Source of the DNA: an uncultured Gammaproteobacteria bacterium
GTDB lineage: Bacteria > Pseudomonadota > Gammaproteobacteria > Steroidobacterales > Foliamicaceae
Reading direction: 5' to 3'
Assembly (NCBI GenBank): GCA_951828235.1
Contig: OX639965.1
Location: 2,042,212-2,106,211, forward strand
Length of the DNA: 64,000 nt
How positions within the stretch are numbered: the first letter of the stretch is position 1; each line of letters opens with the position of its first letter. The translations under genes and the position numbers were made by a program. This document shows positions 1-64,000 of the stretch, piece after piece. Under the pieces are notes generated by a model. It was not told where the DNA came from. It did not search any database and saw only the letters and a list, made by a program, of their open reading frames with translations.

Positions 1-1518
1 GCGGTCGTCAAGCCTGCGACCGGTTCGGCGTACCTGACCGAGGCGATGGTCCGTGAAATCGTTGCCTCGGGGCTCCTGCCTGAAGGTGCATTGCAACTTA
101 TCTGCGGCGGCACCGGCGACCTCCTGGATCATCTGACCGAGCAGGACGTGGTCACGTTTACCGGTTCAGCCGAGACCGGCCGGATGCTGAAGGCGCATCC
201 CAACATCATCGCCAGGAGCATCCCGTTCAACCAGGAGGCGGATTCGCTCAACTGCTGCATTCTGGGCAAGTCGGTGAGCGCGGGCGACCCGGAGTTCGAC
301 CTGTTCGTCAGGGAGGTCGCGAGAGAGATGACCTCCAAGGCAGGGCAGAAGTGCACCGCGATCCGCCGCATCCTGGTCACGCACCAACAGGCCCAGCCGG
401 TCGTCGACGCTCTGCAGGCGCGGCTGTCTAAAGTGGCGGTCGGCGATCCGGCCGCGGAAAGCGTGCGCATGGGGCCGCTGCTGGGCGCTACGCAGAAGGC
501 CGAGGTACATGCCAGCGTCGAAGAATTGGCCGCGAGTTGCGAATTGCTCATGGGTGGCAGCGATGACTTCGAATTGATCGGCGAGCAGGCGGTGCGTGAC
601 GCTTTCTATCCGCCCACGCTGCTGCATTGCGCCGACCCGTTTGCAACGGATGCGCCGCATTCGATAGAAGCCTTCGGGCCGGTTGCCACCCTTATGCCGT
701 ACGGCGATCCCGGCGAGGCGGTTGATCTCGCCGCCCTGGGCCGCGGAAGCCTGGTGGGTTCCGTAGTGACCCGCGATGACGCCGAGGCGGCGCAGATTGT
801 GCTCGGGACCGCCGCCTGGCACGGCCGAATGCTGGTGTTGAACCGCGAATGCGCGAAGGAATCCACCGGTCACGGCTCACCCTTGCCGATGCTGGTGCAC
901 GGCGGACCGGGCCGCGCTGGAGGCGGCGAGGAATTGGGCGGGGCGCGGGCGGTAAAGCACTACATGCAGCGGACCTCGGTGCAGGGTTCGCCCAGTGTGC
1001 TGGTCGCCATCACCCGCGAGTATCAGTCCGGCGCCCGGGTCAGGGAAACGGAGGTGCATCCGTTCCGGAAGCATTTCGAGGACCTGCAGGTGGGCGACCG
1101 CCTCTCGACCCATCGTCGGACCGTGACCGAAGCCGATATCGTGAACTTCGGCTGTATTTCGGGCGATCACTTCTACGCCCATTTCGACGAAGAGGCGGCC
1201 AAAGAATCGCTGTTCGGCAAGCGGGTCGCGCACGGCTATTTCGTGATCTCGGCGGCTGCCGGCCTGTTCGTGGATCCCGCGCCGGGGCCGGTGTTGGCGA
1301 ATTACGGGCTGGAGAACCTGCGCTTCATCGAGCCGGTCGGTATGGGAGACACCATTCAGGCGCGGGTCACGGTCAAGAAGAAGATCGCGAAGGAAAAGCG
1401 CCCGGACGAAGACCACGCCGCCGGCGTCGTCGTGTGGGACGTGGAGATCGTCAACCAGGAGGACAAGGTCGTGGCGCTGTACGACGTGCTCACTCTGGTG
1501 CAAAGGAGAACGGAATGA
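1..1518 (+). CDS. paaZ: PaaZ, bifunctional oxepin-CoA hydrolase / semialdehyde dehydrogenase (5' end outside window)
   Basis: The frame is open from base 1, so the N-terminal part lies outside; 505 residues are visible against about 680 in the family. The visible protein has the C-terminal part of an aldehyde dehydrogenase domain, with the catalytic Cys in SKAGQKC near visible residue 118, then a MaoC-like hotdog hydratase domain with the GDHFYAHFD signature near residue 390. Known role: the hydratase domain opens the oxepin-CoA ring and the dehydrogenase domain oxidises the resulting semialdehyde, in aerobic phenylacetyl-CoA degradation in the cytoplasm. Its stop overlaps the paaA start by four bases (ATGA), so the genes are translationally coupled. 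Identity is secure from the domain fusion and context. Confidence 0.95.
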
Positions 1519-2459
1519 CGGACGACCACCTGTCCAATACCGAACCGGAAGCGGCCTTTCAGGAGCGGGTCGACAACGAAATCAAGATAGAACCCAAGGA
1601 CTGGATGCCGGAGGGCTACCGCAGGAACCTGATCCGGCAGATTTCGCAGCACGCCCACTCGGAGGTGATCGGCATGCAGCCGGAGGGCAACTGGATCACC
1701 CGAGCGCCCACGCTGAAGCGCAAGATGATCCTGCTGGCCAAAGTGCAGGATGAGGCCGGGCACGGCCTTTACCTGTACAGCGCTGCAGAAACGCTGGGCG
1801 TCACCCGCGAGGACATGATCGGTGCGCTGCACGAGGGGCACGCCAAGTATGCCTCGATCTTCAACTATCCCACGCTCACCTGGGCCGACGTGGGGGTTAT
1901 CGGCTGGCTGGTGGACAGCGCGGCGATCGTCAATCAGATTTCGCTGCAGCGCACCTCCTACGGTCCGTATTCGCGGGCGATGATCCGCATTTGCAAGGAA
2001 GAGAGCTTTCATCAGCGCCAGGGCTTTGAAATCCTGATGCCGCTGGCGTCGGGCAGCCTTGAGCAGAAGGCGATGGCCCAGGATGCGATGAACCGCTGGT
2101 GGTGGCCTACGCTGATGATGTTCGGCCCGCATGATTCCGAGTCAGTGCATGGCGCGAAATCGATGCAATGGAAGATCAAGCGCAAGAGCAACGACGAACT
2201 GCGCCAGGATTTCATAGATCAGACTGTCCCGCAGGCGGAGTATCTGGGACTGGCGATTCCAGACCCGGACCTCAAATGGAACGAGGAACGTGGTCACTAC
2301 GATTTCGGGGAGATTGACTGGGACGAGTTTCGGACTGTGGTTTCCGGAAACGGCCTGTGCAACCGTGAACGCCTTGAGAGGCACAGCAGGGCGCACCGGG
2401 AAGGCGAGTGGGTGCGCGAGGCCATGCGCGCTTGCGAGGAGAAAAAGCGAACAGCATGA
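1515..2459 (+). CDS. paaA: PaaA, phenylacetyl-CoA 1,2-epoxidase catalytic subunit
   Basis: This 314-residue protein matches the usual PaaA length. It is the catalytic di-iron subunit of the phenylacetyl-CoA epoxidase multicomponent monooxygenase, which epoxidises the aromatic ring of phenylacetyl-CoA. The ferritin-like four-helix iron ligands are visible as two E-x-x-H-type motifs, DEAGH and EESFH. The ATG at 1515 overlaps the paaZ stop and has AAGGAG upstream. The open frame extends much further upstream (to 849), but that part lies antiparallel in reading to paaZ and shows no PaaA similarity, so the short form is chosen. It overlaps paaB by four bases. Confidence 0.96.
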
Positions 2460-2734
2460 AACTCCCTCTCTATGAAGTATTTGTGCGCTCCAAACGCGGC
2501 TTGGATCACAAGCACGTGGGCAGCCTGCATGCTAAAGACGGTGCGCAGGCGCTGAAATTCGCGCGCGATTGCTATACCCGCCGCGGCGAGGGCTTAAGCA
2601 TCTGGGTCGTCAGATCCAGCGACATCGTGGCCTCGCAGGAGGAGGACGCAGCCAGCTTCTTCGACCCGTCGGACGACAAGCCCTACCGGCACGCCACCTT
2701 TTACCGCATTCCGCCCGAGGTGAAGAACCTTTGA
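2456..2734 (+). CDS. paaB: PaaB, phenylacetyl-CoA epoxidase subunit B
   Basis: This 92-residue protein has the typical PaaB start ([12 protein letters not shown] followed by HKHVGSLHA) and length. PaaB is the small non-catalytic subunit that bridges PaaAC and helps the complex assemble. The start ATG overlaps the paaA stop (ATGA), with GAGGAGAAAAAG as ribosome binding site. The next gene starts inside its stop codon region (TTGA). Confidence 0.95.
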
Positions 2735-3564
2735 TTCCTGCCCGGGTAGAAGAGCGTACTTCGCCTGGGAGGGACGGCGTCCCGCCTTCGCGGGGGGCGG
2801 GACGGCTTCCCTCCCAGGCGGCGCTCGCCGAATTCGTTCTCGCGCTCGGCGACGATTCCCTGGTGCTGGGCCAGCGCCTGTCCGAGTGGTGCGGTAGAGC
2901 GCCATTTCTGGAAGAGGACATCGCGATCGCCAATGTCGCGCTGGATTACCTCGGCCGGGCTGAAAAGTTCTACCGCTACGTCTCGGAACTTGGGGGTGGG
3001 CGGCGCAGCGTTGACGAAATCGCCTTCCTGCGGGACAGCCGGGCCTACCGCAACCTGCTGATTTTCGAACTTCCCGTGGGGGACTTCGCCCGTACCATGG
3101 CGCGGCAGCTTATGGTGGACGCCTTTCACCTGCCGTACTTCAGGCGCCTCAGCCGTTCCACCAACGCGCGCATCGCCGCGATCGCCGCCAAGGCGGTCAA
3201 GGAAAGCCGCTACCACCTCAAGCGCAGCCGCGACTGGGTGCTGCGCCTGGGCGACGGCACTGAAGAGAGCCACGCGAAGATCCAGTCCGCGTTCGATGCG
3301 CTGTGGGGTTACTGCCCGGAAATGTTCGCGATGGCCGGCGACGAGATGGCCTTGCTCGATAGCGGCGTCGCGGTGGACCGTTCGGCCATGAAAACGGATT
3401 GGGAGTCGGAGATGAAGGACGTATTGAGCGAGGCCACGCTTACGACGCCCGGCAACGAGTGGGCGATCAGCGGTGGGCGCGATGGTGTGCATACTGAACA
3501 CCACGGTTACCTGCTGGCCGAGATGCAATTCATGCAGCGCGCCTATCCGGGACTCGACTGGTAG
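2731..3564 (+). CDS. paaC: PaaC, phenylacetyl-CoA epoxidase structural subunit, with repeat-derived N-terminal extension
   Basis: This 277-residue ferritin-like subunit partners PaaA. The conserved family body begins around residue 30 (LALGDDSLVLGQRLSEW), and the C-terminal HTEHHGYLLAEMQ is typical. There is no ATG before the conserved body. The only plausible in-frame start is TTG at 2731, overlapping the paaB stop as TTGA. The residues between the start and the conserved body are encoded by an inverted repeat at 2763-2819, so the protein appears to carry an extension of about 29 residues absent from known PaaC. Downstream is paaE; paaD, usually between them, is missing. Confidence 0.9.
   Translation: MIPARVEERTSPGRDGVPPSRGAGRLPSQAALAEFVLALGDDSLVLGQRLSEWCGRAPFLEEDIAIANVALDYLGRAEKFYRYVSELGGGRRSVDEIAFLRDSRAYRNLLIFELPVGDFARTMARQLMVDAFHLPYFRRLSRSTNARIAAIAAKAVKESRYHLKRSRDWVLRLGDGTEESHAKIQSAFDALWGYCPEMFAMAGDEMALLDSGVAVDRSAMKTDWESEMKDVLSEATLTTPGNEWAISGGRDGVHTEHHGYLLAEMQFMQRAYPGLDW
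2763..2819. repeat. Near-perfect inverted repeat inside the 5' end of paaC
   Basis: Two 24-base arms (2763-2786 and 2796-2819) match at 22 of 24 positions around a 9-base loop. The left arm begins GCCTGGGAGGGACGGC and the right arm ends CCCTCCCAGGC. The word GGCGTCCCGCCTTC also occurs at 28478-28491, and CTCCCAGG follows in both places, so this looks like a member of a dispersed palindromic repeat family. It lies in frame and is translated if paaC starts at 2731. Confidence 0.85.
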
Positions 3565-3575
3565 GTGGCGCAGCT

Positions 3576-4670
3576 TTGAGCGAGGCCGGTTTCCATTCAT
3601 TGCGGGTGGCCAAAGTTAGCCCCGAAACCGAAAGCGCCGTGTGCGTCACGCTGGAGGTGCCCGAACCGCTACGCGAGGCCTTTCAATTTATCCCGGGGCA
3701 ATACCTGACCCTGAGCACGGACATTGGCGGCGAGCGTATCAGCCGCTCCTACTCGATCTGCTCCGGCATTGATGACCAGGACCTGTCAGTCGGCATCAAG
3801 CGGATCGACGGCGGCGTATTCTCAAGCTACGCCAACGAGGAACTGCGCGCCGGAGACGAGATTCGGGTTCTGCCGCCCAAGGGCGAGTTTCATACGCCGA
3901 TTAAAGCCGGCAAGTCCAGAAACTACATGTGCCTATGCATCGGCAGCGGCATTACGCCGATTCTCTCGATCATCAAGTCCATCCTGGCCCGCGAGTCAGG
4001 TAGTTTCGTGACCCTGCTGTACGGCAACCGCAACTCCGCGACCGTAATGTTCAGGAACGAACTGAGCCACCTGAAGAACCGCTATATGACGCGCTTCAAT
4101 TGGGTCAATATCCTGAGCCGCGAAGAACAGGACGCCGAAGTGCTGTTCGGCCGCCTGGACAACCGCAAGGGAGGGGAGCTGCAGCGCAAACGGCTGATCG
4201 ACATCGCCGCGACCGACGAATTCTTTCTGTGCGGACCGCAGTCCATGATCTCGGAAGTTTCGCGCGGATTGCGGGCTTCGGGCGTGGACGAATCGAACAT
4301 CCACTACGAGTTGTTTTCCACTTCGGCCGAAGACGCACGCGAAGTGGTGGAGAAGCACCTGGCCCGGGCCCGGGAATACGCTGGCCGGGTAAGCGTAGTC
4401 AGCGTAACCGTGTCGGGGCGTTCGTCGAGGTTTGAACTCTCCACCGACGGCGAAAGCATCCTCGATGGGGCGCTTCGAAACGGCGCCGAGGTTCCGTTTT
4501 CCTGCAAGGGCGGCGTGTGCGCCACCTGCAAGGCGCGCCTTACAAGCGGCGAGGTGGAGATGGATATCAATCACGCGTTGGGCGAGCAGGAACTGGCCGA
4601 GGGAATGATCCTGACCTGCCAGTCCCACCCGATTACCGAGCGTGTCGCAGTGGATTTCGACGCACTATGA
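3576..4670 (+). CDS. paaE: PaaE, phenylacetyl-CoA epoxidase reductase (FAD, NAD(P)H, 2Fe-2S)
   Basis: This 364-residue reductase passes electrons from NADPH to the PaaAC di-iron centre. Domain order is visible: an FAD-binding domain with RSYSICS near residue 50, a NAD-binding domain with GSGITPILSI near residue 120, and a C-terminal plant-type ferredoxin with CKGGVCATC and a final Cys in ILTCQSHP. The start is TTG at 3576, with AGGTGG seven bases upstream. It follows paaC by 11 bases, with no room for paaD. Confidence 0.95.
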   Translation: MSEAGFHSLRVAKVSPETESAVCVTLEVPEPLREAFQFIPGQYLTLSTDIGGERISRSYSICSGIDDQDLSVGIKRIDGGVFSSYANEELRAGDEIRVLPPKGEFHTPIKAGKSRNYMCLCIGSGITPILSIIKSILARESGSFVTLLYGNRNSATVMFRNELSHLKNRYMTRFNWVNILSREEQDAEVLFGRLDNRKGGELQRKRLIDIAATDEFFLCGPQSMISEVSRGLRASGVDESNIHYELFSTSAEDAREVVEKHLARAREYAGRVSVVSVTVSGRSSRFELSTDGESILDGALRNGAEVPFSCKGGVCATCKARLTSGEVEMDINHALGEQELAEGMILTCQSHPITERVAVDFDAL

Positions 4671-4673
4671 CAG

Positions 4674-4687
4674 CGCTCCGCGGAGCG
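4674..4687. repeat. Perfect 14-bp palindrome after paaE
   Basis: CGCTCCGCGGAGCG lies four bases after the paaE stop, in the 124-base gap before paaX. The following GGAGCGAGGGCGTC resembles one arm of the hairpin at 28473-28511. It could be part of a terminator or a decayed copy of the palindromic repeat; no T-run follows. Nothing else clear is seen in this gap. Confidence 0.5.
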
Positions 4688-4794
4688 AGGGCGTCTCTTC
4701 CCCCTGCGGCCGCGAGGTCGTGGTTCCCAATTTTGCTTGCGGCGGCGGTGCCGGCCGCCCCCCTGTCCCAAGCTTCGCTAGGATAGCGTGGGTG

Positions 4795-5724
4795 ATGCCT
4801 GAGAACCGCATAACCTCCCGCACGCTGGCCCGCCGGGTAGAGGAGCGCTCCATCAGTGGCGGGTCCATGGTGGTTACCGTTTTCGGCGATTCGGTTTCAC
4901 AGCACGGCGGTTGGATCTGGCTGGGCAGCCTGATCGAAGCGCTTAAGCCCCTGGGCTTCAGGGAACGGTCGGTGCGCACCGCGGTCTACCGTCTCACAAA
5001 GCAGAACTGGCTCAAGGGGGACCAGGTAGGCCGCCGGCGCTTTTTCTGTTTTACCGACGACGCTCAGGCGCATTACGCCCGCGCTGCACGGCGAATTTAT
5101 GCGGCCGGGCACAAGGAGTGGGACGGTCGCTGGACGCTGGTGCTGCCGTCAGCCGTTCCGGAAGAAAAACGTGACAAGTTCGTTAGGAGCCTGTCATGGC
5201 AGGGCTTCAGCCCACTTGCTCCTGGCACCTATGGGCGCCCGTCGGCAGACCGCGGAGACCTCGACGAGGCCATCGACGAACTCGGTCTGGACGGATCAGT
5301 GGTCGTTCTACAGGCATCCACAGGGGACCCGGAGTCCCAGAAGGCATTGAAGCAACTGGCGCAGGCCAAGTGGAACCTGGACAGGCTGCACGATCTATAC
5401 GATGAGTTTCTCGACTTCTACCGACCGTTAACACGCAAGCTGGCCCCGCAGGAACTCACGCCCCGCGCGAGCTTCTGCCTTAGGACCTTGATGGTTCACG
5501 ATTACCGCCGGGTGCTGCTCAAGGATCCGGAGTTTCCCGACGTCGTGCTCCCCACCGGATGGATCGGCTTTTCCGCCTACGAACTCATCAAGCGCAGCTA
5601 CCGGCTGTTGGCGCCTGCTTCCGAGGAATACGTGCGGCAGAATCTTGAAAACGCCGATGGATTGTTGCCCGGGGCCGGACCCTTCTTCCATAGCCGCTTT
5701 GGCGGCCTTGATCCCGCAGCCTAG
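4795..5724 (+). CDS. paaX: PaaX, phenylacetyl-CoA-responsive repressor
   Basis: This 309-residue protein matches PaaX in length (about 310). An N-terminal winged helix (GGWIWLGSLIEALKPLG, then RSVRTAVYRLTKQNWL) is followed by the PaaX central and C-terminal domains (for example LVLPSAVPEEKR and FRxLMVHDYRR-like segments). PaaX proteins repress paa operons and are released by phenylacetyl-CoA. ATG at 4795 is chosen; the adjacent GTG at 4792 is possible, and the longer open frame upstream does not match the family. It sits directly after the epoxidase genes, in the same direction, so autoregulation of the operon is plausible. Confidence 0.93.
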   Translation: MPENRITSRTLARRVEERSISGGSMVVTVFGDSVSQHGGWIWLGSLIEALKPLGFRERSVRTAVYRLTKQNWLKGDQVGRRRFFCFTDDAQAHYARAARRIYAAGHKEWDGRWTLVLPSAVPEEKRDKFVRSLSWQGFSPLAPGTYGRPSADRGDLDEAIDELGLDGSVVVLQASTGDPESQKALKQLAQAKWNLDRLHDLYDEFLDFYRPLTRKLAPQELTPRASFCLRTLMVHDYRRVLLKDPEFPDVVLPTGWIGFSAYELIKRSYRLLAPASEEYVRQNLENADGLLPGAGPFFHSRFGGLDPAA

Positions 5725-5731
5725 TCTCATA

Positions 5732-6673
5732 TCAGCGCTGGCGCTTGCTGCCTCCCAGCCGCGCAATCATGCTGCGCAGCATGTGCTTGAAGTCCTGCTG
5801 TTCCAATTCGGGAAAGTCCGCCAGCACATCCGCCTCGCGGGCCTTGGCCACGGCCAGCAGCTTGACGACCCGGCGGCTGCCCCGGGGGGTGCACACCAGC
5901 CGGGCCAGGCGTCCTTCCACCCGCGGTTCGTCCTCGGCGATCATCTCCTGGTCAAACAGGGCCCCGAGCGTGCTGTCGAGAATCTCCTCGGGCATCCGGA
6001 TGATCCAGGCCAGCTCGTCGCGGGTGCAGCTCTGGTCGCTTAAGGTGGCCAGCACCCGCCATTCGTCGCGGGGAATCTTGCGTTCGTTCAGGTGCTCGTA
6101 GAACGGCAGGCCGAACAGGCGATAGGCCCGCGCCAGCAGCGGCAGGAGAAAGTCATCGACATAGCCGCCGGCGATTTCCGATTCGCCCGATTCCTGCGCC
6201 GGGCGCGGCATGGTGACCGTGTAGTCGCCGCGGTGAAATACCAGCGGGGTCCGGTCGTTGACCTCGAAATCCAGCACCTCCCCCACAAAGATCGCGTGAT
6301 CACCGCCGCTGTAACGATGCACGTTGCGGCACTGGAAGGTGGCGGCGCAGCCCGCGATTACGGGCACTCCCCCAATGCCCTCGGCGCAGTCCAGTCCCGC
6401 AAAACGGTCCTCGACGTAGCGGGAAAAACGCTGCGAGACCTCCACCTGGTCGGCCGCCAGCACATTGACCGCAAAGTAGCTCGCTTCGGCGAACACATCG
6501 AAGTTCGTTGAATCGTTCTTGAGGCTCCAGAGCACCATGGGCGGGTCCAGGGAGGCGGAATTGAAGCTGTTGGCGGTCAGGCCGATGCGGTCGCCGTTTT
6601 CCGCCTTTGCCGTCACCACCGTGACGCCCGTTGCGAACTGCCCCAGCGCCGCGCGAAACCCTTTCGTATCCAA
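5732..6673 (-). CDS. hpaC: 4-hydroxyphenylacetate 3-monooxygenase reductase, flavin reductase fused to MarR-like domain
   Basis: The 313-residue protein has two parts. Residues 1 to about 165 form a flavin reductase domain (GQFATGVTVVTA, GLTANSFNSASLDPP, HAIFVGEV). Residues about 180-313 form a winged-helix, MarR-like domain (DEWRVLATLSDQ, then LGALFDQEMIAED). This architecture and length match the C1 reductase of the Acinetobacter p-hydroxyphenylacetate hydroxylase, whose MarR domain is known to bind the substrate and stimulate FMN reduction. The start is TTG with GGGAGAGG upstream. It lies 19 bases after hpaB in one operon. The pairing with an HpaB-type oxygenase is unusual. Confidence 0.88.
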   Translation of the reverse strand: MDTKGFRAALGQFATGVTVVTAKAENGDRIGLTANSFNSASLDPPMVLWSLKNDSTNFDVFAEASYFAVNVLAADQVEVSQRFSRYVEDRFAGLDCAEGIGGVPVIAGCAATFQCRNVHRYSGGDHAIFVGEVLDFEVNDRTPLVFHRGDYTVTMPRPAQESGESEIAGGYVDDFLLPLLARAYRLFGLPFYEHLNERKIPRDEWRVLATLSDQSCTRDELAWIIRMPEEILDSTLGALFDQEMIAEDEPRVEGRLARLVCTPRGSRRVVKLLAVAKAREADVLADFPELEQQDFKHMLRSMIARLGGSKRQR

Positions 6674-6692
6674 TTGCCTCTCCCGCCGCGCC

Positions 6693-8144
6693 CTACTGTT
6701 CTTCCGCCGAATCGCGAAGGAACTCGCGCACGCGTTCCATGTAGCGCGTGCGGTCCTTGGAGTGGAATATCGCGCAGGCCATCCGTACGGGGTCGCCGAA
6801 GAAATAGGTTTCGTACTGCACCTGCCGCGCCCCGAAGGCCGACAGCGCCGTGTCCCAGGCCAGTCGGTACAAGGGTATACGGTCTTTCGCCTCCAGCCGC
6901 GCCGATTGGTAGTAGCGATGCACCTCCTCGCCGAGCGGACCCTTAAGGTCGGCTTCCGTGGGCATGGCCACCAGACCGCTGGCGCCCAGCAGGCGGACTA
7001 TTTCCACCATGCGCGGATAAAGGCGGGGGTAAAGGTTGCGGGCCGCGTCCAGCGGATCGAAGGCCGGCGTCATCATGCCGTGCTCGTTCAGCGCGGCGTC
7101 AGCCTCCGCGGCCCGCCGGAAGGCCTTCATGGTCTCCAGGTTGATCCAGATCTCGGCCACCTTCTCCTGCACATGCTGAAAGATCTCGATCCCCACGGCG
7201 TCGATCATCAGCGAAACCAGGCCCAGCAGGAACTCGGTCTTGGCGATGTTCTTGCAGATAACCTGGTGCGACATGTGAACCACCGCCGACGTGGCTGCGT
7301 AAGCCTCGTTGCAGGCCTTGACGTCGCGATACAGAAACACGTTCTCCCAGGGCACGAACACGTCGTCGAAAACCACCAGCGCGTCCAGTTCCTCGAATCG
7401 CGAGCCCAGGGGATGGTCGAAGTGACTGCGCCCGTAGTCCACCGTTTCCCGGCAGATGAACTTCAGCCCCTCAGTCGCGTTGGGCAGGCAGAAGGCGAAG
7501 GAGTACGGCGCGTCTTCTTCCGGGTTCTTCAAGAGCGTGGAAGGAAACACCATGATCGAGTCGGAGATCGGCAGCGTGGCCAGCATGCGGGCGCCCTTGA
7601 TCACCAGGCCGGCGTCGGTTTCCTCCTTTACCCGCGCCGCCAGGAACGGATCGGCCTGTTTTGCGGCGCTTACCGCGCGGTTGATCTGCGGGTTGATCAG
7701 CGTATGCGTGAGCGCCAGGTCGCGTTCGCGCATCTCCCGATGCCAGGCCCTCGCGTTCGCCCCGCCCCCCGGGTGAGCCGAATCCAGCCAGCCAGCGGCG
7801 GCCGCGTAGGCGCTCATCGCGCGGTTCAGGTAGCTGGGGTCGCGCCCCGCCATGCCGAAACTGGATTCCGCAATCCGATGCATCGCATCACCGACCCTCA
7901 CGAGGTCTTCACGAGTCTCGAGAATCATGAAGCTCATGCCCACCGGATTGCCCGTATCCGGCGAGGGAAAAAGCAATTGCTCCGGTTCGCTGTGCTGCAG
8001 ATCGTAACGGGCTGCAAGGCTGCGTACGCCGCCTGCAATACCTTCTTCGCTGGTGATGTCTTCGATCTTGCGGCCCCGATGCCACAATTCCATCGGAGAC
8101 TCCCTGAGCGCCTGAATGAGCTCGCTGCCTGTTCTAGCTGGCAT
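6693..8144 (-). CDS. hpaB: HpaB, 4-hydroxyphenylacetate 3-monooxygenase oxygenase component
   Basis: This 483-residue flavin-dependent oxygenase of the HpaB family starts with the typical N-terminus (GSELIQALRESP, WHRGRKIEDITS). It contains DALVVFDDVFVPWENVF around residue 280 and an acyl-CoA dehydrogenase-like C-terminal helical domain. Its length is close to the shorter HpaB form. It ortho-hydroxylates 4-hydroxyphenylacetate to homoprotocatechuate using reduced flavin from the reductase encoded next to it. ATG at 8144 has AGAGGA upstream. The regulator hpaR lies 31 bases upstream in the same direction. Confidence 0.92.
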   Translation of the reverse strand: MPARTGSELIQALRESPMELWHRGRKIEDITSEEGIAGGVRSLAARYDLQHSEPEQLLFPSPDTGNPVGMSFMILETREDLVRVGDAMHRIAESSFGMAGRDPSYLNRAMSAYAAAAGWLDSAHPGGGANARAWHREMRERDLALTHTLINPQINRAVSAAKQADPFLAARVKEETDAGLVIKGARMLATLPISDSIMVFPSTLLKNPEEDAPYSFAFCLPNATEGLKFICRETVDYGRSHFDHPLGSRFEELDALVVFDDVFVPWENVFLYRDVKACNEAYAATSAVVHMSHQVICKNIAKTEFLLGLVSLMIDAVGIEIFQHVQEKVAEIWINLETMKAFRRAAEADAALNEHGMMTPAFDPLDAARNLYPRLYPRMVEIVRLLGASGLVAMPTEADLKGPLGEEVHRYYQSARLEAKDRIPLYRLAWDTALSAFGARQVQYETYFFGDPVRMACAIFHSKDRTRYMERVREFLRDSAEEQ

Positions 8145-8175
8145 ATTGGAATCCTCTTACACACATGAGGCTAAA

Positions 8176-8655
8176 TCAGCGGTCCGGCGGCTTCGCATCT
8201 TCCATGCTTGTATAGAAATCCGCCAACAGTCCGTATAGCAACTCCAGCCGCTCGCGCCCGAAGTCCGATTCGATTTGCGCGTAGGCAGCCTCCGAATCGG
8301 GCGCGGCTTCTTCGAAGCGTTTTCGCCCGGAAGCAGTCAGCGACACAATCTGCCTGCGCTGGTCGCCCCCATCCACGGATCGCCGCACTATCCCCTCATT
8401 CTCCAGATAGCGAAGGATTCGAGTAAGGCTCGGCGCCAGCAACAGGCTTCGCGAAGCCAGTTTCCCAGCATCTATCGGTCCTGAGTCGACCAGCACGCGG
8501 ATGACTCGCCATTGTTGTTCCGTAAAGCCCCACTCTTTCAGCAGTGGGCGGAATCTCGCCATCGCGGCCTCCCGGGCCTTCAGGAGTTCCATTGGCAGGG
8601 AATGCCGGAAGTCCCGAAGTTCAGGCGTGGATCCCATGCGAGCTTGTTCCGTCAC
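8176..8655 (-). CDS. hpaR: HpaR-like MarR family regulator of homoprotocatechuate degradation
   Basis: This 159-residue MarR protein has a winged helix-turn-helix (TEQQWRVIRVLVDSG, LLAPSLTRILRYLENEGIV, and wing RRSVDGGDQRRQIVSLT) in the usual order. It belongs to the HpaR group, which represses hpa genes and is relieved by 4-hydroxyphenylacetate or homoprotocatechuate. GTG at 8655 overlaps the hpaG stop (GTGA), so it is co-translated with a pathway gene. The likely operator is the palindrome at 9554-9565. Confidence 0.88.
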   Translation of the reverse strand: MTEQARMGSTPELRDFRHSLPMELLKAREAAMARFRPLLKEWGFTEQQWRVIRVLVDSGPIDAGKLASRSLLLAPSLTRILRYLENEGIVRRSVDGGDQRRQIVSLTASGRKRFEEAAPDSEAAYAQIESDFGRERLELLYGLLADFYTSMEDAKPPDR

Positions 8656-9536
8656 AAGTCCTCTTTTGCGACCGGGTTGGTGAGGATTCCGATACCGGGC
8701 ACCTCAACCTCCACAACATCACCGCTCGTCAGAAACTTGGGAGGGTTGAATCGAGCGCCCGCTCCGTTGGGTGTCCCGGTTGCGATGATATCGCCCGGTC
8801 TCAACCTGAAGAATGTCGACAAATAGCTGATCAGATAGCGAATGGAAAACTGGAGATTGGCAGTGACGTCGTTTTGGCGGTCTTCGCCATTGACGCGCGT
8901 CATTATGTGCAGGTTGCCGAACGGGTCCAATTCGTCCGCGGTGACCAGCCACGGTCCCAATGCGCCCGATTTCTCAAAGTTCTTTCCTTGCGTGACATTG
9001 AACTTGGCGTGCCTGAGAAAGTCGCGCAGGCAGCCTTCATTCATTATAGTGAGACCCGCCACATGTTCGTGCGCGGCAGCTTCCGGAATTCGCCGGCCTT
9101 CCTTGCCAACAACCACGGTGATTTCGCCCTCGTAATCCAGCTGGTCCGATTCCGGAGGGTCAAGAAGCGGGGCCTCGTGGCCAACGAGCGATTCACGGGT
9201 GCGCATGAAGACACTTGGGTATCGGGGCGCAAGCGATCCATCTCGGTACTCGGCGTGCCTGTTCGCGTAATTGACACCGATGCAGATGATCTTTTCGGGA
9301 TTGGGAATGGTCGGCAGGAATTCGATTTCGTCGAGCGCGTAGTCGATCGGGGCAATCGAGGCATGGCTGGACAGAAATTGAAGCGTGTCGCTACGAATCG
9401 CGTCGCGCAGGTCGCCAAGAGCACGGAACCTCTGGCCGAGGTCGACGACGCCGGCGCCAACGACCGCGCCAAAGGATGTCTTGCCGGAATGCTTGAAGCT
9501 GAGAAAACGCACGGCCCCGTGACTGTTTGACATCAT
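8652..9536 (-). CDS. hpaG: Fumarylacetoacetate hydrolase family protein, probable HpaG-type decarboxylase/isomerase
   Basis: This 294-residue single-domain FAH-family protein shows IICIGVNYANRHAE, DYEGEITVVVGKEGR and GDIIATGTPNGAG in family order; the acidic residues are expected to bind Mg or Mn. By context it decarboxylates or isomerises the C8 tricarboxylate made in homoprotocatechuate meta-cleavage. In Escherichia coli HpaG has two such domains; here there is one. The start is uncertain: ATG at 9536 is chosen, with ATGs at 9533, 9548 and 9560 also in frame, the last inside the putative operator. No strong ribosome site is seen. FAH-family members are functionally diverse, so the exact reaction is inferred. 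Confidence 0.8.
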   Translation of the reverse strand: MMSNSHGAVRFLSFKHSGKTSFGAVVGAGVVDLGQRFRALGDLRDAIRSDTLQFLSSHASIAPIDYALDEIEFLPTIPNPEKIICIGVNYANRHAEYRDGSLAPRYPSVFMRTRESLVGHEAPLLDPPESDQLDYEGEITVVVGKEGRRIPEAAAHEHVAGLTIMNEGCLRDFLRHAKFNVTQGKNFEKSGALGPWLVTADELDPFGNLHIMTRVNGEDRQNDVTANLQFSIRYLISYLSTFFRLRPGDIIATGTPNGAGARFNPPKFLTSGDVVEVEVPGIGILTNPVAKEDL

Positions 9537-9553
9537 GGTGGAAGGCATTATGC

Positions 9554-9565
9554 TTAACATGTTAA
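9554..9565. promoter_or_regulatory. Candidate HpaR operator between divergent hpa operons
   Basis: TTAACATGTTAA is a perfect 12-bp palindrome in the 63-base gap between hpaG (leftward) and hpaF (rightward). MarR proteins bind palindromes of this size and base composition, and a MarR gene is part of the leftward operon. One site could control both directions. Binding is inferred. Confidence 0.6.
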
Positions 9566-9599
9566 CGGATTTCAATACCAATCTGAATCACCACAATTT

Positions 9600-10010
9600 A
9601 TGCCTCACCAAATTATCGAGTACTCGGCAAATCTGGAGGACCGGATCGACATCACGCGACTGGTGGACGTCCTGCACGCCGCCGCTGTCGGACTTGAGGT
9701 TCTTCCGAAGGCTGGAGTGCGCACGAGAGCGGTACGACGCAACTTGTACAGAATCGCGGACGGTCACGTTGAGAACACCTTCATCCATGTGACGCTTCGG
9801 CTCGCTTCCGGCCGATCCGGCGAGGCCAAGGCGGCGGTCGGCGAGCAGTTATTTGCAGTGCTAAGGGAGCACATAGATCCGTCCGACGATTCCTTTCCTG
9901 CTGCTTTGTCGCTGGAGATACAGGAAATCGACCCGGGCACGCGTTGGAAGGACGGAAACATTCGGGCCCACCTCAAACGTCGTACCGCCGACACACGCGG
10001 AGAGGCATAA
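9600..10010 (+). CDS. hpaF: HpaF, 5-carboxymethyl-2-hydroxymuconate delta-isomerase
   Basis: This 136-residue protein of the tautomerase superfamily starts MPHQIIEYSAN, so Pro would be N-terminal after Met removal; it is the catalytic base in this family. AGVRTRAVRRNLYRIADG, then FIHVTLRLASGRS and LSLEIQEID follow the known CHMI pattern. It isomerises 5-carboxymethyl-2-hydroxymuconate to the oxo-pentene tricarboxylate in the homoprotocatechuate pathway. It is the first gene of the rightward operon, 13 bases before hpaE. Confidence 0.9.
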   Translation: MPHQIIEYSANLEDRIDITRLVDVLHAAAVGLEVLPKAGVRTRAVRRNLYRIADGHVENTFIHVTLRLASGRSGEAKAAVGEQLFAVLREHIDPSDDSFPAALSLEIQEIDPGTRWKDGNIRAHLKRRTADTRGEA

Positions 10011-10022
10011 GAGGGTTGTCCA

Positions 10023-11540
10023 ATGTCAGGTGTCGCTGACAGGCTGCAGGCTGCTCAAGACCTGGTTACCCGATTTCAATCGAGCGTCTTGCCGCACTTT
10101 ATCGATGGCCGTCCAACGCCCGGCATCTCGGGCGCCACCTTCAAGAGCGTGTCTCCGATCGACAACTCAACTATCGGATCTGTTTACGCGGGAAACGCCG
10201 ATGATATCGACATCGCGTGCAAGGCGGCGGCGAATGCGTTCGATGAATGGAAAGCAATCTCTGGAAGAGAGCGTCGGCAAATCCTGCACGATGTTGCTGA
10301 CGCAATTGAGGCCCGCGCGACGGAAATCGCACTGATCGAAAGCTGGGATTCGGGCCAGCCCATCAAGTTCATGTCAAAGGCCGCGATCCGGGGCGCGGAG
10401 AACTTCCGTTTTTTCGCTGATATGTCGCCAGGCGCCAGGGATGGGCTGTCCCTGCCTGCCGAGCAGCATGTCAATTTCACGCAGCGCCAGCCCATCGGCC
10501 CGATCGGTGTGATCACGCCCTGGAACACGCCGTTCATGCTGTCAACATGGAAAATAGCGCCGGCGCTGGCAGCCGGATGCACGGTTGTTCACAAGCCGGC
10601 TGAATGGTCGCCCTACACCGCCATGTTGCTTGCAGAAATCGCACATGAGGCCGGGTTGCCGCCCGGCGTGCTCAACTGCGTTCAGGGATTGGGCGAGCAG
10701 GCCGGCAAGATGCTGACCGAGCATCCTGCGATCAAGGCTGTCGCGTTTGTTGGCGAATCGTTAACGGGCAGCCGCATCATGAAACAAGGCGCCGATACCC
10801 TCAAGCGCGTGCACTTCGAACTGGGTGGGAAAAACCCCGTAATCGTCTTCGCTGACGCGGACATTGAGCGGGCGCTGGATGCGGTCGTTTTCATGATTTA
10901 CAGCATGAATGGCGAGCGTTGCACATCATCCAGCCGCTTGTTGATTCAAGAGTCGATCGAACGGCGTTTCATTGACAGGCTCGTCGAGCGGGTGAGCCAG
11001 ATTAAGGTCGGTAATCCACTGGATCCGGACACCGAGGTCGGTCCCCTCATCCACCGCAGGCATCGCGAGAAGGTCTGCAGCTATTTCGAATATGCGAATC
11101 GAGATGGCGCGGCCATTGTTGCGGGAGGTTCGCCCATCAAGGGGCCCGGAAATTACGTTCAACCGACGGTGATTGCACATGCATCCAATCGCATGCGTAT
11201 TGCGCAGCAGGAGATCTTCGGTCCCGTACTGACCGTTATCCCGTTTGAATATGAAGACGAAGCCGTGCAGATCGCCAACGATACCGAATACGGCCTGGCG
11301 GGGTACATCTGGACTAGCGATGTGGGCCGGGCCCACCGCGTAGCCCAAGGGCTTGACGTCGGCATGGTCTGGGTGAATTCGGAGAACAATCGCCATCTTT
11401 CGTCTCCATTCGGCGGCATGAAGGCCAGCGGCATCGGCAGAGACGGCGGAGACTACAGTTTCGAGTTCTACATGGAAACGAAAAACATATGCGTCGCGCT
11501 CGACAAGCATCGAATTTCTCGACTGGGCGGTGGCTCGTGA
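10023..11540 (+). CDS. hpaE: HpaE-like 5-carboxymethyl-2-hydroxymuconate semialdehyde dehydrogenase
   Basis: This 505-residue NAD-dependent aldehyde dehydrogenase has ITPWNTPFMLSTWK near residue 160, the general base Glu in HFELGGKNP near 265 and the catalytic Cys in NGERCTSSSR near 300. The start ATG has AGAGG upstream. Its place between hpaF and the ring-cleavage dioxygenase genes points to oxidation of the semialdehyde made by ring cleavage. The sequence alone would allow another aldehyde substrate. Its stop overlaps the next start (GTGA). Confidence 0.87.
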   Translation: MSGVADRLQAAQDLVTRFQSSVLPHFIDGRPTPGISGATFKSVSPIDNSTIGSVYAGNADDIDIACKAAANAFDEWKAISGRERRQILHDVADAIEARATEIALIESWDSGQPIKFMSKAAIRGAENFRFFADMSPGARDGLSLPAEQHVNFTQRQPIGPIGVITPWNTPFMLSTWKIAPALAAGCTVVHKPAEWSPYTAMLLAEIAHEAGLPPGVLNCVQGLGEQAGKMLTEHPAIKAVAFVGESLTGSRIMKQGADTLKRVHFELGGKNPVIVFADADIERALDAVVFMIYSMNGERCTSSSRLLIQESIERRFIDRLVERVSQIKVGNPLDPDTEVGPLIHRRHREKVCSYFEYANRDGAAIVAGGSPIKGPGNYVQPTVIAHASNRMRIAQQEIFGPVLTVIPFEYEDEAVQIANDTEYGLAGYIWTSDVGRAHRVAQGLDVGMVWVNSENNRHLSSPFGGMKASGIGRDGGDYSFEFYMETKNICVALDKHRISRLGGGS

Positions 11541-11872
11541 GTCTTTATCAGCTGCAGAAATTCCTGTACGTGCTCAATCGCGACCAAGCGTCACAGCGAA
11601 GATACCGTGACGAGATTCATGAACTTCTGAACGATTTTGACTTGACCGATGAGGAGCGACAGGCCCTCGTCGAGGGCGATATCGGCCTACTTTACGTTCT
11701 CGGCGTTAATGGACAGATCCTAATGCATTTTGCGGCCTTCCTCGGAATCGAGTGGTTCGATTATCTGGAGCTCATGCGGGAAGGCATTCGCAAGCACGGC
11801 CCTGTGCGTGCCGGGGTGTACGCGATGACCGGCGGCGGGGAGCGCTTTACGCAAGAGGAGAAGACACGATGA
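11537..11872 (+). CDS. LigA-like small subunit of a class III extradiol dioxygenase
   Basis: This 111-residue protein resembles the alpha subunit of protocatechuate 4,5-dioxygenase (LigA family): a helical domain with LLNDFDLTDEERQAL and GVNGQILMHFAAF. LigA-type subunits cap the active site of the catalytic LigB subunit. GTG at 11537 is chosen because it overlaps the hpaE stop; an upstream in-frame ATG at 11489 lies inside hpaE. It overlaps the catalytic subunit gene by four bases, supporting a one-to-one complex. The substrate is inferred from context to be homoprotocatechuate. Confidence 0.85.
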   Translation: MSLYQLQKFLYVLNRDQASQRRYRDEIHELLNDFDLTDEERQALVEGDIGLLYVLGVNGQILMHFAAFLGIEWFDYLELMREGIRKHGPVRAGVYAMTGGGERFTQEEKTR

Positions 11873-12693
11873 GTCTCGTATACGCAGGTGTCTTGAGCCA
11901 TGCGCCGGGCATTACCGGGCGTGCCGATCTGGTAAGAGACGTGTCGATCAGAAACGAGTTCTACGAGAAACTGGATCGGCAACGCAAGGAGATCGAGGAA
12001 ATGCAGCCCGATGTCCTGGTTGTGGTTGCCGCAGAGCACTTCGCGAATTTCTTTATGAACAATATGCCTGCATTCTGTGTAGGAATCGGAGAGGAACACG
12101 CTGGCCCTATAGAAGATCCCGAGTGGCTCAAGATCCCCTACACTACGGTGCCGGGTAATGCCGATCTCGGCAACCGGCTCTGCACCGAGATCATGAAGTC
12201 CGTTGACGTCGCGTATGCAGAGGAATGGAAACTGGATCACGGCATCATGGTTCCGCTGCATTTTCTGACGCCCCGGTACGACCTGCCCGTTATCCCCGTG
12301 AACATTAACTGCCAGGGTCCGCCACTGGCGCCACTGCATCGGGTGTGGGCATTTGGCCAAGCCTTGAAACGAGCCTGCGGCACGGTCCCGGAACGAGTGG
12401 CGGTTGTGGGCACCGGAGGGATATCCCATTGGCCGGCAACGCCAGACTCGGGGAAGATCAACGCCGAATGGGATGTGGAGTTTCTCGACCGCCTTCGCCG
12501 CGCCGACAAGAAGGCGCTGCTTTCTTACACGGATGAAGCAACCTACCGTGAGGCCGGACAGGGTGGCTTCGAAATTCGGACCTTTATTGCCGCCGCGGCC
12601 GCCGCAGGTGGTCCGCTGAACCTTCAGTTCTACACCGCAAAGCTGCCGATTTTCGCGGTGGGATGCACCGTTGGTCGATTTGAAATCTTGTGA
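11869..12693 (+). CDS. LigB-like catalytic subunit of extradiol dioxygenase, probable homoprotocatechuate 2,3-dioxygenase
   Basis: This 274-residue LigB-superfamily enzyme has candidate iron ligands in GVLSHAPGI (His near residue 11) and VVAAEHFANF (His near 57), an LDHGIMVPLHFL segment near 125, a GTGGISHWP segment near 185 carrying the likely catalytic His, and a late Glu in GGFEIRTF. It would open the catechol ring of homoprotocatechuate with Fe(II) and oxygen. AAGAGGAGAAG precedes the ATG. Because it has a LigA partner it differs from the single-subunit HpaD. Substrate preference cannot be read from sequence; protocatechuate or gallate are alternatives. Confidence 0.85.
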   Translation: MSLVYAGVLSHAPGITGRADLVRDVSIRNEFYEKLDRQRKEIEEMQPDVLVVVAAEHFANFFMNNMPAFCVGIGEEHAGPIEDPEWLKIPYTTVPGNADLGNRLCTEIMKSVDVAYAEEWKLDHGIMVPLHFLTPRYDLPVIPVNINCQGPPLAPLHRVWAFGQALKRACGTVPERVAVVGTGGISHWPATPDSGKINAEWDVEFLDRLRRADKKALLSYTDEATYREAGQGGFEIRTFIAAAAAAGGPLNLQFYTAKLPIFAVGCTVGRFEIL

Positions 12694-12818
12694 ATCCAGC
12701 GAAGCTTGAATCTTTGATTCCGCTCAAGTGATTGCCGGAAGTACTGATCTGAACTGACCGTTCCCCTGTAATCCGAGCCGTTTCGGATGTGGGATTTCCT
12801 ACTTTTGAGGGGCCCCCA

Positions 12819-14237
12819 TTATTCTTGCCGGTTCGCGCTCGCAATCAGGCCCTCGCGTTTCAGGTCGCGGCAGGTTGCCTCGATGGCGGTGCGCAGGATC
12901 GCAAACAGCTCGTCAGCTTGAGACCGATCCAGGATCAAGGGGGGCGACAGGACGACCTGCTGGCCCACCGGCCTCACGATCAGGCCGCGGTCGCGGCAAT
13001 GCCGGAACACGCGCTCGGCGATCCTTGTTTTTGCGGCGAAGGATCTTTGCGAAGCCTTGTTCTCGACAAACTCGACGCCCACCATGAAATGGCTGCCACG
13101 CACGTCGCCGACGATCGGCAGATCGCCGAGGGATTGCGCCAGCGAGCAAAGGTGCGGACCCAGTTCCCGAACGTTTTCGCAAAGGCGCTCCCGCTCCATG
13201 ATTTCGATGTTTTTCAACGCGGCCGCGCAGGCGACAGGATGCCCTGAGTAGGTGAAACCCATGGACAGAAGTCCGCCCTCGCACTGCGGCTGGCTGATGA
13301 CCCTGTAAATCTCCTCGGAAAAAAGGGCAAAGCCAAGCGGAAGGTACCCGGACGTGACGCCCTTGGCGCCCACCAGGATGTCGGGGACATAACCGTACGC
13401 GGATTCCGAGGCGAACCAGTGGCCCAGGCGGCCGAATCCCGTAACCACCTCGTCGGCGATGTACAGGATGTCGTGCTCCCGGCAGACCTCCCACGCCTTC
13501 CTGTGATAGCCTTCCGGCGCCACCAGCACCCCGCCCGCTCCGATGATCGGCTCGGCAATGAAGGCCGCCACGTTATCGGCCCCGAGCTGCATGATCCGGT
13601 TCTCCAGCTCCGCGACCAAAAAGTCGCGGTACTCCGTCTCGTTCAATCGTTCGGCGCCCTTCGGGCGGCGATACATGTCCGGTGCGGACACATGGTGAAT
13701 CCAGTCGTCGGCTATGCGGTCGAAGCCCCGCTTGGTGTCGTGTATTCCGGTCAGATTGGCAGTCACGTAGGTTGAACCGTGATAGGCCCTGAGACGTGAG
13801 ATGACCTTCTTCTTTTGCGGCTTGCCGCGGAGGTTGTTGTAGTAGTGCGTCAGGCGGATCGCGGCGTCGTTGGCCGTCGAACCGCCCGTTGTGTAGAAAA
13901 CGCGGTTCAGGTTGCCGGGCGCCAGTTCGGCCAGCTTCGCCGACAGCATCGCGGCCGGCTCGTTGCTGCTGTGGCCGAACGGGTTGTAGTACTGCATCCT
14001 TAACACCTGCCGGGCGATGCACTCGGCCATTTCCCTTCGGCCGTGTCCGATGTTCACGCACCACAGTCCGGCGATTCCGTCGAGGAACCGGTTGCCGTGC
14101 GAATCGACTACGTACACCCCGTCGGCTTCGGTGATGATCTGGCTGCCTTCTTCCCCGAAGCTCGTGAAGTCCGTGTAGGGATGGATGAAGTGGTCCCGGT
14201 CCATCCGCCAAAGCGTTGTGGCGTCGATTTTCTTCAT
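12819..14237 (-). CDS. Class III PLP aminotransferase, probable diamine/polyamine:pyruvate type
   Basis: This 472-residue protein is a full-length omega-aminotransferase: GIAGLWCVNIGHG near residue 55, YHGSTYVTANLTG near 150, ADEVVTGFGRLG near 260 and the PLP lysine in VGAKGVTSGYLPLG near 288. It is most similar in pattern to putrescine/diamine-pyruvate aminotransferases of the SpuC kind, but beta-alanine or taurine transaminases look alike. It is the last gene of the operon with the NhaC transporter (1-base gap) and agmatine deiminase, which favours putrescine or a related amine as substrate. Confidence 0.82.
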   Translation of the reverse strand: MKKIDATTLWRMDRDHFIHPYTDFTSFGEEGSQIITEADGVYVVDSHGNRFLDGIAGLWCVNIGHGRREMAECIARQVLRMQYYNPFGHSSNEPAAMLSAKLAELAPGNLNRVFYTTGGSTANDAAIRLTHYYNNLRGKPQKKKVISRLRAYHGSTYVTANLTGIHDTKRGFDRIADDWIHHVSAPDMYRRPKGAERLNETEYRDFLVAELENRIMQLGADNVAAFIAEPIIGAGGVLVAPEGYHRKAWEVCREHDILYIADEVVTGFGRLGHWFASESAYGYVPDILVGAKGVTSGYLPLGFALFSEEIYRVISQPQCEGGLLSMGFTYSGHPVACAAALKNIEIMERERLCENVRELGPHLCSLAQSLGDLPIVGDVRGSHFMVGVEFVENKASQRSFAAKTRIAERVFRHCRDRGLIVRPVGQQVVLSPPLILDRSQADELFAILRTAIEATCRDLKREGLIASANRQE

Positions 14238-14238
14238 T

Positions 14239-15594
14239 TCAGAACGCCGCAGCCAGGACGAAAACGAACGCGGCGCAGGCCGCCGCGAGCATGGCGTAGG
14301 GCAGTTGCGTCAGTGCATGATCCATGACACGGCAGCCGCTGCCGTGCGCCGAGAGGACTGTAGAGTCGCCGTAAAAACAGGTATGGCTGCCGAAGGCGCT
14401 GGCCGAAATCAGCGCCCCTACGACCAGGGGGGTGTTCGCGTCCATGCTGGAGGCGAGCGGCAGAACAATAGGTATGGCCACGGCGAATATGCCCCAAAAT
14501 GATCCGGTAGCGAAGGCGATCAGGGCCATGGTCACGAAGGTAACAAGCGGTAACAGCATGGGCGTCATGATGGGTTCAACGAGTCCTATCACGTATGGAG
14601 TCAGCCCGAGCTGGTCGTTGACCTCCTTGAGCATGAACCCGGCCACCACGGTTCCGAGCGGCAGCAGCATCGACTTGAATCCATCCATCATGGTGTCGAA
14701 CAGCTCACCCGGCTTGAGCAGTCTCTGGTAGAAGACCAGGGCCAGGGTGACCGCAAGCGCGACGATAACGCCCTTGAAGATGTCGATATCCAGGAACCAG
14801 GTGAAGAAGAGGAGCGTCACAAGGGGGACGAAGAAGTTCAGCACGACCTTGCGGACGTCACCCTTGTGCCCCCGTCCGGAACCATTCTGCGCCGGCGCGG
14901 GATCGGGGCCGGCGGCGACCTTGCGTTCCGCCACCCTCATGGCGCCGAGCAGCGGGATTTTCCCCAGCGCCACCAGGGGAACGATGAGGACCGCGATCCA
15001 GGCATAGAACATATAGGGAATGGCCTGGATATAGATGCGGAGGCCCTCACCGGCGTCGAGCGCCATGCCGTCTTCGAGGAGGGCCGAGAAATAGACGGAC
15101 CAGGTGGACAGCGGAACGATGACACAGATGGGCGCCGCGGTGGAATCGACCACGTAGGCCAGCATCTCCCTCGAGACGCGGAACTTGTCCGTGACCGCCT
15201 TCATGGACGAGCTGATCGTGAGGGAATTGAGATAGTCATCGATGAATATGGCCAAGCCCAACAGCCAGGTCGTTATCAGCGCCCCCTTCCTGCCCGTGAT
15301 GCGCCGGGCCGCCACCCGGCCGAAGGCGACCGCGCCGCCGATCTTCACCAGCAACGCGATCAGGCCGCCCATCAGCCCGCACACCATGATGACCCAGCCT
15401 ATGGTGTCGTCGGCCATGACCGTCAACACCACGCCGGTCAGATTGCCCAGCAGTTCGGCCGGCTGCAGTATGAGCAGCCCCAGGATCACACCGGCCACCA
15501 GGGGTTCGATCGTGCGCTTGGAGAGGATTGCCAGTATCAGTACCAGCAAGGTGGGGAGCAGACACTCGACCCCGGTTGCCGTTGCTTGGTCCAT
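14239..15594 (-). CDS. NhaC-family Na+/H+ antiporter-like membrane transporter
   Basis: This 451-residue integral membrane protein has roughly ten to twelve hydrophobic segments and NhaC-family signatures: FIDDYLNSLTISSSMK near residue 125, STAAPICVIVPLSTW near 158, ATGSFWGIFAVAIP near 365 and SHTCFYGDSTVLSA near 408. The family includes Na+/H+ and Na+/amino-acid-type exchangers. Its position between an aminotransferase and agmatine deiminase genes suggests inner-membrane uptake of a nitrogenous substrate, but this is inference. Confidence 0.8.
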   Translation of the reverse strand: MDQATATGVECLLPTLLVLILAILSKRTIEPLVAGVILGLLILQPAELLGNLTGVVLTVMADDTIGWVIMVCGLMGGLIALLVKIGGAVAFGRVAARRITGRKGALITTWLLGLAIFIDDYLNSLTISSSMKAVTDKFRVSREMLAYVVDSTAAPICVIVPLSTWSVYFSALLEDGMALDAGEGLRIYIQAIPYMFYAWIAVLIVPLVALGKIPLLGAMRVAERKVAAGPDPAPAQNGSGRGHKGDVRKVVLNFFVPLVTLLFFTWFLDIDIFKGVIVALAVTLALVFYQRLLKPGELFDTMMDGFKSMLLPLGTVVAGFMLKEVNDQLGLTPYVIGLVEPIMTPMLLPLVTFVTMALIAFATGSFWGIFAVAIPIVLPLASSMDANTPLVVGALISASAFGSHTCFYGDSTVLSAHGSGCRVMDHALTQLPYAMLAAACAAFVFVLAAAF

Positions 15595-15623
15595 AGGTTA
15601 CGCCAGACAAGCCGCTCCGGTAC

Positions 15624-16946
15624 TCACGGCGCGGATCGGCAGGCGCCCAAGGGTTGCTGTTGCGTCGCGCAGTGAATCCCTCCGCCCACGTAGTTGAGCG
15701 GGGTGGGATCGATCCGGATTAGGTCGCGCCCCGGATAGGCTGATTCGAGCGCACGCCCTGCCGCGGCATCCTTGGTCCGGTTGCCGTATTCGGGCACGAT
15801 GACCAGTCCGTTGGTAGCAAGGTAGTTGGCGTAACTCGATACCCTCACGATATGGACGGGCTCACCTTTGGGGAACCTCGGAGCGCCGCGGGCATAGTCC
15901 AGCTCCTCCAGGAAACGGCAGTACATAGGTTCGTCGGGTCGCACCGGCCGGAAGGCGATGTCCGGCGTGGGGATGCGGACGATCTCGAAGGGCCGGCCGT
16001 CCTGGTCGGTTGCTTCGGACAGGATCCGATACGCCTCTTCAAGCCGGGCCTGGTTGACGGCGGCGATGGGGTCCGCGGCGGCCTCCTCGTCCGCGACCTC
16101 CGCTAGCAGAATCCGGCGGGGGCTGGCGAACTGGCAAAACACATCGACATGGCCGCCGGTAGCCTGCGGATTGTACAGGTGGATCAACTCGCCGTCGGCG
16201 TCGAAATAGGGGATTGGCCCGTGCTCGGCGCGCCTGTCCTCCTCAAGGCCGGAATTCAGCCAGATGACCTTGCTTGCGCCCAGTACGCGCTTGTACGCGG
16301 CTTCCAGATCTTCCAGGGCGGCGCCCGGATTGCGCTCCAGCTCGACGGCGCGATTGACCACGAGAACGCCCCGGCCGTTGCCGATCCTGTTGCCTCCCTC
16401 GCTCACCAGGGTCGAATTCAGCACCCTGTCTATCCCGAGGAACTCGGCAACCCTTTCCGGAACCGCCGACATGGCTCTCGATATCGGGTCGGCGGTAGTG
16501 GAATAGCCCCACTGATTCTGCGCGAAGGCCGCAATCGACAAGCTGTTCGTGCGGCGGTTCCGGACGAAGATCGGTCCGTAGTCGCGCACCCACACATTAA
16601 CCTGGGGGATCGGTAGGAAGCGTATGCGCGAAGAGATCGGGTAGCCGTTCCGCAGCATCCAGTCCCGGGCGGCCCGCACACCTTCTTCATCGGTGCACAT
16701 GACATTCGCCGGAACCTGGTAGTGGGACAGCGCGCAGGCAATTTCCGCGATAGTTCGGCGAGTGTCGAGTTCCCGATCCTCAAACCACTGAAATGTCGGC
16801 CAGCCAAGCCAGACGGAGGCCTGGGCCTCAAATTCCCCGGGTGTCAGCCAGCGGCCCGGGGGCGCGTCAGCCTCGGGCCATGTTCGCAACCCGGCAGCGG
16901 CCTGTGCGTCGGAGCCCTTCAACCCGCGGCCGATAGAATGCGTCAC
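15624..16946 (-). CDS. aguA: Agmatine deiminase family protein
   Basis: This 440-residue protein belongs to the agmatine deiminase / peptidyl-arginine deiminase family. VWVRDYGPIFVRN carries the substrate-binding Asp, GGHVDVFCQF the His-x-Asp pair, and YVGGGIHCATQQQP the catalytic Cys near residue 428. The known reaction converts agmatine to N-carbamoylputrescine and ammonia. It is somewhat longer than usual AguA (about 370) because of an N-terminal extension and insertions. GTG at 16946 is chosen, with AGGAGG just upstream. No AguB-type nitrilase follows, but an M20 carbamoylase-like gene is in the operon. Confidence 0.88.
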   Translation of the reverse strand: MTHSIGRGLKGSDAQAAAGLRTWPEADAPPGRWLTPGEFEAQASVWLGWPTFQWFEDRELDTRRTIAEIACALSHYQVPANVMCTDEEGVRAARDWMLRNGYPISSRIRFLPIPQVNVWVRDYGPIFVRNRRTNSLSIAAFAQNQWGYSTTADPISRAMSAVPERVAEFLGIDRVLNSTLVSEGGNRIGNGRGVLVVNRAVELERNPGAALEDLEAAYKRVLGASKVIWLNSGLEEDRRAEHGPIPYFDADGELIHLYNPQATGGHVDVFCQFASPRRILLAEVADEEAAADPIAAVNQARLEEAYRILSEATDQDGRPFEIVRIPTPDIAFRPVRPDEPMYCRFLEELDYARGAPRFPKGEPVHIVRVSSYANYLATNGLVIVPEYGNRTKDAAAGRALESAYPGRDLIRIDPTPLNYVGGGIHCATQQQPLGACRSAP

Positions 16947-16953
16947 AGCCCTC

Positions 16954-19209
16954 CTAGAAGCTCATCGACAGGTCGATGCCGTAGGTGCGTTTGTACCCCG
17001 GAGTGACCAGAATGCTGCCCAGCCCTTGCAGGTCGTTGACATACTGAGAGTATTGCTCGTCGGCAATGTTCTTCACCCAAACGGAGGCGGACCACCGTCC
17101 GCCGGCCTCCCCCAAGCCCAGCCTGGCGTTGAACAGCGTGTACCCTTCAATCCTGCTGATCGGAGTGTTGGTCGATTCAGCCCAGTGATCGAGGCGCGTG
17201 GTGAAATCCACCTGCCCGTAAATCAGACGGTTCCCGGCCAGGGGCACTTCGTACCGAACCAGACCATTGCCGCTGAGTTCCGGCGCATACACGAGTTCAT
17301 TGCCGTCCAGGCGCTCCTGCACATCATAGGGGCTGGTGTCGATCCGCTTCGTTTCCGTATCCAGCCAGGTCAGCCCCAACTTCACGTCCCAGCCCTCCGC
17401 CGGCACCAGCCAGATCTCCGATTCAAAACCCCAGACCTCGGCGTCGGCGCCGTTCTCGTTGATCAGTGGGTCGAAGCCCGGATTGTCGGGCAGCTCGGCG
17501 CCCGGAACGGACAGAGCCAGTATCACGTCTTGGTAATCATAGTAGAACAGCGATGCGTTCCAGCGCAGCCTGCCGTCGAGCAGGTCCGATTTGGCGCCGA
17601 GTTCATACGATGTCAGCGTTTCCTTTTCGTACGGTTCTTCCAGGATGGACTGCACGGTGATGTCGCCGATAAATCCGCCGCTCTTGAATCCATTGGCGAT
17701 CTTGCCGTACGCCATCACCTGATCCGACACGTCGAAACTTGCGCCGATGGTCCAGGACAGCTCGCTGAAGTTGATTTCCCTGTCCAGGAACGCAGCGGTC
17801 GTGACCGAACCGGAATGGGCCACGAAATCACCCGCCGCGGAGGGGCCGCCTGCCGGAGTGACATCGAAGGTTCCGCCCGAGAAAGCCCTGTCCTCGTCCG
17901 TATAACGCAGTCCGGCGAGCACCCGGAATTGATCGCTGACGTGGTACTCGCCGTGAACGAAAGCCGCGACGGAGTCGGTCTCCATCAGATAGGTGTGATT
18001 CTGGTTGTAGCCAAGATCGAATCCGTCCGTTTCCGTAAGGGGCGTATCCAGTTCATCGGTCGAGTAGAACAGGCCCACGGTCCAATCCAGGCTGTCGCCC
18101 GAGGAGGACAGGCGCAATTCCTGAGAAAACTGTTCAAAGTCCGTCTCGTAGCCAACATCAATATTTCTGTCGAGGGCCCCGTCGGCGTCCTCTTGCGACT
18201 CGCGGTCAGCCCGGTTGTAGCCCGTGACCGAGATGAGCATCAACTCGTCGCTGACCTCGTAATCGACTGCCAGCACGGCGCCCGACGCCGCGATGTCATC
18301 ACGGTTGATAACGCCGCCCTGCAGCGTGAAAGGATCGCCGTCGTCAATCAGGGAGTCGCCGCTATTGAAGGAGCAGCCGGCCGAAACGCCCAGGTCGCCG
18401 CGCATGATCGGATCGCAGACTTCGTAACTGCCATCCGTCTTGAAGGTGGGCAGCCCCTGATATTGGTTGCCTTCGGAGTCCTCAGTCCCGCCGAACAGGG
18501 TGAGATGGGCGGACATGCGGTCAGAGACTTCCCATAACAATTGCCCTCTCACGGCGAACCTTTCCTGCGAGCCGATTTCACCATGAACGGGGTGATTGAA
18601 GGGTCCGCCGCCCTGATTGGTTACGCTAGCAGAGAGTCGGCCGAGCACCGTTTCGCTCAGGCCGCCGCTAACGTAGCCTTCCAGCGTCAGCGCGTCGAAT
18701 CGGCCATAGCCCAGGTCCACGCCGGCCTCGAATTCGCTCGTGGGTCTGGCGGAAAAGAAATTCACCGCGCCGCCCGTGGTATTGCGCCCGAACAGGGTGC
18801 CTTGCGGTCCCTTCAGCACCTCGACGCGGTCGAGATCGAACAGCGCGAAGTTCAGCAGCGTGGAATTGCCGTAGAAGATCTCATCCACGTGAATGGCAAC
18901 GGGAGAGCTCTGAATGGCCGTAAAGTCGTTCAAGCCCACTCCACGCAGGACGAAGTTGGGAATCGCGTTGGTCGAAGAATAGGAAACGATCAGGCCCGGC
19001 GTCTGGTACTGTACGTCGGCCGCCGTGCCGAACCCCAGTTCCTTCATCTCGTAGCCATCCAGCGTCGTGATTGCGATGGGTACGTCCTGAATGTTCTGCT
19101 CCCTCTTCTGCGCCGTGACGACAACCTCCTCGATCGTCTGGCCAGCCGCCGCGCCGACGCTCAAAACAAGCGCAATTCCCAAACCGGAAGCGATAATTTT
19201 TTGGTCCAT
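16954..19209 (-). CDS. TonB-dependent outer membrane receptor
   Basis: This 751-residue protein starts with a signal peptide (MDQKIIASGLGIALVLSVGAAAGQ). It has a TonB box-like region (IEEVVVTAQKREQNIQDVP), a plug domain with VLKGPQGTLFGRNTTGGAVN, and a long beta-barrel ending in Phe (DLSMSF), as needed for outer membrane insertion. It would import a scarce ligand across the outer membrane using the proton motive force. ATG at 19209 has GGAG upstream; the longer frame to 19305 lacks a signal peptide start. It is eight bases upstream of the deiminase gene, so the ligand is probably the operon's substrate rather than iron. Confidence 0.9.
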   Translation of the reverse strand: MDQKIIASGLGIALVLSVGAAAGQTIEEVVVTAQKREQNIQDVPIAITTLDGYEMKELGFGTAADVQYQTPGLIVSYSSTNAIPNFVLRGVGLNDFTAIQSSPVAIHVDEIFYGNSTLLNFALFDLDRVEVLKGPQGTLFGRNTTGGAVNFFSARPTSEFEAGVDLGYGRFDALTLEGYVSGGLSETVLGRLSASVTNQGGGPFNHPVHGEIGSQERFAVRGQLLWEVSDRMSAHLTLFGGTEDSEGNQYQGLPTFKTDGSYEVCDPIMRGDLGVSAGCSFNSGDSLIDDGDPFTLQGGVINRDDIAASGAVLAVDYEVSDELMLISVTGYNRADRESQEDADGALDRNIDVGYETDFEQFSQELRLSSSGDSLDWTVGLFYSTDELDTPLTETDGFDLGYNQNHTYLMETDSVAAFVHGEYHVSDQFRVLAGLRYTDEDRAFSGGTFDVTPAGGPSAAGDFVAHSGSVTTAAFLDREINFSELSWTIGASFDVSDQVMAYGKIANGFKSGGFIGDITVQSILEEPYEKETLTSYELGAKSDLLDGRLRWNASLFYYDYQDVILALSVPGAELPDNPGFDPLINENGADAEVWGFESEIWLVPAEGWDVKLGLTWLDTETKRIDTSPYDVQERLDGNELVYAPELSGNGLVRYEVPLAGNRLIYGQVDFTTRLDHWAESTNTPISRIEGYTLFNARLGLGEAGGRWSASVWVKNIADEQYSQYVNDLQGLGSILVTPGYKRTYGIDLSMSF

Positions 19210-19327
19210 CACGAGGGTACTCCGCAAGCAAAATCCGCAGAGTAAACTTCTAGCATGCCCCCCCAAGCTCTCGCAATCCCTTAAATGAGGGGGCAGCTTA
19301 CGCAATGAGTCCGCCTTGCGGCCCCTC

Positions 19328-20566
19328 TCAGGCCATGCTCAATACCGCCTGCAGCAGCACATTGGCACCTGCTTCAAGGTCTTCCGGCCTGGCGCTCTCC
19401 GCCTCGTTGTGAGAAACCCCGCCCTCGCAGGGCACGAAAATCATTCCCGCAGGCGCCACCGAGGCCAGATTGACGGTGTCGTGCCCGGCGCCGCTGATGA
19501 TATTCATGTGGCTGTAATTCAGGCGCCTGACGGCTTGTCGCACCGCCTGAATGCATTCAGGCGCGAAATCCGTGACCGGCATGCGCCAGACTTCCTCAAG
19601 AGACCCTTGCAGCCGCCGCGACTTGCATTCACGTGCGACGCTCGCTCGAAGCTCCCTTTCCATTTGATCCAGCACGACCGCTTCGGGATGCCGCAAGTCG
19701 ATCTTGGCCAATGCCCGTTCAGCAACCGTGTTTCGCGACCCGGGTTCCGTTTGAATGTCACCGATGGTCGCCCGGGCCCAGGGCGCATGTTGAGCCGCCA
19801 GGTCGTAGCAAAGGCGCAACAATGGCAGCAGGCCGGCGACCGGATCACGGCGCGTTTCCATGGGCGTGGGCCCGGCGTGACTGGGTTTCCCCCATATCGT
19901 CAGGTCATACCAGCAAACCCCCTGGGCGCCCGTGACGACGCCTACTTGTTTGCCTTCGGCCTCAAGAATCGGGCCCTGTTCGATATGAACCTCGAAGGCG
20001 GCCTTGACGGGCCGGGCGCGGGCCGGCGTCCGGCTCTTGCAGCCGTGGCGCCGCAGTTCGCTTTCAAGCGAAACGCCCGTTCGATCCGTGGCTCGATACA
20101 TTTCATTCAGATCGAGAGCGCCGGACCAGACGCCGGAGCCCATCATGGCCGGCGTAAAGCGCACGCCCTCCTCGTTGGTCCACACAACGACTTCAATCGG
20201 ATGATCCGTTTCGATGGCGTTCTCGTCTAGGAGTCTCAGAATTTCGACGCCCGACAAAACGCCGTACACCCCGTCGAACTTCCCGCCCGTTGTTTGCGTG
20301 TCAAGGTGGCTGCCGATCATTACGGGCGGGGAATCCGGCGCCTTGCCGTCGCGCCTCGCGAAAATATTGCCGATGGCGTCCATCGTCACGCGAGCCTTTG
20401 CCTGCTCGCACCAGCGTATGAAGAGCTCGCGGCCCGCCTTGTCCTCGTCGGTCATGGCCTGCCGGTTACAGCCGCCCCTGGGGGTCGCCCCGATTTCGGC
20501 CATTGTCATCAGGCTGTCCCAGAGGCGCCCGCCATGGACGCGCAATTCAAGTAGCCGTGAGTTCAT
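19328..20566 (-). CDS. M20-family Zn amidohydrolase, N-carbamoyl-L-amino-acid hydrolase / allantoate amidohydrolase type
   Basis: This 412-residue enzyme has the family metal and catalytic motifs: IGSHLDTQTTGGKFDG near residue 80 (His, Asp), WTNEEGVRF near 128 (Glu-Glu), FEVHIEQGP near 193 (His), and GVSHNEAE near 385 (His). The dimerisation domain motif GKPSHAGPTPM is also intact. Members cleave carbamoyl groups from amino acids, ureidopropionate or allantoate, releasing ammonia and CO2. It heads the leftward operon (118 bases before the receptor). With agmatine deiminase next in the operon, it could act on an N-carbamoyl amine; this is a hypothesis. ATG at 20566 starts the conserved region. 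Confidence 0.85.
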   Translation of the reverse strand: MNSRLLELRVHGGRLWDSLMTMAEIGATPRGGCNRQAMTDEDKAGRELFIRWCEQAKARVTMDAIGNIFARRDGKAPDSPPVMIGSHLDTQTTGGKFDGVYGVLSGVEILRLLDENAIETDHPIEVVVWTNEEGVRFTPAMMGSGVWSGALDLNEMYRATDRTGVSLESELRRHGCKSRTPARARPVKAAFEVHIEQGPILEAEGKQVGVVTGAQGVCWYDLTIWGKPSHAGPTPMETRRDPVAGLLPLLRLCYDLAAQHAPWARATIGDIQTEPGSRNTVAERALAKIDLRHPEAVVLDQMERELRASVARECKSRRLQGSLEEVWRMPVTDFAPECIQAVRQAVRRLNYSHMNIISGAGHDTVNLASVAPAGMIFVPCEGGVSHNEAESARPEDLEAGANVLLQAVLSMA

Positions 20567-20739
20567 TCCAAGGCGCCATTTTCCAGTGCGGCCTAGGATT
20601 ATAGGGTTGCGGCCGAGTGTGCAATACCCACAATTGGGTATGATTGACGCGGCGAAAAGCGGGCGGGTAGAGTTGTTTCCGCAAGGGCAGCCACTCAAAC
20701 GGAACTATCTCAAGCAAAGCGCCACATCCCCACGAGAAT

Positions 20740-21582
20740 GTGACTCCGCCGGGTTTCCCTGGCCTCCAGGAAGCCGAGGGCTGGTGCGCAACGCTCGCGG
20801 ACATGATCGGGGCGCTCGGCAAGCCGGAGTTTCCCGAACTCTATCTGAAGGCCATAAGATCCATAGCGGATCTCGACAGCGCCGTGATCATGGGCTATGG
20901 AATGGGCTCGCGGCCGGAGATATTGCGCGAAGAACTCGCCGACAAATACCGCGGGGTGTTCTACGACCGGTACATGAAGGGCGCCTTCCTGCTCAGTCCG
21001 CTCTACCAGGTGTTCCGGTCGGGCAGGCAAGGGTTCTTTCACGTGGGGGAAGTTGCGCCGGACGGGTTCTTCGAGAGCCGGTACTACGAGGAATACTATG
21101 GCCACAGCGGACTGGTCGATCAGGTTTTCTATCTCAAACGCTTCGACAACGGTATCGCCATAGTCGCTTCCCTGGGCCGGACAAGGAAGATGAGCGCCTA
21201 CGATCGGCCGAGCATCGAGGCTTTGCGGTGGATCGAACCCGTCGCTCTTTCGCTGATGGCGAGGAACTGGGAACATCTGGACGCCGCCAATCCGTCTTTT
21301 TCCGATTACCTGCACCGCGCCTTCGAGACCTTCGGGACTTCAGCATTGAGCAAGCGCGAAAAGGAGGTGGTCAACGGCATACTGCAGGGTGCCTCGTCCA
21401 AGGCGGTCGCCAGGGAGATGCGGATATCTCCCCAAACGGAGCGGTCCTATCGAAAAAACATCTACAGGAAACTGGCCGTCAATTCCCACTCGGAGCTGTA
21501 CTACCTGTTCTTCCGCTGTCTCGATTTTGCCGACCAGGCAGAGGGGCGGGACCCTCTGGAGATGCTGCGCCGGACCGGATAG
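20740..21582 (+). CDS. LuxR-type transcriptional regulator
   Basis: This 280-residue protein has a C-terminal LuxR helix-turn-helix (TSALSKREKEVVNGILQG, SSKAVAREMRISPQT, YRKNIYRKL, residues about 205-260). The N-terminal domain of about 190 residues has no motif I recognise; it may sense a ligand. The gene is divergent from the M20/TonB receptor operon, with a 173-base gap between them, which makes it the likely activator of that operon. GTG at 20740 or ATG at 20803 could start it; neither has a strong ribosome site. No acyl-homoserine lactone synthase is in the window. Confidence 0.82.
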   Translation: MTPPGFPGLQEAEGWCATLADMIGALGKPEFPELYLKAIRSIADLDSAVIMGYGMGSRPEILREELADKYRGVFYDRYMKGAFLLSPLYQVFRSGRQGFFHVGEVAPDGFFESRYYEEYYGHSGLVDQVFYLKRFDNGIAIVASLGRTRKMSAYDRPSIEALRWIEPVALSLMARNWEHLDAANPSFSDYLHRAFETFGTSALSKREKEVVNGILQGASSKAVAREMRISPQTERSYRKNIYRKLAVNSHSELYYLFFRCLDFADQAEGRDPLEMLRRTG

Positions 21583-21661
21583 CATGAGCGGGCCGCGGAC
21601 GCGGCGGAACCGGAGAGCCTGCAGGTAATCCCGGAGCCCGCAGCGTAGGGCCTACTTAGGA

Positions 21662-21805
21662 ATGGCCAAGAGAATGCTTATCGAACCCGGAGAGGCGGGC
21701 GGGTGTCATTGCGGAGCAATTCGCTACCGCCTGTTGCAAGAACCCGTCGTGCTGTATGCCTGCTATTGCCGGAACTGCCAGAAATCGGGAAGCAGGTCGC
21801 AGTAA
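21662..21805 (+). pseudogene. Truncated Gfa/CENP-V family protein (5' fragment)
   Basis: The 47-residue frame carries the start of a glutathione-dependent formaldehyde-activating (Gfa, CENP-V-like) domain: GGCHCGAIRYRL, then CYCRNCQKSGS, which are zinc-binding Cys motifs. Family proteins run to about 120-160 residues, but here the homology stops after KSGS and the frame ends at TAA. The end of the homology lies about 50 bases from the integrase gene 3' end. The rest of the gene is not found in the window, so this is a remnant broken by integration or deletion. Confidence 0.8.
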
Positions 21806-21848
21806 AACCAACGTGCGAAGTGGTTTGGATTGGTCGAGAACGGTCCAG

Positions 21849-23024
21849 TCACACCACTGTTTTCTTTCCTGTTACAACGATATAGTCTGCCCATTCTTGC
21901 ATCAGTTCACGTCGAGCCTCGAACAAGTCGGACCGAAAATAGGCACCCTCTACACCCAAAACAACGTGTGCGAGGGCGGCGTTCGCTAAGGACCGCGACT
22001 TGCCGTGCTCGGCACAATAGTCACGGAAGCTGGAGCGAAAACCGTGCACGGTCGTTTTGTCTGCCAAGCCCGTGTCCCGCAAGGCCTTTAGGAGCGCCAT
22101 GTTGGATAGAGGGCTCCCGGGTTTACGGGGCGAGCCAAAAACCAGTCCCGCTCTCGACTTCCTTTTCAAGCGTCCGGCCTCTTTAAGGACGGCTAATGCA
22201 CCCGTGCTCAGGGGCACGCGGTGCTCGCGTCGCGCCTTCATGCGGGTCGCAGGGATACACCACTGCCGCTTGGTCAATTCGATCTCCTTCCAGCGCGCTT
22301 CCCGCGCTTCCGCGCCGCGCACCGCGGTTAGGACCACGAAACGCAAGCACAGCTTGACGATCGGGGTTACCCGGGAGGAGTCGACTATCTGAAGCGCTTG
22401 GCCCACTTCGGCATATGGCATTGCCAGGTAGTGTCGCTGATTTTTCTGCATGCGTGGCAGGGCCGCATTGATGCAGTCTCCGGCGGGGTTCTCCGTTACA
22501 TAGTCATACGCCTCGCACCAATCGAGGATGGTGCGGATACGCTGGCGCACCCTTCTTGCCGTTTCTGGCCGCATGGTCCAGATTGGTTCAAGGACGGCCA
22601 AGACATCCGGGCGCGTGATTTCGTCGACGCGCTTTTCGGCCAGGGTGGGGAAAGCATGGCGCTGTAGCGTCTGTATCCAGCCTCGCGCATGTGCTTCGTT
22701 GGTCCAACTGGGCCGAAACAGCTCATGGACGCGACGCGCGGCTTCTTCAAACGTCGGCACGCTGCGAGCACGTTTCTTTTCTGCGGCGATATCGCGTCCG
22801 TTGCTAACGGGGACCCGATTGGCGATGGGGCGTTCGCGCGCTTCAGCCACGCAGACCTTGGGAAATGGTCCCAGGCCGAGATCGTGTCGGCGTCCACGGA
22901 ATCCGATACGCTGAACCCAGGACTTGGATCCACGCGGCGACACCACCAAGTACAGCGTGTTGCCGTCGCCGTACCGACCCGGGCGGGTCAGCGCGTGCAC
23001 ATCCAAATCGGTCAATCTGCCCAT
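21849..23024 (-). CDS. Tyrosine recombinase (P4-type integrase)
   Basis: This 391-residue integrase has an N-terminal arm-binding domain (LTRPGRYGDGNTLYLVVSP, DUF4102-like), a core-binding SAM-like domain, and a C-terminal catalytic domain. The Arg (LTAVRGAEARE), His-x-x-Arg (VHGFRSSFRD), His (AALAHVV) and Tyr (EGAYFRSDLFEARR) are all present, so it may be active. It is transcribed away from tRNA-Ala, whose 3' end lies 225 bases upstream: a typical place for an integrase of an island integrated at a tRNA. Only the integrase and no cargo is seen. Confidence 0.92.
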   Translation of the reverse strand: MGRLTDLDVHALTRPGRYGDGNTLYLVVSPRGSKSWVQRIGFRGRRHDLGLGPFPKVCVAEARERPIANRVPVSNGRDIAAEKKRARSVPTFEEAARRVHELFRPSWTNEAHARGWIQTLQRHAFPTLAEKRVDEITRPDVLAVLEPIWTMRPETARRVRQRIRTILDWCEAYDYVTENPAGDCINAALPRMQKNQRHYLAMPYAEVGQALQIVDSSRVTPIVKLCLRFVVLTAVRGAEAREARWKEIELTKRQWCIPATRMKARREHRVPLSTGALAVLKEAGRLKRKSRAGLVFGSPRKPGSPLSNMALLKALRDTGLADKTTVHGFRSSFRDYCAEHGKSRSLANAALAHVVLGVEGAYFRSDLFEARRELMQEWADYIVVTGKKTVV

Positions 23025-23111
23025 GCGGCAAATCGTGCCTGTTGGAGGGGTTCGAAACGGTCCCTAATGGCCTCAAAAAAGCCCAGTTCGAACTTGAGTT
23101 TTTCCCACGGC

Positions 23112-23132
23112 TTAACCCACATAGTGGGGTAA
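23112..23132. promoter_or_regulatory. Inverted repeat upstream of the integrase
   Basis: TTAACCCAC-ATA-GTGGGGTAA pairs at 8 of 9 positions around a 3-base centre. It is about 90 bases upstream of the integrase start in an AT-richer 224-base gap between the integrase and tRNA-Ala. It may be an arm-type integrase site or operator. Nothing else recognisable was found in the gap; no clear copy of the tRNA 3' end was seen at the far side of the integrase. Confidence 0.45.
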
Positions 23133-23248
23133 AAACTAGCACGATTCCGGAAAATTTCAACGAGAGGGTATAGTGCGAAAACCTTTTTGCATCAATATCT
23201 TACAGAAATCTTGCCCGTCAGCCGACGGCACGGTATTGTGTTCGAAAA

Positions 23249-23321
<73 letters not shown>

Positions 23322-23373
23322 ATGGATGTGGCAGTCCTGAACGACTGCCGTGGAAAACGGCGATTTTATCCTG

Positions 23374-25335
23374 CTACGGCAGGGTGAGCGCGACGAGTTG
23401 GGCGGGAAGGCCGGCGCCGCCTATCGGGATGACGACGTAGGGCTTGCCGTAGACTTCGTACGCCATGAGCGCGCCCGTGGCGTTGCCGGGCAGCGGCACT
23501 TCACCGATAAGCTCGCCGGTATCGAGATCGAAGGCTCTTAGCGCAGGCAACTGGGGATTGGCCTGGTAGCGGGCCGCGTTGCGTTCGGGGGACGTGCCCG
23601 TTACGAGATTGACGCCTTCCTGCGCGGCCAGGAGCAGCCTGGAAGTCGCCATGACGAAGGTACGGCTGGGTATGCCCATAAGCGGCACTGCACGGCCCTC
23701 GAACTGTGGGAGTTTCTCGTAGCCGCGGCCCACCGGAGTCATCCACGCGTGCTCGCCGGTCTGCATGTCAATCGCCGTGATTCGGCCGTACGGCGGCTTG
23801 AACATCGGCATGCCGTTGGACAGCAGCGGCGCCGGCGTAGGCAGGGTCCCGAGCCAGGTCTTGCGCTCGCGCCCGATCGGCATGACCTTTGCGATCATTC
23901 CCAGCGTTATGGAGGGCACGTACAGGTAGCCGCGGCCCGGCTCGTAGGCCGCGCCGGACCAGGAGGCGGCAACGCCCGGCAGTATCAGCCGCCCACGGGG
24001 GGTGGGCGGCGAGTACATCGGCCCGCTGTCCAGTGACTCGAAGATTTCCCTGGCTTCCGCAAGGAGTTCGGGCGTGAGGTCGTTCAGGTCGTCCTCGGAT
24101 ACGCCCTGCCGGTCAAACGGTTGGGGCCGCGTTGGGATGGGCTGAGTTGCGGCGGCCATCTCACCGGGCACGTCCGATGGTGGCACGCGTGTGTCGGTGA
24201 TCGGCCATACCGGTTCGCCGGTCAGCCGGTCGAATACGAACAGCAGGGCCTGCTTTGTGACCTGCGCCGCCAGCTTGCGGCCTTCCGGCGTGTCGAGGAG
24301 AACGGGCGCCGCGGGCAGGTCGTAGTCCCACAGGCCGTGGCGCGTGGTCTGAAAATGCCAGCGGCGCTCGCCGGTGTTCATGTCTACGGCCACCAGCGAT
24401 TCGCCGAACAGGTTGTCGCCGGGCCGGTCGCCGCCCCAGAAATCGTTCACGGGCGTGCCGAAGGGCAGGTAGACCAGTCCCGCTTCCTCGTCGCAACTCA
24501 TGTAGGTCCAGACGTTGGCGGCGCCGCTGCGCTTGTTGGAGCCGTCTTCCCAGGTGTCCGCCCCGTATTCCCCGTCCTTCGGAATGCTGTGGAAGCGCCA
24601 CATCAACTCTCCGGTGTGCGCGTTGAAGGCCCGCACGTCGCCGGGCGGCGTGTCGGGCCGCGGGGGGAACTCCAGGATCGAAGAGCCGACTGCCACGGCT
24701 TCTCCGCATACGAGGGGAGGGGAGGAGACGCCGTACAAGTCGTTTGACACCTCCTTTCCCAGGCCCTCCAGCAGGTTGACTTCGCCGCCATCGCCCCAGT
24801 CCGCGATCGGCTGACCGTCTTCGGCGTTAAGCGCGATCAGGCGGCTGTCGCCGGTTGCTAGAAAAATACGCCGCGTGGAGCCACCGGACCAAAGCGCCAG
24901 GCCGCGATTGATGAAGCCGAAATTCGGCGGCGTGCCGGCCCGGTAGCTCTCGGGGTCGTGAACCCAGAGCAGTTCCCCGGTGGCGGCGTCCAGCGCGTAG
25001 GCCTGGCTGAAGGAGGTGCTGTTGTAGAGCACGCCATCGGCCATGATGGGCGTGGACTCGTGCTTGCCGGCCCAGAGTTCGTCGCTGCCGGCGCCGGGGA
25101 TGCCCGCGTCGGGTGAGGTGAAGAGCCAGGCAGATACAAGCGAGGAGAAGTTGTCCCGGGTGAGGGCGGGCAGGGGAGTGTAGCGTTGCGTGCCCGGGTC
25201 GCCGGCGTAGTGGCGCCAGTCGGCGGAGGTTTGGGCCTCGGAAGATTGAGCCTGCCGAGCCGGCGTGAGGGCGGCAGGCGGCAGGAGGAGGACCAGAAGG
25301 GTCAGTGCCGGAAGGGGTTGGTAATTAGCGGTCAA
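23374..25335 (-). CDS. PQQ-dependent dehydrogenase (quinoprotein, glucose/alcohol dehydrogenase family)
   Basis: This 653-residue protein has a hydrophobic signal peptide (LPALTLLVLLLPPAAL) followed by a beta-propeller of quinoprotein W-type repeats, for example YALDAATGELLWVHDPE, RAFNAHTGELMWRFHS, VAVDMNTGERRWHFQ and TAIDMQTGEHAWMTP. DYDLPAAPVLLDT is typical of the family. It would oxidise an alcohol or sugar in the periplasm and pass electrons to quinone or cytochrome c. The substrate is unknown. The start is TTG at 25335, overlapping the upstream aldehyde dehydrogenase stop by 11 bases, so alcohol and aldehyde oxidation may be linked. Confidence 0.88.
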   Translation of the reverse strand: MTANYQPLPALTLLVLLLPPAALTPARQAQSSEAQTSADWRHYAGDPGTQRYTPLPALTRDNFSSLVSAWLFTSPDAGIPGAGSDELWAGKHESTPIMADGVLYNSTSFSQAYALDAATGELLWVHDPESYRAGTPPNFGFINRGLALWSGGSTRRIFLATGDSRLIALNAEDGQPIADWGDGGEVNLLEGLGKEVSNDLYGVSSPPLVCGEAVAVGSSILEFPPRPDTPPGDVRAFNAHTGELMWRFHSIPKDGEYGADTWEDGSNKRSGAANVWTYMSCDEEAGLVYLPFGTPVNDFWGGDRPGDNLFGESLVAVDMNTGERRWHFQTTRHGLWDYDLPAAPVLLDTPEGRKLAAQVTKQALLFVFDRLTGEPVWPITDTRVPPSDVPGEMAAATQPIPTRPQPFDRQGVSEDDLNDLTPELLAEAREIFESLDSGPMYSPPTPRGRLILPGVAASWSGAAYEPGRGYLYVPSITLGMIAKVMPIGRERKTWLGTLPTPAPLLSNGMPMFKPPYGRITAIDMQTGEHAWMTPVGRGYEKLPQFEGRAVPLMGIPSRTFVMATSRLLLAAQEGVNLVTGTSPERNAARYQANPQLPALRAFDLDTGELIGEVPLPGNATGALMAYEVYGKPYVVIPIGGAGLPAQLVALTLP

Positions 25336-26803
25336 GGCCGCCTACGCAGAGGTACTTGATGTCCATGTAATCGTCCATACCATAGCGCGAGCCTTCGCGG
25401 CCCCAGCCGCTGGCCTTGACGCCGCCGAAGGGCGCCATTTCGCTGGAGATGATGCCCTCGTTCATGCCCACCATCCCGAACTCCAAGGCTTCCGCCACCC
25501 GCCATACGCGGCCGATGTCGCGGCTGTAAACGTAGGCGCACAAACCAGCCTCGGTGTCGTTGGCCAGCCGGATTGCCTCCGCTTCGTCGGCGAAAGGCGT
25601 CAGTGCCGCGACGGGACCGAAGATTTCCTGGCGGAACACGGGCATTTCCGGCGTAACATTGCGCAAGACGGTGTGCGGGTAATAGCAGCCGCCAAGGTCC
25701 GAGGCCTTGCCGCCCATCAGGCATTCCGCGCCCGCATCGATGGACTCTTCGACCAGCCCGGACACTTTCCCGATCGCCTCATCGTTGATGAGCGGGCCTT
25801 GCGTAACGCCTTCGTCGGCGCCATCTCCAAGAACCAGCTCGCTGGAAGCGGCCACCAGGCGGTCGCAGAACTCGTCGTAGATGCTGTCCTGGACCAGGAA
25901 GCGGTTGGCGCATACGCAGGTCTGGCCGCTGTTGCGGTATTTCGAGAGCAGGGCGCCGGCTATGGCATCGTCCAGGTCGGCGTCGTCGAACACGATGAAC
26001 GGAGCGTTGCCGCCCAGTTCCATGGTCGTGCGCTTGAGCGTGGGGGCGCATTGCTTCTCCAGCAGCTTGCCTACCTCGGTGCTGCCGGTGAAACTGAGCT
26101 TGCGCACCAGGGGGCTGCCGGTCAGCTCCGCTCCGATTTCCACCGGATTGCCCACCACTACGTTGAAGCAGCCTGCCGGGAAGCCCGCGCGCTCGGCCAG
26201 TTCCGCCATCGCCAGCGCGGACAGCGGTGTGTCCTCGGCAGGTTTGACCACTACAGTGCAGCCGGCCGCCAGCGCCGGCGCCACCTTGCGCGCGATCATC
26301 GCGTTGGGGAAGTTCCACGGCGTGATGGCCGCGACCACGCCGACCGGCTGGCGTATGCAGATGGCGCGCGTATGGGGAGTTGCGCCCGAGAACACGTCGC
26401 CGTCGGCGCGCTTAGCCTGTTCGGCGAACCACTCGATGAATGACGCGCCGTACTGGATTTCGCCACGCGATTCCATCAGCGTCTTGCCCTGCTCGGCGGT
26501 CATCAGCACCGCCAGGTCCTCGACCGCTTCGACAGTCAATTCGTACCAACGCCTGAGAACGCCTGCGCGCTCCTTGACCGTGGTTTGGCGCCATTTCCCG
26601 AAAGCGCGGTACGCGGCTTCGATGGCGCGCCGCGTGTCGGCCGCATTTGCCGTACGGATCTCCGCGACGGTCGCGCCTGTGGCGGGGTTGCGTACGGTCA
26701 GAACTTCGCGCGCATCGCCTGCCTCCCAGGCGCCGTCCACGTAGGACGTGGTCCTCAGCAGGTGCTGATCTTCAAGTGTAGGGACCTGCTGCATGCTTGC
26801 CAT
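25325..26803 (-). CDS. gabD: NAD(P)-dependent aldehyde dehydrogenase, GabD-like succinate-semialdehyde dehydrogenase
   Basis: This 492-residue protein follows the GabD pattern: ITPWNFPNAMIARKVAPALAAG near residue 160, the base Glu in MELGGNAPFIVFDDADLD near 265, and the catalytic Cys in NSGQTCVCANRF near 298. Succinate semialdehyde is an end product both of homoprotocatechuate meta-cleavage and of putrescine degradation, so the enzyme could serve both neighbouring systems. Its overlap with the PQQ dehydrogenase instead suggests an aldehyde from that enzyme. The substrate is thus uncertain. Confidence 0.85.
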   Translation of the reverse strand: MASMQQVPTLEDQHLLRTTSYVDGAWEAGDAREVLTVRNPATGATVAEIRTANAADTRRAIEAAYRAFGKWRQTTVKERAGVLRRWYELTVEAVEDLAVLMTAEQGKTLMESRGEIQYGASFIEWFAEQAKRADGDVFSGATPHTRAICIRQPVGVVAAITPWNFPNAMIARKVAPALAAGCTVVVKPAEDTPLSALAMAELAERAGFPAGCFNVVVGNPVEIGAELTGSPLVRKLSFTGSTEVGKLLEKQCAPTLKRTTMELGGNAPFIVFDDADLDDAIAGALLSKYRNSGQTCVCANRFLVQDSIYDEFCDRLVAASSELVLGDGADEGVTQGPLINDEAIGKVSGLVEESIDAGAECLMGGKASDLGGCYYPHTVLRNVTPEMPVFRQEIFGPVAALTPFADEAEAIRLANDTEAGLCAYVYSRDIGRVWRVAEALEFGMVGMNEGIISSEMAPFGGVKASGWGREGSRYGMDDYMDIKYLCVGGLDR

Positions 26804-26859
26804 AATGAATCTGCCTTAGCGATCGAAGCCCCATGCTCCATTCAAGCAGCGGGGGCGAC

Positions 26860-26894
26860 CGTATTTTAGTGTCCTGTTACGGCACTAAAATACG
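26860..26894. promoter_or_regulatory. Perfect 12-bp AT-rich inverted repeat just upstream of sorA
   Basis: CGTATTTTAGTG (26860-26871) and CACTAAAATACG (26883-26894) pair perfectly around an 11-base loop, ending eight bases before the sorA ATG. It lies in the 99-base gap between divergent gabD and sorA and is much AT-richer than its surroundings. It could be an operator for a dimeric regulator or a 5' leader hairpin hindering sorA translation. Confidence 0.65.
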
Positions 26895-26902
26895 AACCCA
26901 CC

Positions 26903-28114
26903 ATGGACTTCATACAGCGCCGAAGGTTTCTGAAAGGGGCAGGGATGGCCGCCGCCGCCGCGATGGCGGGCAACGCTCTCCCGTTTGATCGCTGGTCGCG
27001 GTCCGGCTTTATTTCCGCCGCCGCTGCGCAAACACTGCCATTGGAGGGCAAGGAGGGGCTTAAGGTGCTGAACGACCGGCCCCTGAGCGCGGAGACACCC
27101 GCGCACCTGCTCGATGATGAGGTCACGCCGGTCGCGCGTCATTTCATCCGCAACAACGGCATTGTTCCCACGGACATGAACCCCGACACCTGGACGCTGA
27201 AGATTGACGGGCTGGTCGAGCGCCCCATGACGCTCAGTATCGAGGATTTGCGCCGCCGGTTCGAAATGGTGACTCATCGGCTCGTAATCGAATGCGGCGG
27301 CAACGGCCGGGCGGGATTCGAACCCCCGGCCCGGGGCAACCAGTGGACCCTTGGCGCGGTCGGGTGCTCCGAATGGACCGGCGTGCGCCTGGCCGACGTG
27401 CTGAAGGCCGCGGGCTACAAGGAGACGGCGATCTACACGGCCCACGAAGGCGCCGACCTGCACCTGTCCGGAACGCTGGGCAAACTGCCGATTTCGCGCG
27501 GCGTCCCGCTGAAAAAGGCAATGGACCCGTACAACCTGATCGCGTTTGAAATGAACGGCGGTCCGCTGCATCCGATGAACGGGGCGCCCTTGCGCCTGGT
27601 GATTCCCGGCTGGCCGGGCTCCTGTTCGCAAAAATGGCTGACTCGCATCTGGCTGCGCGACGTGGTCCATGACGGGCCCAAGATGACGGGTTCCTCTTAC
27701 CGCGTTCCGCCCTATCCGGTCGCGCCGGGCGAGTCGGTCCCGGAAGAGGACATGCGTATCATCCACGCGATGCCCGTAAAGTCGCTGATCACCGCGCCGA
27801 AGTCCGGCCTGGCAATCGATACGCCCGAACTTGAGGTAGCTGGGCACGCCTGGGCCGGCGACGTCGAGGTGGCGCGAGTGGATGTTTCCAGCGATTACGG
27901 CGCCACCTGGCAGGCGGCCGAACTCGAGCCGCCGCACAATCCGCACGCCTGGCAGCGCTTCTCCGCAAGCATTCGGTTACCCAGCGCTGGCTATTACCAG
28001 GTCTGGGCGCGCGCAACCGACAGCAACGGCGTTAGCCAGCCATTTACGCCGGCCTGGAACCCCAAGGGCTACCTGAACAACGCATTGCACCAGATTTCGG
28101 TGCGCGTGACGTAA
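26903..28114 (+). CDS. sorA: SorA-like sulfite dehydrogenase, molybdopterin subunit
   Basis: This 403-residue protein of the sulfite oxidase family has a Tat-type signal (QRRRFLKGAGMAAAAAMAG). It then has the molybdenum cofactor domain with the catalytic Cys in IECGGNGRAGFEPPARG near residue 130 and WTLGAVGCSEWTGV, and a C-terminal Ig-like dimerisation domain (VDVSSDYGATWQAAEL). It would oxidise sulfite to sulfate in the periplasm. A monohaem cytochrome gene follows by three bases, as in SorAB. Other members of the family reduce or oxidise different substrates, so sulfite is likely but not certain. Confidence 0.87.
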   Translation: MDFIQRRRFLKGAGMAAAAAMAGNALPFDRWSRSGFISAAAAQTLPLEGKEGLKVLNDRPLSAETPAHLLDDEVTPVARHFIRNNGIVPTDMNPDTWTLKIDGLVERPMTLSIEDLRRRFEMVTHRLVIECGGNGRAGFEPPARGNQWTLGAVGCSEWTGVRLADVLKAAGYKETAIYTAHEGADLHLSGTLGKLPISRGVPLKKAMDPYNLIAFEMNGGPLHPMNGAPLRLVIPGWPGSCSQKWLTRIWLRDVVHDGPKMTGSSYRVPPYPVAPGESVPEEDMRIIHAMPVKSLITAPKSGLAIDTPELEVAGHAWAGDVEVARVDVSSDYGATWQAAELEPPHNPHAWQRFSASIRLPSAGYYQVWARATDSNGVSQPFTPAWNPKGYLNNALHQISVRVT

Positions 28115-28117
28115 TCA

Positions 28118-28495
28118 ATGACGGCGCCATGTGTTTGGCGGGCAGTCCTGCCGGCTGCTCTTGTTGCCACATTCCTGGGCCTGAATGCATGGGCGGAAGG
28201 CGAACCGGAAAGCGACCCGGAAAGCGACCAGGAGCAGGCCCTGTTCCGCGGCATGCCGGATGATGTCGGGCGGCTGGAGGTGTTCGGTTTCTGCGGGTCC
28301 TGCCATTCCATCGACCTGGTGCTGCAGCAGGGCCTGTCGCGCGCCGTATGGGAAGACGTGCTCGTGGAAATGGTGCGCGACCAGGAAATGGTGCCGCTGC
28401 AGCCTGATATCCGGGTGAAGGTGCTCGACTACCTTGAGGAGTACTACGGACCGGACCGCAAGGCTCAGGAACCGAAGGCGTCCCGCCTTCCTTGA
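28118..28495 (+). CDS. sorB: SorB-like monohaem cytochrome c subunit
   Basis: This 125-residue protein has a signal peptide (VLPAALVATFLGLNAWA) and one haem c motif, FCGSCHS, near residue 60. A methionine for the sixth ligand is available in MVRDQEMVPL. It follows the molybdenum subunit by three bases and would take electrons from it to the cytochrome pool. Its 3' end runs into a hairpin that supplies the last codons (KASRLP). Confidence 0.83.
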   Translation: MTAPCVWRAVLPAALVATFLGLNAWAEGEPESDPESDQEQALFRGMPDDVGRLEVFGFCGSCHSIDLVLQQGLSRAVWEDVLVEMVRDQEMVPLQPDIRVKVLDYLEEYYGPDRKAQEPKASRLP

Positions 28496-28511
28496 TAGCG
28501 CGACGCCTTCG
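28473..28511. terminator. Hairpin between convergent sorB and acyl-CoA synthetase genes
   Basis: CGAAGGCGTC (28473-28482) pairs perfectly with GACGCCTTCG (28502-28511). The first arm is in the sorB coding end and contains the sorB stop within the loop. It shares GGCGTCCCGCCTTC and CTCCCAGG with the repeat in paaC, so it may be a repeat copy serving as a bidirectional terminator. There is no T-run. Confidence 0.6.
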
Positions 28512-28520
28512 CTCCCAGGG

Positions 28521-30011
28521 TCAGAGCAGGTCCCGCAGGGCGCTCTTGATTACCTTGCCCATTGCGTTCCGGGGCAGGCCATCCATGACCTTGAGGCGCC
28601 TCGGCGCCTTGTAGGAGGACATCCTGCCGGCGCACCATTGCCTGAGGCCGGGCAAGTCGAGGCTTGCGCCTTGCTTCAGCGTTACGGCGGCGGCCACGAT
28701 CTCTCCCCAGGTGTCGTCAGGCACGCCGATGACCGCGGCTTCCGCTATGGCCTCGTGGCCGAGGAGCACGCCTTCGATTTCCAGCGCCGACAGCTTGTAG
28801 CCGCAGGACTTGATGATGTCGACCGACGAGCGGCCGAGAATGCGATAGTAGCCATCTTCAACGACGGCGATATCGCCGGTGCGGAACCAGCCGCCCTTGA
28901 AGCTGGCCCGGGTGGCGGGTTCGTCGTTCCAGTAGCCTTGAAAGACGCTCTCGCCCCGGATACGGACTTCTCCCGGCACGGTTTCCTTTTGGACAGGCTG
29001 ATCGTTTTCATCAAAAAGCAGCGCCGTAATGCCCGGCAATACCTGACCCACGTATCCGGCGCGCCGTTTCCCGTCGTACGGATTGGAAATCGCCATGCCG
29101 GTCTCCGTGGCGCCGTAACGTTCCAGCAGCGCCTGGCCAGTCAGTGCCTTCCATCGCTCAAAAACCTGCACCGGGCATGCAGCCGAGCCCGACACGTTGA
29201 GACGCATCCGCCGAAATCCGTCGCACACCGCCTTGCGCTGCGCGGCGGCGAGCGACTCGATGTGCTCAATCAACTTCACATAGAGGGTCGGCACCGCCAT
29301 GAACAGGGAGTAAGCGCCGCCGGCCGCCTGTTCGCACAAGCGGGCCACATCCAGCTTTGGCATGGCGTGCACGGCAGCGCCGCACCACAGCGCGCAACTC
29401 AGGACGTTGATGATGCCGTGCAGGTGATGCAGCGGCAGAAAGAGCGGGATGCTGTCATTGCGCGTCCAACGCCAGGCCTTGATCAGCGTGGTGACCTGCA
29501 CACCAATCGCCTTGTGCGTAATCACGGCCCCTTTCGGTTTGCTTGTGGTGCCGCTGGTGAAGACGATCATCGCGGGCCGTGAGCGCTCAACGGCCGGCAA
29601 CGGTCGCTGTTGTCGGCATGCGCCCACCACATCGTCCACATCCCTGGCCTCAATTCCGAGCCTCTTGCAGACCGGGTCGAGAGCAATCGGATGTTTCCGG
29701 CTCGTCATCACGCGAGTTACCCCAGCCTGCGCCAGGCAATACTCGAGCTCCGGCGCCGCCGCCGCGACGTTAAGCGGCACCGCAATGCCTCCGGCCCGCC
29801 ATATGCCGTGCAACGCCGTCACATAGTCCCGCCCGGCCGGCATCAGAACCGCAACCCGCTCGCCTGTCGAATGATCCTTTTCGCCGAGAAGGCCGCGCGC
29901 AAACGCCTCGATGCGCGATTCAAGCGCCGCATACGAATGTCTCGCATCCCCCTCGATCAGGGCGACCCGCGGGTTCCCCCTGCGCAGCGCGGGGAAAGCG
30001 GGCCTACTCAT
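28521..30011 (-). CDS. AMP-dependent acyl-CoA synthetase (malonyl-CoA synthetase MatB-like)
   Basis: This 496-residue ANL-family enzyme has the P-loop-like IVFTSGTTSKPKGAV near residue 150, LLERYGATETGM near 295, GWFRTGDIAVVEDGYYRILGR near 385 and the catalytic Lys in LPRNAMGKVIKSALRD at the end. ERYGATETGM-type motifs and short size fit malonate or methylmalonate CoA ligases (MatB/ACSF3), but other short acids are possible. ATG at 30011 has CAGGAAAG upstream; the frame upstream of it has no family match. It stands alone between convergent and divergent neighbours. Confidence 0.8.
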   Translation of the reverse strand: MSRPAFPALRRGNPRVALIEGDARHSYAALESRIEAFARGLLGEKDHSTGERVAVLMPAGRDYVTALHGIWRAGGIAVPLNVAAAAPELEYCLAQAGVTRVMTSRKHPIALDPVCKRLGIEARDVDDVVGACRQQRPLPAVERSRPAMIVFTSGTTSKPKGAVITHKAIGVQVTTLIKAWRWTRNDSIPLFLPLHHLHGIINVLSCALWCGAAVHAMPKLDVARLCEQAAGGAYSLFMAVPTLYVKLIEHIESLAAAQRKAVCDGFRRMRLNVSGSAACPVQVFERWKALTGQALLERYGATETGMAISNPYDGKRRAGYVGQVLPGITALLFDENDQPVQKETVPGEVRIRGESVFQGYWNDEPATRASFKGGWFRTGDIAVVEDGYYRILGRSSVDIIKSCGYKLSALEIEGVLLGHEAIAEAAVIGVPDDTWGEIVAAAVTLKQGASLDLPGLRQWCAGRMSSYKAPRRLKVMDGLPRNAMGKVIKSALRDLL

Positions 30012-30115
30012 CTTTCCTGCCAGGATTGACCATTCTGGAGAGACTCCCCTAATTCGGCCCAATACACGGGTATATTCTCCAGTATGAGGGTTTCCGTTTC
30101 GCTATCATTTGCCCC

Positions 30116-30439
30116 ATGGCTACCGCCGCTTTCGATACGCTGCAAGCCGCCCGGAAACTCCAGGAAGCCGGGTTTGATCAGCCAAAGGCCGAAGCCCTGG
30201 CCGAGCTGATGCGGCAGCGCGACATCGACTACGCCACCAGAGGGGACATCGCCCGCGTGGAGGCGGACATCGCCCGCCTGGAAGCGCACATCGCCAGCCT
30301 GGAAGGCGCCATCGGCCGCGTGGAAGCGGACATCGCCCGCTTGGAAGCCTCCATCAACCAATTGCGCAACTGGTTCGTGAGCGGACTGGTTACCATCCTG
30401 GTGGCAATCCTGGCAACAGCTTTCCTCCCGGCCCTGTGA
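30116..30439 (+). CDS. Small coiled-coil protein with C-terminal membrane anchor (DUF1640/CCDC90-like)
   Basis: This 107-residue protein has a leading helix (AAFDTLQAARKLQEAGFDQPKAEALAELM), a heptad coiled coil of about 40 residues (VEADIARLEAHIASLEG, VEADIARLEASI), and one C-terminal transmembrane helix (WFVSGLVTILVAILATAF). The layout resembles the DUF1640 group related to the mitochondrial MCUR1/CCDC90 proteins. The function in bacteria is unknown; such genes are often found alone. The coiled coil is encoded by a repeat of 63-base spacing. Confidence 0.75.
   Translation: MATAAFDTLQAARKLQEAGFDQPKAEALAELMRQRDIDYATRGDIARVEADIARLEAHIASLEGAIGRVEADIARLEASINQLRNWFVSGLVTILVAILATAFLPAL
30254..30348 (+). 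repeat. Direct repeat encoding coiled-coil heptads
   Basis: A 32-base unit beginning CGCGTGGAGGCGGACATCGC occurs at 30254 and again at 30317, 63 bases apart (nine heptads/three 21-base units), with two mismatches. The repeat is in frame and gives VEADIARLEA twice. It could change copy number by slippage without shifting the frame. Confidence 0.75.
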
Positions 30440-30518
30440 GCGCTGATCCGGCGTAACGAACGGTAGCAAGACTGGCCTACAATGTGCGGCTGGTGCTGTT
30501 CACGTGTAGGAGAAAACC

Positions 30519-31037
30519 ATGAAGCGCATGATGATCGGTGTTCTGATGCTGTTCGCGGGCGGTCTTGCCGCTGGCGCGACATATGCCGACGAGAACCTCA
30601 CCGGCGTTGCCAAGGAACGCCATGATCTGATGGAAGGAATGGCCGGGGCGATCGAGCCGATGGCCGCCATGGTGCGTGGCCTTCAGCCGTATGACGCGGA
30701 CAGGATGCGTGAACTGGCTGCAACGATCGCCGCCTCGGGAGGCGATGCGCTGACTTCCCTTTTTCCGGAGGGCAGCCATGATCCCGCCGGCGAAGCCTTG
30801 CCGGCGATCTGGGAGGACTGGGACCGCTTTGCGACGCTGGCCGCCAACCTCGTGGACGCGGCCAACGCGGTGGCGGAAGCCGCCGACAATCCTCCGGGGC
30901 CGCCCAGCGCCGGGCCGCCTGATCCCGCGGCCGGCGGCGGCGAGCCTCAGGCCATGGACGCCGGGATGGCGGTCATACAGCTCGGCATGAGTTGCGGCGC
31001 CTGCCACGACGATTTCCGCGCGGAGGACGATAGCTGA
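30519..31037 (+). CDS. Cytochrome c-prime-like monohaem cytochrome
   Basis: This 172-residue protein has a signal peptide (MIGVLMLFAGGLAAGATYA) and a four-helix cytochrome c' pattern with the haem motif at the C-terminus, SCGACHDDFR, where the trailing F-R is typical of the family. An Ala/Pro/Gly-rich insert (PPGPPSAGPPDPAAGGG) precedes the haem helix. Cytochromes c' bind small gases or shuttle electrons in the periplasm. Its stop overlaps the next gene (CTGA), a dihaem cytochrome, so both are made together. Confidence 0.85.
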   Translation: MKRMMIGVLMLFAGGLAAGATYADENLTGVAKERHDLMEGMAGAIEPMAAMVRGLQPYDADRMRELAATIAASGGDALTSLFPEGSHDPAGEALPAIWEDWDRFATLAANLVDAANAVAEAADNPPGPPSAGPPDPAAGGGEPQAMDAGMAVIQLGMSCGACHDDFRAEDDS

Positions 31038-31933
31038 GCGCACCGCCGCGTTTTTTCCCGACACTAGGCGCCCTGGCCGTTCTCGCGGGCGGCATTGCCG
31101 GTGCGCAGGAGTCAGGCGAAGCAATTGCGCGTGACTATTCCGGACTGACCGGCGATTCAAATCGCGGCTTCTACGTCGCACGGGTCGCCGGCTGCATCAC
31201 CTGTCACCGGGCAGCCGACGAGGGGGAGTCGCTGTTCTCCGGAGGGCTGCCGATTGAATCGCGCGCGGGCACCTACTTTGTTCCCAACATCACGCCGCAC
31301 CCCGAGGACGGCATTGGGCACTGGACCTTCGAGGATTTTGCGCGCTCCCTGACCGACGGCCTGGATCCGGAAGGCAAGCATTACTTTCCGGTCTATCCCT
31401 ACCCGTTCTACACGCATCTGACGAGCCAGGACATCGTGGACTTGTGGGAAGCGGTGAACTCCGTTCCGCCCGTGGCCGGCCGCGCCCCCAAGCACAAGCT
31501 CAGGCTGTTTTATCGATTGCGTGGCGCTGTCGGTGGCTGGAAGAGTCGCTTCCTCCGCCCCGGCGAGCTGACTCCGGATGAAAGCAGATCCGAGCAGTGG
31601 AACCGCGGCCGTTACCTGGCGGAAGGTCCGGCGCACTGCGGCGCCTGCCATACGCCTCGGGGAGCCATGGGCGGGCGGGACCTGTCGCGGCGCTACCAAG
31701 GCGGCGTGGAGAAGGTGGGCTCGAATGGGCCGGACATTACGACCGCGACACTCGAAGCCAACGGCTGGACCGAAGGCGACCTTAGCTGGTCGCTGCGCAG
31801 CGGGATCATGCCCGACGGCGACACCTACGGCAGTTCCATGGCGGAGGTCGTGCACCATGGCACGCGGTTCCTGAGCAACGCCGACCTCGCTGCGATCGCA
31901 AACTACTTCTTCGACCAGCCGCCGCCGGAATAA
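31034..31933 (+). CDS. Dihaem cytochrome c, probable electron acceptor of a dehydrogenase; CTG start
   Basis: The 299-residue frame has two haem c motifs, AGCITCHRA near residue 50 and HCGACHTPRG near 207, and family segments YFVPNITPHPEDGIGHW and GIMPDGDTYGSSM. It resembles the cytochrome c subunits of membrane-bound alcohol/sugar dehydrogenases. The frame is closed by TAG at 31031. The first codon after it is CTG at 31034, which overlaps the previous stop as CTGA, has GGAGG seven bases upstream, and is followed by a credible signal peptide (FFPTLGALAVLAGGIAGAQ). No ATG, GTG or TTG precedes the first haem motif except internal ones past the signal peptide, so CTG is the likely start. Confidence 0.8.
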   Translation: MSAPPRFFPTLGALAVLAGGIAGAQESGEAIARDYSGLTGDSNRGFYVARVAGCITCHRAADEGESLFSGGLPIESRAGTYFVPNITPHPEDGIGHWTFEDFARSLTDGLDPEGKHYFPVYPYPFYTHLTSQDIVDLWEAVNSVPPVAGRAPKHKLRLFYRLRGAVGGWKSRFLRPGELTPDESRSEQWNRGRYLAEGPAHCGACHTPRGAMGGRDLSRRYQGGVEKVGSNGPDITTATLEANGWTEGDLSWSLRSGIMPDGDTYGSSMAEVVHHGTRFLSNADLAAIANYFFDQPPPE

Positions 31934-31942
31934 CTCCTGGGA

Positions 31943-31983
31943 TTGGGGGCATTGCCCCCAAAGCATTGCCCTCACAGCAATGC
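31943..31983. terminator. Tandem hairpins between convergent genes
   Basis: TTGGGGGC-ATT-GCCCCCAA (31943-31961) is an 8-bp stem with a 3-base loop. It is followed by GCATTG/CAATGC (31963-31968 and 31978-31983). Both contain the word GCATTGCCC. They sit between the dihaem cytochrome stop and the AhpD-like stop, so they may end transcription from both sides. No T-run is present. Confidence 0.6.
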
Positions 31984-31998
31984 CCCTACTTCCGAGGT

Positions 31999-32565
31999 TC
32001 AGTCGAATGCGCCGATACTGCGGGCGAAAAGCGTGTAGGGGCGCGGTTCGTCGCGCATGGCCGCGTGCCGTTCGCGTTGAACGTCGCGGATTGCCGGGTT
32101 GGATTCAACCCCGCACCCCTCGACGATGCGGTTCATGAAATTGAAGATCGCGCATACCGAAATCGCGTGATAGAGCGCTTCCTCGCTCCAGCCGGCGTCC
32201 AGGACCCGTTGCGCGTCCGCATCGGTCAGCCGCGCGGGGGCCTCCGTCAGTTTGCGGACGTAATCCAGTACCGGCAGCATCTTCGGCTCCACGCCGGCCC
32301 CGGAAGGGTCGTTCATTACGTTCTCGAGCAGGTCCGCGTCGATGCCGTGCATCTCCGCGATGATGCTGTGGGCGCCGTGGCAGTAGTTGCAGGCGTTGAC
32401 GCCGGACACGTAGGCGGCGATGAACTCGCGCTCTCCCACGGTGAACGGCGAGGGGCCGCGCAAGAGGTCGTCCGTGTACTCGCAAAGCGCCTTGACGCCC
32501 ATCGGGAAGCGGCGGAACACATCAGCGAGATCCGCCTGTTCGGGGAGGGAGGGCAGGCGAGCCAA
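31999..32565 (-). CDS. AhpD/carboxymuconolactone decarboxylase-like peroxidase-related protein
   Basis: This 188-residue protein has the AhpD-type motif VNACNYCHGAHSIIAE near residue 57: Cys-x-x-Cys-His with a later His, as in alkylhydroperoxidase AhpD-fold proteins that reduce peroxides through a thiol pair. It may detoxify peroxide or act on an unknown substrate of the operon. TTG at 32565 is chosen, with AAGGAG upstream. It is the last gene of a five-gene leftward operon. Confidence 0.82.
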   Translation of the reverse strand: MARLPSLPEQADLADVFRRFPMGVKALCEYTDDLLRGPSPFTVGEREFIAAYVSGVNACNYCHGAHSIIAEMHGIDADLLENVMNDPSGAGVEPKMLPVLDYVRKLTEAPARLTDADAQRVLDAGWSEEALYHAISVCAIFNFMNRIVEGCGVESNPAIRDVQRERHAAMRDEPRPYTLFARSIGAFD

Positions 32566-32570
32566 GATTC

Positions 32571-32915
32571 CTACTCCTTGTCCGTTTCCGTCGGAGCGCT
32601 TACCGCCCCTTCGGTCAGCAATTTAAGGTCGCGCAGGATATCGTGCGTGAAGCGCTCGCGCCGCGTCTTGAGTACCGCTACCCGCTCCGCGTCCGGGTGG
32701 TAGCCATCGAGGGCGGCGGCGGTCACGACGCCCTGGCGTGCGAGCAGGTCCTCCAGCGCATAAAGGCGGTCCATGCTCATCCAGAGCTGGGCGCTCAACT
32801 CCAGGATCATGTTCATCATCGCATCCTGGACCGGGTCCTTGAAATAGACCGGATAGTCCCCGGCCAGGGGCGCGCCGCCTTCCGGCGTCTGCCCGGACGG
32901 GCCGCGCTCTGTCAC
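32571..32915 (-). CDS. Hypothetical protein, 114 residues
   Basis: I do not recognise this protein. It is predicted soluble, helical in the middle (DAMMNMILELSAQLWMSMDR, then LYALEDLLARQGV) and charged at the end, with no signal peptide and no Cys. GTG at 32915 overlaps the methyltransferase stop (GTGA), and the AhpD-like gene follows by five bases. Tight coupling on both sides supports a real gene and a role tied to the methyltransferase and the two SDRs. Confidence 0.7.
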   Translation of the reverse strand: MTERGPSGQTPEGGAPLAGDYPVYFKDPVQDAMMNMILELSAQLWMSMDRLYALEDLLARQGVVTAAALDGYHPDAERVAVLKTRRERFTHDILRDLKLLTEGAVSAPTETDKE

Positions 32916-34006
32916 TGGGCGAGGGTCGCGTACCAGACCTGCGTCGTGCCCAGGTGCTTGCCGGGCGCCGCCGGCACGAAACCGTATTCCTCGAGCAGTC
33001 CGTCGAAATCCGTGTAGCAGAAATCGTCGCCGTACGCTTCCCCGTTGTGACGCGAATCGAAATGGCGGTGGTAGAGCTGGGCCGGAGTCATGCCGCTGGC
33101 CATCATGAAGTCATAGACCGCAAACATTCCGCCCGGACGCAGTACCCGGCTCACTTCCGCCAGGGCCTCGCGAATGATCCGCATCGGAATTTCGTGGAAA
33201 AGGATGAAGGAGAAAACGATATCGAAGCTGTTGTCCTCGTAGCCGGTGTTTTCGACCAGCCGCTGAGAAAAGCACACGTCGATGCCCAGCTCCACGGCGC
33301 GATGGTGGGCGCAGCGCAGCATCGGCTCGGAATGATCAATGCCGGTCACATCCGCCTGCGGAAACCTTTCCTTCAGTGCCGTTGTACTTTGGCCTACCGA
33401 GCAGGCAAGGTCGAGGATCCGCTCGACGCGGCCGTCGGCAGGCAACGGCAGATGGTTTTGGACCAGCGAGGCGTGAAGCTGGTCCTTGTCGTTATCGCCC
33501 ACGAAGAAGATTTTGGTCCCGTAGTGGTAGCGGAAGCCGGCCAGCGGGTCCTTGTGGTAGCCGTTCGGCTGCAGATGAAAGTGCACATTGGCGTATTCCG
33601 GCTGCTCGAATCCAGGATCCAGTTCAAGCCGGGCCGGGCCGCGCGTTTCGGCTGCCTCGAGCTTCCCGAGATGAATGTCCCGGCGTGCGTCCAGCGAACT
33701 GCATATGCGCCGCCACTTCATTTCCTGCTGCGAGCGCATGAGGCGGTCGCGCACCCGGGCAATCGGCATGTCTTCAGCTATCTCGCGCACCTTCTCGAGG
33801 CGTTCGGCCGGCGGTTCCGAGGTGTCCTCCAGGTGCCCGGTGCGGGTCGCGAGTTGCTGTTCGAATTGCATGCCGTCCAGCACGAACGAGCGCAGGCTCT
33901 CGACAAAATCCAGGTAACTCTCGTCTTCCCGGCTGGCAAGCTCCGGCAGGATTGTTGCATTGTTGCGCTTGAGCGCCTTGCTTGTATCGACTTCCATCAA
34001 AGGCAT
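32912..34006 (-). CDS. SAM-dependent methyltransferase with N-terminal extension
   Basis: This 364-residue protein has a class I methyltransferase fold in its second half: motif I ILDLACSVGQSTTALKE near residue 205, acidic loop VTGIDHSEPML near 230, FDIVFSFILFHE near 270 and VLRPGGMFAVYDF near 305. Motif I has Ser-Val in place of the usual Gly-x-Gly centre. The first 170 residues, mainly helical and charged, are not recognised. ATG at 34006 has AGGGAG upstream. The substrate is unknown; the two neighbouring SDRs suggest modification of a small ketone or alcohol. Confidence 0.8.
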   Translation of the reverse strand: MPLMEVDTSKALKRNNATILPELASREDESYLDFVESLRSFVLDGMQFEQQLATRTGHLEDTSEPPAERLEKVREIAEDMPIARVRDRLMRSQQEMKWRRICSSLDARRDIHLGKLEAAETRGPARLELDPGFEQPEYANVHFHLQPNGYHKDPLAGFRYHYGTKIFFVGDNDKDQLHASLVQNHLPLPADGRVERILDLACSVGQSTTALKERFPQADVTGIDHSEPMLRCAHHRAVELGIDVCFSQRLVENTGYEDNSFDIVFSFILFHEIPMRIIREALAEVSRVLRPGGMFAVYDFMMASGMTPAQLYHRHFDSRHNGEAYGDDFCYTDFDGLLEEYGFVPAAPGKHLGTTQVWYATLAQ

Positions 34007-34017
34007 GGTTCTACTCC

Positions 34018-34818
34018 CTACTGCGCCGCCATTCCCCCGTCTATGGACAGCTCGGCCCCGGTAATGTGGCGGGAATCGTCGCTGGAAAGGTAGCAGACCA
34101 GATCGCCGACATCACGCGGATGCCCGATCTTGTGCATTGGCACGGTAGCTTCCATCTTGGCCCGTAACTCCTCCGCGCGGCCTTGCAGCACGCGCTCCAC
34201 GCTTTCGGTCCAGACGAGACCCGGGTGCACCGAGTTTACCCGTATCCCTGTGCCCAGGGCGGCGGCTTCGGCCGCGACGACCTTGGTCAGGGCGGTCAGC
34301 GCCCCCTTGGCCGACGTGTAGGCCGTACCGTGCGGGAAACCGCGCAATCCCGCCCGCGACGACATGACGATAATGCTTCCCTCCGGGGCCATCAGCGGCA
34401 GGCCATCGCGCAGTCCGAGGAACTGACCTTCCACGTTGACCTTGTAGAGGAAGTCCAGGTCTTCGGGCTTTACGCTTTCCAGGGGCCCCAGCCTGGCGTC
34501 GCCGGCATTGCTGAGCAGCACGTCCATCGCGCCCCAGACTTCGCGTACGCGGTCGTAGAGCCGCGTCCAGTCCGCTTCTACCGTGACATCCTGGCGGATG
34601 AACTCAATCTCGGTGTCCGGGGCCACTTCGCTGACCATGCGCAAGGTCTGGGCCGCCCCCTCTTCGTTGCGGCCGGTAAAGATCAGCCGCGCGCCCTCCT
34701 CGGCCATGTGCATGGCGCAGCCCCGGCCGATACCGGAGGTAGCGCCGGTGATGAGGACGCGCTTGCCGGCCAGCCGGCCCGGTTCGCCGTGACCGGCCGT
34801 GTCGTTCAGGAAATCCAT
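34018..34818 (-). CDS. Short-chain dehydrogenase/reductase (intact)
   Basis: This 266-residue SDR has the nucleotide motif ITGATSGIGRG near residue 27, NAG (LLSNAG) near 105, catalytic Ser in IVMSSRAGL near 155, and the YTSAK pair near 170; it ends GAELSIDGGM. All catalytic residues are present. The acidic or polar residue after the second strand (FTGRN) suggests NADP preference. ATG at 34818 is chosen; this overlaps the upstream SDR by 13 bases. The substrate is unknown. Confidence 0.86.
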   Translation of the reverse strand: MDFLNDTAGHGEPGRLAGKRVLITGATSGIGRGCAMHMAEEGARLIFTGRNEEGAAQTLRMVSEVAPDTEIEFIRQDVTVEADWTRLYDRVREVWGAMDVLLSNAGDARLGPLESVKPEDLDFLYKVNVEGQFLGLRDGLPLMAPEGSIIVMSSRAGLRGFPHGTAYTSAKGALTALTKVVAAEAAALGTGIRVNSVHPGLVWTESVERVLQGRAEELRAKMEATVPMHKIGHPRDVGDLVCYLSSDDSRHITGAELSIDGGMAAQ

Positions 34819-35534
34819 AAGCCCCCGTCCAGGGTGACGCATGAGCCGTGCGTATATGTTGCGCCGTCACCGGCCAGTTGCACCACCAGGGCTGCTACTT
34901 CCCCGGCGCTTACCCTGCCGTTGAGCAGGGGGTTTCCACTTTCCGGCAGCGCCGGCGAGCCTTCGTAGTGTCCTGTCAGAACTGCGTGTATGTGAATGCC
35001 GTCGCCGGCCTCCGCGCAGGCCAGCGCGGCGGACTTGCTGAGCGAGCGTATGCCGCCGGCGCTGGCGGCATACGCGGCGGTGCCGGCCAGGGCGCGGTCC
35101 GCGAAGACCGAGCTCATGTTGATGATCGCGCCCTTGCGCCCGGCGGCGCGCAAGCGCACAACGGCCGTCTGCGTTCCGAAAAAGGCTGCTGTCAGGTTAC
35201 TTTGCAGCGCTTGGCTGAACTGCTCAAGAGAGGTCTCGGCAAGCGTGCCGGAATGATGCGCATAACAGCCGTTCACCAGGACATCCGGTAGCAGCGATTC
35301 CGATTGCAGGCGGTCGTAGAGCTCCGGCCATGCTCCCGGTTCGGCGCGATTGTGGGAAACCAGGCGCGCTCCGGTTCCGGCAAGAGCCGATTCGGCGGCG
35401 TCCCTGGAGTCAGGGTCGTGGGCGATGAATACGGCCTCGGCGCCGCAATCCAGAGCGCGGCGCGCAACGGCGGCAGATACCGCCGGACCCGCTCCGCTGA
35501 CGAGCATGACCTTGTTGGCGAGACGCTCCGGCAT
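34806..35534 (-). CDS. Degenerate SDR-family protein lacking catalytic Lys
   Basis: This 242-residue protein has the SDR fold and length (NMSSVFADRALAGTAAYAAS, ending VTLDGGLWIS), but the YxxxK motif reads YAASA, with Ala in place of Lys. The dinucleotide motif reads VSGAGPAVS, without the GxxxGxG glycines. It may not bind cofactor or catalyse and could instead partner the intact SDR next to it, with which it overlaps. It is the first gene of the leftward operon, divergent from the hsp20 promoter. Confidence 0.82.
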   Translation of the reverse strand: MPERLANKVMLVSGAGPAVSAAVARRALDCGAEAVFIAHDPDSRDAAESALAGTGARLVSHNRAEPGAWPELYDRLQSESLLPDVLVNGCYAHHSGTLAETSLEQFSQALQSNLTAAFFGTQTAVVRLRAAGRKGAIINMSSVFADRALAGTAAYAASAGGIRSLSKSAALACAEAGDGIHIHAVLTGHYEGSPALPESGNPLLNGRVSAGEVAALVVQLAGDGATYTHGSCVTLDGGLWIS

Positions 35535-35561
35535 AGCGGGTCGATTCTACAGGACGCCCGG

Positions 35562-35590
35562 CTTGAAATCCCGGCCTGAAATCCCCATTT
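35562..35590 (+). promoter_or_regulatory. Sigma-32 (heat shock) promoter of hsp20
   Basis: CTTGAAA (35562-35568) and CCCCATTT (35583-35590), separated by 14 bases, match the sigma-32 consensus almost perfectly. The elements lie 66-94 bases upstream of the Hsp20 ATG, which fits a heat shock gene. This predicts a leader of about 60 bases. Confidence 0.85.
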
Positions 35591-35655
35591 CCATTGCAGA
35601 AGAGGCTTCCGCAAGGGCGGGAGCGAATGAGTAAAGAGCACAAAGGAGAAGAGCA

Positions 35656-36129
35656 ATGAGAAACCTTGTTGTCAGGACCCGTCCGCGGACTTTTGTCACC
35701 CCGTGGACCCTCGATTCCATGCACCGGCAACTGGACAACTGGATGGACCGTGCATTCCGCGTTTCGAACGGCGACAGCCTGGAGCACAGCCTCACGCTGA
35801 CTCCGAGAATGGACATCGCCGAAACCGGCAAGGGCTATGAGTTGACCGCTGACCTGCCCGGTATGCAGGACAAGGACGTGGACGTTTCCGTGTCCAATGA
35901 TGTCCTGACCATTACCGGCAAGCGGAGTTACGAGCGGGAAAACGACGGGCGTAACGTCCACCTGAACGAACGTGGCTTCGGTAGGTTCAAGCGTTCCTTC
36001 AGCCTGCCGGACGACGTGGACCAGGACCACATCCAGGCCCGCCTGAAGAATGGCGTGCTGGAGATCCACTTGCCGAAAGCAGAAGAAGTGGCCCCATCGT
36101 CACGCCAGATCAAAGTCAAGACAAGCTGA
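35656..36129 (+). CDS. Hsp20/alpha-crystallin small heat shock protein
   Basis: This 157-residue chaperone holds unfolded proteins in solution. The alpha-crystallin domain spans about residues 50-145: PRMDIAETGKGYELTADLPG at its start, FKRSFSLPDDVDQDHIQARL, and the conserved KNGVLEIHLPK. The C-terminal IKV triplet that docks neighbouring dimers is visible. AAAGGAGAAGAG precedes the ATG. It is a single gene with its own sigma-32 promoter and a hairpin terminator. Confidence 0.95.
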   Translation: MRNLVVRTRPRTFVTPWTLDSMHRQLDNWMDRAFRVSNGDSLEHSLTLTPRMDIAETGKGYELTADLPGMQDKDVDVSVSNDVLTITGKRSYERENDGRNVHLNERGFGRFKRSFSLPDDVDQDHIQARLKNGVLEIHLPKAEEVAPSSRQIKVKTS

Positions 36130-36163
36130 CGTAACCGCAACGCTTTGAAGTAACCTCCAAACC

Positions 36164-36205
36164 CTGCCGGCCCGCCTGACCCCCTCCCCAATAGGCGGCC
36201 GGCAG
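36164..36205 (+). terminator. Stem-loop terminator after hsp20
   Basis: CTGCCGGCCCGCCT (36164-36177) pairs with AGGCGGCCGGCAG (36193-36205) as 13 pairs with one bulge around a 15-base pyrimidine-rich loop, followed by GTTCTC. It lies 35 bases after the hsp20 stop and 26 before the next gene. Confidence 0.7.
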
Positions 36206-36230
36206 GTTCTCATGCCACAATGACCGCGCC

Positions 36231-37214
36231 ATGCGCGCGATGATTCTCAGCCGTCCGCGCGGCGGCCTGCATTCCGAAACTCTGAATCTGCCGGCGCCTG
36301 CCGCGGGTCAGGTGCGGGGCCGGGTATTGGCCTGCGGAGTCTGCCGCACCGACCTGCACCTGGTGGACGGCGAGCTGCCCGGCCCGAATCTGCCGATCGT
36401 CCCAGGACACGAAGCGGTAGCGGTTGCCGAAGAGGTGGGAGAGCGCGTCGAGCACATCCGGCCCGGGCAGCGGTACGGCGTGCCCTGGCTGGGCTGGACC
36501 TGCGGCGAATGCCGCTACTGTAGCGAAGGCCGGGAGAACCTCTGCGACAGTGCGCAATTCACCGGCTATCACCGCCACGGCGGATACGCGGAGGGCATCC
36601 TGGCCGAGGCGCGCTACTGCGTGCCGATCCCCGACAGCTACTCCGACGCACACGCCGCCCCGCTCCTATGCGCCGGGCTGATCGGCTACCGTAGCTGGAA
36701 GTTGGCCGGGCCGGCCGAGCGTCTCGGAATCTACGGATTCGGCGCCGCGGCCCACATCGTCGCCCAGGTTGCGGTGGCGCAGAATCAGAAGGTATATGCC
36801 TTTGTCCGTCCCGGGGACGAAAAGGGCGAGGCGTTCGCCCGGGACCTTGGCGCGGTCTGGGCCGGACCGTCCAGCCGGCGGCCGCCACGGGAACTCGACG
36901 CGGCGCTGATCTTCGCGCCGGTGGGCGACCTGATCCCTGCGGCCCTGGCGGCGGTGCGCAAGGGCGGAACCGTAGTGTGCGGCGGCATTCATATGAGCGA
37001 GATTCCCGCGTTTCCGTATGAGCTGCTATGGGGCGAGCGCGTACTGCGCTCGGTGGCCAACCTGACCCGCACCGACGCCGAGGAATTCATGTCGCTGGCC
37101 GAGGCCACGCCGATCAGCATGCGCGTAACCCACTATCCTCTCGCCGAAGCCAACGCGGCGCTGAACGATCTACGCGCTGGCCGCCTCGCTGGCGCCGCCG
37201 TCCTCGTTCCATAG
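36231..37214 (+). CDS. Zinc-dependent alcohol dehydrogenase
   Basis: This 327-residue medium-chain dehydrogenase has catalytic zinc ligands in ACGVCRTDLH near residue 35 and PGHEAV near 59, and a structural zinc four-Cys loop (WTCGECRYCSEGRENLC) near 90. The Rossmann motif is altered: IYGFGAAAHIVAQVA near 168 in place of GxGxxG. HRHGGYAEG is typical of AdhA/AdhP-like single-gene enzymes. The substrate is unknown, probably a primary alcohol or aldehyde. It stands alone. Confidence 0.85.
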   Translation: MRAMILSRPRGGLHSETLNLPAPAAGQVRGRVLACGVCRTDLHLVDGELPGPNLPIVPGHEAVAVAEEVGERVEHIRPGQRYGVPWLGWTCGECRYCSEGRENLCDSAQFTGYHRHGGYAEGILAEARYCVPIPDSYSDAHAAPLLCAGLIGYRSWKLAGPAERLGIYGFGAAAHIVAQVAVAQNQKVYAFVRPGDEKGEAFARDLGAVWAGPSSRRPPRELDAALIFAPVGDLIPAALAAVRKGGTVVCGGIHMSEIPAFPYELLWGERVLRSVANLTRTDAEEFMSLAEATPISMRVTHYPLAEANAALNDLRAGRLAGAAVLVP

Positions 37215-37247
37215 CGGCGCGGCGCGGCGCCGCGGTTCCGGCAGCGC

Positions 37248-38108
37248 TTAGCCGGGAGCGGGGTGGGCGGCCCGCCAGGCCTCGGCGATCTGCCAGCGGG
37301 TGGCGATCCATACGCCCGGCCGGGTCAGCGCGCGCGCCAGGAAAGAGTCGAAGGCCGCGGCGCGTCCGGGTCGCCCGGCAATGCGGGCATGGATCCCTAC
37401 CGACATCATCCTCGGTGCAGTGCGGGCTTCCTTGAGCAGCCGGTCCAGGCTGTCGTTGAGGTAGTCGAGCCAGGCCCGCGCCGTGTAAGAGGGCGCATTC
37501 CACATCTTCATGTCGTTGGTATCCAGCGCATAAGGCAACACCAGCATCGGCTTTGATCCGGCAACGTCCCACCACGGCAGGTCGCCGCTGAAATCGTCCA
37601 TGTGATAGCCGTATCCCTCTTCCGAAAGCAGCCGCCGAGTGTTCTCAGTAAACAAATAACGCGACAGCCAGCCCTGCGGACGCCGGCCGACGGAGGCCTC
37701 AATGCTGTCCGCGGCGTTGCGAATGAATTCGCGTTCCTCGTCCTCTGCCATGCGGTGCTGGAAGGACCAGCGGAAGCCATGTGCGCAGACCTCATGATGG
37801 CTTTGCCCCAGCCGCTCGGCGAGTTGCGGCTCGCGCTCAAGCGCCAGCGCCGCCGCCGCCACGGTGCATGCGGCGCCGTAGCCGTCGATGATGTCGAGCA
37901 GGCGGGGCGCTCCCGCGCGAACGCCGTACTGGTAGTTGCTTTCGTTGGGCAGGTTGGGTCCCGGTCCGCGCAGCGCAATCCCGAGTTCATCCACGGGATC
38001 GGGACGCGAATCGCCGTCCGCGGGTTTGGCCTCGGCGCCTTCCTCGATGTTGAGCACTACCGAAAGCGCGAGTCCGGCGCCGCCCGGCCAGCGAAATTCC
38101 GTACTCAT
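37248..38108 (-). CDS. Polysaccharide deacetylase family protein (PuuE/NodB-like)
   Basis: This 286-residue protein has a NodB-homology fold: ALSVVLNIEEGAE at the first strand (where the usual metal Asp pair is replaced by Asn-Ile-Glu), SHHEVCAHGFRW near residue 108 (His metal ligands), and GIHARIAGRPGR near 245. It resembles the PuuE allantoinase and peptidoglycan-type deacetylase branch, which acts on small amides rather than polymers. There is no signal peptide, so it is cytoplasmic. ATG at 38108 is chosen over a much longer frame without family match. It follows the crotonase gene by 16 bases. Confidence 0.82.
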   Translation of the reverse strand: MSTEFRWPGGAGLALSVVLNIEEGAEAKPADGDSRPDPVDELGIALRGPGPNLPNESNYQYGVRAGAPRLLDIIDGYGAACTVAAAALALEREPQLAERLGQSHHEVCAHGFRWSFQHRMAEDEEREFIRNAADSIEASVGRRPQGWLSRYLFTENTRRLLSEEGYGYHMDDFSGDLPWWDVAGSKPMLVLPYALDTNDMKMWNAPSYTARAWLDYLNDSLDRLLKEARTAPRMMSVGIHARIAGRPGRAAAFDSFLARALTRPGVWIATRWQIAEAWRAAHPAPG

Positions 38109-38124
38109 GACCTGCGTGACTCCC

Positions 38125-38901
38125 TTATGACTTCCTTGCGGAAAAACTCCGGCGCACGGCCTCCCAATGCGCGGGATCCGTCCAGGCGTTGGCCATGTGC
38201 TGCTCCTCGGCTTCCGACAGCGCGTCGTGCATGCGCCTGCGCAGGATGATCGCCAACGCTTTTTGTCCACGAAGCACGGCGCGGCTGCGCTCCATCATCG
38301 CAGCGCTCCAGGTCAGCGCCAGGTCGTCCACCGTCTGGTGCTCTTCGCACACTTCGTCTATGAGGCCCGCTTCAAGCGCCTCATCCGCGCTCATCCGCTT
38401 TGCCCTGAGCAGCAGCCCCATACCTCTCGCGCTGCCGCAACGTGCAATCACGTCCGCCGCCCCGCCCCACGCGGTCATGAGGTTGAGCCGCGCCTGCAGG
38501 AAGCCCAGCCGCGCATGCACGGCCGCCAGGGAGTAGTCGCAGGCCAGCGCCAGTTCGGCGCCCCCGCCCAAAGCGTCGCCGTTCAGCGCCGCGGCCACCG
38601 GAACCGGGAAATAACGCACCTGATCCAGCGCCCGGCGTCCAATGCGCGAGATCTCGCGGGCGTCGTCAAGCGATCGCATTGAGTCGAGTTCGTGCAGGTC
38701 GCCCCCGGCGCAAAATGACTTGTCGCCGGCGCCGGTAATGATTACGCACTTGAGCGCCGCGTCCCGGGCATGGCTCTCAAGCGTTTCGCGCAATTGCTCC
38801 AGCAGCGCAAAGCTCAGCGCATTGTGCTGCCGCGGGCGATTGAGCGTAAGGCGCAGCAGGCCGCCTGCGCGCTCTTCCACTTGCAGCATTTCGGTGGACA
38901 C
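38125..38901 (-). CDS. Enoyl-CoA hydratase/isomerase family protein
   Basis: This 258-residue crotonase-fold protein has the oxyanion hole segments SFCAGGDLHEL near residue 65 and NGDALGGGAELALACDY near 110. The first catalytic Glu is present in AELALACD. At the position of the second Glu (usually P-E) the sequence reads LQARLNLMTAWGG, so that Glu is missing. It may therefore catalyse isomerisation, hydrolysis or another crotonase reaction rather than hydration. The start is GTG at 38901 or ATG at 38889. It lies in an operon with a LON-domain protein and a deacetylase. Confidence 0.82.
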   Translation of the reverse strand: MSTEMLQVEERAGGLLRLTLNRPRQHNALSFALLEQLRETLESHARDAALKCVIITGAGDKSFCAGGDLHELDSMRSLDDAREISRIGRRALDQVRYFPVPVAAALNGDALGGGAELALACDYSLAAVHARLGFLQARLNLMTAWGGAADVIARCGSARGMGLLLRAKRMSADEALEAGLIDEVCEEHQTVDDLALTWSAAMMERSRAVLRGQKALAIILRRRMHDALSEAEEQHMANAWTDPAHWEAVRRSFSARKS

Positions 38902-38907
38902 CAGTGT

Positions 38908-39486
38908 CTAGCGGCTCACGCGCATCAGCGGGCGAAGATAGCGCAAGCGTTCCAGCGGATCCTCAAGCTCCAGGCAATGCTGTTTGTGCTCCAGGCCGAT
39001 AGGCAGAATTTCGGCCAGCCGCAGGCTCACCCAACTGGCGTCGTCGAAGCGCGTTTCAATGCCCTGGTAAAGGCGGTCCAGCTTTTGAATCAGGTGCTGC
39101 AATGCGGAGCTCATGGAAACGAATTCCGGCGGCAGCGGAACCTGGGGTTCGGGCGGCAGCTCCTCGATGTCGCCCACCCGCAGTCCGTCCGGCTGCAGGG
39201 CCGTGGCATGGAGCTGGAACCTGAGGGAACCGATGGCCAGTATGCCCAGCAGACCCCCGTCGCTCTGAAACCAGTCGGCAATGATCGCAAGGGTTCCGGT
39301 CCTGCACAATCTCTCTTCGGAAGACGACTCGCCGTTGTCCTCGATGCGGACCACGCCGAAGGGCTCGTCATCGCGCATGCACCGGCCGACCATGTCCACG
39401 TAGCGGGGCTCGAACACCCTCAGGGGCAGCGGTCCCTCCGGAAAAAGGACCGTCGGCAGGGGAAAAAGCGGGGTCCCGGTACGCAT
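38908..39486 (-). CDS. LON N-terminal (substrate-binding) domain protein
   Basis: This 192-residue protein contains only the N-terminal domain of Lon-type proteases: LFPLPTVLFPEGPLPLRVFEPRYVDMV at the start (shown in part), GTLAIIADW and FQLHATALQPDGLRVGDIE. There is no ATPase or protease part. Such stand-alone domains are common in Proteobacteria and their role is unknown, possibly protein binding. ATG at 39486 begins the conserved region. It is the first gene of the three-gene leftward operon. Confidence 0.86.
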   Translation of the reverse strand: MRTGTPLFPLPTVLFPEGPLPLRVFEPRYVDMVGRCMRDDEPFGVVRIEDNGESSSEERLCRTGTLAIIADWFQSDGGLLGILAIGSLRFQLHATALQPDGLRVGDIEELPPEPQVPLPPEFVSMSSALQHLIQKLDRLYQGIETRFDDASWVSLRLAEILPIGLEHKQHCLELEDPLERLRYLRPLMRVSR

Positions 39487-39658
39487 GCGCCAATAATAAG
39501 CGGACAGCCGCCGAAAACTCCCGCCTCGCCGCTTATGAGTCCTGCCGCGGCGTTTATCGGGAACGGCCTGCATGATAAACTTCGCGCCGTCCGTGGAAGC
39601 TTTCGGCGGCCAGTTCAAATTGCCTTACATCAGTGCGGCCGGCCCGCTCTGAAAGGCA

Positions 39659-39683
39659 ACGAACTTATGGGACAGCACACTAG
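39659..39683 (+). repeat. Short dispersed element upstream of a start codon (copy A)
   Basis: The 25-base sequence ACGAACTTATGGGACAGCAC followed by ACTAG recurs with one mismatch at 50579-50603 (minus strand) and in a more divergent form at 58741-58765. Each copy points toward the gene that starts 9 to 23 bases after it. Here its end forms part of the AGGAG ribosome site. Confidence 0.7.
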
Positions 39684-39692
39684 GAGCACACC

Positions 39693-40244
39693 ATGCTGAT
39701 GGGTCCGCCTCCCTGCGATTTCGGTGCACCCGCGCCGCCGTTTAACCTGCCGGACCCGTCCGGGCGCGAGTTCAGTCTTCGGGACTGCGCCGGCGAGAAC
39801 GGCACGCTGGTGATGTTCATCTGCAACCATTGCCCGTATGTGCAGGCCATCCTCGGCAAGCTTTCGCGCGACACCGCCGAATTGCAGGAGCACGGAATCG
39901 GAAGCGTTGCGATCATGCCCAATGACGTGATCCGCTACCCGGCGGATTCTCCGCCGCTAATGGCGTCCCTGGCCGAGCAGGCCGGCTTCGGTTTTCCGTA
40001 CTTGTATGACGAATCGCAGGAGGTGGCGCGCAGCTATGGCGCGGTCTGCACGCCGGATTTCTTCGGCTACAACGCCGATCTTGAGCTGCAGTACCGTGGC
40101 CGGCTCGATTCCAGCGGTTCGCGCGCCGCGCCCCCGGACGCGCCGCGCGAACTGTTCGACGCAATGGTACGGATCGCAAGGACGGGACAAGGCCCGCGCA
40201 GCCAGAACTCCAGCCAGGGCTGTTCCATCAAGTGGCGGAGCTAG
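39693..40244 (+). CDS. Thioredoxin-like / AhpC-TSA family protein
   Basis: This 183-residue redoxin-fold protein has a redox motif CNHCPYV near residue 44, seen in the group of thioredoxin family proteins with Cys-Asn-His-Cys-Pro. LPDPSGREFSLRDCAG and VCTPDFFGYNADLELQYRGR are typical of that group. No signal peptide is seen, so it is cytoplasmic. Its role is probably thiol-disulfide exchange or peroxide reduction. TAGGAG precedes the ATG. The transketolase gene overlaps its last 13 bases. Confidence 0.83.
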   Translation: MLMGPPPCDFGAPAPPFNLPDPSGREFSLRDCAGENGTLVMFICNHCPYVQAILGKLSRDTAELQEHGIGSVAIMPNDVIRYPADSPPLMASLAEQAGFGFPYLYDESQEVARSYGAVCTPDFFGYNADLELQYRGRLDSSGSRAAPPDAPRELFDAMVRIARTGQGPRSQNSSQGCSIKWRS

Positions 40245-42265
40245 CAACCGTGCGCCGGGAGCGCGCTAACGCCCTTCGCGCGCTGGCCATGGATGCCGTA
40301 CAGCGCGCCAACTCCGGCCATCCCGGCATGCCCATGGGGATGGCGGACATCGCAGAGTTGCTTTATTCGGATTATCTCAAGGTGGCGCCGCGGCAGCCTG
40401 ACTGGGTGGATCGCGACCGGCTGGTGCTGTCCAACGGACATGGATCCATGCTGCTGTACGGCGCCGCGCACCTGGCCGGCTACGCTCTGGACCTCGACCA
40501 GCTGAAAGCGTTCCGCCAGCTTGGCTCGCATACGGCCGGCCACCCGGAACTCAACGTCGGGATCGGTATCGAGACTACGACCGGACCCCTTGGGCAGGGC
40601 CTGGCCAACGCAGTGGGCATGGCGCTGGGGGAACGGCTGCTGGCGGCCGAGTTCAACCGTCCGGAGCATGAAATCGTAGACCACAGGACCTGGGTGTTGC
40701 TGGGCGATGGCTGCCTGATGGAAGGCATCTCGCACGAAGCCTGCTCGCTGGCCGGCGTGCTGGGCCTCGGCAAGCTGATCTGCATCTACGACGACAACGG
40801 CATTTCGATCGATGGGGAAGTCGGCGGATGGTTCCGCGACGATACGCCCGCAAGGTTCAAGGCCTACGGCTGGCACGTGGTGCGCGATGTCGACGGCCAT
40901 GATCCCGAGGCCCTGCGCCGGGCGCTGGATGAGGCCCGCGCCGACGAGGACCGCCCCAGCCTGGTGTGCGCCCGGACCGTGATCGGTTTCGGTGCGCCCA
41001 ACAAGCAGGGCACCGCGGATACGCACGGCGCGCCGCTGGGCGAAGCGGAGATCGAGGCTGCGCGCAGGGAACTGAACTGGCCGCATGCGCCGTTCGAGGT
41101 GCCCGAGGACATCCGCCGCCGCTGGGACATTCGTGATCGCGGCGATCGGCAGGTCGAGAAGTGGGATGAACGTTTCGCCGCGTATGGCGACGCGTATCCG
41201 GAGCAGGCTGCGGAGTTCCGGCGGCGCATGGACGGCAGGCTGCCGGACGACTGGGAAGCGTCGGCGAAGCGGGCGATAGAGAAAATCGCAGCCGAGCACA
41301 AGACCCAGGCCACGCGCAAGGCCTCGCTGGGCGCGCTGGAGGCTTTCGCTCCGATGCTTCCGGAAATGGTGGGCGGTTCGGCGGACCTGACCGGTTCCAA
41401 CTGCACGCTCCATTCCGGGTCCGTTGGCGTAACGTCCGAAGGCGGCGGCAACTACGTGTATTTCGGCGTTCGCGAGTTCGCCATGGGCGCCATGCTCAAC
41501 GGCCTGTCGCTGCACGGGGGCTTCATTCCCTACGGCGGCACCTTCCTTACTTTCTCCGATTACCAGCGCAACGCGCTGCGCATGGCCGCGCTCATGCGCC
41601 AGCCCTGCATATTCGTGTTCACGCACGATTCGATCGGGCTGGGCGAAGACGGTCCCACTCACCAGCCGATCGAACACCTGGAATCGCTGCGCATCATTCC
41701 CAACATGCGTGTCTGGCGGCCGTGCGACTCGGTGGAAACGGCGGTGGCCTGGCGCGAGGCGATCGAGCGCCGGGACGGTCCTACCAGCCTGGTGCTCACG
41801 CGGCAGGGTCTGCCGGCGCAGGCGCGCCTGCCGGGGCAGCTGGCCGACGTGGCCCGCGGCGGCTATGTGCTGAAGCAGGAAGCGGCTGAGTCGCCCGACG
41901 TGTTGCTGATTGCGACCGGCTCGGAAGTGCAGCTGGCGATGGCCGCGGCAGCGGAGCTTGAGGGCGAGGGCATTGCCGCGCGGGTGGTCTCGATGCCTTG
42001 TGTATACATGTTCATGCAGCAGGATCCCGGTTACCGCGAGTCGGTGCTGCCAGCGGGCGTACGGGCGCGGGTCGCGGTGGAAGCGGGCGTTCCCAGGGGA
42101 TGGCCAGGAATCACCGGCCCCCATGGGCGCGTGCTGGGGATAAGCCGGTACGGCGCATCGGCGCCCGGCGGCGAGTTGTTCGAACATTTTGGATTTACGG
42201 CGGAAGCGGTTGCGGCGTTGGCCCGCGAGACCGTCGCCGAAGTGCGTGGCCTGAAGTCAGACTGA
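40232..42265 (+). CDS. tkt: Transketolase
   Basis: This 677-residue thiamine diphosphate enzyme interconverts pentose and hexose phosphates. The N-terminal pyrimidine/PP domain is visible with ANSGHPGMPMG near residue 26, GDGCLMEGISHEA near 155, and the Mg/ThDP-binding segment. DLTGSN, FGVREFAMGAMLNG and HDSIGLGEDGPTHQP mark the second domain. Starts at GTG 40232 or GTG 40249 are both possible; the first overlaps the previous gene. It heads the sugar operon tkt-gap-pgk-pyk. Confidence 0.95.
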   Translation: MAELATVRRERANALRALAMDAVQRANSGHPGMPMGMADIAELLYSDYLKVAPRQPDWVDRDRLVLSNGHGSMLLYGAAHLAGYALDLDQLKAFRQLGSHTAGHPELNVGIGIETTTGPLGQGLANAVGMALGERLLAAEFNRPEHEIVDHRTWVLLGDGCLMEGISHEACSLAGVLGLGKLICIYDDNGISIDGEVGGWFRDDTPARFKAYGWHVVRDVDGHDPEALRRALDEARADEDRPSLVCARTVIGFGAPNKQGTADTHGAPLGEAEIEAARRELNWPHAPFEVPEDIRRRWDIRDRGDRQVEKWDERFAAYGDAYPEQAAEFRRRMDGRLPDDWEASAKRAIEKIAAEHKTQATRKASLGALEAFAPMLPEMVGGSADLTGSNCTLHSGSVGVTSEGGGNYVYFGVREFAMGAMLNGLSLHGGFIPYGGTFLTFSDYQRNALRMAALMRQPCIFVFTHDSIGLGEDGPTHQPIEHLESLRIIPNMRVWRPCDSVETAVAWREAIERRDGPTSLVLTRQGLPAQARLPGQLADVARGGYVLKQEAAESPDVLLIATGSEVQLAMAAAAELEGEGIAARVVSMPCVYMFMQQDPGYRESVLPAGVRARVAVEAGVPRGWPGITGPHGRVLGISRYGASAPGGELFEHFGFTAEAVAALARETVAEVRGLKSD

Positions 42266-42274
42266 GGAAATAGA

Positions 42275-43288
42275 GTGACGGCAAGAATTGCAATTAACGG
42301 GTACGGTCGAATCGGGCGCTGCATCCTGCGCGCCCTTTACGAAGAAGGGAAGCGCGGCGCGCTGCGGATCGTCGCGATCAATGACCTGGGCGACACCAAT
42401 ACCAACGTGCACCTGACGCGCTACGACACCGCACACGGGCGTTTCGGCGCCGAGGTGGCGATGGAGGGCGACGACATGCTGGTGGACGGAGACCGCGTGC
42501 GCGTGCTGGCCGAGCGCGATCCGGGGCAGTTGCCCTGGGCGGAGCTGGGCGTGGACGCGGTGCTGGAATGCACCGGCCTGTTCCGCACGCGTGACAGGGC
42601 TGGGGCGCACCTGAGCGCCGGGGCCGGGCGGGTCGTGATCTCCGCGCCTGCGGGCAAGGAGGTCGACGCCACGGTGGTTTACGGCGTCAATCACGACATT
42701 CTGCGATCGAATCACTCGATCGTTTCCAACGCTTCCTGCACCACGAACTGCCTGGCGCCGCTGGCCAAGGTGCTGCACGAGGCGGTGGGCATAGAGCAGG
42801 GCATCATGAACACCGTCCACAGCTACACCAACGACCAGGTGCTGACCGACGTGTACCACAAGGACCTGCGGCGCGCGAGATCGGCAACCCAGTCGATGAT
42901 TCCGACCAAGACCGGGGCGGCCGCCGCGGTGGGGCTGGTGCTGCCCGTACTGGACGGCCGCCTGGACGGCTTCTCGGTGCGCGTGCCCACGATCAACGTT
43001 TCGCTGGTCGACCTGACTTTCCGCGCCTCGCGCACGACTACGGTGGAGGAAATCGATTCCGCCATGCGCGCTGCGGCCGAGGGCGAATTGAACGGCGTGC
43101 TGGCCTTCAATGACGAGCCCCTGGTTTCCACCGATTTCAATCATTGCCCTTATTCGTCGGTCTATGACGCCGGCATGACCAAGGTCCTGGGCGGCGACCT
43201 GGTCAAGGTGTGCTCCTGGTACGACAACGAGTGGGGATTCGCCAACCGCATGCTCGACACCACGCTGGCCCTGCTCGAAGCACCCTGA
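42275..43288 (+). CDS. gap: Glyceraldehyde-3-phosphate dehydrogenase (or erythrose-4-phosphate dehydrogenase)
   Basis: This 337-residue enzyme has the NAD motif [10 protein letters not shown], the catalytic Cys in [13 protein letters not shown] near residue 155 and the His in [11 protein letters not shown] near 182, then [12 protein letters not shown] near the end. The Asp after the second strand (AINDL) indicates NAD use. The start is GTG with GAGGAAATA upstream. In gammaproteobacteria the gene between tkt and pgk is sometimes epd (erythrose-4-phosphate dehydrogenase); the two cannot be told apart with certainty here. The stop overlaps the pgk start. Confidence 0.9.
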
Positions 43289-44445
43289 TGGCCGTACCCG
43301 CGCTGAGTTCCGCCGTCGTCAGCGGACGGCGGGTCATGATTCGCGCGGATCTGAACGTCCCGATCGAGGGAGGACGGGTTGCCAACAGCCAGCGCATCCA
43401 TGCGGCGCTGCCGGCCATCCGCCATTGCCTGGACCGCGGTGCGGCGGTGATTCTGCTCTCGCACCTGGGGCGCCCTGCGGAAGGGTCATTTGACGCCCGG
43501 TTCTCCCTGGCCCCCGTCGCCGGAGAACTCAGCCGCGCCCTTGGCATACCCGTGCCGCTGAAGCGGGATTGGCTGGATGGCGTGGACGTTTCCGGCGGCC
43601 GGGCGGTCCTGTGCGAGAACGTGCGCTTCAACACCGGCGAGAAGGACAACTCCCCGGAACTCGGCAAGCGCATGGCGGCGCTCTGCGACCTGTTCGTGAT
43701 GGATGCCTTCGGCAGCGCCCATCGGGCCCACGCCAGTGTCCACGCTGTTGCCCGGGCAGCGCCGGAAGCCTGCGCGGGTCCGCTGCTGCTGGCCGAGCTC
43801 AAGGCCTTGCGGTCCGCGTTTTCCGATCCGCCGCGGCCGCTGACGGCGATAGTCGGTGGCGCCAAGATTTCCGGCAAGCTCGGCGTGCTCAGCTCGCTTG
43901 CCTCGCAGGCGGACGTGCTTATCCCGGGCGGCGGCATCGCCAATACGCTGCTGGGCGCCACCGGCGTGGAGCTGGGGGCGTCTCTCGCCGAGCCGGAAAT
44001 GTATCCCGAGGCGCGGAAAGTGCTGTCCGGCAGCGCCGACGTGCTGTTGCCCGTGGACGCCGTGCTGGCGCCTTCTCCCGACGCGCCGCAACGCGCGCGA
44101 ATAGCGTCGATTGAAGATGTGAACTCCGAAGAAATGATCCTCGACATCGGGCCACGTACGGCGGAGATTTACGCGCAGGCGATTGCCGGAGCGGGGGCCG
44201 TGGTCTGGAACGGTCCGCTGGGCCTGTTCGAGGTCCAGGCGTTTGCCGGCGGTACCCGCACAGTGGCGGAAGCGGTCGCGGCCAGTCCGGCTTACCGCCT
44301 CGCCGGAGGAGGCGACACCTTGCGCGCGCTGGACGAGTTCGGATTGGCCTCAAAACTGGATCATTTGTGCACGGGCGGGGGCGCAATGCTGGCCTGGCTT
44401 CAGGGGCGCGATCTGCCGGGCCTGTCCGTTCTCAATGCCGCGTAA
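43288..44445 (+). CDS. pgk: Phosphoglycerate kinase
   Basis: This 385-residue kinase makes ATP in glycolysis. RADLNVPIEGGRVANSQRI near residue 18, ILLSHLGRP near 55, LCENVRFNTGEKDN near 110 and VGGAKISGKLGVL near 190 are all present, and the C-terminal GGGDT switch loop ends the ATP site. ATG at 43288 overlaps the gap stop as ATGA. Its length is typical. Confidence 0.96.
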   Translation: MAVPALSSAVVSGRRVMIRADLNVPIEGGRVANSQRIHAALPAIRHCLDRGAAVILLSHLGRPAEGSFDARFSLAPVAGELSRALGIPVPLKRDWLDGVDVSGGRAVLCENVRFNTGEKDNSPELGKRMAALCDLFVMDAFGSAHRAHASVHAVARAAPEACAGPLLLAELKALRSAFSDPPRPLTAIVGGAKISGKLGVLSSLASQADVLIPGGGIANTLLGATGVELGASLAEPEMYPEARKVLSGSADVLLPVDAVLAPSPDAPQRARIASIEDVNSEEMILDIGPRTAEIYAQAIAGAGAVVWNGPLGLFEVQAFAGGTRTVAEAVAASPAYRLAGGGDTLRALDEFGLASKLDHLCTGGGAMLAWLQGRDLPGLSVLNAA

Positions 44446-44484
44446 TAGCTGATTTTTTTCTTTGAATCAGGAGATCGCACGGTC

Positions 44485-45942
44485 ATGTCCGGCGTGTATG
44501 ATTCAGCGCTGATGCGGCGCACGAAGATCATTGCCACCCTGGGACCCGCGACCGACCGGCCGGAAATCCTTCGCGGCGTCCTGGAGAATGGCGCCGACGC
44601 CCTGCGGCTCAATTTCTCGCACGGCGACTGGGACGTCCGCTATCGGCGCATTGCCGAGGCGCGAGCGGCGGCCGCGGAACTGGGCCGCTGCGTGGCCCTG
44701 CTGGGGGACCTTCAGGGACCGAAGATCCGTATCGCCCGTTTCGCGGACGGTCCGGTGCGGCTGGAAGATGGCGCCGAATTCTTCTTCGATCCGGAACTGG
44801 ACCCTGACGCGGGCGACGTGCACGGCGTCGGGCTGAATTTCACCACCCTCAGCGACGATGTGGCGCCCGGTGACACCCTGTTGATGGACGACGGGAACGT
44901 GGAGCTCAAGGTGCAGCAGACGCGCGGGTCCAGAGTGCACTGCGGCGTGGTCCACGGCGGCGTGGTTTCCGATCACAAGGGCGTGAACAAGCGCGGCGGG
45001 GGTCTGCTTGCGGTGCCTGCGCTTACTGAAGAGGACCGCCGGGACCTCAAGCTTGCAGCCGAAGCGGAGCTGGACTGGATCGCCGTGTCCTTCGTGCGCG
45101 ACCGCGCCGACATCGAGACGGCGCGCAGGCTGATACGGGAAGCCGGCGGAACCGCGCACATTGTCGCCAAGATCGAGCGGTCGGAGGCGCTGGATAACCT
45201 CGACGAGATCCTGGATACCGCCGACGCGGTGATGGTGGCGCGCGGAGACCTGGGAATAGAGACCGGTTACGAGGGCCTTATCGGGCAGCAGAAGTTGATT
45301 ATTCGTCGCGCGCGGCACCGGCACCGGGTCGTCATAACCGCTACGCAGATGATGGAGTCGATGATCGACCGGCCGATGCCGACCCGCGCGGAGGTTTCGG
45401 ACGTTTCCAATGCGGTTATGGACGGAACCGATGCAGTGATGCTTTCGGCGGAAAGCGCGGTGGGGGAGTATGCCGCCGAAGCCGTTTCCGCCATGGCTTC
45501 CATCTGCCGGGGCGCCGAAGCCTGGATGCCGGCCCGCATGGAAACCAGCCCGGTCACCGAAGGCGCATTCGAGCGAGTGGACGAGGGCATTGCCAAGGCG
45601 GCCATGTACGCCGCCAATCACATGGATGTGCGGGCCATCGCCGCACTGACCGAGTCGGGCGCCACGGCGCTGTGGATGTCGCGTATCCGCTCGGATATTC
45701 CCATATTCGCGCTGACGCGCCATGCCGGCACCCAGCGCCGGGTCACGCTCTACCGGGGGGTCGTGCCGGTGGGTTTCGACGTGACGGAAACCCGGTCGGA
45801 CAAGCTGCTTCGCGCCATTTTCGAGCGCCTGCGGGTCGAGGGTGGGCTTGTGGCCGGTGACCTGGTGATCATTACCAAGGGCGCCATTACCGGTGTTTCC
45901 GGCCACACCGACTCCATGACCGTGCTTCCCATAGAAGACTGA
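44485..45942 (+). CDS. pyk: Pyruvate kinase
   Basis: This 485-residue glycolytic enzyme has TKIIATLGPATDRPE near residue 12, the substrate-binding Arg in RLNFSHGDWD, LGDLQGPKIRI near 73, the active-site segment VAKIERSEALDNLDEI near 230, and MVARGDLGIE plus TATQMMESMI around 250-290. CAGGAG lies upstream of ATG 44485. It is the last glycolytic gene of the operon and is followed by mgtE after four bases. Confidence 0.95.
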   Translation: MSGVYDSALMRRTKIIATLGPATDRPEILRGVLENGADALRLNFSHGDWDVRYRRIAEARAAAAELGRCVALLGDLQGPKIRIARFADGPVRLEDGAEFFFDPELDPDAGDVHGVGLNFTTLSDDVAPGDTLLMDDGNVELKVQQTRGSRVHCGVVHGGVVSDHKGVNKRGGGLLAVPALTEEDRRDLKLAAEAELDWIAVSFVRDRADIETARRLIREAGGTAHIVAKIERSEALDNLDEILDTADAVMVARGDLGIETGYEGLIGQQKLIIRRARHRHRVVITATQMMESMIDRPMPTRAEVSDVSNAVMDGTDAVMLSAESAVGEYAAEAVSAMASICRGAEAWMPARMETSPVTEGAFERVDEGIAKAAMYAANHMDVRAIAALTESGATALWMSRIRSDIPIFALTRHAGTQRRVTLYRGVVPVGFDVTETRSDKLLRAIFERLRVEGGLVAGDLVIITKGAITGVSGHTDSMTVLPIED

Positions 45943-45946
45943 AGCG

Positions 45947-47296
45947 ATGGTCGGGCATGCGCGCGATTCCTCCCAGCGCGAAGCCTTGCGCGCCCTGCTG
46001 GCGGCGGACACCGAGCCGCGCCTGCGCCGTCTCGTACACGCGCTAAGCCCGCGCGAGGCCGCAATACTCATTGAGTCGCTGCCCCCCGGGCGGCGCGAAC
46101 TCGCCTGGGAGCTGGTCGATGAGGAGGACGAGGGTGAGATTCTTGTCGAACTCAACGACGAGGTGCGCGCCCAGATCATGGAAGGCATGGAGTCCGCCGC
46201 GCTGGTGGATGCCGCCGAGGGCCTGCCCCTGGACGACCTCGCTGACCTGGTCGCCGACCTTTCCGACGACATCACCGAGCGCATCATCCGGTCGCTTGAT
46301 GAAGACGAGCAGGAATTGCTTCGTTCGGTCCTTGATTTTCCTCCGGATTCGGCCGGCGGCCTCATGGTGCCGGAAGTCGTATCGGTGCGCCCGGACATGA
46401 CCCTGGAAGGCGTGCTCGGCTACCTGCGTTCGCATTCGGAACTACCCGAGGACATGTATTGCGTGTATGTGGTCGACCGGCGGCAACGCTACCTGGGCGT
46501 ATTGCAGGTGCGCGACCTTCTCGGCGGGGCAGTGGACGCCAGAGTCGACCATTTCATGGATACCGACGCGCGTCCTATCCATTGCAATACCATCGCATCC
46601 GACGTGATTCACCAGTTCCAGAACATCGACAGCTCGGTGGCGGCGGTGGTGGACGACGAAGGCAGGCTGGTGGGACAGATCACCGCCGACGATGTCGTGG
46701 ACGCCTTGCGTGAGCAGACGGATCACGAAATCCTGGGCTCCGTCGGCCTGGACGATGACGATGATATGTTCGCGCCGGTGGCGGTCAGCACCGGCCGCCG
46801 CACGCTCTGGCTGGGGCTGAACCTCGTGACCGCCCTGGTCGCGGCCGGAGTAGTGGCCTGGTTCAAGCCGGCAGTGGAACGGGTAGCCTTGCTGGCCGTC
46901 CTGTTGCCGGTCGTTGCCAGCATGGGCGGCATCGCCGGAAGCCAGACGCTCACGCTCATGGTGCGCGGCCTGTCGCAGGGAAGGGTTCAGAATTCCAATG
47001 TCCGCTGGCTGCTGTGGAAGGAGATTGCGGTGGGACTGCTGAACGGTCTGGGTTGGGCGGTGGTGGTCGCAGTGGTCACGCTGGGGGTTTTCAGCAACAT
47101 GGAGGTGGCGCTGATCGCCGGCGCGGCCATCGCCATAAATCTGCTGGCCGCCGCAGCCGCCGGCGTGCTGGTGCCGCTCATTCTGCGGCGGATCAACATC
47201 GACCCGGCGCTGGCAGGCGGGGTCGTGCTGACAACGATTACCGACGTGGTTGGTTTCGCCGCCTTCCTCGGCCTCGCCAGCATGCTCCTGCTCTGA
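45947..47296 (+). CDS. mgtE: MgtE magnesium transporter
   Basis: This 449-residue protein has the MgtE N-domain of acidic helices (residues about 1-125), a CBS pair (VPEVVSVRPDMTLEGVLGYL, then HCNTIASDVIHQFQNIDSSV) that senses Mg, and a C-terminal domain of five transmembrane helices with VASMGGIAGSQTLTLMVRGL, the family pore motif. It imports Mg2+ (or Co2+) and closes when cytosolic Mg is high. Its position after pyruvate kinase suits a Mg-dependent pathway but may be incidental. Confidence 0.94.
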   Translation: MVGHARDSSQREALRALLAADTEPRLRRLVHALSPREAAILIESLPPGRRELAWELVDEEDEGEILVELNDEVRAQIMEGMESAALVDAAEGLPLDDLADLVADLSDDITERIIRSLDEDEQELLRSVLDFPPDSAGGLMVPEVVSVRPDMTLEGVLGYLRSHSELPEDMYCVYVVDRRQRYLGVLQVRDLLGGAVDARVDHFMDTDARPIHCNTIASDVIHQFQNIDSSVAAVVDDEGRLVGQITADDVVDALREQTDHEILGSVGLDDDDDMFAPVAVSTGRRTLWLGLNLVTALVAAGVVAWFKPAVERVALLAVLLPVVASMGGIAGSQTLTLMVRGLSQGRVQNSNVRWLLWKEIAVGLLNGLGWAVVVAVVTLGVFSNMEVALIAGAAIAINLLAAAAAGVLVPLILRRINIDPALAGGVVLTTITDVVGFAAFLGLASMLLL

Positions 47297-47326
47297 CGCC
47301 GCTTCCATCTGGGCGCCCGGTCTCTG

Positions 47327-47436
47327 ACCCTTGCTTGTCGGGAGCGTTGGAGGCAGCGGGCGCCGATGACCCGGCGCTCGCACCGACACCGAGCCCACAG
47401 GGATGTGCCAGCCGGCGTATCCCGACAAGCAAGGGT
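47327..47436. repeat. Long hairpin element with perfect 17-bp arms
   Basis: ACCCTTGCTTGTCGGGA (47327-47343) and TCCCGACAAGCAAGGGT (47420-47436) pair perfectly around a 76-base interior. The interior contains further pairing (GGCGCC with GGCGC) and the segment CCGAGCCCACAGGGATGTG, which resembles the interior of the element at 57978-58083. It fills most of the 179-base gap between mgtE and hpf and may act as a terminator for both. Confidence 0.75.
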
Positions 47437-47475
47437 TGTCCGCCGGATGCTGGACGCCAGCGTTGTAGGCCGGAA

Positions 47476-47796
47476 TCAGCCGAGGCCGTGGTGCGGCGCT
47501 TCCCGGGCGTGATGGTCGTGGAGTTTTTCCTTGTGGCGCCGAACCTGGCGGTCCAGCTTGTCCACCAGTTCGTCCAAGGCCGCCCTGAGGTCGTGCCGCA
47601 CCGCTTCGGCGTACAGGCGCCCCTGGCTCAGATGAACAGTAGCTTCGGCCTTGTAATGCGATTTCTCCGCGGACAATATGCAGTGAATTTGCGTTACCCG
47701 GCTGAAATGCCGCTTGATGCGTTTGAACTTGTTGCTGGCGTATTCTCTGGTGTGCGGTGTGATCTCAAGATGGTGGCCACTCAAGTTAAGCTGCAT
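47476..47796 (-). CDS. hpf: Ribosome hibernation promoting factor (short form)
   Basis: This 106-residue protein is of the HPF/YhbH family: MQLNLSGHHLEITPHTREYA, then KFKRIKRHFSRVTQIHCILS and HDLRAALDELVDKLDRQVRR. It binds the 30S decoding centre and promotes inactive 100S ribosomes in slow growth. The frame continues far upstream to 48411, but that part overlaps mutT and has no match, so ATG at 47796 is chosen. The usual rpoN neighbour is not present. The C-terminus is His-rich. Confidence 0.9.
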   Translation of the reverse strand: MQLNLSGHHLEITPHTREYASNKFKRIKRHFSRVTQIHCILSAEKSHYKAEATVHLSQGRLYAEAVRHDLRAALDELVDKLDRQVRRHKEKLHDHHAREAPHHGLG

Positions 47797-47865
47797 GCCG
47801 TTTCTCCGAGTCCTCAAGGCAAGATGTTCTCCTTCCATTATGCACGCGCCGGAGCCGGTTGAGTA

Positions 47866-48285
47866 ATGCGCAGAATCGTGGTGGCCGCGGGCGTCATTCG
47901 GCGGGGCGACGGCCGTGTGCTGGTTGCGCGCCGCCCGCGGGGCAAGCACATGGCCGGCGCCTGGGAGTTCCCCGGGGGAAAGGTGCGGCCGGACGAAACA
48001 CCTCGCCGGACGCTGAATCGTGAACTCCATGAAGAACTCGGAATAATCGTTCGCCGGTCGGCCGAGCTCATGAACTACGAACAGGAGTATCCGGACCGCC
48101 TGGTCGAACTTCATTTCTTCGCGGTGGAGGACTACCGCGGGAAGCCCGACGGGCGGGAAGGACAGGAACTCGCCTGGGAGTTCCCGGGAAACCTCGGCGG
48201 TATGGGATTTCTGCCGGCGGATCGTCCGCTGGTCGAGCTGCTGATTCAGCAGACCGCGAGCATAAAGGGAAAATCGGCCAGGTAG
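47866..48285 (+). CDS. mutT: MutT, 8-oxo-dGTP diphosphatase (Nudix)
   Basis: This 139-residue Nudix hydrolase contains the full Nudix box: GGKVRPDETPRR, then ELHEELGI, near residues 37-60. The start (VAAGVIRRGDGRVLVARRP) and WEFPGGK are typical of MutT. It removes oxidised dGTP from the nucleotide pool. Its 3' end overlaps the convergent zapD by 40 bases. In many gammaproteobacteria mutT also neighbours zapD and coaE. Confidence 0.92.
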   Translation: MRRIVVAAGVIRRGDGRVLVARRPRGKHMAGAWEFPGGKVRPDETPRRTLNRELHEELGIIVRRSAELMNYEQEYPDRLVELHFFAVEDYRGKPDGREGQELAWEFPGNLGGMGFLPADRPLVELLIQQTASIKGKSAR

Positions 48286-49040
48286 GGCTCCGAACCCTCC
48301 TTGCCGGTCGGCGTCTTGAAGAACCTTACGTGAATCTTGCTGCTGTCGGACGCGCCGCTGACTTGCGGGAAGCAGGGGACATCGGCCGGTAACGCAACTC
48401 TGACCATCCACAGTTCATGGCCGAGGGTGATGGAAGCCGTGAACTTTCCCTGGCTGGCGGAGCAATCGCGGTATTCGCCCCGCTGACGAAGCAGCGCAAG
48501 AAACCTGCGGTTTGCGTCCATCAGCGGCTGGAAAGTCTCGGTCCATCGCTTGATGTCGTCGCGACATCTCTCCTCGCCGGCGTGCAGCCACCACTGGTAC
48601 ATCGGCAGGTCCACGGCCATTGCCGCATCGGTCACGGAGTCGCGTTGCCGTAGCGCGCTGATCAGCGGGTCGAAGCGCAGCGTTCTCACCTCGCTGGCCT
48701 TGAGCCGCGTCAACTGCTCGCGGAACTCCTCCAGCTCCGTAAGAATCGCCTTCAGCCCGTCCTGGCGGATGTCCTCGCGCGCACGCAGGATTTCATAGTT
48801 GCGCTGCAGGTAGTAGATCTGCTGTAGCAGGTGGGCGCGCAGGTCCTCGCGAAATACCAGGTCCAGCGCGCTTAATACGGCATGCGCCGCGACCCGGTAC
48901 CGCTCCCGGCCGCGGTAACTGCGGGCGTGTTTCAATTCCCCGTCGAGCACCTCCAGGCGCAGAAAAAGCCGGGTGGCGTCGCGCAGGGGAAACTCGTATG
49001 GGATGCCCGTGGAGGAGCGCGGGCCGAAGGAGACGTTCAT
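48246..49040 (-). CDS. zapD: ZapD, cell division protein (FtsZ cross-linker)
   Basis: This 264-residue protein matches ZapD/YacF: YEFPLRDATRLFLRLEVL near the start, LDLVFREDLRAHLLQQIYYLQ (shown in part) near residue 70, and MYQWWLHAGEERCRDDIKRW near 145. ZapD bundles FtsZ filaments at the division ring. ATG at 49040 (MNVSFGPRS) is chosen over a TTG further upstream. It is followed by the mutT overlap; coaE lies 49 bases upstream in the same direction. Confidence 0.92.
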   Translation of the reverse strand: MNVSFGPRSSTGIPYEFPLRDATRLFLRLEVLDGELKHARSYRGRERYRVAAHAVLSALDLVFREDLRAHLLQQIYYLQRNYEILRAREDIRQDGLKAILTELEEFREQLTRLKASEVRTLRFDPLISALRQRDSVTDAAMAVDLPMYQWWLHAGEERCRDDIKRWTETFQPLMDANRRFLALLRQRGEYRDCSASQGKFTASITLGHELWMVRVALPADVPCFPQVSGASDSSKIHVRFFKTPTGKEGSEPYLADFPFMLAVC

Positions 49041-49089
49041 TCCGGATGCAGCAGCCCCATTGCCGGCAATGTTATCCCGCAATTGTTCT

Positions 49090-49707
49090 TCAATGTCCGC
49101 TCAAGGCTTCCGACTTGCCCAGGTAGATGAGGTGGAGTTCGTCCACCTTCCGCTGCAGTTGAAGGCGCGATCCGTCATTGAGGATGACGTCGTCCGCCAG
49201 GGCCCGGCGCTGCCGCCTGCCTGCCTGCGACGCGAGAATGGCGAGGGACTGGCGGCGGGTGGAGCCGTCCCGGTCCTTCAGCCGCCGCAATTGCAATTCC
49301 CTGGGTGCGTCGACAACGAGCACCCGGTCGATTCCGTCGGTGAAACTGGTCTCCACAAGCAGCGGAACGACCATGACGAGATAGCTTCCAGCGGTTTTGC
49401 TGGCGCATTCCCAGGCGGCTTCCCGAATGCGTGGATGCAGGATGGCTTCGAGACGTTTGCGTGCGCCGGGGTCGGCGAAGACCTGCTCGCGAAGCCGGGC
49501 GCGATCCAGCGTGCCGTCGCCGCGGATCAGGTCGGCGCCGAATTGACGGGCGATTTCCGCCAGTGCGGGCATTCCGGCCGCGGTCTGTTGGCGGGAAATG
49601 ACGTCGGTATCGACCACCGCCGCACCCAACCCAGCCAGTCGGTCCGCGACCAGGCTCTTGCCGCTGGCGATTCCGCCCGTGAGCCCCACGGTGAATCGCC
49701 TGTTCAT
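49090..49707 (-). CDS. coaE: Dephospho-CoA kinase
   Basis: This 205-residue enzyme performs the last step of coenzyme A synthesis. The P-loop GLTGGIASGKS is near residue 8, the substrate Asp in VVDTDVISRQ near 32, HPRIREAAWE near 90 and VVPLLVETSF near 113. ATG at 49707 overlaps the pilD stop (ATGA). This pilD-coaE-zapD order is typical for gammaproteobacteria. The length is normal. Confidence 0.94.
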   Translation of the reverse strand: MNRRFTVGLTGGIASGKSLVADRLAGLGAAVVDTDVISRQQTAAGMPALAEIARQFGADLIRGDGTLDRARLREQVFADPGARKRLEAILHPRIREAAWECASKTAGSYLVMVVPLLVETSFTDGIDRVLVVDAPRELQLRRLKDRDGSTRRQSLAILASQAGRRQRRALADDVILNDGSRLQLQRKVDELHLIYLGKSEALSGH

Positions 49708-50555
49708 GGCCCGGGCCAGCCCGGCGTGCCGGGCAATCCCGGCATCAGGCCCAGGCCGGGCCCCAGGAAGAGCGCAAACACACTGCCCGCCGCCAGGAAG
49801 GGACCGAAGGGAATCTCCTGTGAAAACGATCCCCGGCCCAGGGCAATAATGACCAGGCCCGTCAAGGCGCCGGCGACGGCAGCCGGCGCAAGCACCAGCG
49901 GCAGCCCGTTCAGTCCAAGCCATGCCCCCATTGCGGCAAGCAGTTTACAGTCGCCCAGGCCCAGGCCGTCCCGCTTGCGGACTATTCTCCAGAGGCGGTT
50001 GAATAGCCACAGGAAGGCGTAACCGGCTATGGCGCCCGCGATCGCCTGGCCGGGCGCGGGAAAGGGCAGCAAGACCGGCATTCCGGCGACGGATGATTTC
50101 GGCGCCAGGCTGTAGGCGAGTCCGGCCCACAGCAGGCCCAGCGTCAGGCGGTCGGGCAGCAGTCCGTGCTCCAGGTCGATCAGCGCCAGCGCCACCAACG
50201 CCGCGCAGACCAGAATTGCAGCCATGGCCTCCAGCGAGGCGCCGAACACCACCCATGCGGCAAGAGCGAGCAGTGCGCAAAGCAGCTCGCCGAGCGGATA
50301 CCGCCAGTGAATACGTGCATCGCAATCCGTGCAGCGCCCCCTCTGGAGCAGGAAGCTGACCAGCGGAATGTTGCTCCGCCAGCCGATCGGAGTCCGGCAC
50401 TTAGGACAGAACGAACCCGGTTTGTCCAGGGCCAGGCCGCGCGGCAGCCGGTAGACCAGCATTCCGGCGAAACTTCCCAAAGACAATCCAATGAGGACCG
50501 CAATCAGCGCCGTCCACGCAGGGGCCGGTTGCCCGAACTGAAAATCCCAGTACAA
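49704..50555 (-). CDS. pilD: PilD prepilin peptidase / N-methyltransferase
   Basis: This 283-residue inner membrane aspartyl protease cleaves type IV prepilins and type II pseudopilins and methylates the new N-terminus. The zinc-binding Cys pairs (FCPKCRTPIGW and GRCTDCDARI) lie near residues 50-80; the catalytic Asps are in LALIDLEHGLLPD near 125 and GLGLGDCKLL near 205 (GxGD motif). Several transmembrane helices are visible. The start is TTG at 50555, needed to include the first helix. It probably serves both the pili here and the gspF-type system at the window end. Confidence 0.93.
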   Translation of the reverse strand: MYWDFQFGQPAPAWTALIAVLIGLSLGSFAGMLVYRLPRGLALDKPGSFCPKCRTPIGWRSNIPLVSFLLQRGRCTDCDARIHWRYPLGELLCALLALAAWVVFGASLEAMAAILVCAALVALALIDLEHGLLPDRLTLGLLWAGLAYSLAPKSSVAGMPVLLPFPAPGQAIAGAIAGYAFLWLFNRLWRIVRKRDGLGLGDCKLLAAMGAWLGLNGLPLVLAPAAVAGALTGLVIIALGRGSFSQEIPFGPFLAAGSVFALFLGPGLGLMPGLPGTPGWPGP

Positions 50556-50578
50556 AGTTCCGATCTGATCGTGCCCCG

Positions 50579-50603
50579 CTAGTGTGCTGTCCCATGAGTT
50601 CGT
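50579..50603 (-). repeat. Short dispersed element upstream of a start codon (copy B)
   Basis: On the minus strand it reads ACGAACTCATGGGACAGCAC followed by ACTAG, differing from copy A by one base in 25. It ends 23 bases before the pilD TTG start, in the same orientation to the gene as the other copies. Confidence 0.7.
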
Positions 50604-50621
50604 GGCATTATCGCCTCACCC

Positions 50622-51821
50622 TCAGATCACCGATCCCATCCGGAAGATCGGCAGGTACATCGCCAGCACCAGGCCGCCGATCAGAATGCCGAGGATTGCC
50701 ATGAGCAGGGGTTCCAGCAACGCACCCAGGCGCTCGGCTGAAGTCTTGAGTTCCTCCTCGTAGCGGTCGGCAAGGTGCCGGCACATTTCGCTCAGGCGGC
50801 CCGTTTCCTCGCCTACGCCCAGCATCCTTACAAGCTCGGGCGGCAGAGTGTGCAGGTACGCCAGCGAGCGCCTCAGGCTCTGGCCGGTCGCCACTTCGTC
50901 CCGGGCGTGCCCGATGGCGGCCTGGTACACCCGGTTCCCGCAGGCTCCTGCGGCGCCGTCCAGCGCCTCGATCGCCGGCAGGCCCGCATCCAGCAAGGTC
51001 GCCAGGGTGCGGATGAATCGTGCCAGGGCCGCGCGCGCGAACAGGCCGCCCAGGATGGGCAGGCGCAGCTTGAGCTGGTCCTCGTGCATGCGCAGCCCGG
51101 GCAGGCGCGTTCGAAGCCAGGCCGCGAACAGGGCCGCCGAGCCCGTAATGGCCAGCCAGAGCAGGGCGTCTTCCCGCAATCGTTCGGACAGGCTGACCAC
51201 GAAACGGGTCAGGGGCGGTAGTCCGGCGCCGTATCCGGCGAACATGCGCTCGAATTCCGGTACAACGTAGATCAGCATCAGTCCGACCACGACGGCGGCA
51301 ATACCAAGCACGGCCGCCGGATAACTCAGCGCCGAAGAGATTCTCTTGCGAATCTGCTCTCGCCTTTCCAGCCAGGTGGCCAGGTTGGCCAGCAATTCCG
51401 GGAGTCGTCCCGAGCGTTCGCCCGCCAACACCAGGCTGACGTGGAGTGCGCCGAAATACTTCGGGTGGCGCCCCAGCGCCTCACTGAGCGAGTTGCCCGC
51501 GGCGACATCCTGCGAGAGCGTATCCAGCAAGTCCTGCATTCGGAACTGTTGCTGGCTTTCGGCGGTGATTTCCAGGGCCTGCACAATCGGCAGGCCGGCT
51601 TTCAGCACGGTGGCGAGTTCCCGCACCATGCCTGCAATGTCCACCGGCCTGATCCTGCGGCGTTGACTGCGCGTCGGACGCGCGGCGCGCACCCTCAGCG
51701 GCGTAACGCCTCCGCGCTGCAGTTCGGCGCGAACATTCGCGGAGCTGATGTCCCGGCGAAGACCCTTGAGCGGCCGACCGTCGCTGGCCCGCCCCTCCCA
51801 GGCGTAGGTGCTCCTGGTCAT
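50622..51821 (-). CDS. pilC: PilC, type IV pilus inner membrane platform protein
   Basis: This 399-residue protein of the GspF/PilC family has two repeated T2SSF domains (REQIRKRISSALSYPA, LLIYVVPEFERMFAG; then second copy ending LEPLLMAILGILIGGLVLAMYLPIF), each with membrane helices. It anchors the PilB motor in the inner membrane. ATG at 51821 is one base after the pilB stop. The upstream TTG is not needed. Confidence 0.93.
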   Translation of the reverse strand: MTRSTYAWEGRASDGRPLKGLRRDISSANVRAELQRGGVTPLRVRAARPTRSQRRRIRPVDIAGMVRELATVLKAGLPIVQALEITAESQQQFRMQDLLDTLSQDVAAGNSLSEALGRHPKYFGALHVSLVLAGERSGRLPELLANLATWLERREQIRKRISSALSYPAAVLGIAAVVVGLMLIYVVPEFERMFAGYGAGLPPLTRFVVSLSERLREDALLWLAITGSAALFAAWLRTRLPGLRMHEDQLKLRLPILGGLFARAALARFIRTLATLLDAGLPAIEALDGAAGACGNRVYQAAIGHARDEVATGQSLRRSLAYLHTLPPELVRMLGVGEETGRLSEMCRHLADRYEEELKTSAERLGALLEPLLMAILGILIGGLVLAMYLPIFRMGSVI

Positions 51822-51822
51822 G

Positions 51823-53538
51823 TCAAGTGCTTGCAACGGAGGCGGTCACGCGGTTGATTTCCTCAAGGCTTGTTACACCGTCGCGTACTTTTTTCAATCC
51901 GGACTTGCGCAGCCCGGAAATGTTCTCTCTTTCGGCCTGCGCCTCGATGGCGGCTACAGGCGCTCCGTCCACGATAAGCTGCCGCAACGCGGAAGAAACC
52001 GGCATAGCCTGAAATATCCCCACGCGGCCGCGGTAGCCATCGTCGCAATGACGGCAGGCGCCGGGCGCACCGGGGCGGTAAAGCTGCGTTCCGGCGGGCA
52101 GGACATCGGCGATCATGCCCTGCCCGAACAGCGCCCCCTCGTCCGGCGAGTAGCGCTGTCTGCATTCCGAACAAAGGCGCCGCGCGAGCCGCTGCGCCAC
52201 TATCAGGTGGACCGATGCCGCGGCGTAGGGCGGAACCTCGAGGTCGCGCAGACGGGCAAGCGAGGCGGGCGCATCCTCCGTATGCAGCGTGGAAAGCACG
52301 AGGTGTCCGGTCTGGGCGGCGCGCACGGCAATTGCGGCGGTCTCCGCGTCGCGTATCTCACCGACCATGATCACGTCCGGGTCCTGCCGCAGGAAGGCGC
52401 GCAGCGCGCTGGAGAAGGTCAGCCCGGCACTGCGGTTGACATTGACCTGATTGATGCCGGCAAGCTGGATTTCACAGGGGTCTTCGACGGCGCTGACATT
52501 GCGTTCCAGCACATTGAGGCGCGCCAGGGCGGAGTACAGCGTCACCGTCTTGCCGCTTCCGGTGGGTCCGGTGACCAGGATCATGCCCTGGGGCCGGTCC
52601 AGTGCCGCAAGGAAGTGACCTTGCTGGTTCACAGACATGCCCAGCTCATCAAGCGGCGGCAGCGCCGCACCCGAATCCAGGATCCGCACCACGACTTTTT
52701 CGCCGTAGAGGGTCGGCAGCGTGTTCATCCGCAAGTCCACCTTGCGGCGGTTCGGAAGTCGCAGCCGCATTCTTCCGTCCTGCGGCGCGCGTCTTTCCGC
52801 GATGTCCAGGCGCGCAAGCACCTTGAGCCGTGCGCACACTTTCGCCGCCAGCCCGGCCGGCGGCTGCGCCGCGATCCTGAGCAGGCCGTCAATGCGCACC
52901 CGCACCCGGTATTCGTCTTCGTACGGCTCAAAGTGGATATCCGACGCGCCCTGCCGTATGGCGTTGAGCAGGATGCCGTTGACGAAGCGCACCACCGGGG
53001 CTTCCTCGACGGAGGCTACGATCGCCGGATCTTCCTCCTGAGGCGCTTCAGCCTCGAACTCGACGGGCGGCAGCTCTTCCGTCGACAGTGCGTCGGGCGC
53101 ACGTCCCGCGTCCGCTGCCTGCAGGCGCGCCGCCAGTTTCCGATGTTCCACAAGAACGGCACAGGGGTTCAGGCTGGTGCGCTGCCGTACCTCATCCAGC
53201 ATGGTGATCTGCGCCGGGTCCGAGAGTGCCAGAACCAGTCTCTTGCGATCGGCCGCAAGTGCGGCCAGACCCTGGGAGGCGAGGAATTCGGAATCGACTC
53301 CGGTTGCAGGCGCCGCCGCTTCGTCCAGTCGGTCAAGGTCAAGCAGGGGCAATCCGAATTCTCGCGCCACCGCTCCGGCCAGCCGTGCCGAGTCGATCTC
53401 CTCGCGTTCCGCCAGCCAGGCAATGAAGCCCGCGCCCAGGGAACCCAATTCCTGTTCCGCGGCAGCGATTGTTTCGCGGGTGGCGACGCCCAGCGACACC
53501 AGGCGCTTGCTCAGCGGGCTGGCGTGCGCGCCGTGCAT
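51823..53538 (-). CDS. pilB: PilB, type IV pilus assembly ATPase
   Basis: This 571-residue extension motor has an N-terminal MshEN-like domain, Walker A VTGPTGSGKTVTLY near residue 325, the Asp box, Walker B VIMVGEIRDAETA near 390, and the His box HLVLSTLHTEDAP near 415. The zinc tetracysteine (LCSECRQRY, ACRHCDDGYRGR) near 455-500 marks PilB rather than PilT. ATG at 53538 is chosen; the frame goes further up into the pilA gene without a match. Confidence 0.95.
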   Translation of the reverse strand: MHGAHASPLSKRLVSLGVATRETIAAAEQELGSLGAGFIAWLAEREEIDSARLAGAVAREFGLPLLDLDRLDEAAAPATGVDSEFLASQGLAALAADRKRLVLALSDPAQITMLDEVRQRTSLNPCAVLVEHRKLAARLQAADAGRAPDALSTEELPPVEFEAEAPQEEDPAIVASVEEAPVVRFVNGILLNAIRQGASDIHFEPYEDEYRVRVRIDGLLRIAAQPPAGLAAKVCARLKVLARLDIAERRAPQDGRMRLRLPNRRKVDLRMNTLPTLYGEKVVVRILDSGAALPPLDELGMSVNQQGHFLAALDRPQGMILVTGPTGSGKTVTLYSALARLNVLERNVSAVEDPCEIQLAGINQVNVNRSAGLTFSSALRAFLRQDPDVIMVGEIRDAETAAIAVRAAQTGHLVLSTLHTEDAPASLARLRDLEVPPYAAASVHLIVAQRLARRLCSECRQRYSPDEGALFGQGMIADVLPAGTQLYRPGAPGACRHCDDGYRGRVGIFQAMPVSSALRQLIVDGAPVAAIEAQAERENISGLRKSGLKKVRDGVTSLEEINRVTASVAST

Positions 53539-53557
53539 GGGGGCCTCGCGTGACGGG

Positions 53558-54040
53558 TCAGGAGCGGCAGGTTTGCGGGAGGTAGGAGTTCTCCAGGTCG
53601 GTCGCCGCTGCCTCGGCTCCCAGCGCTTCGCCTTCCGGCGCCGCGGCATTGCCGCACTTCCACACCAGCGTGACGCCATCACCCGCCACGTACGGAGTCA
53701 TGTAGAGCATCTTGTCCCTGATGATGCGATTGGCTTCATTGCCGAAAGTGATGATGACTTCGCTGTCGACGATGTCCACCGAGGCGACGTAGCGCCCCTG
53801 GGTATCCGCCGCGTTTGCGCTCAAACCCGCCTGCTCCCGGCTCTCCGGTCCGCTGCCGCTGGCCATATAGGCCTCCGTGACCGCATTGCGCGTCTGCACG
53901 GACAGCGCCAGTCCCTCCTGAACCTGCGCGCGAATGGTGTAGTCCTGGTAGGCGGGAATCGCCAGGGCGGCCAGAATGCCGATGATGGCGATGACGATCA
54001 TCAACTCCACCAGGGTAAATCCTTGTGACCTCTGTTGCAT
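53558..54040 (-). CDS. pilA: PilA, type IV major pilin
   Basis: This 160-residue prepilin has a six-residue leader ending in Gly (MQQRSQG) then [20 protein letters not shown], with Phe at +1 and Glu at +5 as PilD requires, followed by [17 protein letters not shown]. Two C-terminal Cys residues (VWKCGN and QTCRS) would form the D-loop disulfide. ATG at 54040 gives a correct leader. It is upstream of pilB-pilC-pilD in the same direction. Confidence 0.95.
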
Positions 54041-54071
54041 GGCATACAGTCCTTGTGCGCGAAGGATCGCC

Positions 54072-54100
54072 AGAATAAGGCAGGTCCTATGCGCGCGCAA
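54072..54100 (-). promoter_or_regulatory. Possible sigma-70 promoter of pilA
   Basis: On the minus strand TTGCGC and TATTCT are separated by 17 bases, about 31 bases upstream of the pilA ATG. I looked for the sigma-54 GG/GC pair common for pilA and saw none convincing. This is a weak prediction. The rest of the 236-base gap to sucC shows nothing clear. Confidence 0.35.
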
Positions 54101-54276
54101 GCGTAAATTCGCGCGCGTTTGAGCGCAAATAAACGCACCGAAAGCATGCGCAGCGGCTCCGGGAGCCTGTCTCGCCCCTTCGTCGGCGCGGCATTGCGCC
54201 GGGGCAGGATTGCCGACACGGCACTCCCCGCGCAAAAGGCTTGCGTGCCTTTGCGCTATTGCTTCAGAATGCCGGC

Positions 54277-55433
<1,157 letters not shown>

Positions 55434-55437
<4 letters not shown>

Positions 55438-56303
55438 GCATCCTGGTAGATGCATCCACAAGGGCGATCTGCCAGGGATTGACCGGCCGCCAGGGCCGCT
55501 TTCATGCCGAGCAATGCCTGGAGTACGGCACGCAGATTCTTGCCGGTGTAACGCCGGGGCGGGGCGGCCAGGAGTGCCTGGGGCTGCCTGTCTTCAACAC
55601 CGCAGAGGAGGCCGTGCAGGCGACCGGCGCCGACACCAGCCTGGTGTTCGTTCCCGCACCCGCCGCCGCCGATGCGATCATGGACGCCGCCGACGCCGGC
55701 ATACGACTGATCATCTGCATTACGGAAGGGGTTCCGGTTCTTGACATGGTGCGTATCAAGGCGGCCCTGAAGTCCTTTGACTGCCGTCTGATCGGGCCCA
55801 ACTGTCCGGGCGTGATCACGCCCGGACAGTGCAAGCTGGGGATCATGCCCGGCTTTATCCACGAACCGGGCCGCATCGGCATCATTTCACGCTCGGGAAC
55901 GCTTACCTACGAAGTAGTGCACCAGACCACGGCGAGCGGCCTGGGCCAGACGAGTTGCGTCGGCATCGGCGGCGATCCTGTTCGCGGCCTGAATTTCATC
56001 GACTGCCTGGAGATGTTTGAACGTGACCCGGAGACGGAAGGCATCGTCATGGTGGGCGAGATCGGCGGCGCCGACGAGGAGAAGGCCGCAGATTACATTT
56101 CCAGCGAGGTGTCCAAGCCGGTGGTTGCCTATATCGCCGGCGTGACCGCGCCTCCCGGAAAACGCATGGGCCATGCGGGCGCGATCGTTGCCGGCGGGCA
56201 GGGCACTGCGGAAGCCAAGTATGACGCTCTGCAGGCCGCCGGTGTCGCCGTGACGCGTTCGCCCGCGGAGATCGGCGCCAGCATGGCCAGGGCGCTGGCC
56301 TAG
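55434..56303 (+). CDS. sucD: Succinyl-CoA synthetase alpha subunit
   Basis: This 289-residue subunit carries the CoA-binding fold ([16 protein letters not shown] near residue 10, GGVTPGRGG-like turn at [10 protein letters not shown]) and the phospho-His in [14 protein letters not shown] near 245. [21 protein letters not shown] (shown in part) is typical. ATG 55434 overlaps sucC. The stop TAG is part of CTAGTGTGCTGT, a word also found in the short dispersed element. Confidence 0.96.
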
Positions 56304-56318
56304 TGTGCTGTTCGCGCC

Positions 56319-57947
56319 ATGAAGATCGCACTGGCGCAACTCAACCTCCTGGTGGGAGACGTGCCCGGCAATGTCGACCGGATTCTGGGCGCGATCGATG
56401 AGGCTCGGGCGGCGGATGCCGAACTTGTCGCGTTTTCGGAACTGGCCCTGTGCGGTTATCCACCGGAAGACCTGCTGTTTCATGCCGGCCTGCGTCAGGA
56501 CCTGGCCGGCGGAATCCGGCAGGTGCGGGAGGCTTCGCGTGGTATAGCCACCGTCATCGGCTATCCGCACTGGGAGGAGGGCCGGTGGTTCAACGCCGCC
56601 GCGCTCTTCGCCGGCGGCCGCCGACTTCACCTGCACCGCAAGAACGTGCTGCCCAACTACCGCGTTTTTGACGAGCGCCGCTACTTTGCGCCGGGCACGG
56701 AAGCGGTCTGCGTGGATCTGGAAGGGCTGAGACTGGGCCTGGCGGTCTGCGAAGATGTCTGGGAACCCGAGGTACCCCGACGCCTGGCGGATGACGGCGC
56801 CCAGCTGATTGTCGTGACCAACGGGTCGCCGTATGAGCTGGGCAAGCAGGCTCGCCGCGAGGAGCTGCTGGCGCAGCGCGCCCGCGAAACCGGCCTGCCT
56901 TTCGCCTATGTCAACCAGTTCGGGGGACAGGATGAACTGGTTTTCGACGGGGCTTCCTGCGTGATTGACGGTTCAGGCCGGCCCTGCGTTCGCGCCGACG
57001 CCTTCGCGGAAGGCTTGTGGTACTGCCTGTTGGACACGACCGGTGGCGGCCCGGCCCGGCCCGAGCGGGGACAAATGGCGGAATTCATGCCGGAAGACGA
57101 GGAGGTCTACCGCGCGCTCGTTACGGGCATTCGTGACTACGTGCGAAAGAGCGGTTTCGAGAACGTGGTGCTGGGACTTTCCGGCGGGATCGATTCGGCC
57201 CTTACACTTGCGCTGGCGGTGGATGCCCTCGGCGCGGATCGTGTGCTGGCGGTCATGATGCCGTATCGCTACACGCTGCCCTTGAGCCTTGAGGAAGCCG
57301 AGAGTCAGGCGACGGCCCTGGGGGCGCAATACGAAGTGCTGCCTATTATCGGCATGGTCGAAGCCATGCATGACACGCTGGCGGAACTTTTTGCGGGTCT
57401 GCCCGAGGACGTGACCGAGGAGAACATCCAGTCGCGCTGCCGCGGCATGCTGCTGATGGCGATTTCGAACAAGCAGGGGCGCCTGGTGCTGGCCACCGGG
57501 AACAAGAGCGAGTACGCGGTGGGTTACGCGACGCTCTACGGCGACATGGCCGGCGGTTTCGCCCCGCTGAAGGACTGCACCAAGACCCGCGTCTACCGCC
57601 TGGCGCGCTACCGCAACACGCTTTCTCCGGCCATTCCCGAGCGGGTCATCGAGCGTCCGCCGACGGCCGAACTGCGACCGGGGCAGCTCGACAGCGACTC
57701 GCTGCCGCCCTACGAGGTGCTGGACGAGGTGCTGGATGCGCTGATGCTGGAAGACCTCTCGGTGGAGCACATCGCCGAGCGGGGATTCGAGCCCGCAGTC
57801 GTGCACCAGGTGCTCGACCGGGTGCGGTTAAGCGAATACAAGCGCCGGCAGGCCCCTCCGGGGGTGCGCGTCACCCAGCGCGCCTTTGGGCGCGACTGGC
57901 GCTACCCTATCGTCTCCGGCTACCGTCCCTCCCGCCCGCCGGATTGA
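56319..57947 (+). CDS. nadE: Glutamine-dependent NAD+ synthetase
   Basis: This 542-residue protein has an N-terminal nitrilase-type glutaminase domain: Glu in FSELALCGYPPED near residue 45, Lys in LHRKNVLPNY near 110 and Cys in LAVCEDVWEP near 147. The C-terminal NAD synthetase domain has the P-loop LGLSGGIDSALTLA near 288. Glutamine ammonia is thus channelled to deamido-NAD. The family length fits. It starts 15 bases after sucD. Confidence 0.95.
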   Translation: MKIALAQLNLLVGDVPGNVDRILGAIDEARAADAELVAFSELALCGYPPEDLLFHAGLRQDLAGGIRQVREASRGIATVIGYPHWEEGRWFNAAALFAGGRRLHLHRKNVLPNYRVFDERRYFAPGTEAVCVDLEGLRLGLAVCEDVWEPEVPRRLADDGAQLIVVTNGSPYELGKQARREELLAQRARETGLPFAYVNQFGGQDELVFDGASCVIDGSGRPCVRADAFAEGLWYCLLDTTGGGPARPERGQMAEFMPEDEEVYRALVTGIRDYVRKSGFENVVLGLSGGIDSALTLALAVDALGADRVLAVMMPYRYTLPLSLEEAESQATALGAQYEVLPIIGMVEAMHDTLAELFAGLPEDVTEENIQSRCRGMLLMAISNKQGRLVLATGNKSEYAVGYATLYGDMAGGFAPLKDCTKTRVYRLARYRNTLSPAIPERVIERPPTAELRPGQLDSDSLPPYEVLDEVLDALMLEDLSVEHIAERGFEPAVVHQVLDRVRLSEYKRRQAPPGVRVTQRAFGRDWRYPIVSGYRPSRPPD

Positions 57948-57977
57948 ACCTGCCGGTCGCTCTTCTCACGGCTGTGC

Positions 57978-58083
57978 GGCGCGACTGTGCCCCCCTGTTC
58001 CGGGAGCGTCGGCGACAGGAGTCGCCGCCGAGCCCCATGGATGGGTTCATGCGTCTCCCGGAACCGGGGGGCACAGTCGCGCC
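57978..58083. repeat. Long multi-hairpin inverted repeat between nadE and maf
   Basis: The 29-base outer arms (57978-58006 and 58055-58083) match at 28 of 29 positions; the left starts GGCGCGACTGTGCCCCCCTG. The interior holds two more hairpins, GGCGAC-AGGA-GTCGCC and CCCAT-GG-ATGGG, so the RNA or single strand would fold as a branched structure. The interior resembles that of the element at 47327-47436. It fills most of the 150-base gap between convergent genes. Confidence 0.85.
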
Positions 58084-58097
58084 AACGCCGCGATTCT

Positions 58098-58667
58098 TCA
58101 GGACGCGTCGAGCGGCAGGACGGATGCCAGCCAGATCAATGGCAGGCCGACGATGGCGGTGGGATCCGCCGTCTCCAGCGCTTCGAGGAGCAGCGGGCCG
58201 GCGCCCTCGGCACGAAACGCCGCCGTGCAGTCGTACGGCGCATCCAGGGCCAGGTAGCGTTCCACCAGCGCCGGATCAAGCGTCCGGAACCGCGCTACCG
58301 TAAGGTCCGTATGGGACCGCGCCTCGCCCTCCGGATCGAGCACGCAGACGGCCGTATGGAAATTGAGCGCTCGCCCGGACAGCGACAACAGCATCGAACG
58401 CGCCTGGGCGATCGTAGGCTGTTTGCCCACCGCGAGGCCGTCCAGCTCGGCCAGCTGGTCCGCGCCGATAACCCATGCGCCGGCGTGGCGGGGCGCCATC
58501 TCCCGGGCTTTCGCCTCCGCAAGCCGCACAGCCTGTTCGCGCGGATTTTCGCCGGCGAGCGGACTCTCGTCGACGCCCGAGGGATCGGTTGCGAAATCGC
58601 GGACCAGCCGTGAAAGCAACTGGCGCTTGTACGGTGATTGCGACGCCAGAACGAACTTCGAAGCCAT
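58098..58667 (-). CDS. maf: Maf family nucleotide pyrophosphatase (YceF-type)
   Basis: This 189-residue protein has the Maf start LASQSPYKRQLLSRL, the conserved DESPLAGENPREQAVRLAEAKA (shown in part) and WVIGADQLAELDG near residue 65, which holds the catalytic Asp. The DESPL group matches YceF, which hydrolyses m7GTP. In Escherichia coli yceF is likewise divergent from yceD-rpmF-plsX-fabH, as seen here. ATG at 58667 is a standard start. Confidence 0.93.
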   Translation of the reverse strand: MASKFVLASQSPYKRQLLSRLVRDFATDPSGVDESPLAGENPREQAVRLAEAKAREMAPRHAGAWVIGADQLAELDGLAVGKQPTIAQARSMLLSLSGRALNFHTAVCVLDPEGEARSHTDLTVARFRTLDPALVERYLALDAPYDCTAAFRAEGAGPLLLEALETADPTAIVGLPLIWLASVLPLDAS

Positions 58668-58740
58668 TCAAATAACCCGCTGAATTGACAGCGTAAAGAC
58701 AGGTTCCTATGATAGCGGCCCCCGCATCCTTCGTCATTTC

Positions 58741-58765
58741 CCGAAGCTCCGGGACACGACACTAG
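58741..58765 (+). repeat. Short dispersed element upstream of a start codon (copy D, divergent)
   Basis: CCGAAGCTCCGGGACACGAC followed by ACTAG matches copy A at 18 of 25 positions, with GGGACA and ACACTAG conserved in both halves. It ends 11 bases before the yceD GTG, in the same orientation as the other copies. Confidence 0.5.
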
Positions 58766-58776
58766 GGGTATAGAAC

Positions 58777-59286
58777 GTGATTCAGGGTAGCGCCGTTGCA
58801 ATTCCAAAGCTGCGTGAGTGGGCCGGCCGCCACCATAGCGTTGAAGCTACCTTCGCCGTCGGCGATTCCGCGCGGCTGGCCGAATTGTGCCAGGGTAACG
58901 GGCTGGCCCGGCGGTTGCATGCGAGCTGGTCGTTCGAGTCCGGACTGGAAGGGTTTCCCCTGGTGCGCGTTCGCGCCACCGGCGCCCTGCAACTCAAGTG
59001 CCAGCGCTGCCTGGCGCCGGTGCAGTTGCCCGTCGAGGTGGACTCAAGGCTCACCGTGGTGGCCAGCGAAACGGAGATTCAAGAGGTTGCGTCACCCTAT
59101 GACACCGTGGTTGCTGGCCCGGGAGGGCTGGTGCTGGGTACAATACTGGAAGATGAAATATTGACCAGCCTGCCGATGGCGACCGTACATGACGAGTGCA
59201 CGGTGTCGGGGGAAGCGGAAACCCACTCATCGCCGGATGCAAGCCGGCCTCTGGCCGGTTTGGGGGCGCTGCTTCGGCAAGAGTAG
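58777..59286 (+). CDS. yceD: YceD, 23S rRNA accumulation protein (DUF177)
   Basis: This 169-residue protein has the DUF177 pattern, including LQLKCQRCLAPVQLPVEVDS near residue 70 with the conserved Cys-x-x-Cys and the late LEDEILTSLPMATVHDEC (shown in part) with another Cys. It precedes rpmF, as in most bacteria, and helps 23S rRNA accumulate. GTG at 58777 is the start; no better start exists in the frame. Confidence 0.92.
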   Translation: MIQGSAVAIPKLREWAGRHHSVEATFAVGDSARLAELCQGNGLARRLHASWSFESGLEGFPLVRVRATGALQLKCQRCLAPVQLPVEVDSRLTVVASETEIQEVASPYDTVVAGPGGLVLGTILEDEILTSLPMATVHDECTVSGEAETHSSPDASRPLAGLGALLRQE

Positions 59287-59325
59287 GTTTCAGGGTACTT
59301 TGGGCCTGTTCCAAGGGGTACGAAA

Positions 59326-59529
59326 ATGGCAGTCCAACAAAATCGCAAATCGCGCTCGCGCCGGAACATGCGCCGGTCGCATCACGCCCTCGGGCGTCCC
59401 GCACTTTCCATGGATCCGGAGACCGGCGAGTTGCACCGCCGCCATCATGTTGCGCCGGACGGCTATTACCGGGGGCGCGAGATCATTCCACCGCCGCCGG
59501 AGGCGGATGAGGAGGACCTGGAAGGCTGA
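59326..59529 (+). CDS. rpmF: 50S ribosomal protein L32
   Basis: This 67-residue protein starts [20 protein letters not shown], the L32 signature, with the conserved [27 protein letters not shown] (shown in part). It lacks the zinc Cys found in some L32 forms. It lies between yceD and plsX, as in most Proteobacteria. Confidence 0.96.
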
Positions 59530-59610
59530 GCCTGCGCCTGCGCGCAAGGCAATGGCCCTAATGCTCCCGGACTACGCGGCCGCTCGATCCGCGCCGGGCG
59601 CGCGTCTGCC

Positions 59611-60618
59611 ATGAGCAAGCTTCTGACCATCGCAGTGGACGCCATGAGCGGCGACCTGGGCCCCGGCGTCGCGGTCGGGGCCAGCCTCGAAATGCTGCGC
59701 AACCGCGAGGAGTTGCGCCTGATCCTGGTGGGTGACGCGGATACCCTGCGGCGCAACCTGGGCCGGATGGGAAAGGAGTCCAGGCGTGTGGAGATACACC
59801 ACGCCGAGCAGGTGGTTTCGATGGACGACACGCCTTCCGAGGCCTTGCGGCGCAAGAAGCGCTCCTCAATGCGCGTGGCGCTGGAACTTGCCCGGTCCGG
59901 CGAAGCGCAGGCTTGCGTGAGCGCCGGCAATACCGGGGCCCTCATGGCGATCGGGCGGCTGGTCCTGAGAATGCTGCCCGGAATCGACCGCCCGGCCATC
60001 CTCGTCGCGCTGCCGACGGTCAAGGGCGCCTGCTACATGCTCGACCTTGGCGCCAATCCCGTATGCACGCCTACCCACCTGCTGCAGTTTGCCGTGATGG
60101 GGTCGGTGATCGCCTCGATCAATAATGTCGAGAGCCCGGCGATCCGATTGCTGAACAACGGCGAAGAAGACATCAAGGGCATCGAGACGGTACAGGCGGC
60201 TGGCGCCCTGCTGAGCGAGAGCCATTTGAACTATCACGGCTTCGTGGAACCGAACGACGTCTTCAAGCACCGCGCGGACGTGGTGGTTTGCGACGGCTTT
60301 ACCGGAAACATAGCGCTCAAGACCATGGAAGGTTCGGCGGAGTTCGTGTACGCACAGATTAAATCGTATTTCCAGACCGGATGGATCAGCCGCGCCTATG
60401 GGCTGGCGTGCTGGCCTTTCCTCTACACGATAAAGAAACGGCTGGACCCCAACCGCCACAACGGTGCGGCATTGGTGGGACTGAACGGGATTGTGATCAA
60501 GAGCCACGGCTCCAGCAACGAAATCGGCTGGCAGCAGGCGATCCACCTGGCCATGCGCGAGGTGGAAAAAGGATTGAACGAGCGGATTCAGGGCGTATGG
60601 AGCAACCTCGCGGCGTAG
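59611..60618 (+). CDS. plsX: PlsX, phosphate acyltransferase
   Basis: This 335-residue protein makes acyl-phosphate from acyl-ACP for phospholipid synthesis. IAVDAMSGDLGPGVAVG at the start, VSAGNTGALMAIGR near residue 105, RPAILVALPT and CDGFTGNIALK near 230 are all typical. ATG at 59611 has no strong ribosome site, and the 81-base gap to rpmF shows nothing clear. It is followed by fabH with a 22-base overlap or a short gap, depending on the fabH start. Confidence 0.95.
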   Translation: MSKLLTIAVDAMSGDLGPGVAVGASLEMLRNREELRLILVGDADTLRRNLGRMGKESRRVEIHHAEQVVSMDDTPSEALRRKKRSSMRVALELARSGEAQACVSAGNTGALMAIGRLVLRMLPGIDRPAILVALPTVKGACYMLDLGANPVCTPTHLLQFAVMGSVIASINNVESPAIRLLNNGEEDIKGIETVQAAGALLSESHLNYHGFVEPNDVFKHRADVVVCDGFTGNIALKTMEGSAEFVYAQIKSYFQTGWISRAYGLACWPFLYTIKKRLDPNRHNGAALVGLNGIVIKSHGSSNEIGWQQAIHLAMREVEKGLNERIQGVWSNLAA

Positions 60619-61604
60619 CCGGCCCGGTTGCGGGCTTGAGACATTCCCGTATCGCGGGCACCGGGAGGTTTCTTCCGGAGCGGGTGCTGACCAACCAGGA
60701 CCTTGAGCGGATCGTCGATACCAGCGACGAATGGATTCGTACCCGCACCGGAATGGAGCGGCGGCACATGGCTGAAGATGAGCAGGCCGCCTCCGATCTC
60801 GCCATTCCGGCGGCGCGGGCCGCTCTTGAGGCGGCCGGTTGTTCGCCGGCTGATATCGACCTGGTGGTGGTGGGCACGACCACGCCGGACCTCGTTTTTC
60901 CCAACGTCGGCTGCCTGGTTCAGAGGGCCCTGGAAATCCCGCCCTGCGCCGCCTTCAGCTGCGAGGCGGCCTGCACCGGCTGGCTCTACGCGATGAGTGT
61001 GGCCGACGGAATGATCCGCCTGGGCCGGGCCAACAGGGCACTGGTCGTGGGTGTGGAAGTGCTTTCCCGCATCACGGACTGGAGCGACCGATCGACCTGC
61101 GTGCTGTTCGGGGACGGAGCGGGCGCCGTCGTGCTGGAACCGGCCGAAGAACCCGGCTTGATGAGCTTTATCCTGGGGGCCGACGGCAAGTATGTGGACA
61201 TCCTCCGCAGCCGTGCGGGGGTTTCCCGCAATCCGGCCGAACTGGGCGACGGGGGCCTCGCGGTGCGGATGAAAGGCAACGAGGTATTCAAGATTGCCGT
61301 GCGCACCATGGGCAAGACCGTGGACTCGTTGCTTGAGCGGCATGGCCTGGGCCGCGACGGAATCGACTGGCTGATCCCTCACCAGGCCAATCTGCGCATT
61401 ATTCAGGCCATTGGCAAGCGCCTCGGCCTGCCGAATGAGCGCGTGGTGCTGACCGTTCAGGACCACGGCAATACCGGCGCCGCCTCCATTCCGCTGGCGC
61501 TGGACGTGGCGGTCAGGGATGGACGAATCAGGCGCGGACAGCGCATAATGATGGTGTCGTTCGGTGGAGGATTGACATGGGCAGCAGGCCTCATGCGGTT
61601 CTGA
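60597..61604 (+). CDS. fabH: FabH, 3-oxoacyl-ACP synthase III
   Basis: This protein starts fatty acid synthesis from acetyl-CoA and malonyl-ACP. The catalytic Cys is in CEAACTGWLYAM near residue 120, His in IPHQANLRII near 263 and Asn in HGNTGAASIP near 293. ATG at 60597 gives 335 residues and overlaps plsX by 22 bases; TTG at 60636 gives 322, closer to the usual 317 to 325. The true start is undecided. The stop overlaps the next gene as TGATG. Confidence 0.94.
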   Translation: MEQPRGVAGPVAGLRHSRIAGTGRFLPERVLTNQDLERIVDTSDEWIRTRTGMERRHMAEDEQAASDLAIPAARAALEAAGCSPADIDLVVVGTTTPDLVFPNVGCLVQRALEIPPCAAFSCEAACTGWLYAMSVADGMIRLGRANRALVVGVEVLSRITDWSDRSTCVLFGDGAGAVVLEPAEEPGLMSFILGADGKYVDILRSRAGVSRNPAELGDGGLAVRMKGNEVFKIAVRTMGKTVDSLLERHGLGRDGIDWLIPHQANLRIIQAIGKRLGLPNERVVLTVQDHGNTGAASIPLALDVAVRDGRIRRGQRIMMVSFGGGLTWAAGLMRF

Positions 61605-62539
61605 TGCGAAGCACGTTTTTCGCGTTCCTGGTTTTCGGGACCTTCGCCGTCCTTCCCGTAAAGGCGGAGAACTTCCTGCTGCCGTCGCCGACTGCGACCG
61701 TGGTTGGAGAATCGCACCGGATCAGCGCCGATCGACGCGAATCCCTGCTGGACGTGGCGCGGCGCAACGGCCTGGGGTTCTTCGACATGAAGCAGGCCAA
61801 CCCCGATGTCGACATGTGGGTTCCCAGGGACGGGGCCGAGGTCCTGCTGCCGACTTCCTTCGTGCTGCCGAACGCCCGGCGCCGCGGCGTGGTCGTGAAC
61901 ATCGCCGAGTACCGCCTGTATTTCTATTTCGAACAGGAAGGCCAGGACATGGTCGCGACCTTCCCGATCAGCATCGGCCGCATGGACTGGCAGACCCCGC
62001 TGGGCGACTGGAGAGTAACGCGCAAGCGCACCCGGCCCACCTGGCGTCCGCCCAAGTCCATCATCGCGGAGTACGCGGCCGACGGCGAAGTATTGCCGCG
62101 GGTCGTTCCGCCCGGGCCCGACAATCCCCTGGGCGATTACGCGATAAACCTCTCCGCGCCGGGTTATCTGATCCATGGCACCAACAAGCCGCGCGGAGTG
62201 GGCATGCAGGTGACCCACGGCTGCCTGCGGATGCTGCCGGAGGACATCGAGTGGCTGTTCCCTCAGGTGCCCACCGGACTGCCGGTGACCATCGTCAATC
62301 AGCCGGTCAAGGTGGGCCTGCGTAACGGCAGGCTGTACCTGGAGGCGCATCCGGCGCTGGAGGATCGGGGGCCGGAAGAAATCGACCGGCTGATCGAACG
62401 GATCAGGGACTCGGCGCAGGCGGCGCGGGCCCTGCTGGACGTGCAGGCGATGCGCCGCGTATTGATCGAAAGGCGCGGCGTTCCTACGCCGATTTCTCCG
62501 TCCCGGGAGTCCGTTCAGACGGTTGCCCACGGACGCTGA
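61604..62539 (+). CDS. Periplasmic L,D-transpeptidase (ErfK/YbiS/YcfS family)
   Basis: This 311-residue protein has a signal peptide (MRSTFFAFLVFGTFAVLPVKA), a LysM-like region (HRISADRRESLLDVARRNGLG, shown in part) and a YkuD catalytic domain with IHGTNKPRGVG near residue 190 and the catalytic Cys in VTHGCLRML near 206. ErfK-type enzymes join Lpp to peptidoglycan or make 3-3 cross-links. ATG at 61604 overlaps the fabH stop (TGATG) and begins the signal peptide; ATG at 61577 would add nine residues. The Lpp-like gene follows, so it is a likely partner. Confidence 0.9.
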   Translation: MRSTFFAFLVFGTFAVLPVKAENFLLPSPTATVVGESHRISADRRESLLDVARRNGLGFFDMKQANPDVDMWVPRDGAEVLLPTSFVLPNARRRGVVVNIAEYRLYFYFEQEGQDMVATFPISIGRMDWQTPLGDWRVTRKRTRPTWRPPKSIIAEYAADGEVLPRVVPPGPDNPLGDYAINLSAPGYLIHGTNKPRGVGMQVTHGCLRMLPEDIEWLFPQVPTGLPVTIVNQPVKVGLRNGRLYLEAHPALEDRGPEEIDRLIERIRDSAQAARALLDVQAMRRVLIERRGVPTPISPSRESVQTVAHGR

Positions 62540-62600
62540 AGGCTATTCGTCGGAGCGTTTCCGGATCGGGGAAAAGGAGCCCCCAAAATACCCTGATCTC

Positions 62601-62629
62601 TTGCAATTTTCGGCGGGCTGGGCGAATAT
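62601..62629 (+). promoter_or_regulatory. Possible sigma-70 promoter of the Lpp-like gene
   Basis: TTGCAA and GAATAT are separated by 17 bases, 58 bases upstream of the lipoprotein start. The -10 is a weak match. A strong promoter would fit an abundant lipoprotein. The 147-base gap holds nothing else clear. Confidence 0.35.
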
Positions 62630-62686
62630 ACGCTCCGTGCGCCGAATTCAGGTGCGCTTAACAGGCCTAACACCCAGAGGACCTTC

Positions 62687-63004
62687 ATGAAAAAGACCAG
62701 ACTTGTTGTTGCTCTGCTCGGAGCACCGGCGGTTGCGGTGGCCATGTCCGGCTGCTGCACCGCGGGGATGGACGAAATGGCCGCCAAGATCGATGCCGGT
62801 GCTGCGGCGATGGGCAGCCGACTGTCCGCCATTGAGGGCAGGATCGGCGATCTGGAAGCTGCTCAGCGTCAGACTGCCTCCGAAGTGGAGCGGGCGAGCG
62901 TAACCGCCGAGCGTGCGGCTGAGGCGGCCGCAGAGGCGAAAGCCTCGGCGGACGCGACCAGCGAACGCACGGATCGCATATTCGAGCAGAACCAGCAGAA
63001 ATAG
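62687..63004 (+). CDS. Lpp/OprI-like small lipoprotein with C-terminal Lys
   Basis: This 105-residue protein has a lipoprotein signal (VVALLGAPAVAVAMSGC) with the lipidated Cys near residue 23, then a long Ala-rich helical coiled coil (IDAGAAAMGSRLSAIEGRIG, AERAAEAAAEAKASADATSE) and ends in QNQQK. A C-terminal Lys is the residue that L,D-transpeptidases link to peptidoglycan in Lpp. It resembles Lpp/OprI but is longer and has two Cys in a row (GCC). It could tether the outer membrane to the wall. GAGGACC precedes the ATG. Confidence 0.85.
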   Translation: MKKTRLVVALLGAPAVAVAMSGCCTAGMDEMAAKIDAGAAAMGSRLSAIEGRIGDLEAAQRQTASEVERASVTAERAAEAAAEAKASADATSERTDRIFEQNQQK

Positions 63005-63014
63005 TCTCCCCGAA

Positions 63015-63047
63015 GTAAGGCGGCCGTGACAATCGCGGCCGCCTTAC
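63015..63047 (+). terminator. Strong stem-loop after the lipoprotein gene
   Basis: GTAAGGCGGCCG (63015-63026) pairs perfectly with CGGCCGCCTTAC (63036-63047) around a 9-base loop, ten bases after the stop. The following CTGTTCC is only weakly T-rich. It is well placed to end transcription of a highly expressed lipoprotein. Confidence 0.8.
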
Positions 63048-63187
63048 CTGTTCCAGCACCGGTTCAATGGCCAGGCCGGGCCTTCCGGAACCTCCAGCTA
63101 CTCCGCGCATTGCGCAAGGCGCGGTGCAATACACTTTTCCCTCCATTACACGCCCCTTGGGAGTGTGGGCAGTGGTGTGCGGGCAGT

Positions 63188-63207
63188 AGTGCGGGTATGC
63201 CCGCACT
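63188..63207. terminator. Hairpin before the gspF stop
   Basis: AGTGCGGG-TATG-CCCGCACT is a perfect 8-bp stem with a 4-base loop, five bases beyond the stop codon of the leftward gspF. Related words (GTGCGGGCAG) precede it. It may end the gspF transcript. Confidence 0.6.
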
Positions 63208-63212
63208 CCTCC

Positions 63213-64000
63213 CTATTGGCCGACAAGGCGGTTCATTTCGAAGATCGGCATCAGGATCGACAGCACGATCAGCAGGACGAAGCCGCCAACGAGCAGGATC
63301 AGTACGGGTTGCAGCAGGGAGGTCAGCGTATTGATGCGCGCCGACAGGTCCCGTTCCTGGGTTTCTGCCGCGCGGCCCAGCAGTCGATGCAGTTCTCCGC
63401 TGGCTTCTCCGCTGGCGATAAGCTGTATGCAAAGAGGCGGAAACAGTCCGCTGCGGTCCAGCGCCTCGGCCGCGGGTTTGCCCTCGCTGACCTCCTCGGC
63501 CGCATCCATCGCAGCTTCGCGCATGGGCAGATTGGTCAGCATGCGCGCGGCTACCCGCAGAGACTCCCACACGGAAACGCCGGCTTCGGTGAGCGTGGCG
63601 AGCGATTGCATCAGGCGGGCGGAATTCAGTTCGCGGGAAAGCGCGCCGAACAGCGGCGTGCGGAGGACCAGCTTGTGCAATCGCGAACGCGCTGCCGGAA
63701 GTCGCAACGCGCGCGCCAGGAGGGCGCCGCCAGCGGCCGCAAGCAGCAGCGCCAGCCAGCCGTAGGTGCGGGCGAAGTCGCTTACCGTCATCAGCATGCG
63801 CGTGAGCAGCGGCAGTTCAACCCCGCTGTCCACGAATACCGGAGTGACCTGCGGCACGACATAAACGAGCATCAGGCTTACGATCGCCAGGCTGAATACG
63901 GTCAGCACCATCGGGTAGGCCAGCGCCGCGCGCACTTGCTGGCGCAGCGCCTGGCGCTTCTCGAAGTGTTCCGCCAGCCGTTCCAGCACTTCCTCAAGGC
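63213..64000 (-). CDS. gspF: GspF-like type II secretion inner membrane protein (partial)
   Basis: The visible 262 residues are the C-terminal part of a T2SSF-family platform protein; the 5' end lies beyond the window. LRQQVRAALAYPMVLTVFSLAI and LMLVYVVPQVTPVF match the first membrane region, and the second T2SSF domain ends LLQPVLILLVGGFVLLIVLSIL (shown in part) with IFEMN. The spacing and LMPIFEMNRLV ending favour GspF of a type II secretion system over PilC. It is the second PilC/GspF homologue in the window, and both would depend on PilD for their pilins. Confidence 0.88.
   Translation of the reverse strand, partial: LEEVLERLAEHFEKRQALRQQVRAALAYPMVLTVFSLAIVSLMLVYVVPQVTPVFVDSGVELPLLTRMLMTVSDFARTYGWLALLLAAAGGALLARALRLPAARSRLHKLVLRTPLFGALSRELNSARLMQSLATLTEAGVSVWESLRVAARMLTNLPMREAAMDAAEEVSEGKPAAEALDRSGLFPPLCIQLIASGEASGELHRLLGRAAETQERDLSARINTLTSLLQPVLILLVGGFVLLIVLSILMPIFEMNRLVGQ

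Follow-up and report, generated by a model that had tools for sequence, protein, structure and literature searches.

Gene content and conservation of the locus

Within the window (the whole 64,000-nucleotide stretch of DNA analysed here) we identified a leftward operon at 12819-20566 encoding an M20-family amidohydrolase, a TonB-dependent receptor, a guanidine deiminase, an NhaC-type transporter and an aminotransferase, with a divergent LuxR-type regulator (Table 1). The six ORFs were found at the coordinates and on the strands assigned to them in a first-pass annotation, with slight adjustment of the start codons (ATG at 20566 for the M20 gene and at 19209 for the receptor gene). Together with intergenic gaps of approximately 118, 7, 29 and 1 bp from the M20 gene through to the aminotransferase gene, they bear out the operon structure proposed there.

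Table 1 Features of the cassette and its immediate surroundings
Feature	Coordinates	Strand	Evidence or remark
Class III aminotransferase, PRK07036 family, last operon gene	12819..14237	-	678 bits, NF005447 (cut-off 618)
NhaC-family inner-membrane transporter	14239..15594	-	PF03553, 76 bits
Guanidine deiminase, agmatine-deiminase type, divergent subfamily	15624..16946	-	PF04371, 225 bits
TonB-dependent outer-membrane receptor, 751 aa	16954..19209	-	PF07715, 55 bits; PF00593, 121 bits
M20-family amidohydrolase, hydantoinase/carbamoylase type, first operon gene	19328..20566	-	TIGR01879 and others (see text)
Divergent intergenic control region	20567..20739	.	Candidate operator ATACCCACAATTGGGTAT, 20624-20641
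LuxR/GerE-type regulator, divergent	20740..21582	+	GerE, 54 bits
Tyrosine integrase	21849..23024	-	Pfam Phage_integrase and Arm-DNA-bind_3; context, outside the pathway

Conservation of the gene order in other genomes was looked for as a check on the initial proposal, and the identical six-gene order and orientation was found in three MAGs of another family (L021-L023) at 57-75% identity. The genes flanking the cassette are unrelated between the window and these MAGs, and since the order recurs there with different flanks the cassette is not a chance grouping; the six genes move together between marine bacteria as one unit. A fourth MAG, L036, obtained from a sponge sample, retains the LuxR, deiminase, aminotransferase and M20 genes and carries a PotFGHI-type putrescine ABC importer in place of the TonB receptor and NhaC-type transporter. 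Its PotF-like binding protein retains residues D39, D247, D278, E66, E185, W37 and W244 of E. coli PotF. The L036 locus is covered, for any aldehyde dehydrogenase (ALDH) gene, only as far as the contig edge that cuts it short.

The tyrosine integrase gene adjoins a tRNA-Ala (23248-23322), a mark of the horizontal acquisition of the cassette, and the deiminase is missing from all eight of the eight same-genus relatives. No second att copy was found in the window or the genome when as many as 3 mismatches over the 27 bases were tolerated, so the left border of the island is not delimited. An aromatic-acid degradation cluster adjoins the operon in the window and is not common to the other carriers.

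A divergent deiminase of the agmatine-deiminase type

The deiminase has the PF04371 fold with its catalytic Asp, HxD and Cys, the residues D122, H266, D268 and C426 being invariant across 57 sequences. In an AF2 model (pLDDT 87) the nearest PDB folds are agmatine deiminase types, with TM scores of 0.83-0.87 on the target, compared with 0.64-0.66 on the target for PPAD; a peptidylarginine deiminase was rejected on this basis and for want of a visible signal peptide. The protein falls below the curated AguA cut-off (TIGR03380, 151 bits against 381.8), whereas a true AguA from Halomonas scores 572, and a long insert precedes the catalytic HxD. In the plant agmatine deiminase Asp220 binds the terminal amine of agmatine (PMC6447857). 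The aligned position in the deiminases is A, S or T and the tail loop contains approximately 25 extra residues, among which another acid could replace the missing aspartate. Since the protein is not among the curated AguA members and the loop that binds the substrate tail is remodelled, agmatine, the substrate implied by the name agmatine deiminase in the first-pass annotation, is not established.

An M20 enzyme in the position of AguB

Family membership of the M20 protein is clear from its scores to TIGR01879 (396 bits, cut-off 204) and PRK09290.1-3 (573 bits, cut-off 452) and from the motifs HLDTQ, NEEG, HIEQG and SHNE together with N278 and R291, numbered from the N of NSRLL with the start Met left out. 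Its closest PDB match is 5thw, listed with bound N-carbamoyl-beta-alanine (PMC10952681), and it retains the arginine equivalent to Arg291, the residue that salt-bridges the substrate carboxylate. The enzyme probably removes a carbamoyl group, and the retained arginine favours 4-ureidobutyrate as its substrate. Phylogenetically the window M20 groups in a separate clade whose members have deiminase partners (support 100/99), and a sister M20 in Halioglobus has as neighbours a TonB receptor and a guanidine-modifying pentein of another kind. Those relatives with an assignable role adjoin dihydropyrimidinase and are therefore probably beta-ureidopropionases; they share the family, the metal and ligand residues and 44-51% identity with the window M20, which differs in its separate clade, its deiminase partners and the lack of a dihydropyrimidinase in the operon. 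A role in pyrimidine degradation is unlikely in this operon, there being no adjacent dihydropyrimidinase and the genome having, elsewhere, a pyrimidine-type cluster that includes a nitrilase. Allantoate degradation was rejected, as the AllC model TIGR03176 gives 209 bits, far below its cut-off of 597.75, and the operon contains no ureide genes.

The nitrilase-type AguB (TIGR03381) had been noted as absent. This holds for the operon, and neither the window's genome nor the three six-gene cassette MAGs contain a nitrilase over the 410-bit cut-off, although the window's genome does encode one of 240 bits (G000:C1:1873458) beside a hydantoinase/dihydropyrimidinase-like gene. The best AguB match in the L036 genome reaches 52 bits, and the M20 gene of L036 follows the aminotransferase gene exactly where aguB does in Phyllobacterium (L132) and Ensifer. 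The suggestion that M20 substitutes for AguB is thus upheld as regards position, but with its retained arginine the enzyme may act one stage later. Ensifer carries both AguB and an M20.

Partner genes link the cassette to polyamine clusters

Relatives of the aminotransferase, 57-62% identical, occur in AguA/AguB/Pot clusters of Ensifer, Phyllobacterium and Halomonas, adjoining a true AguB (448 bits), deiminase and Pot genes; chromosomal relatives have Pot-type neighbours, with no further deiminase or M20 pairs among them. The transporter belongs to the wider PF03553 family and fails the NhaC equivalog (TIGR00931, 31 bits against a cut-off of 370). Its relatives lie beside AguA in Halomonas, beside AguA-AguB and PuuC-like genes in Vibrio (L185) and in a Puu-type cluster in Thioclava (L184), suggesting that it probably carries a polyamine. 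The initial assignment of both genes to amine uptake and degradation is supported by these agmatine and putrescine clusters. The receptor contains a TonB-box-like IEEVVVTA (by eye) and has orthologues 59-60% identical at the same position in the three other-family MAGs, yet it lies outside the common core, being absent from L036 and the Halomonas cluster. Import of the substrate through it, as originally proposed, is a putative role.

The Halomonas cluster (L130) joins genes for LuxR, a PuuC-like ALDH (674 bits), M20, the aminotransferase, NhaC and the true AguA, with no AguB alongside. Adjacent ALDH and M20 genes also occur in two Ensifer plasmids and in Rhizobium lusitanum, where the set comprises aminotransferase, ALDH, M20 and Pot genes with no deiminase in the stretch examined. 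The M20s of Halomonas, Ensifer and Rhizobium fall outside the window M20 clade and are consequently analogies, not orthologues.

A proposed carbamoyl-protected route and its alternatives

The genes were probably acquired horizontally as a cassette for the catabolism of agmatine or of a guanidino-amine much like it, which is most likely used for nitrogen and carbon and perhaps broken down by a route bypassing putrescine altogether. The sequences themselves establish the gene content, its conservation, the catalytic motifs and the partner genes present in relatives; we infer the following substrate, direction of transport and order of steps, to which as a whole we give slightly less than even odds. 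The TonB receptor and NhaC-type carrier would import the amine; the deiminase would convert its guanidine to a carbamoyl group with release of NH3 (agmatine to N-carbamoylputrescine); the aminotransferase would take off the free amine to give 4-ureidobutanal; an ALDH encoded outside the cassette would yield 4-ureidobutyrate; and M20 would convert this to GABA, CO2 and NH3. The carbamoyl would act as a protecting group, like the gamma-glutamyl in the Puu pathway, making AguB and free putrescine dispensable, and the LuxR protein would probably sense the amine or an intermediate. With similar confidence, such an undescribed route from agmatine to GABA, with M20 last, may exist in several forms in marine Gammaproteobacteria and perhaps rhizobia.

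Several known systems resemble this scheme in part. The AguA-AguB pathway shares the deiminase Pfam family and fold, and in Ensifer, Phyllobacterium and Vibrio the same aminotransferase family and transporter types adjoin it, whereas the window has a sub-cut-off deiminase with an insert before HxD, M20 for AguB and an added TonB receptor. AguA-AguY of Shewanella and Actinomycetota offers a precedent for an unrelated, patchy and probably horizontally spread enzyme at the AguB step (PMC12283126); AguY however is described there as an amidase homologue related to GatA, while the window enzyme is a metal-dependent M20 that may act later, on an acid. The Puu pathway has the same protected-amine logic, with a PuuC-like ALDH in the Halomonas relative and an NhaC-type carrier in the Puu-type clusters of Thioclava and Vibrio, but uses glutamyl rather than a deiminase-made carbamoyl, PuuB rather than an aminotransferase and PuuD rather than M20. 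The only exits from agmatine to putrescine listed are AguB, AguY, putrescine transcarbamylase and agmatinase (PMC12283126), and neither an M20 N-carbamoylputrescine hydrolase nor a bacterial 4-ureidobutyrate route was found in the open-access literature searched.

The 4-ureidobutyrate route is supported by the conserved six-gene unit, the pairing of deiminase, aminotransferase and M20 with PotFGHI in the AguB-less L036, the company kept by the aminotransferase and NhaC relatives, the Halomonas gene set, the ALDH-M20 adjacencies, the carboxylate-binding arginine and the Halioglobus neighbourhood. Against it, the window-type cassette contains no ALDH, the arginine may persist by descent alone, the deiminase departs from AguA in score and amine-binding Asp, the R. 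lusitanum stretch lacks a deiminase, Ensifer has AguB as well as M20, and the Halomonas, Ensifer and Rhizobium M20s lie outside the window clade. The missing ALDH also suits the nearest alternative, that M20 cleaves N-carbamoylputrescine to putrescine from which the aminotransferase makes 4-aminobutanal, as do the AguB-like position of M20 in L036, the lack of AguB from that genome and the AguY precedent. This would require the arginine to face the positive end of N-carbamoylputrescine, and both the beta-ureidopropionase-like relatives and the ALDH-M20 adjacencies suggest a ureido acid substrate instead; we regard this alternative as less likely but a close competitor. It would add M20 to AguB and AguY as a third, non-homologous kind of N-carbamoylputrescine amidohydrolase.

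A guanidino acid such as 4-guanidinobutyrate, 3-guanidinopropionate or taurocyamine, converted by the deiminase to a ureido acid, by M20 to an omega-amino acid and by the aminotransferase to a semialdehyde, would make the three enzymes a full chain with no intervening ALDH. It would also fit the altered Asp position and longer loop of the deiminase, the preference of M20 for acids and the occurrence of omega-amino-acid enzymes among class III aminotransferases. We nevertheless consider it improbable given two unrelated transporters with polyamine links (NhaC, and PotFGHI, which retains its amine-binding acids) and an aminotransferase family found in the company of AguA, AguB and Pot genes. Less probable again is that the substrate is a bulkier natural product bearing a guanidine, or a conjugate of agmatine, of sponge or algal origin for example, with M20 perhaps cleaving an amide instead of a carbamoyl group. 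In favour of this, small amines do not usually call for a TonB receptor, the L036 sample was taken from a sponge and the aromatic-acid cluster adjoins the operon; against it, the receptor is lacking in L036 and Halomonas, that cluster is peculiar to the window among the carriers and the ligand residues of M20 are of the type that fits carbamoyl acids.

Overall, the conserved set, the relatives in agmatine and putrescine clusters and the M20 in the AguB position survive from the first-pass reading, while agmatine itself as the substrate and the role of the receptor are not established. Were M20 to take the place of AguB, the cassette would add another instance of convergence or reveal a way of converting agmatine to GABA that bypasses putrescine. 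If the proposal is true, annotations would need correcting, these M20 proteins matching a model named 'allantoate amidohydrolase'. A testable function in polyamine use by marine bacteria, at least one of them from a sponge, would likewise be gained for the PRK07036 aminotransferases and for one subgroup of NhaC. The culturable carriers Halomonas and Ensifer make the proposal directly testable.

Regulation of the cassette

Control by a guanidine riboswitch or other RNA was considered and rejected, the only RNA found at 6-24 kb of the window being a tRNA. The divergent intergenic region contains a palindrome with perfect 7-bp arms and a TACCC..CA..TGGG pattern aligned in L021-L023, a weak candidate for an operator of a kind that could arise by chance in 200 bp. 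LuxR orthologues in the cassette MAGs are 59-60% identical to the window protein, with relatives of 30-34% identity in the L036, Halomonas, Rhizobium and Ensifer clusters.

Layout and distribution of the cassette

The leftward operon of five genes with a divergent LuxR gene described by the first-pass annotation was found in the window where it had been placed, and all families were confirmed by scores.

Features of the cassette and its surroundings in the window
Feature	Coordinates	Strand	Remarks
4-Hydroxyphenylacetate (homoprotocatechuate) degradation genes	6693-12693		directly adjoining cassette, same side of integrase
Aminotransferase	12819-14237	minus	family score confirms
NhaC-type transporter (PF03553)	14239-15594	minus	family score confirms
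Deiminase	15624-16946	minus	family score confirms
TonB receptor	16954-19209	minus	start corrected; family score confirms
M20 amidohydrolase	19328-20566	minus	start corrected; family score confirms
LuxR	20740-21582	plus, divergent	family score confirms
Tyrosine integrase and adjoining tRNA-Ala (CGC)	21849-23322		right side of cassette

Among 196 genomes from the order to which the window organism belongs, three MAGs of a single genus in another family encode deiminases 56-58 % identical to that of the cassette; the remaining matches were partial or distant, with far lower scores. The first-pass annotation had called for a search for the same gene order elsewhere, and this proved to be conserved: the six-gene set (LuxR / M20, TonB receptor, deiminase, NhaC, aminotransferase) is complete in all three MAGs, with order and orientation kept and 57-75 % identity. 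A scan of approximately 85,000 species genomes returned the same three carriers and one further, the variant locus L036. The flanks of the cassette have nothing in common between the window and the other carriers, the deiminase was not found in the eight relatives from the genus of the window organism, and the right side is marked by a tyrosine integrase and tRNA-Ala; the cassette is therefore a compact unit of patchy distribution, which has probably moved horizontally. Neither a second att site nor a second copy of the tRNA end was found in the genome, leaving the island border undefined. G+C is mostly lower to the left of the integrase than to its right. The 4-hydroxyphenylacetate genes, which encode HpaB (626 bits), a MarR-type regulator, an HpaG-type isomerase, an HpaF-like protein, HpaE (782 bits) and LigA/LigB-type dioxygenase proteins, are not shared by the other carriers.

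The deiminase and the M20 enzyme

The deiminase retains a complete catalytic set and its AF2 model (pLDDT 87, pTM 0.88) has the fold of agmatine deiminase (AguA); among PDB entries it most closely resembles agmatine deiminase types and is clearly more distant from PPAD. Against the AguA model it scored 151 bits, below the cut-off of 382. Asp220 of plant AguA binds the terminal amine of agmatine, as does Asp89 via water (PMC6447857). In our alignment the Asp220 position of the cassette subfamily is Ala, Ser or Thr, preceded by an insert of ~25 residues, so that substrate specificity is not readable from these residues; Asp89 is replaced by Asn in the window deiminase and conserved in its relatives. 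A similar long loop and an identical GG-x-Arg motif occur in a Bacteroidota deiminase group (Cyclobacterium and others). In this PF04371 group (L037-L049, including Lewinella) the loop precedes HxD and most members have lost the usual Glu of EGG.

Family scores place the M20 enzyme in the carbamoylase branch and rule out allantoate deiminase (AllC). Its best PDB match is 5thw, listed with bound N-carbamoyl-beta-alanine (PMC10952681), and the Asn/Arg pair is kept, the Arg of which forms a salt bridge to the carboxylate of the substrate. In a tree the M20s of the window and the three MAGs form one clade (support 100/99) whose sister is a Halioglobus plasmid M20, adjoining a TonB receptor and a pentein of another guanidine-modifying type (DDAH/ADI, related to Sll1336). 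This Halioglobus pacificus plasmid (pRR3-57, L135:4571-12220), which also encodes an MFS transporter and an amidohydrolase, carries a guanidine-degradation-like cluster distinct from the cassette but likewise built around an M20 of this clade. Several other M20 relatives adjoin dihydropyrimidinase. The M20s of L036, Halomonas, Rhizobium and Ensifer branch outside the cassette clade; the pairing of M20 with deiminase thus appears to have more than one origin, which speaks for a functional link between the two.

Importers and relatives of the aminotransferase

L036, from a MAG of Petrosia ficiformis (sponge) sample 277c, keeps LuxR, the deiminase (58 %), the aminotransferase (53 %) and M20, with an ABC importer replacing the TonB receptor and NhaC. 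The best models for its four proteins are those of the putrescine importer PotF, PotG, PotH and PotI. At positions of E. coli PotF which we take to be ligand-binding, D39, E66, E185, D247, D278, W37, Y40, W244 and Y314 are kept in the binding protein while S85, E184 and F276 differ. Through this Pot-type importer, the variant names the predicted substrate class of the cassette.

Among plasmids, the aminotransferase has its closest relatives in agmatine clusters. A Phyllobacterium cluster holds a deiminase, Pot ABC, the aminotransferase, the nitrilase-type N-carbamoylputrescine amidase AguB (448 bits, above cut-off), a second deiminase and a LuxR-type regulator; two Ensifer plasmids carry Pot ABC, aminotransferase, AguB, deiminase and LuxR and, farther along, an aldehyde dehydrogenase (ALDH) adjoining M20. 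Rhizobium lusitanum has LuxR, M20, ALDH, aminotransferase and Pot ABC. Halomonas sp. PA16-9 has LuxR, a PuuC-like ALDH, M20, aminotransferase, NhaC and a true AguA (572 bits), and AguB was not seen alongside this cluster; its NhaC-type gene (L130:10685-11790) lies in two frames, a frameshift or sequencing error. Relatives of NhaC adjoin AguA, AguB and PuuC-like genes in Vibrio and a glutamine-synthetase-type gene in Shewanella, and lie inside a set of the gamma-glutamyl-putrescine (Puu) type in Thioclava; for the oxidase, ligase and amidotransferase genes of Thioclava and Vibrio, the Puu label reflects product names and order, with no NCBIfam match for PuuA, PuuB or PuuD. The Pseudoalteromonas relative has no polyamine-type neighbours of this sort. 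On account of these neighbourhoods NhaC and Pot appear to substitute for one another in polyamine import, and the cassette enzyme appears to be a polyamine aminotransferase. In Eleftheria terrae (L181:5965-8795) a polyketide synthase cluster contains an aminotransferase relative together with an annotated gamma-aminobutyraldehyde dehydrogenase, a pair suggesting that GABA is supplied to natural product synthesis.

AguB and the order of steps

The absence of AguB noted in the first-pass annotation holds insofar as no nitrilase in the window's genome reaches the AguB cut-off; a nitrilase scoring 240 bits, the best, is nevertheless present and is probably a beta-ureidopropionase, since it adjoins a dihydropyrimidinase-like gene. 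A pyrimidine-catabolism-like locus of this genome (L126, G000:C1:1864001-1884000) contains a TonB receptor, a hydantoinase/dihydropyrimidinase, a nitrilase, a class III aminotransferase and two ALDHs. The three related MAGs (L127, L128, L129) have AguB-like nitrilases (247-254 bits) following genes which by eye resemble SpeA and a deoxyhypusine-synthase-like protein, a setting predicted to be biosynthetic; their sole PF04371 protein is the cassette deiminase. AguB was not found in the L036 genome (best match 52 bits).

We tentatively favour an order in which the aminotransferase would act on N-carbamoylputrescine, an ALDH would then yield 4-ureidobutyrate and M20 would release GABA from it. 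The carboxylate arginine kept in M20 and the repeated adjacency of ALDH and M20 support this order; both sit less well with direct replacement of AguB, in which M20 would cut N-carbamoylputrescine to putrescine. That replacement nevertheless also fits and is a close, somewhat less probable rival, supported by M20 occupying the exact position of AguB, a positional swap, and by the window cassette having no ALDH. AguB replacement has a recent precedent in the unrelated AguY (PMC12283126); our searches of the open-access literature yielded neither an M20 enzyme at the N-carbamoylputrescine step nor a route via 4-ureidobutyrate in bacteria. A guanidino acid as the substrate is less probable than either order, as it would fit the cassette enzymes but not the transporters.
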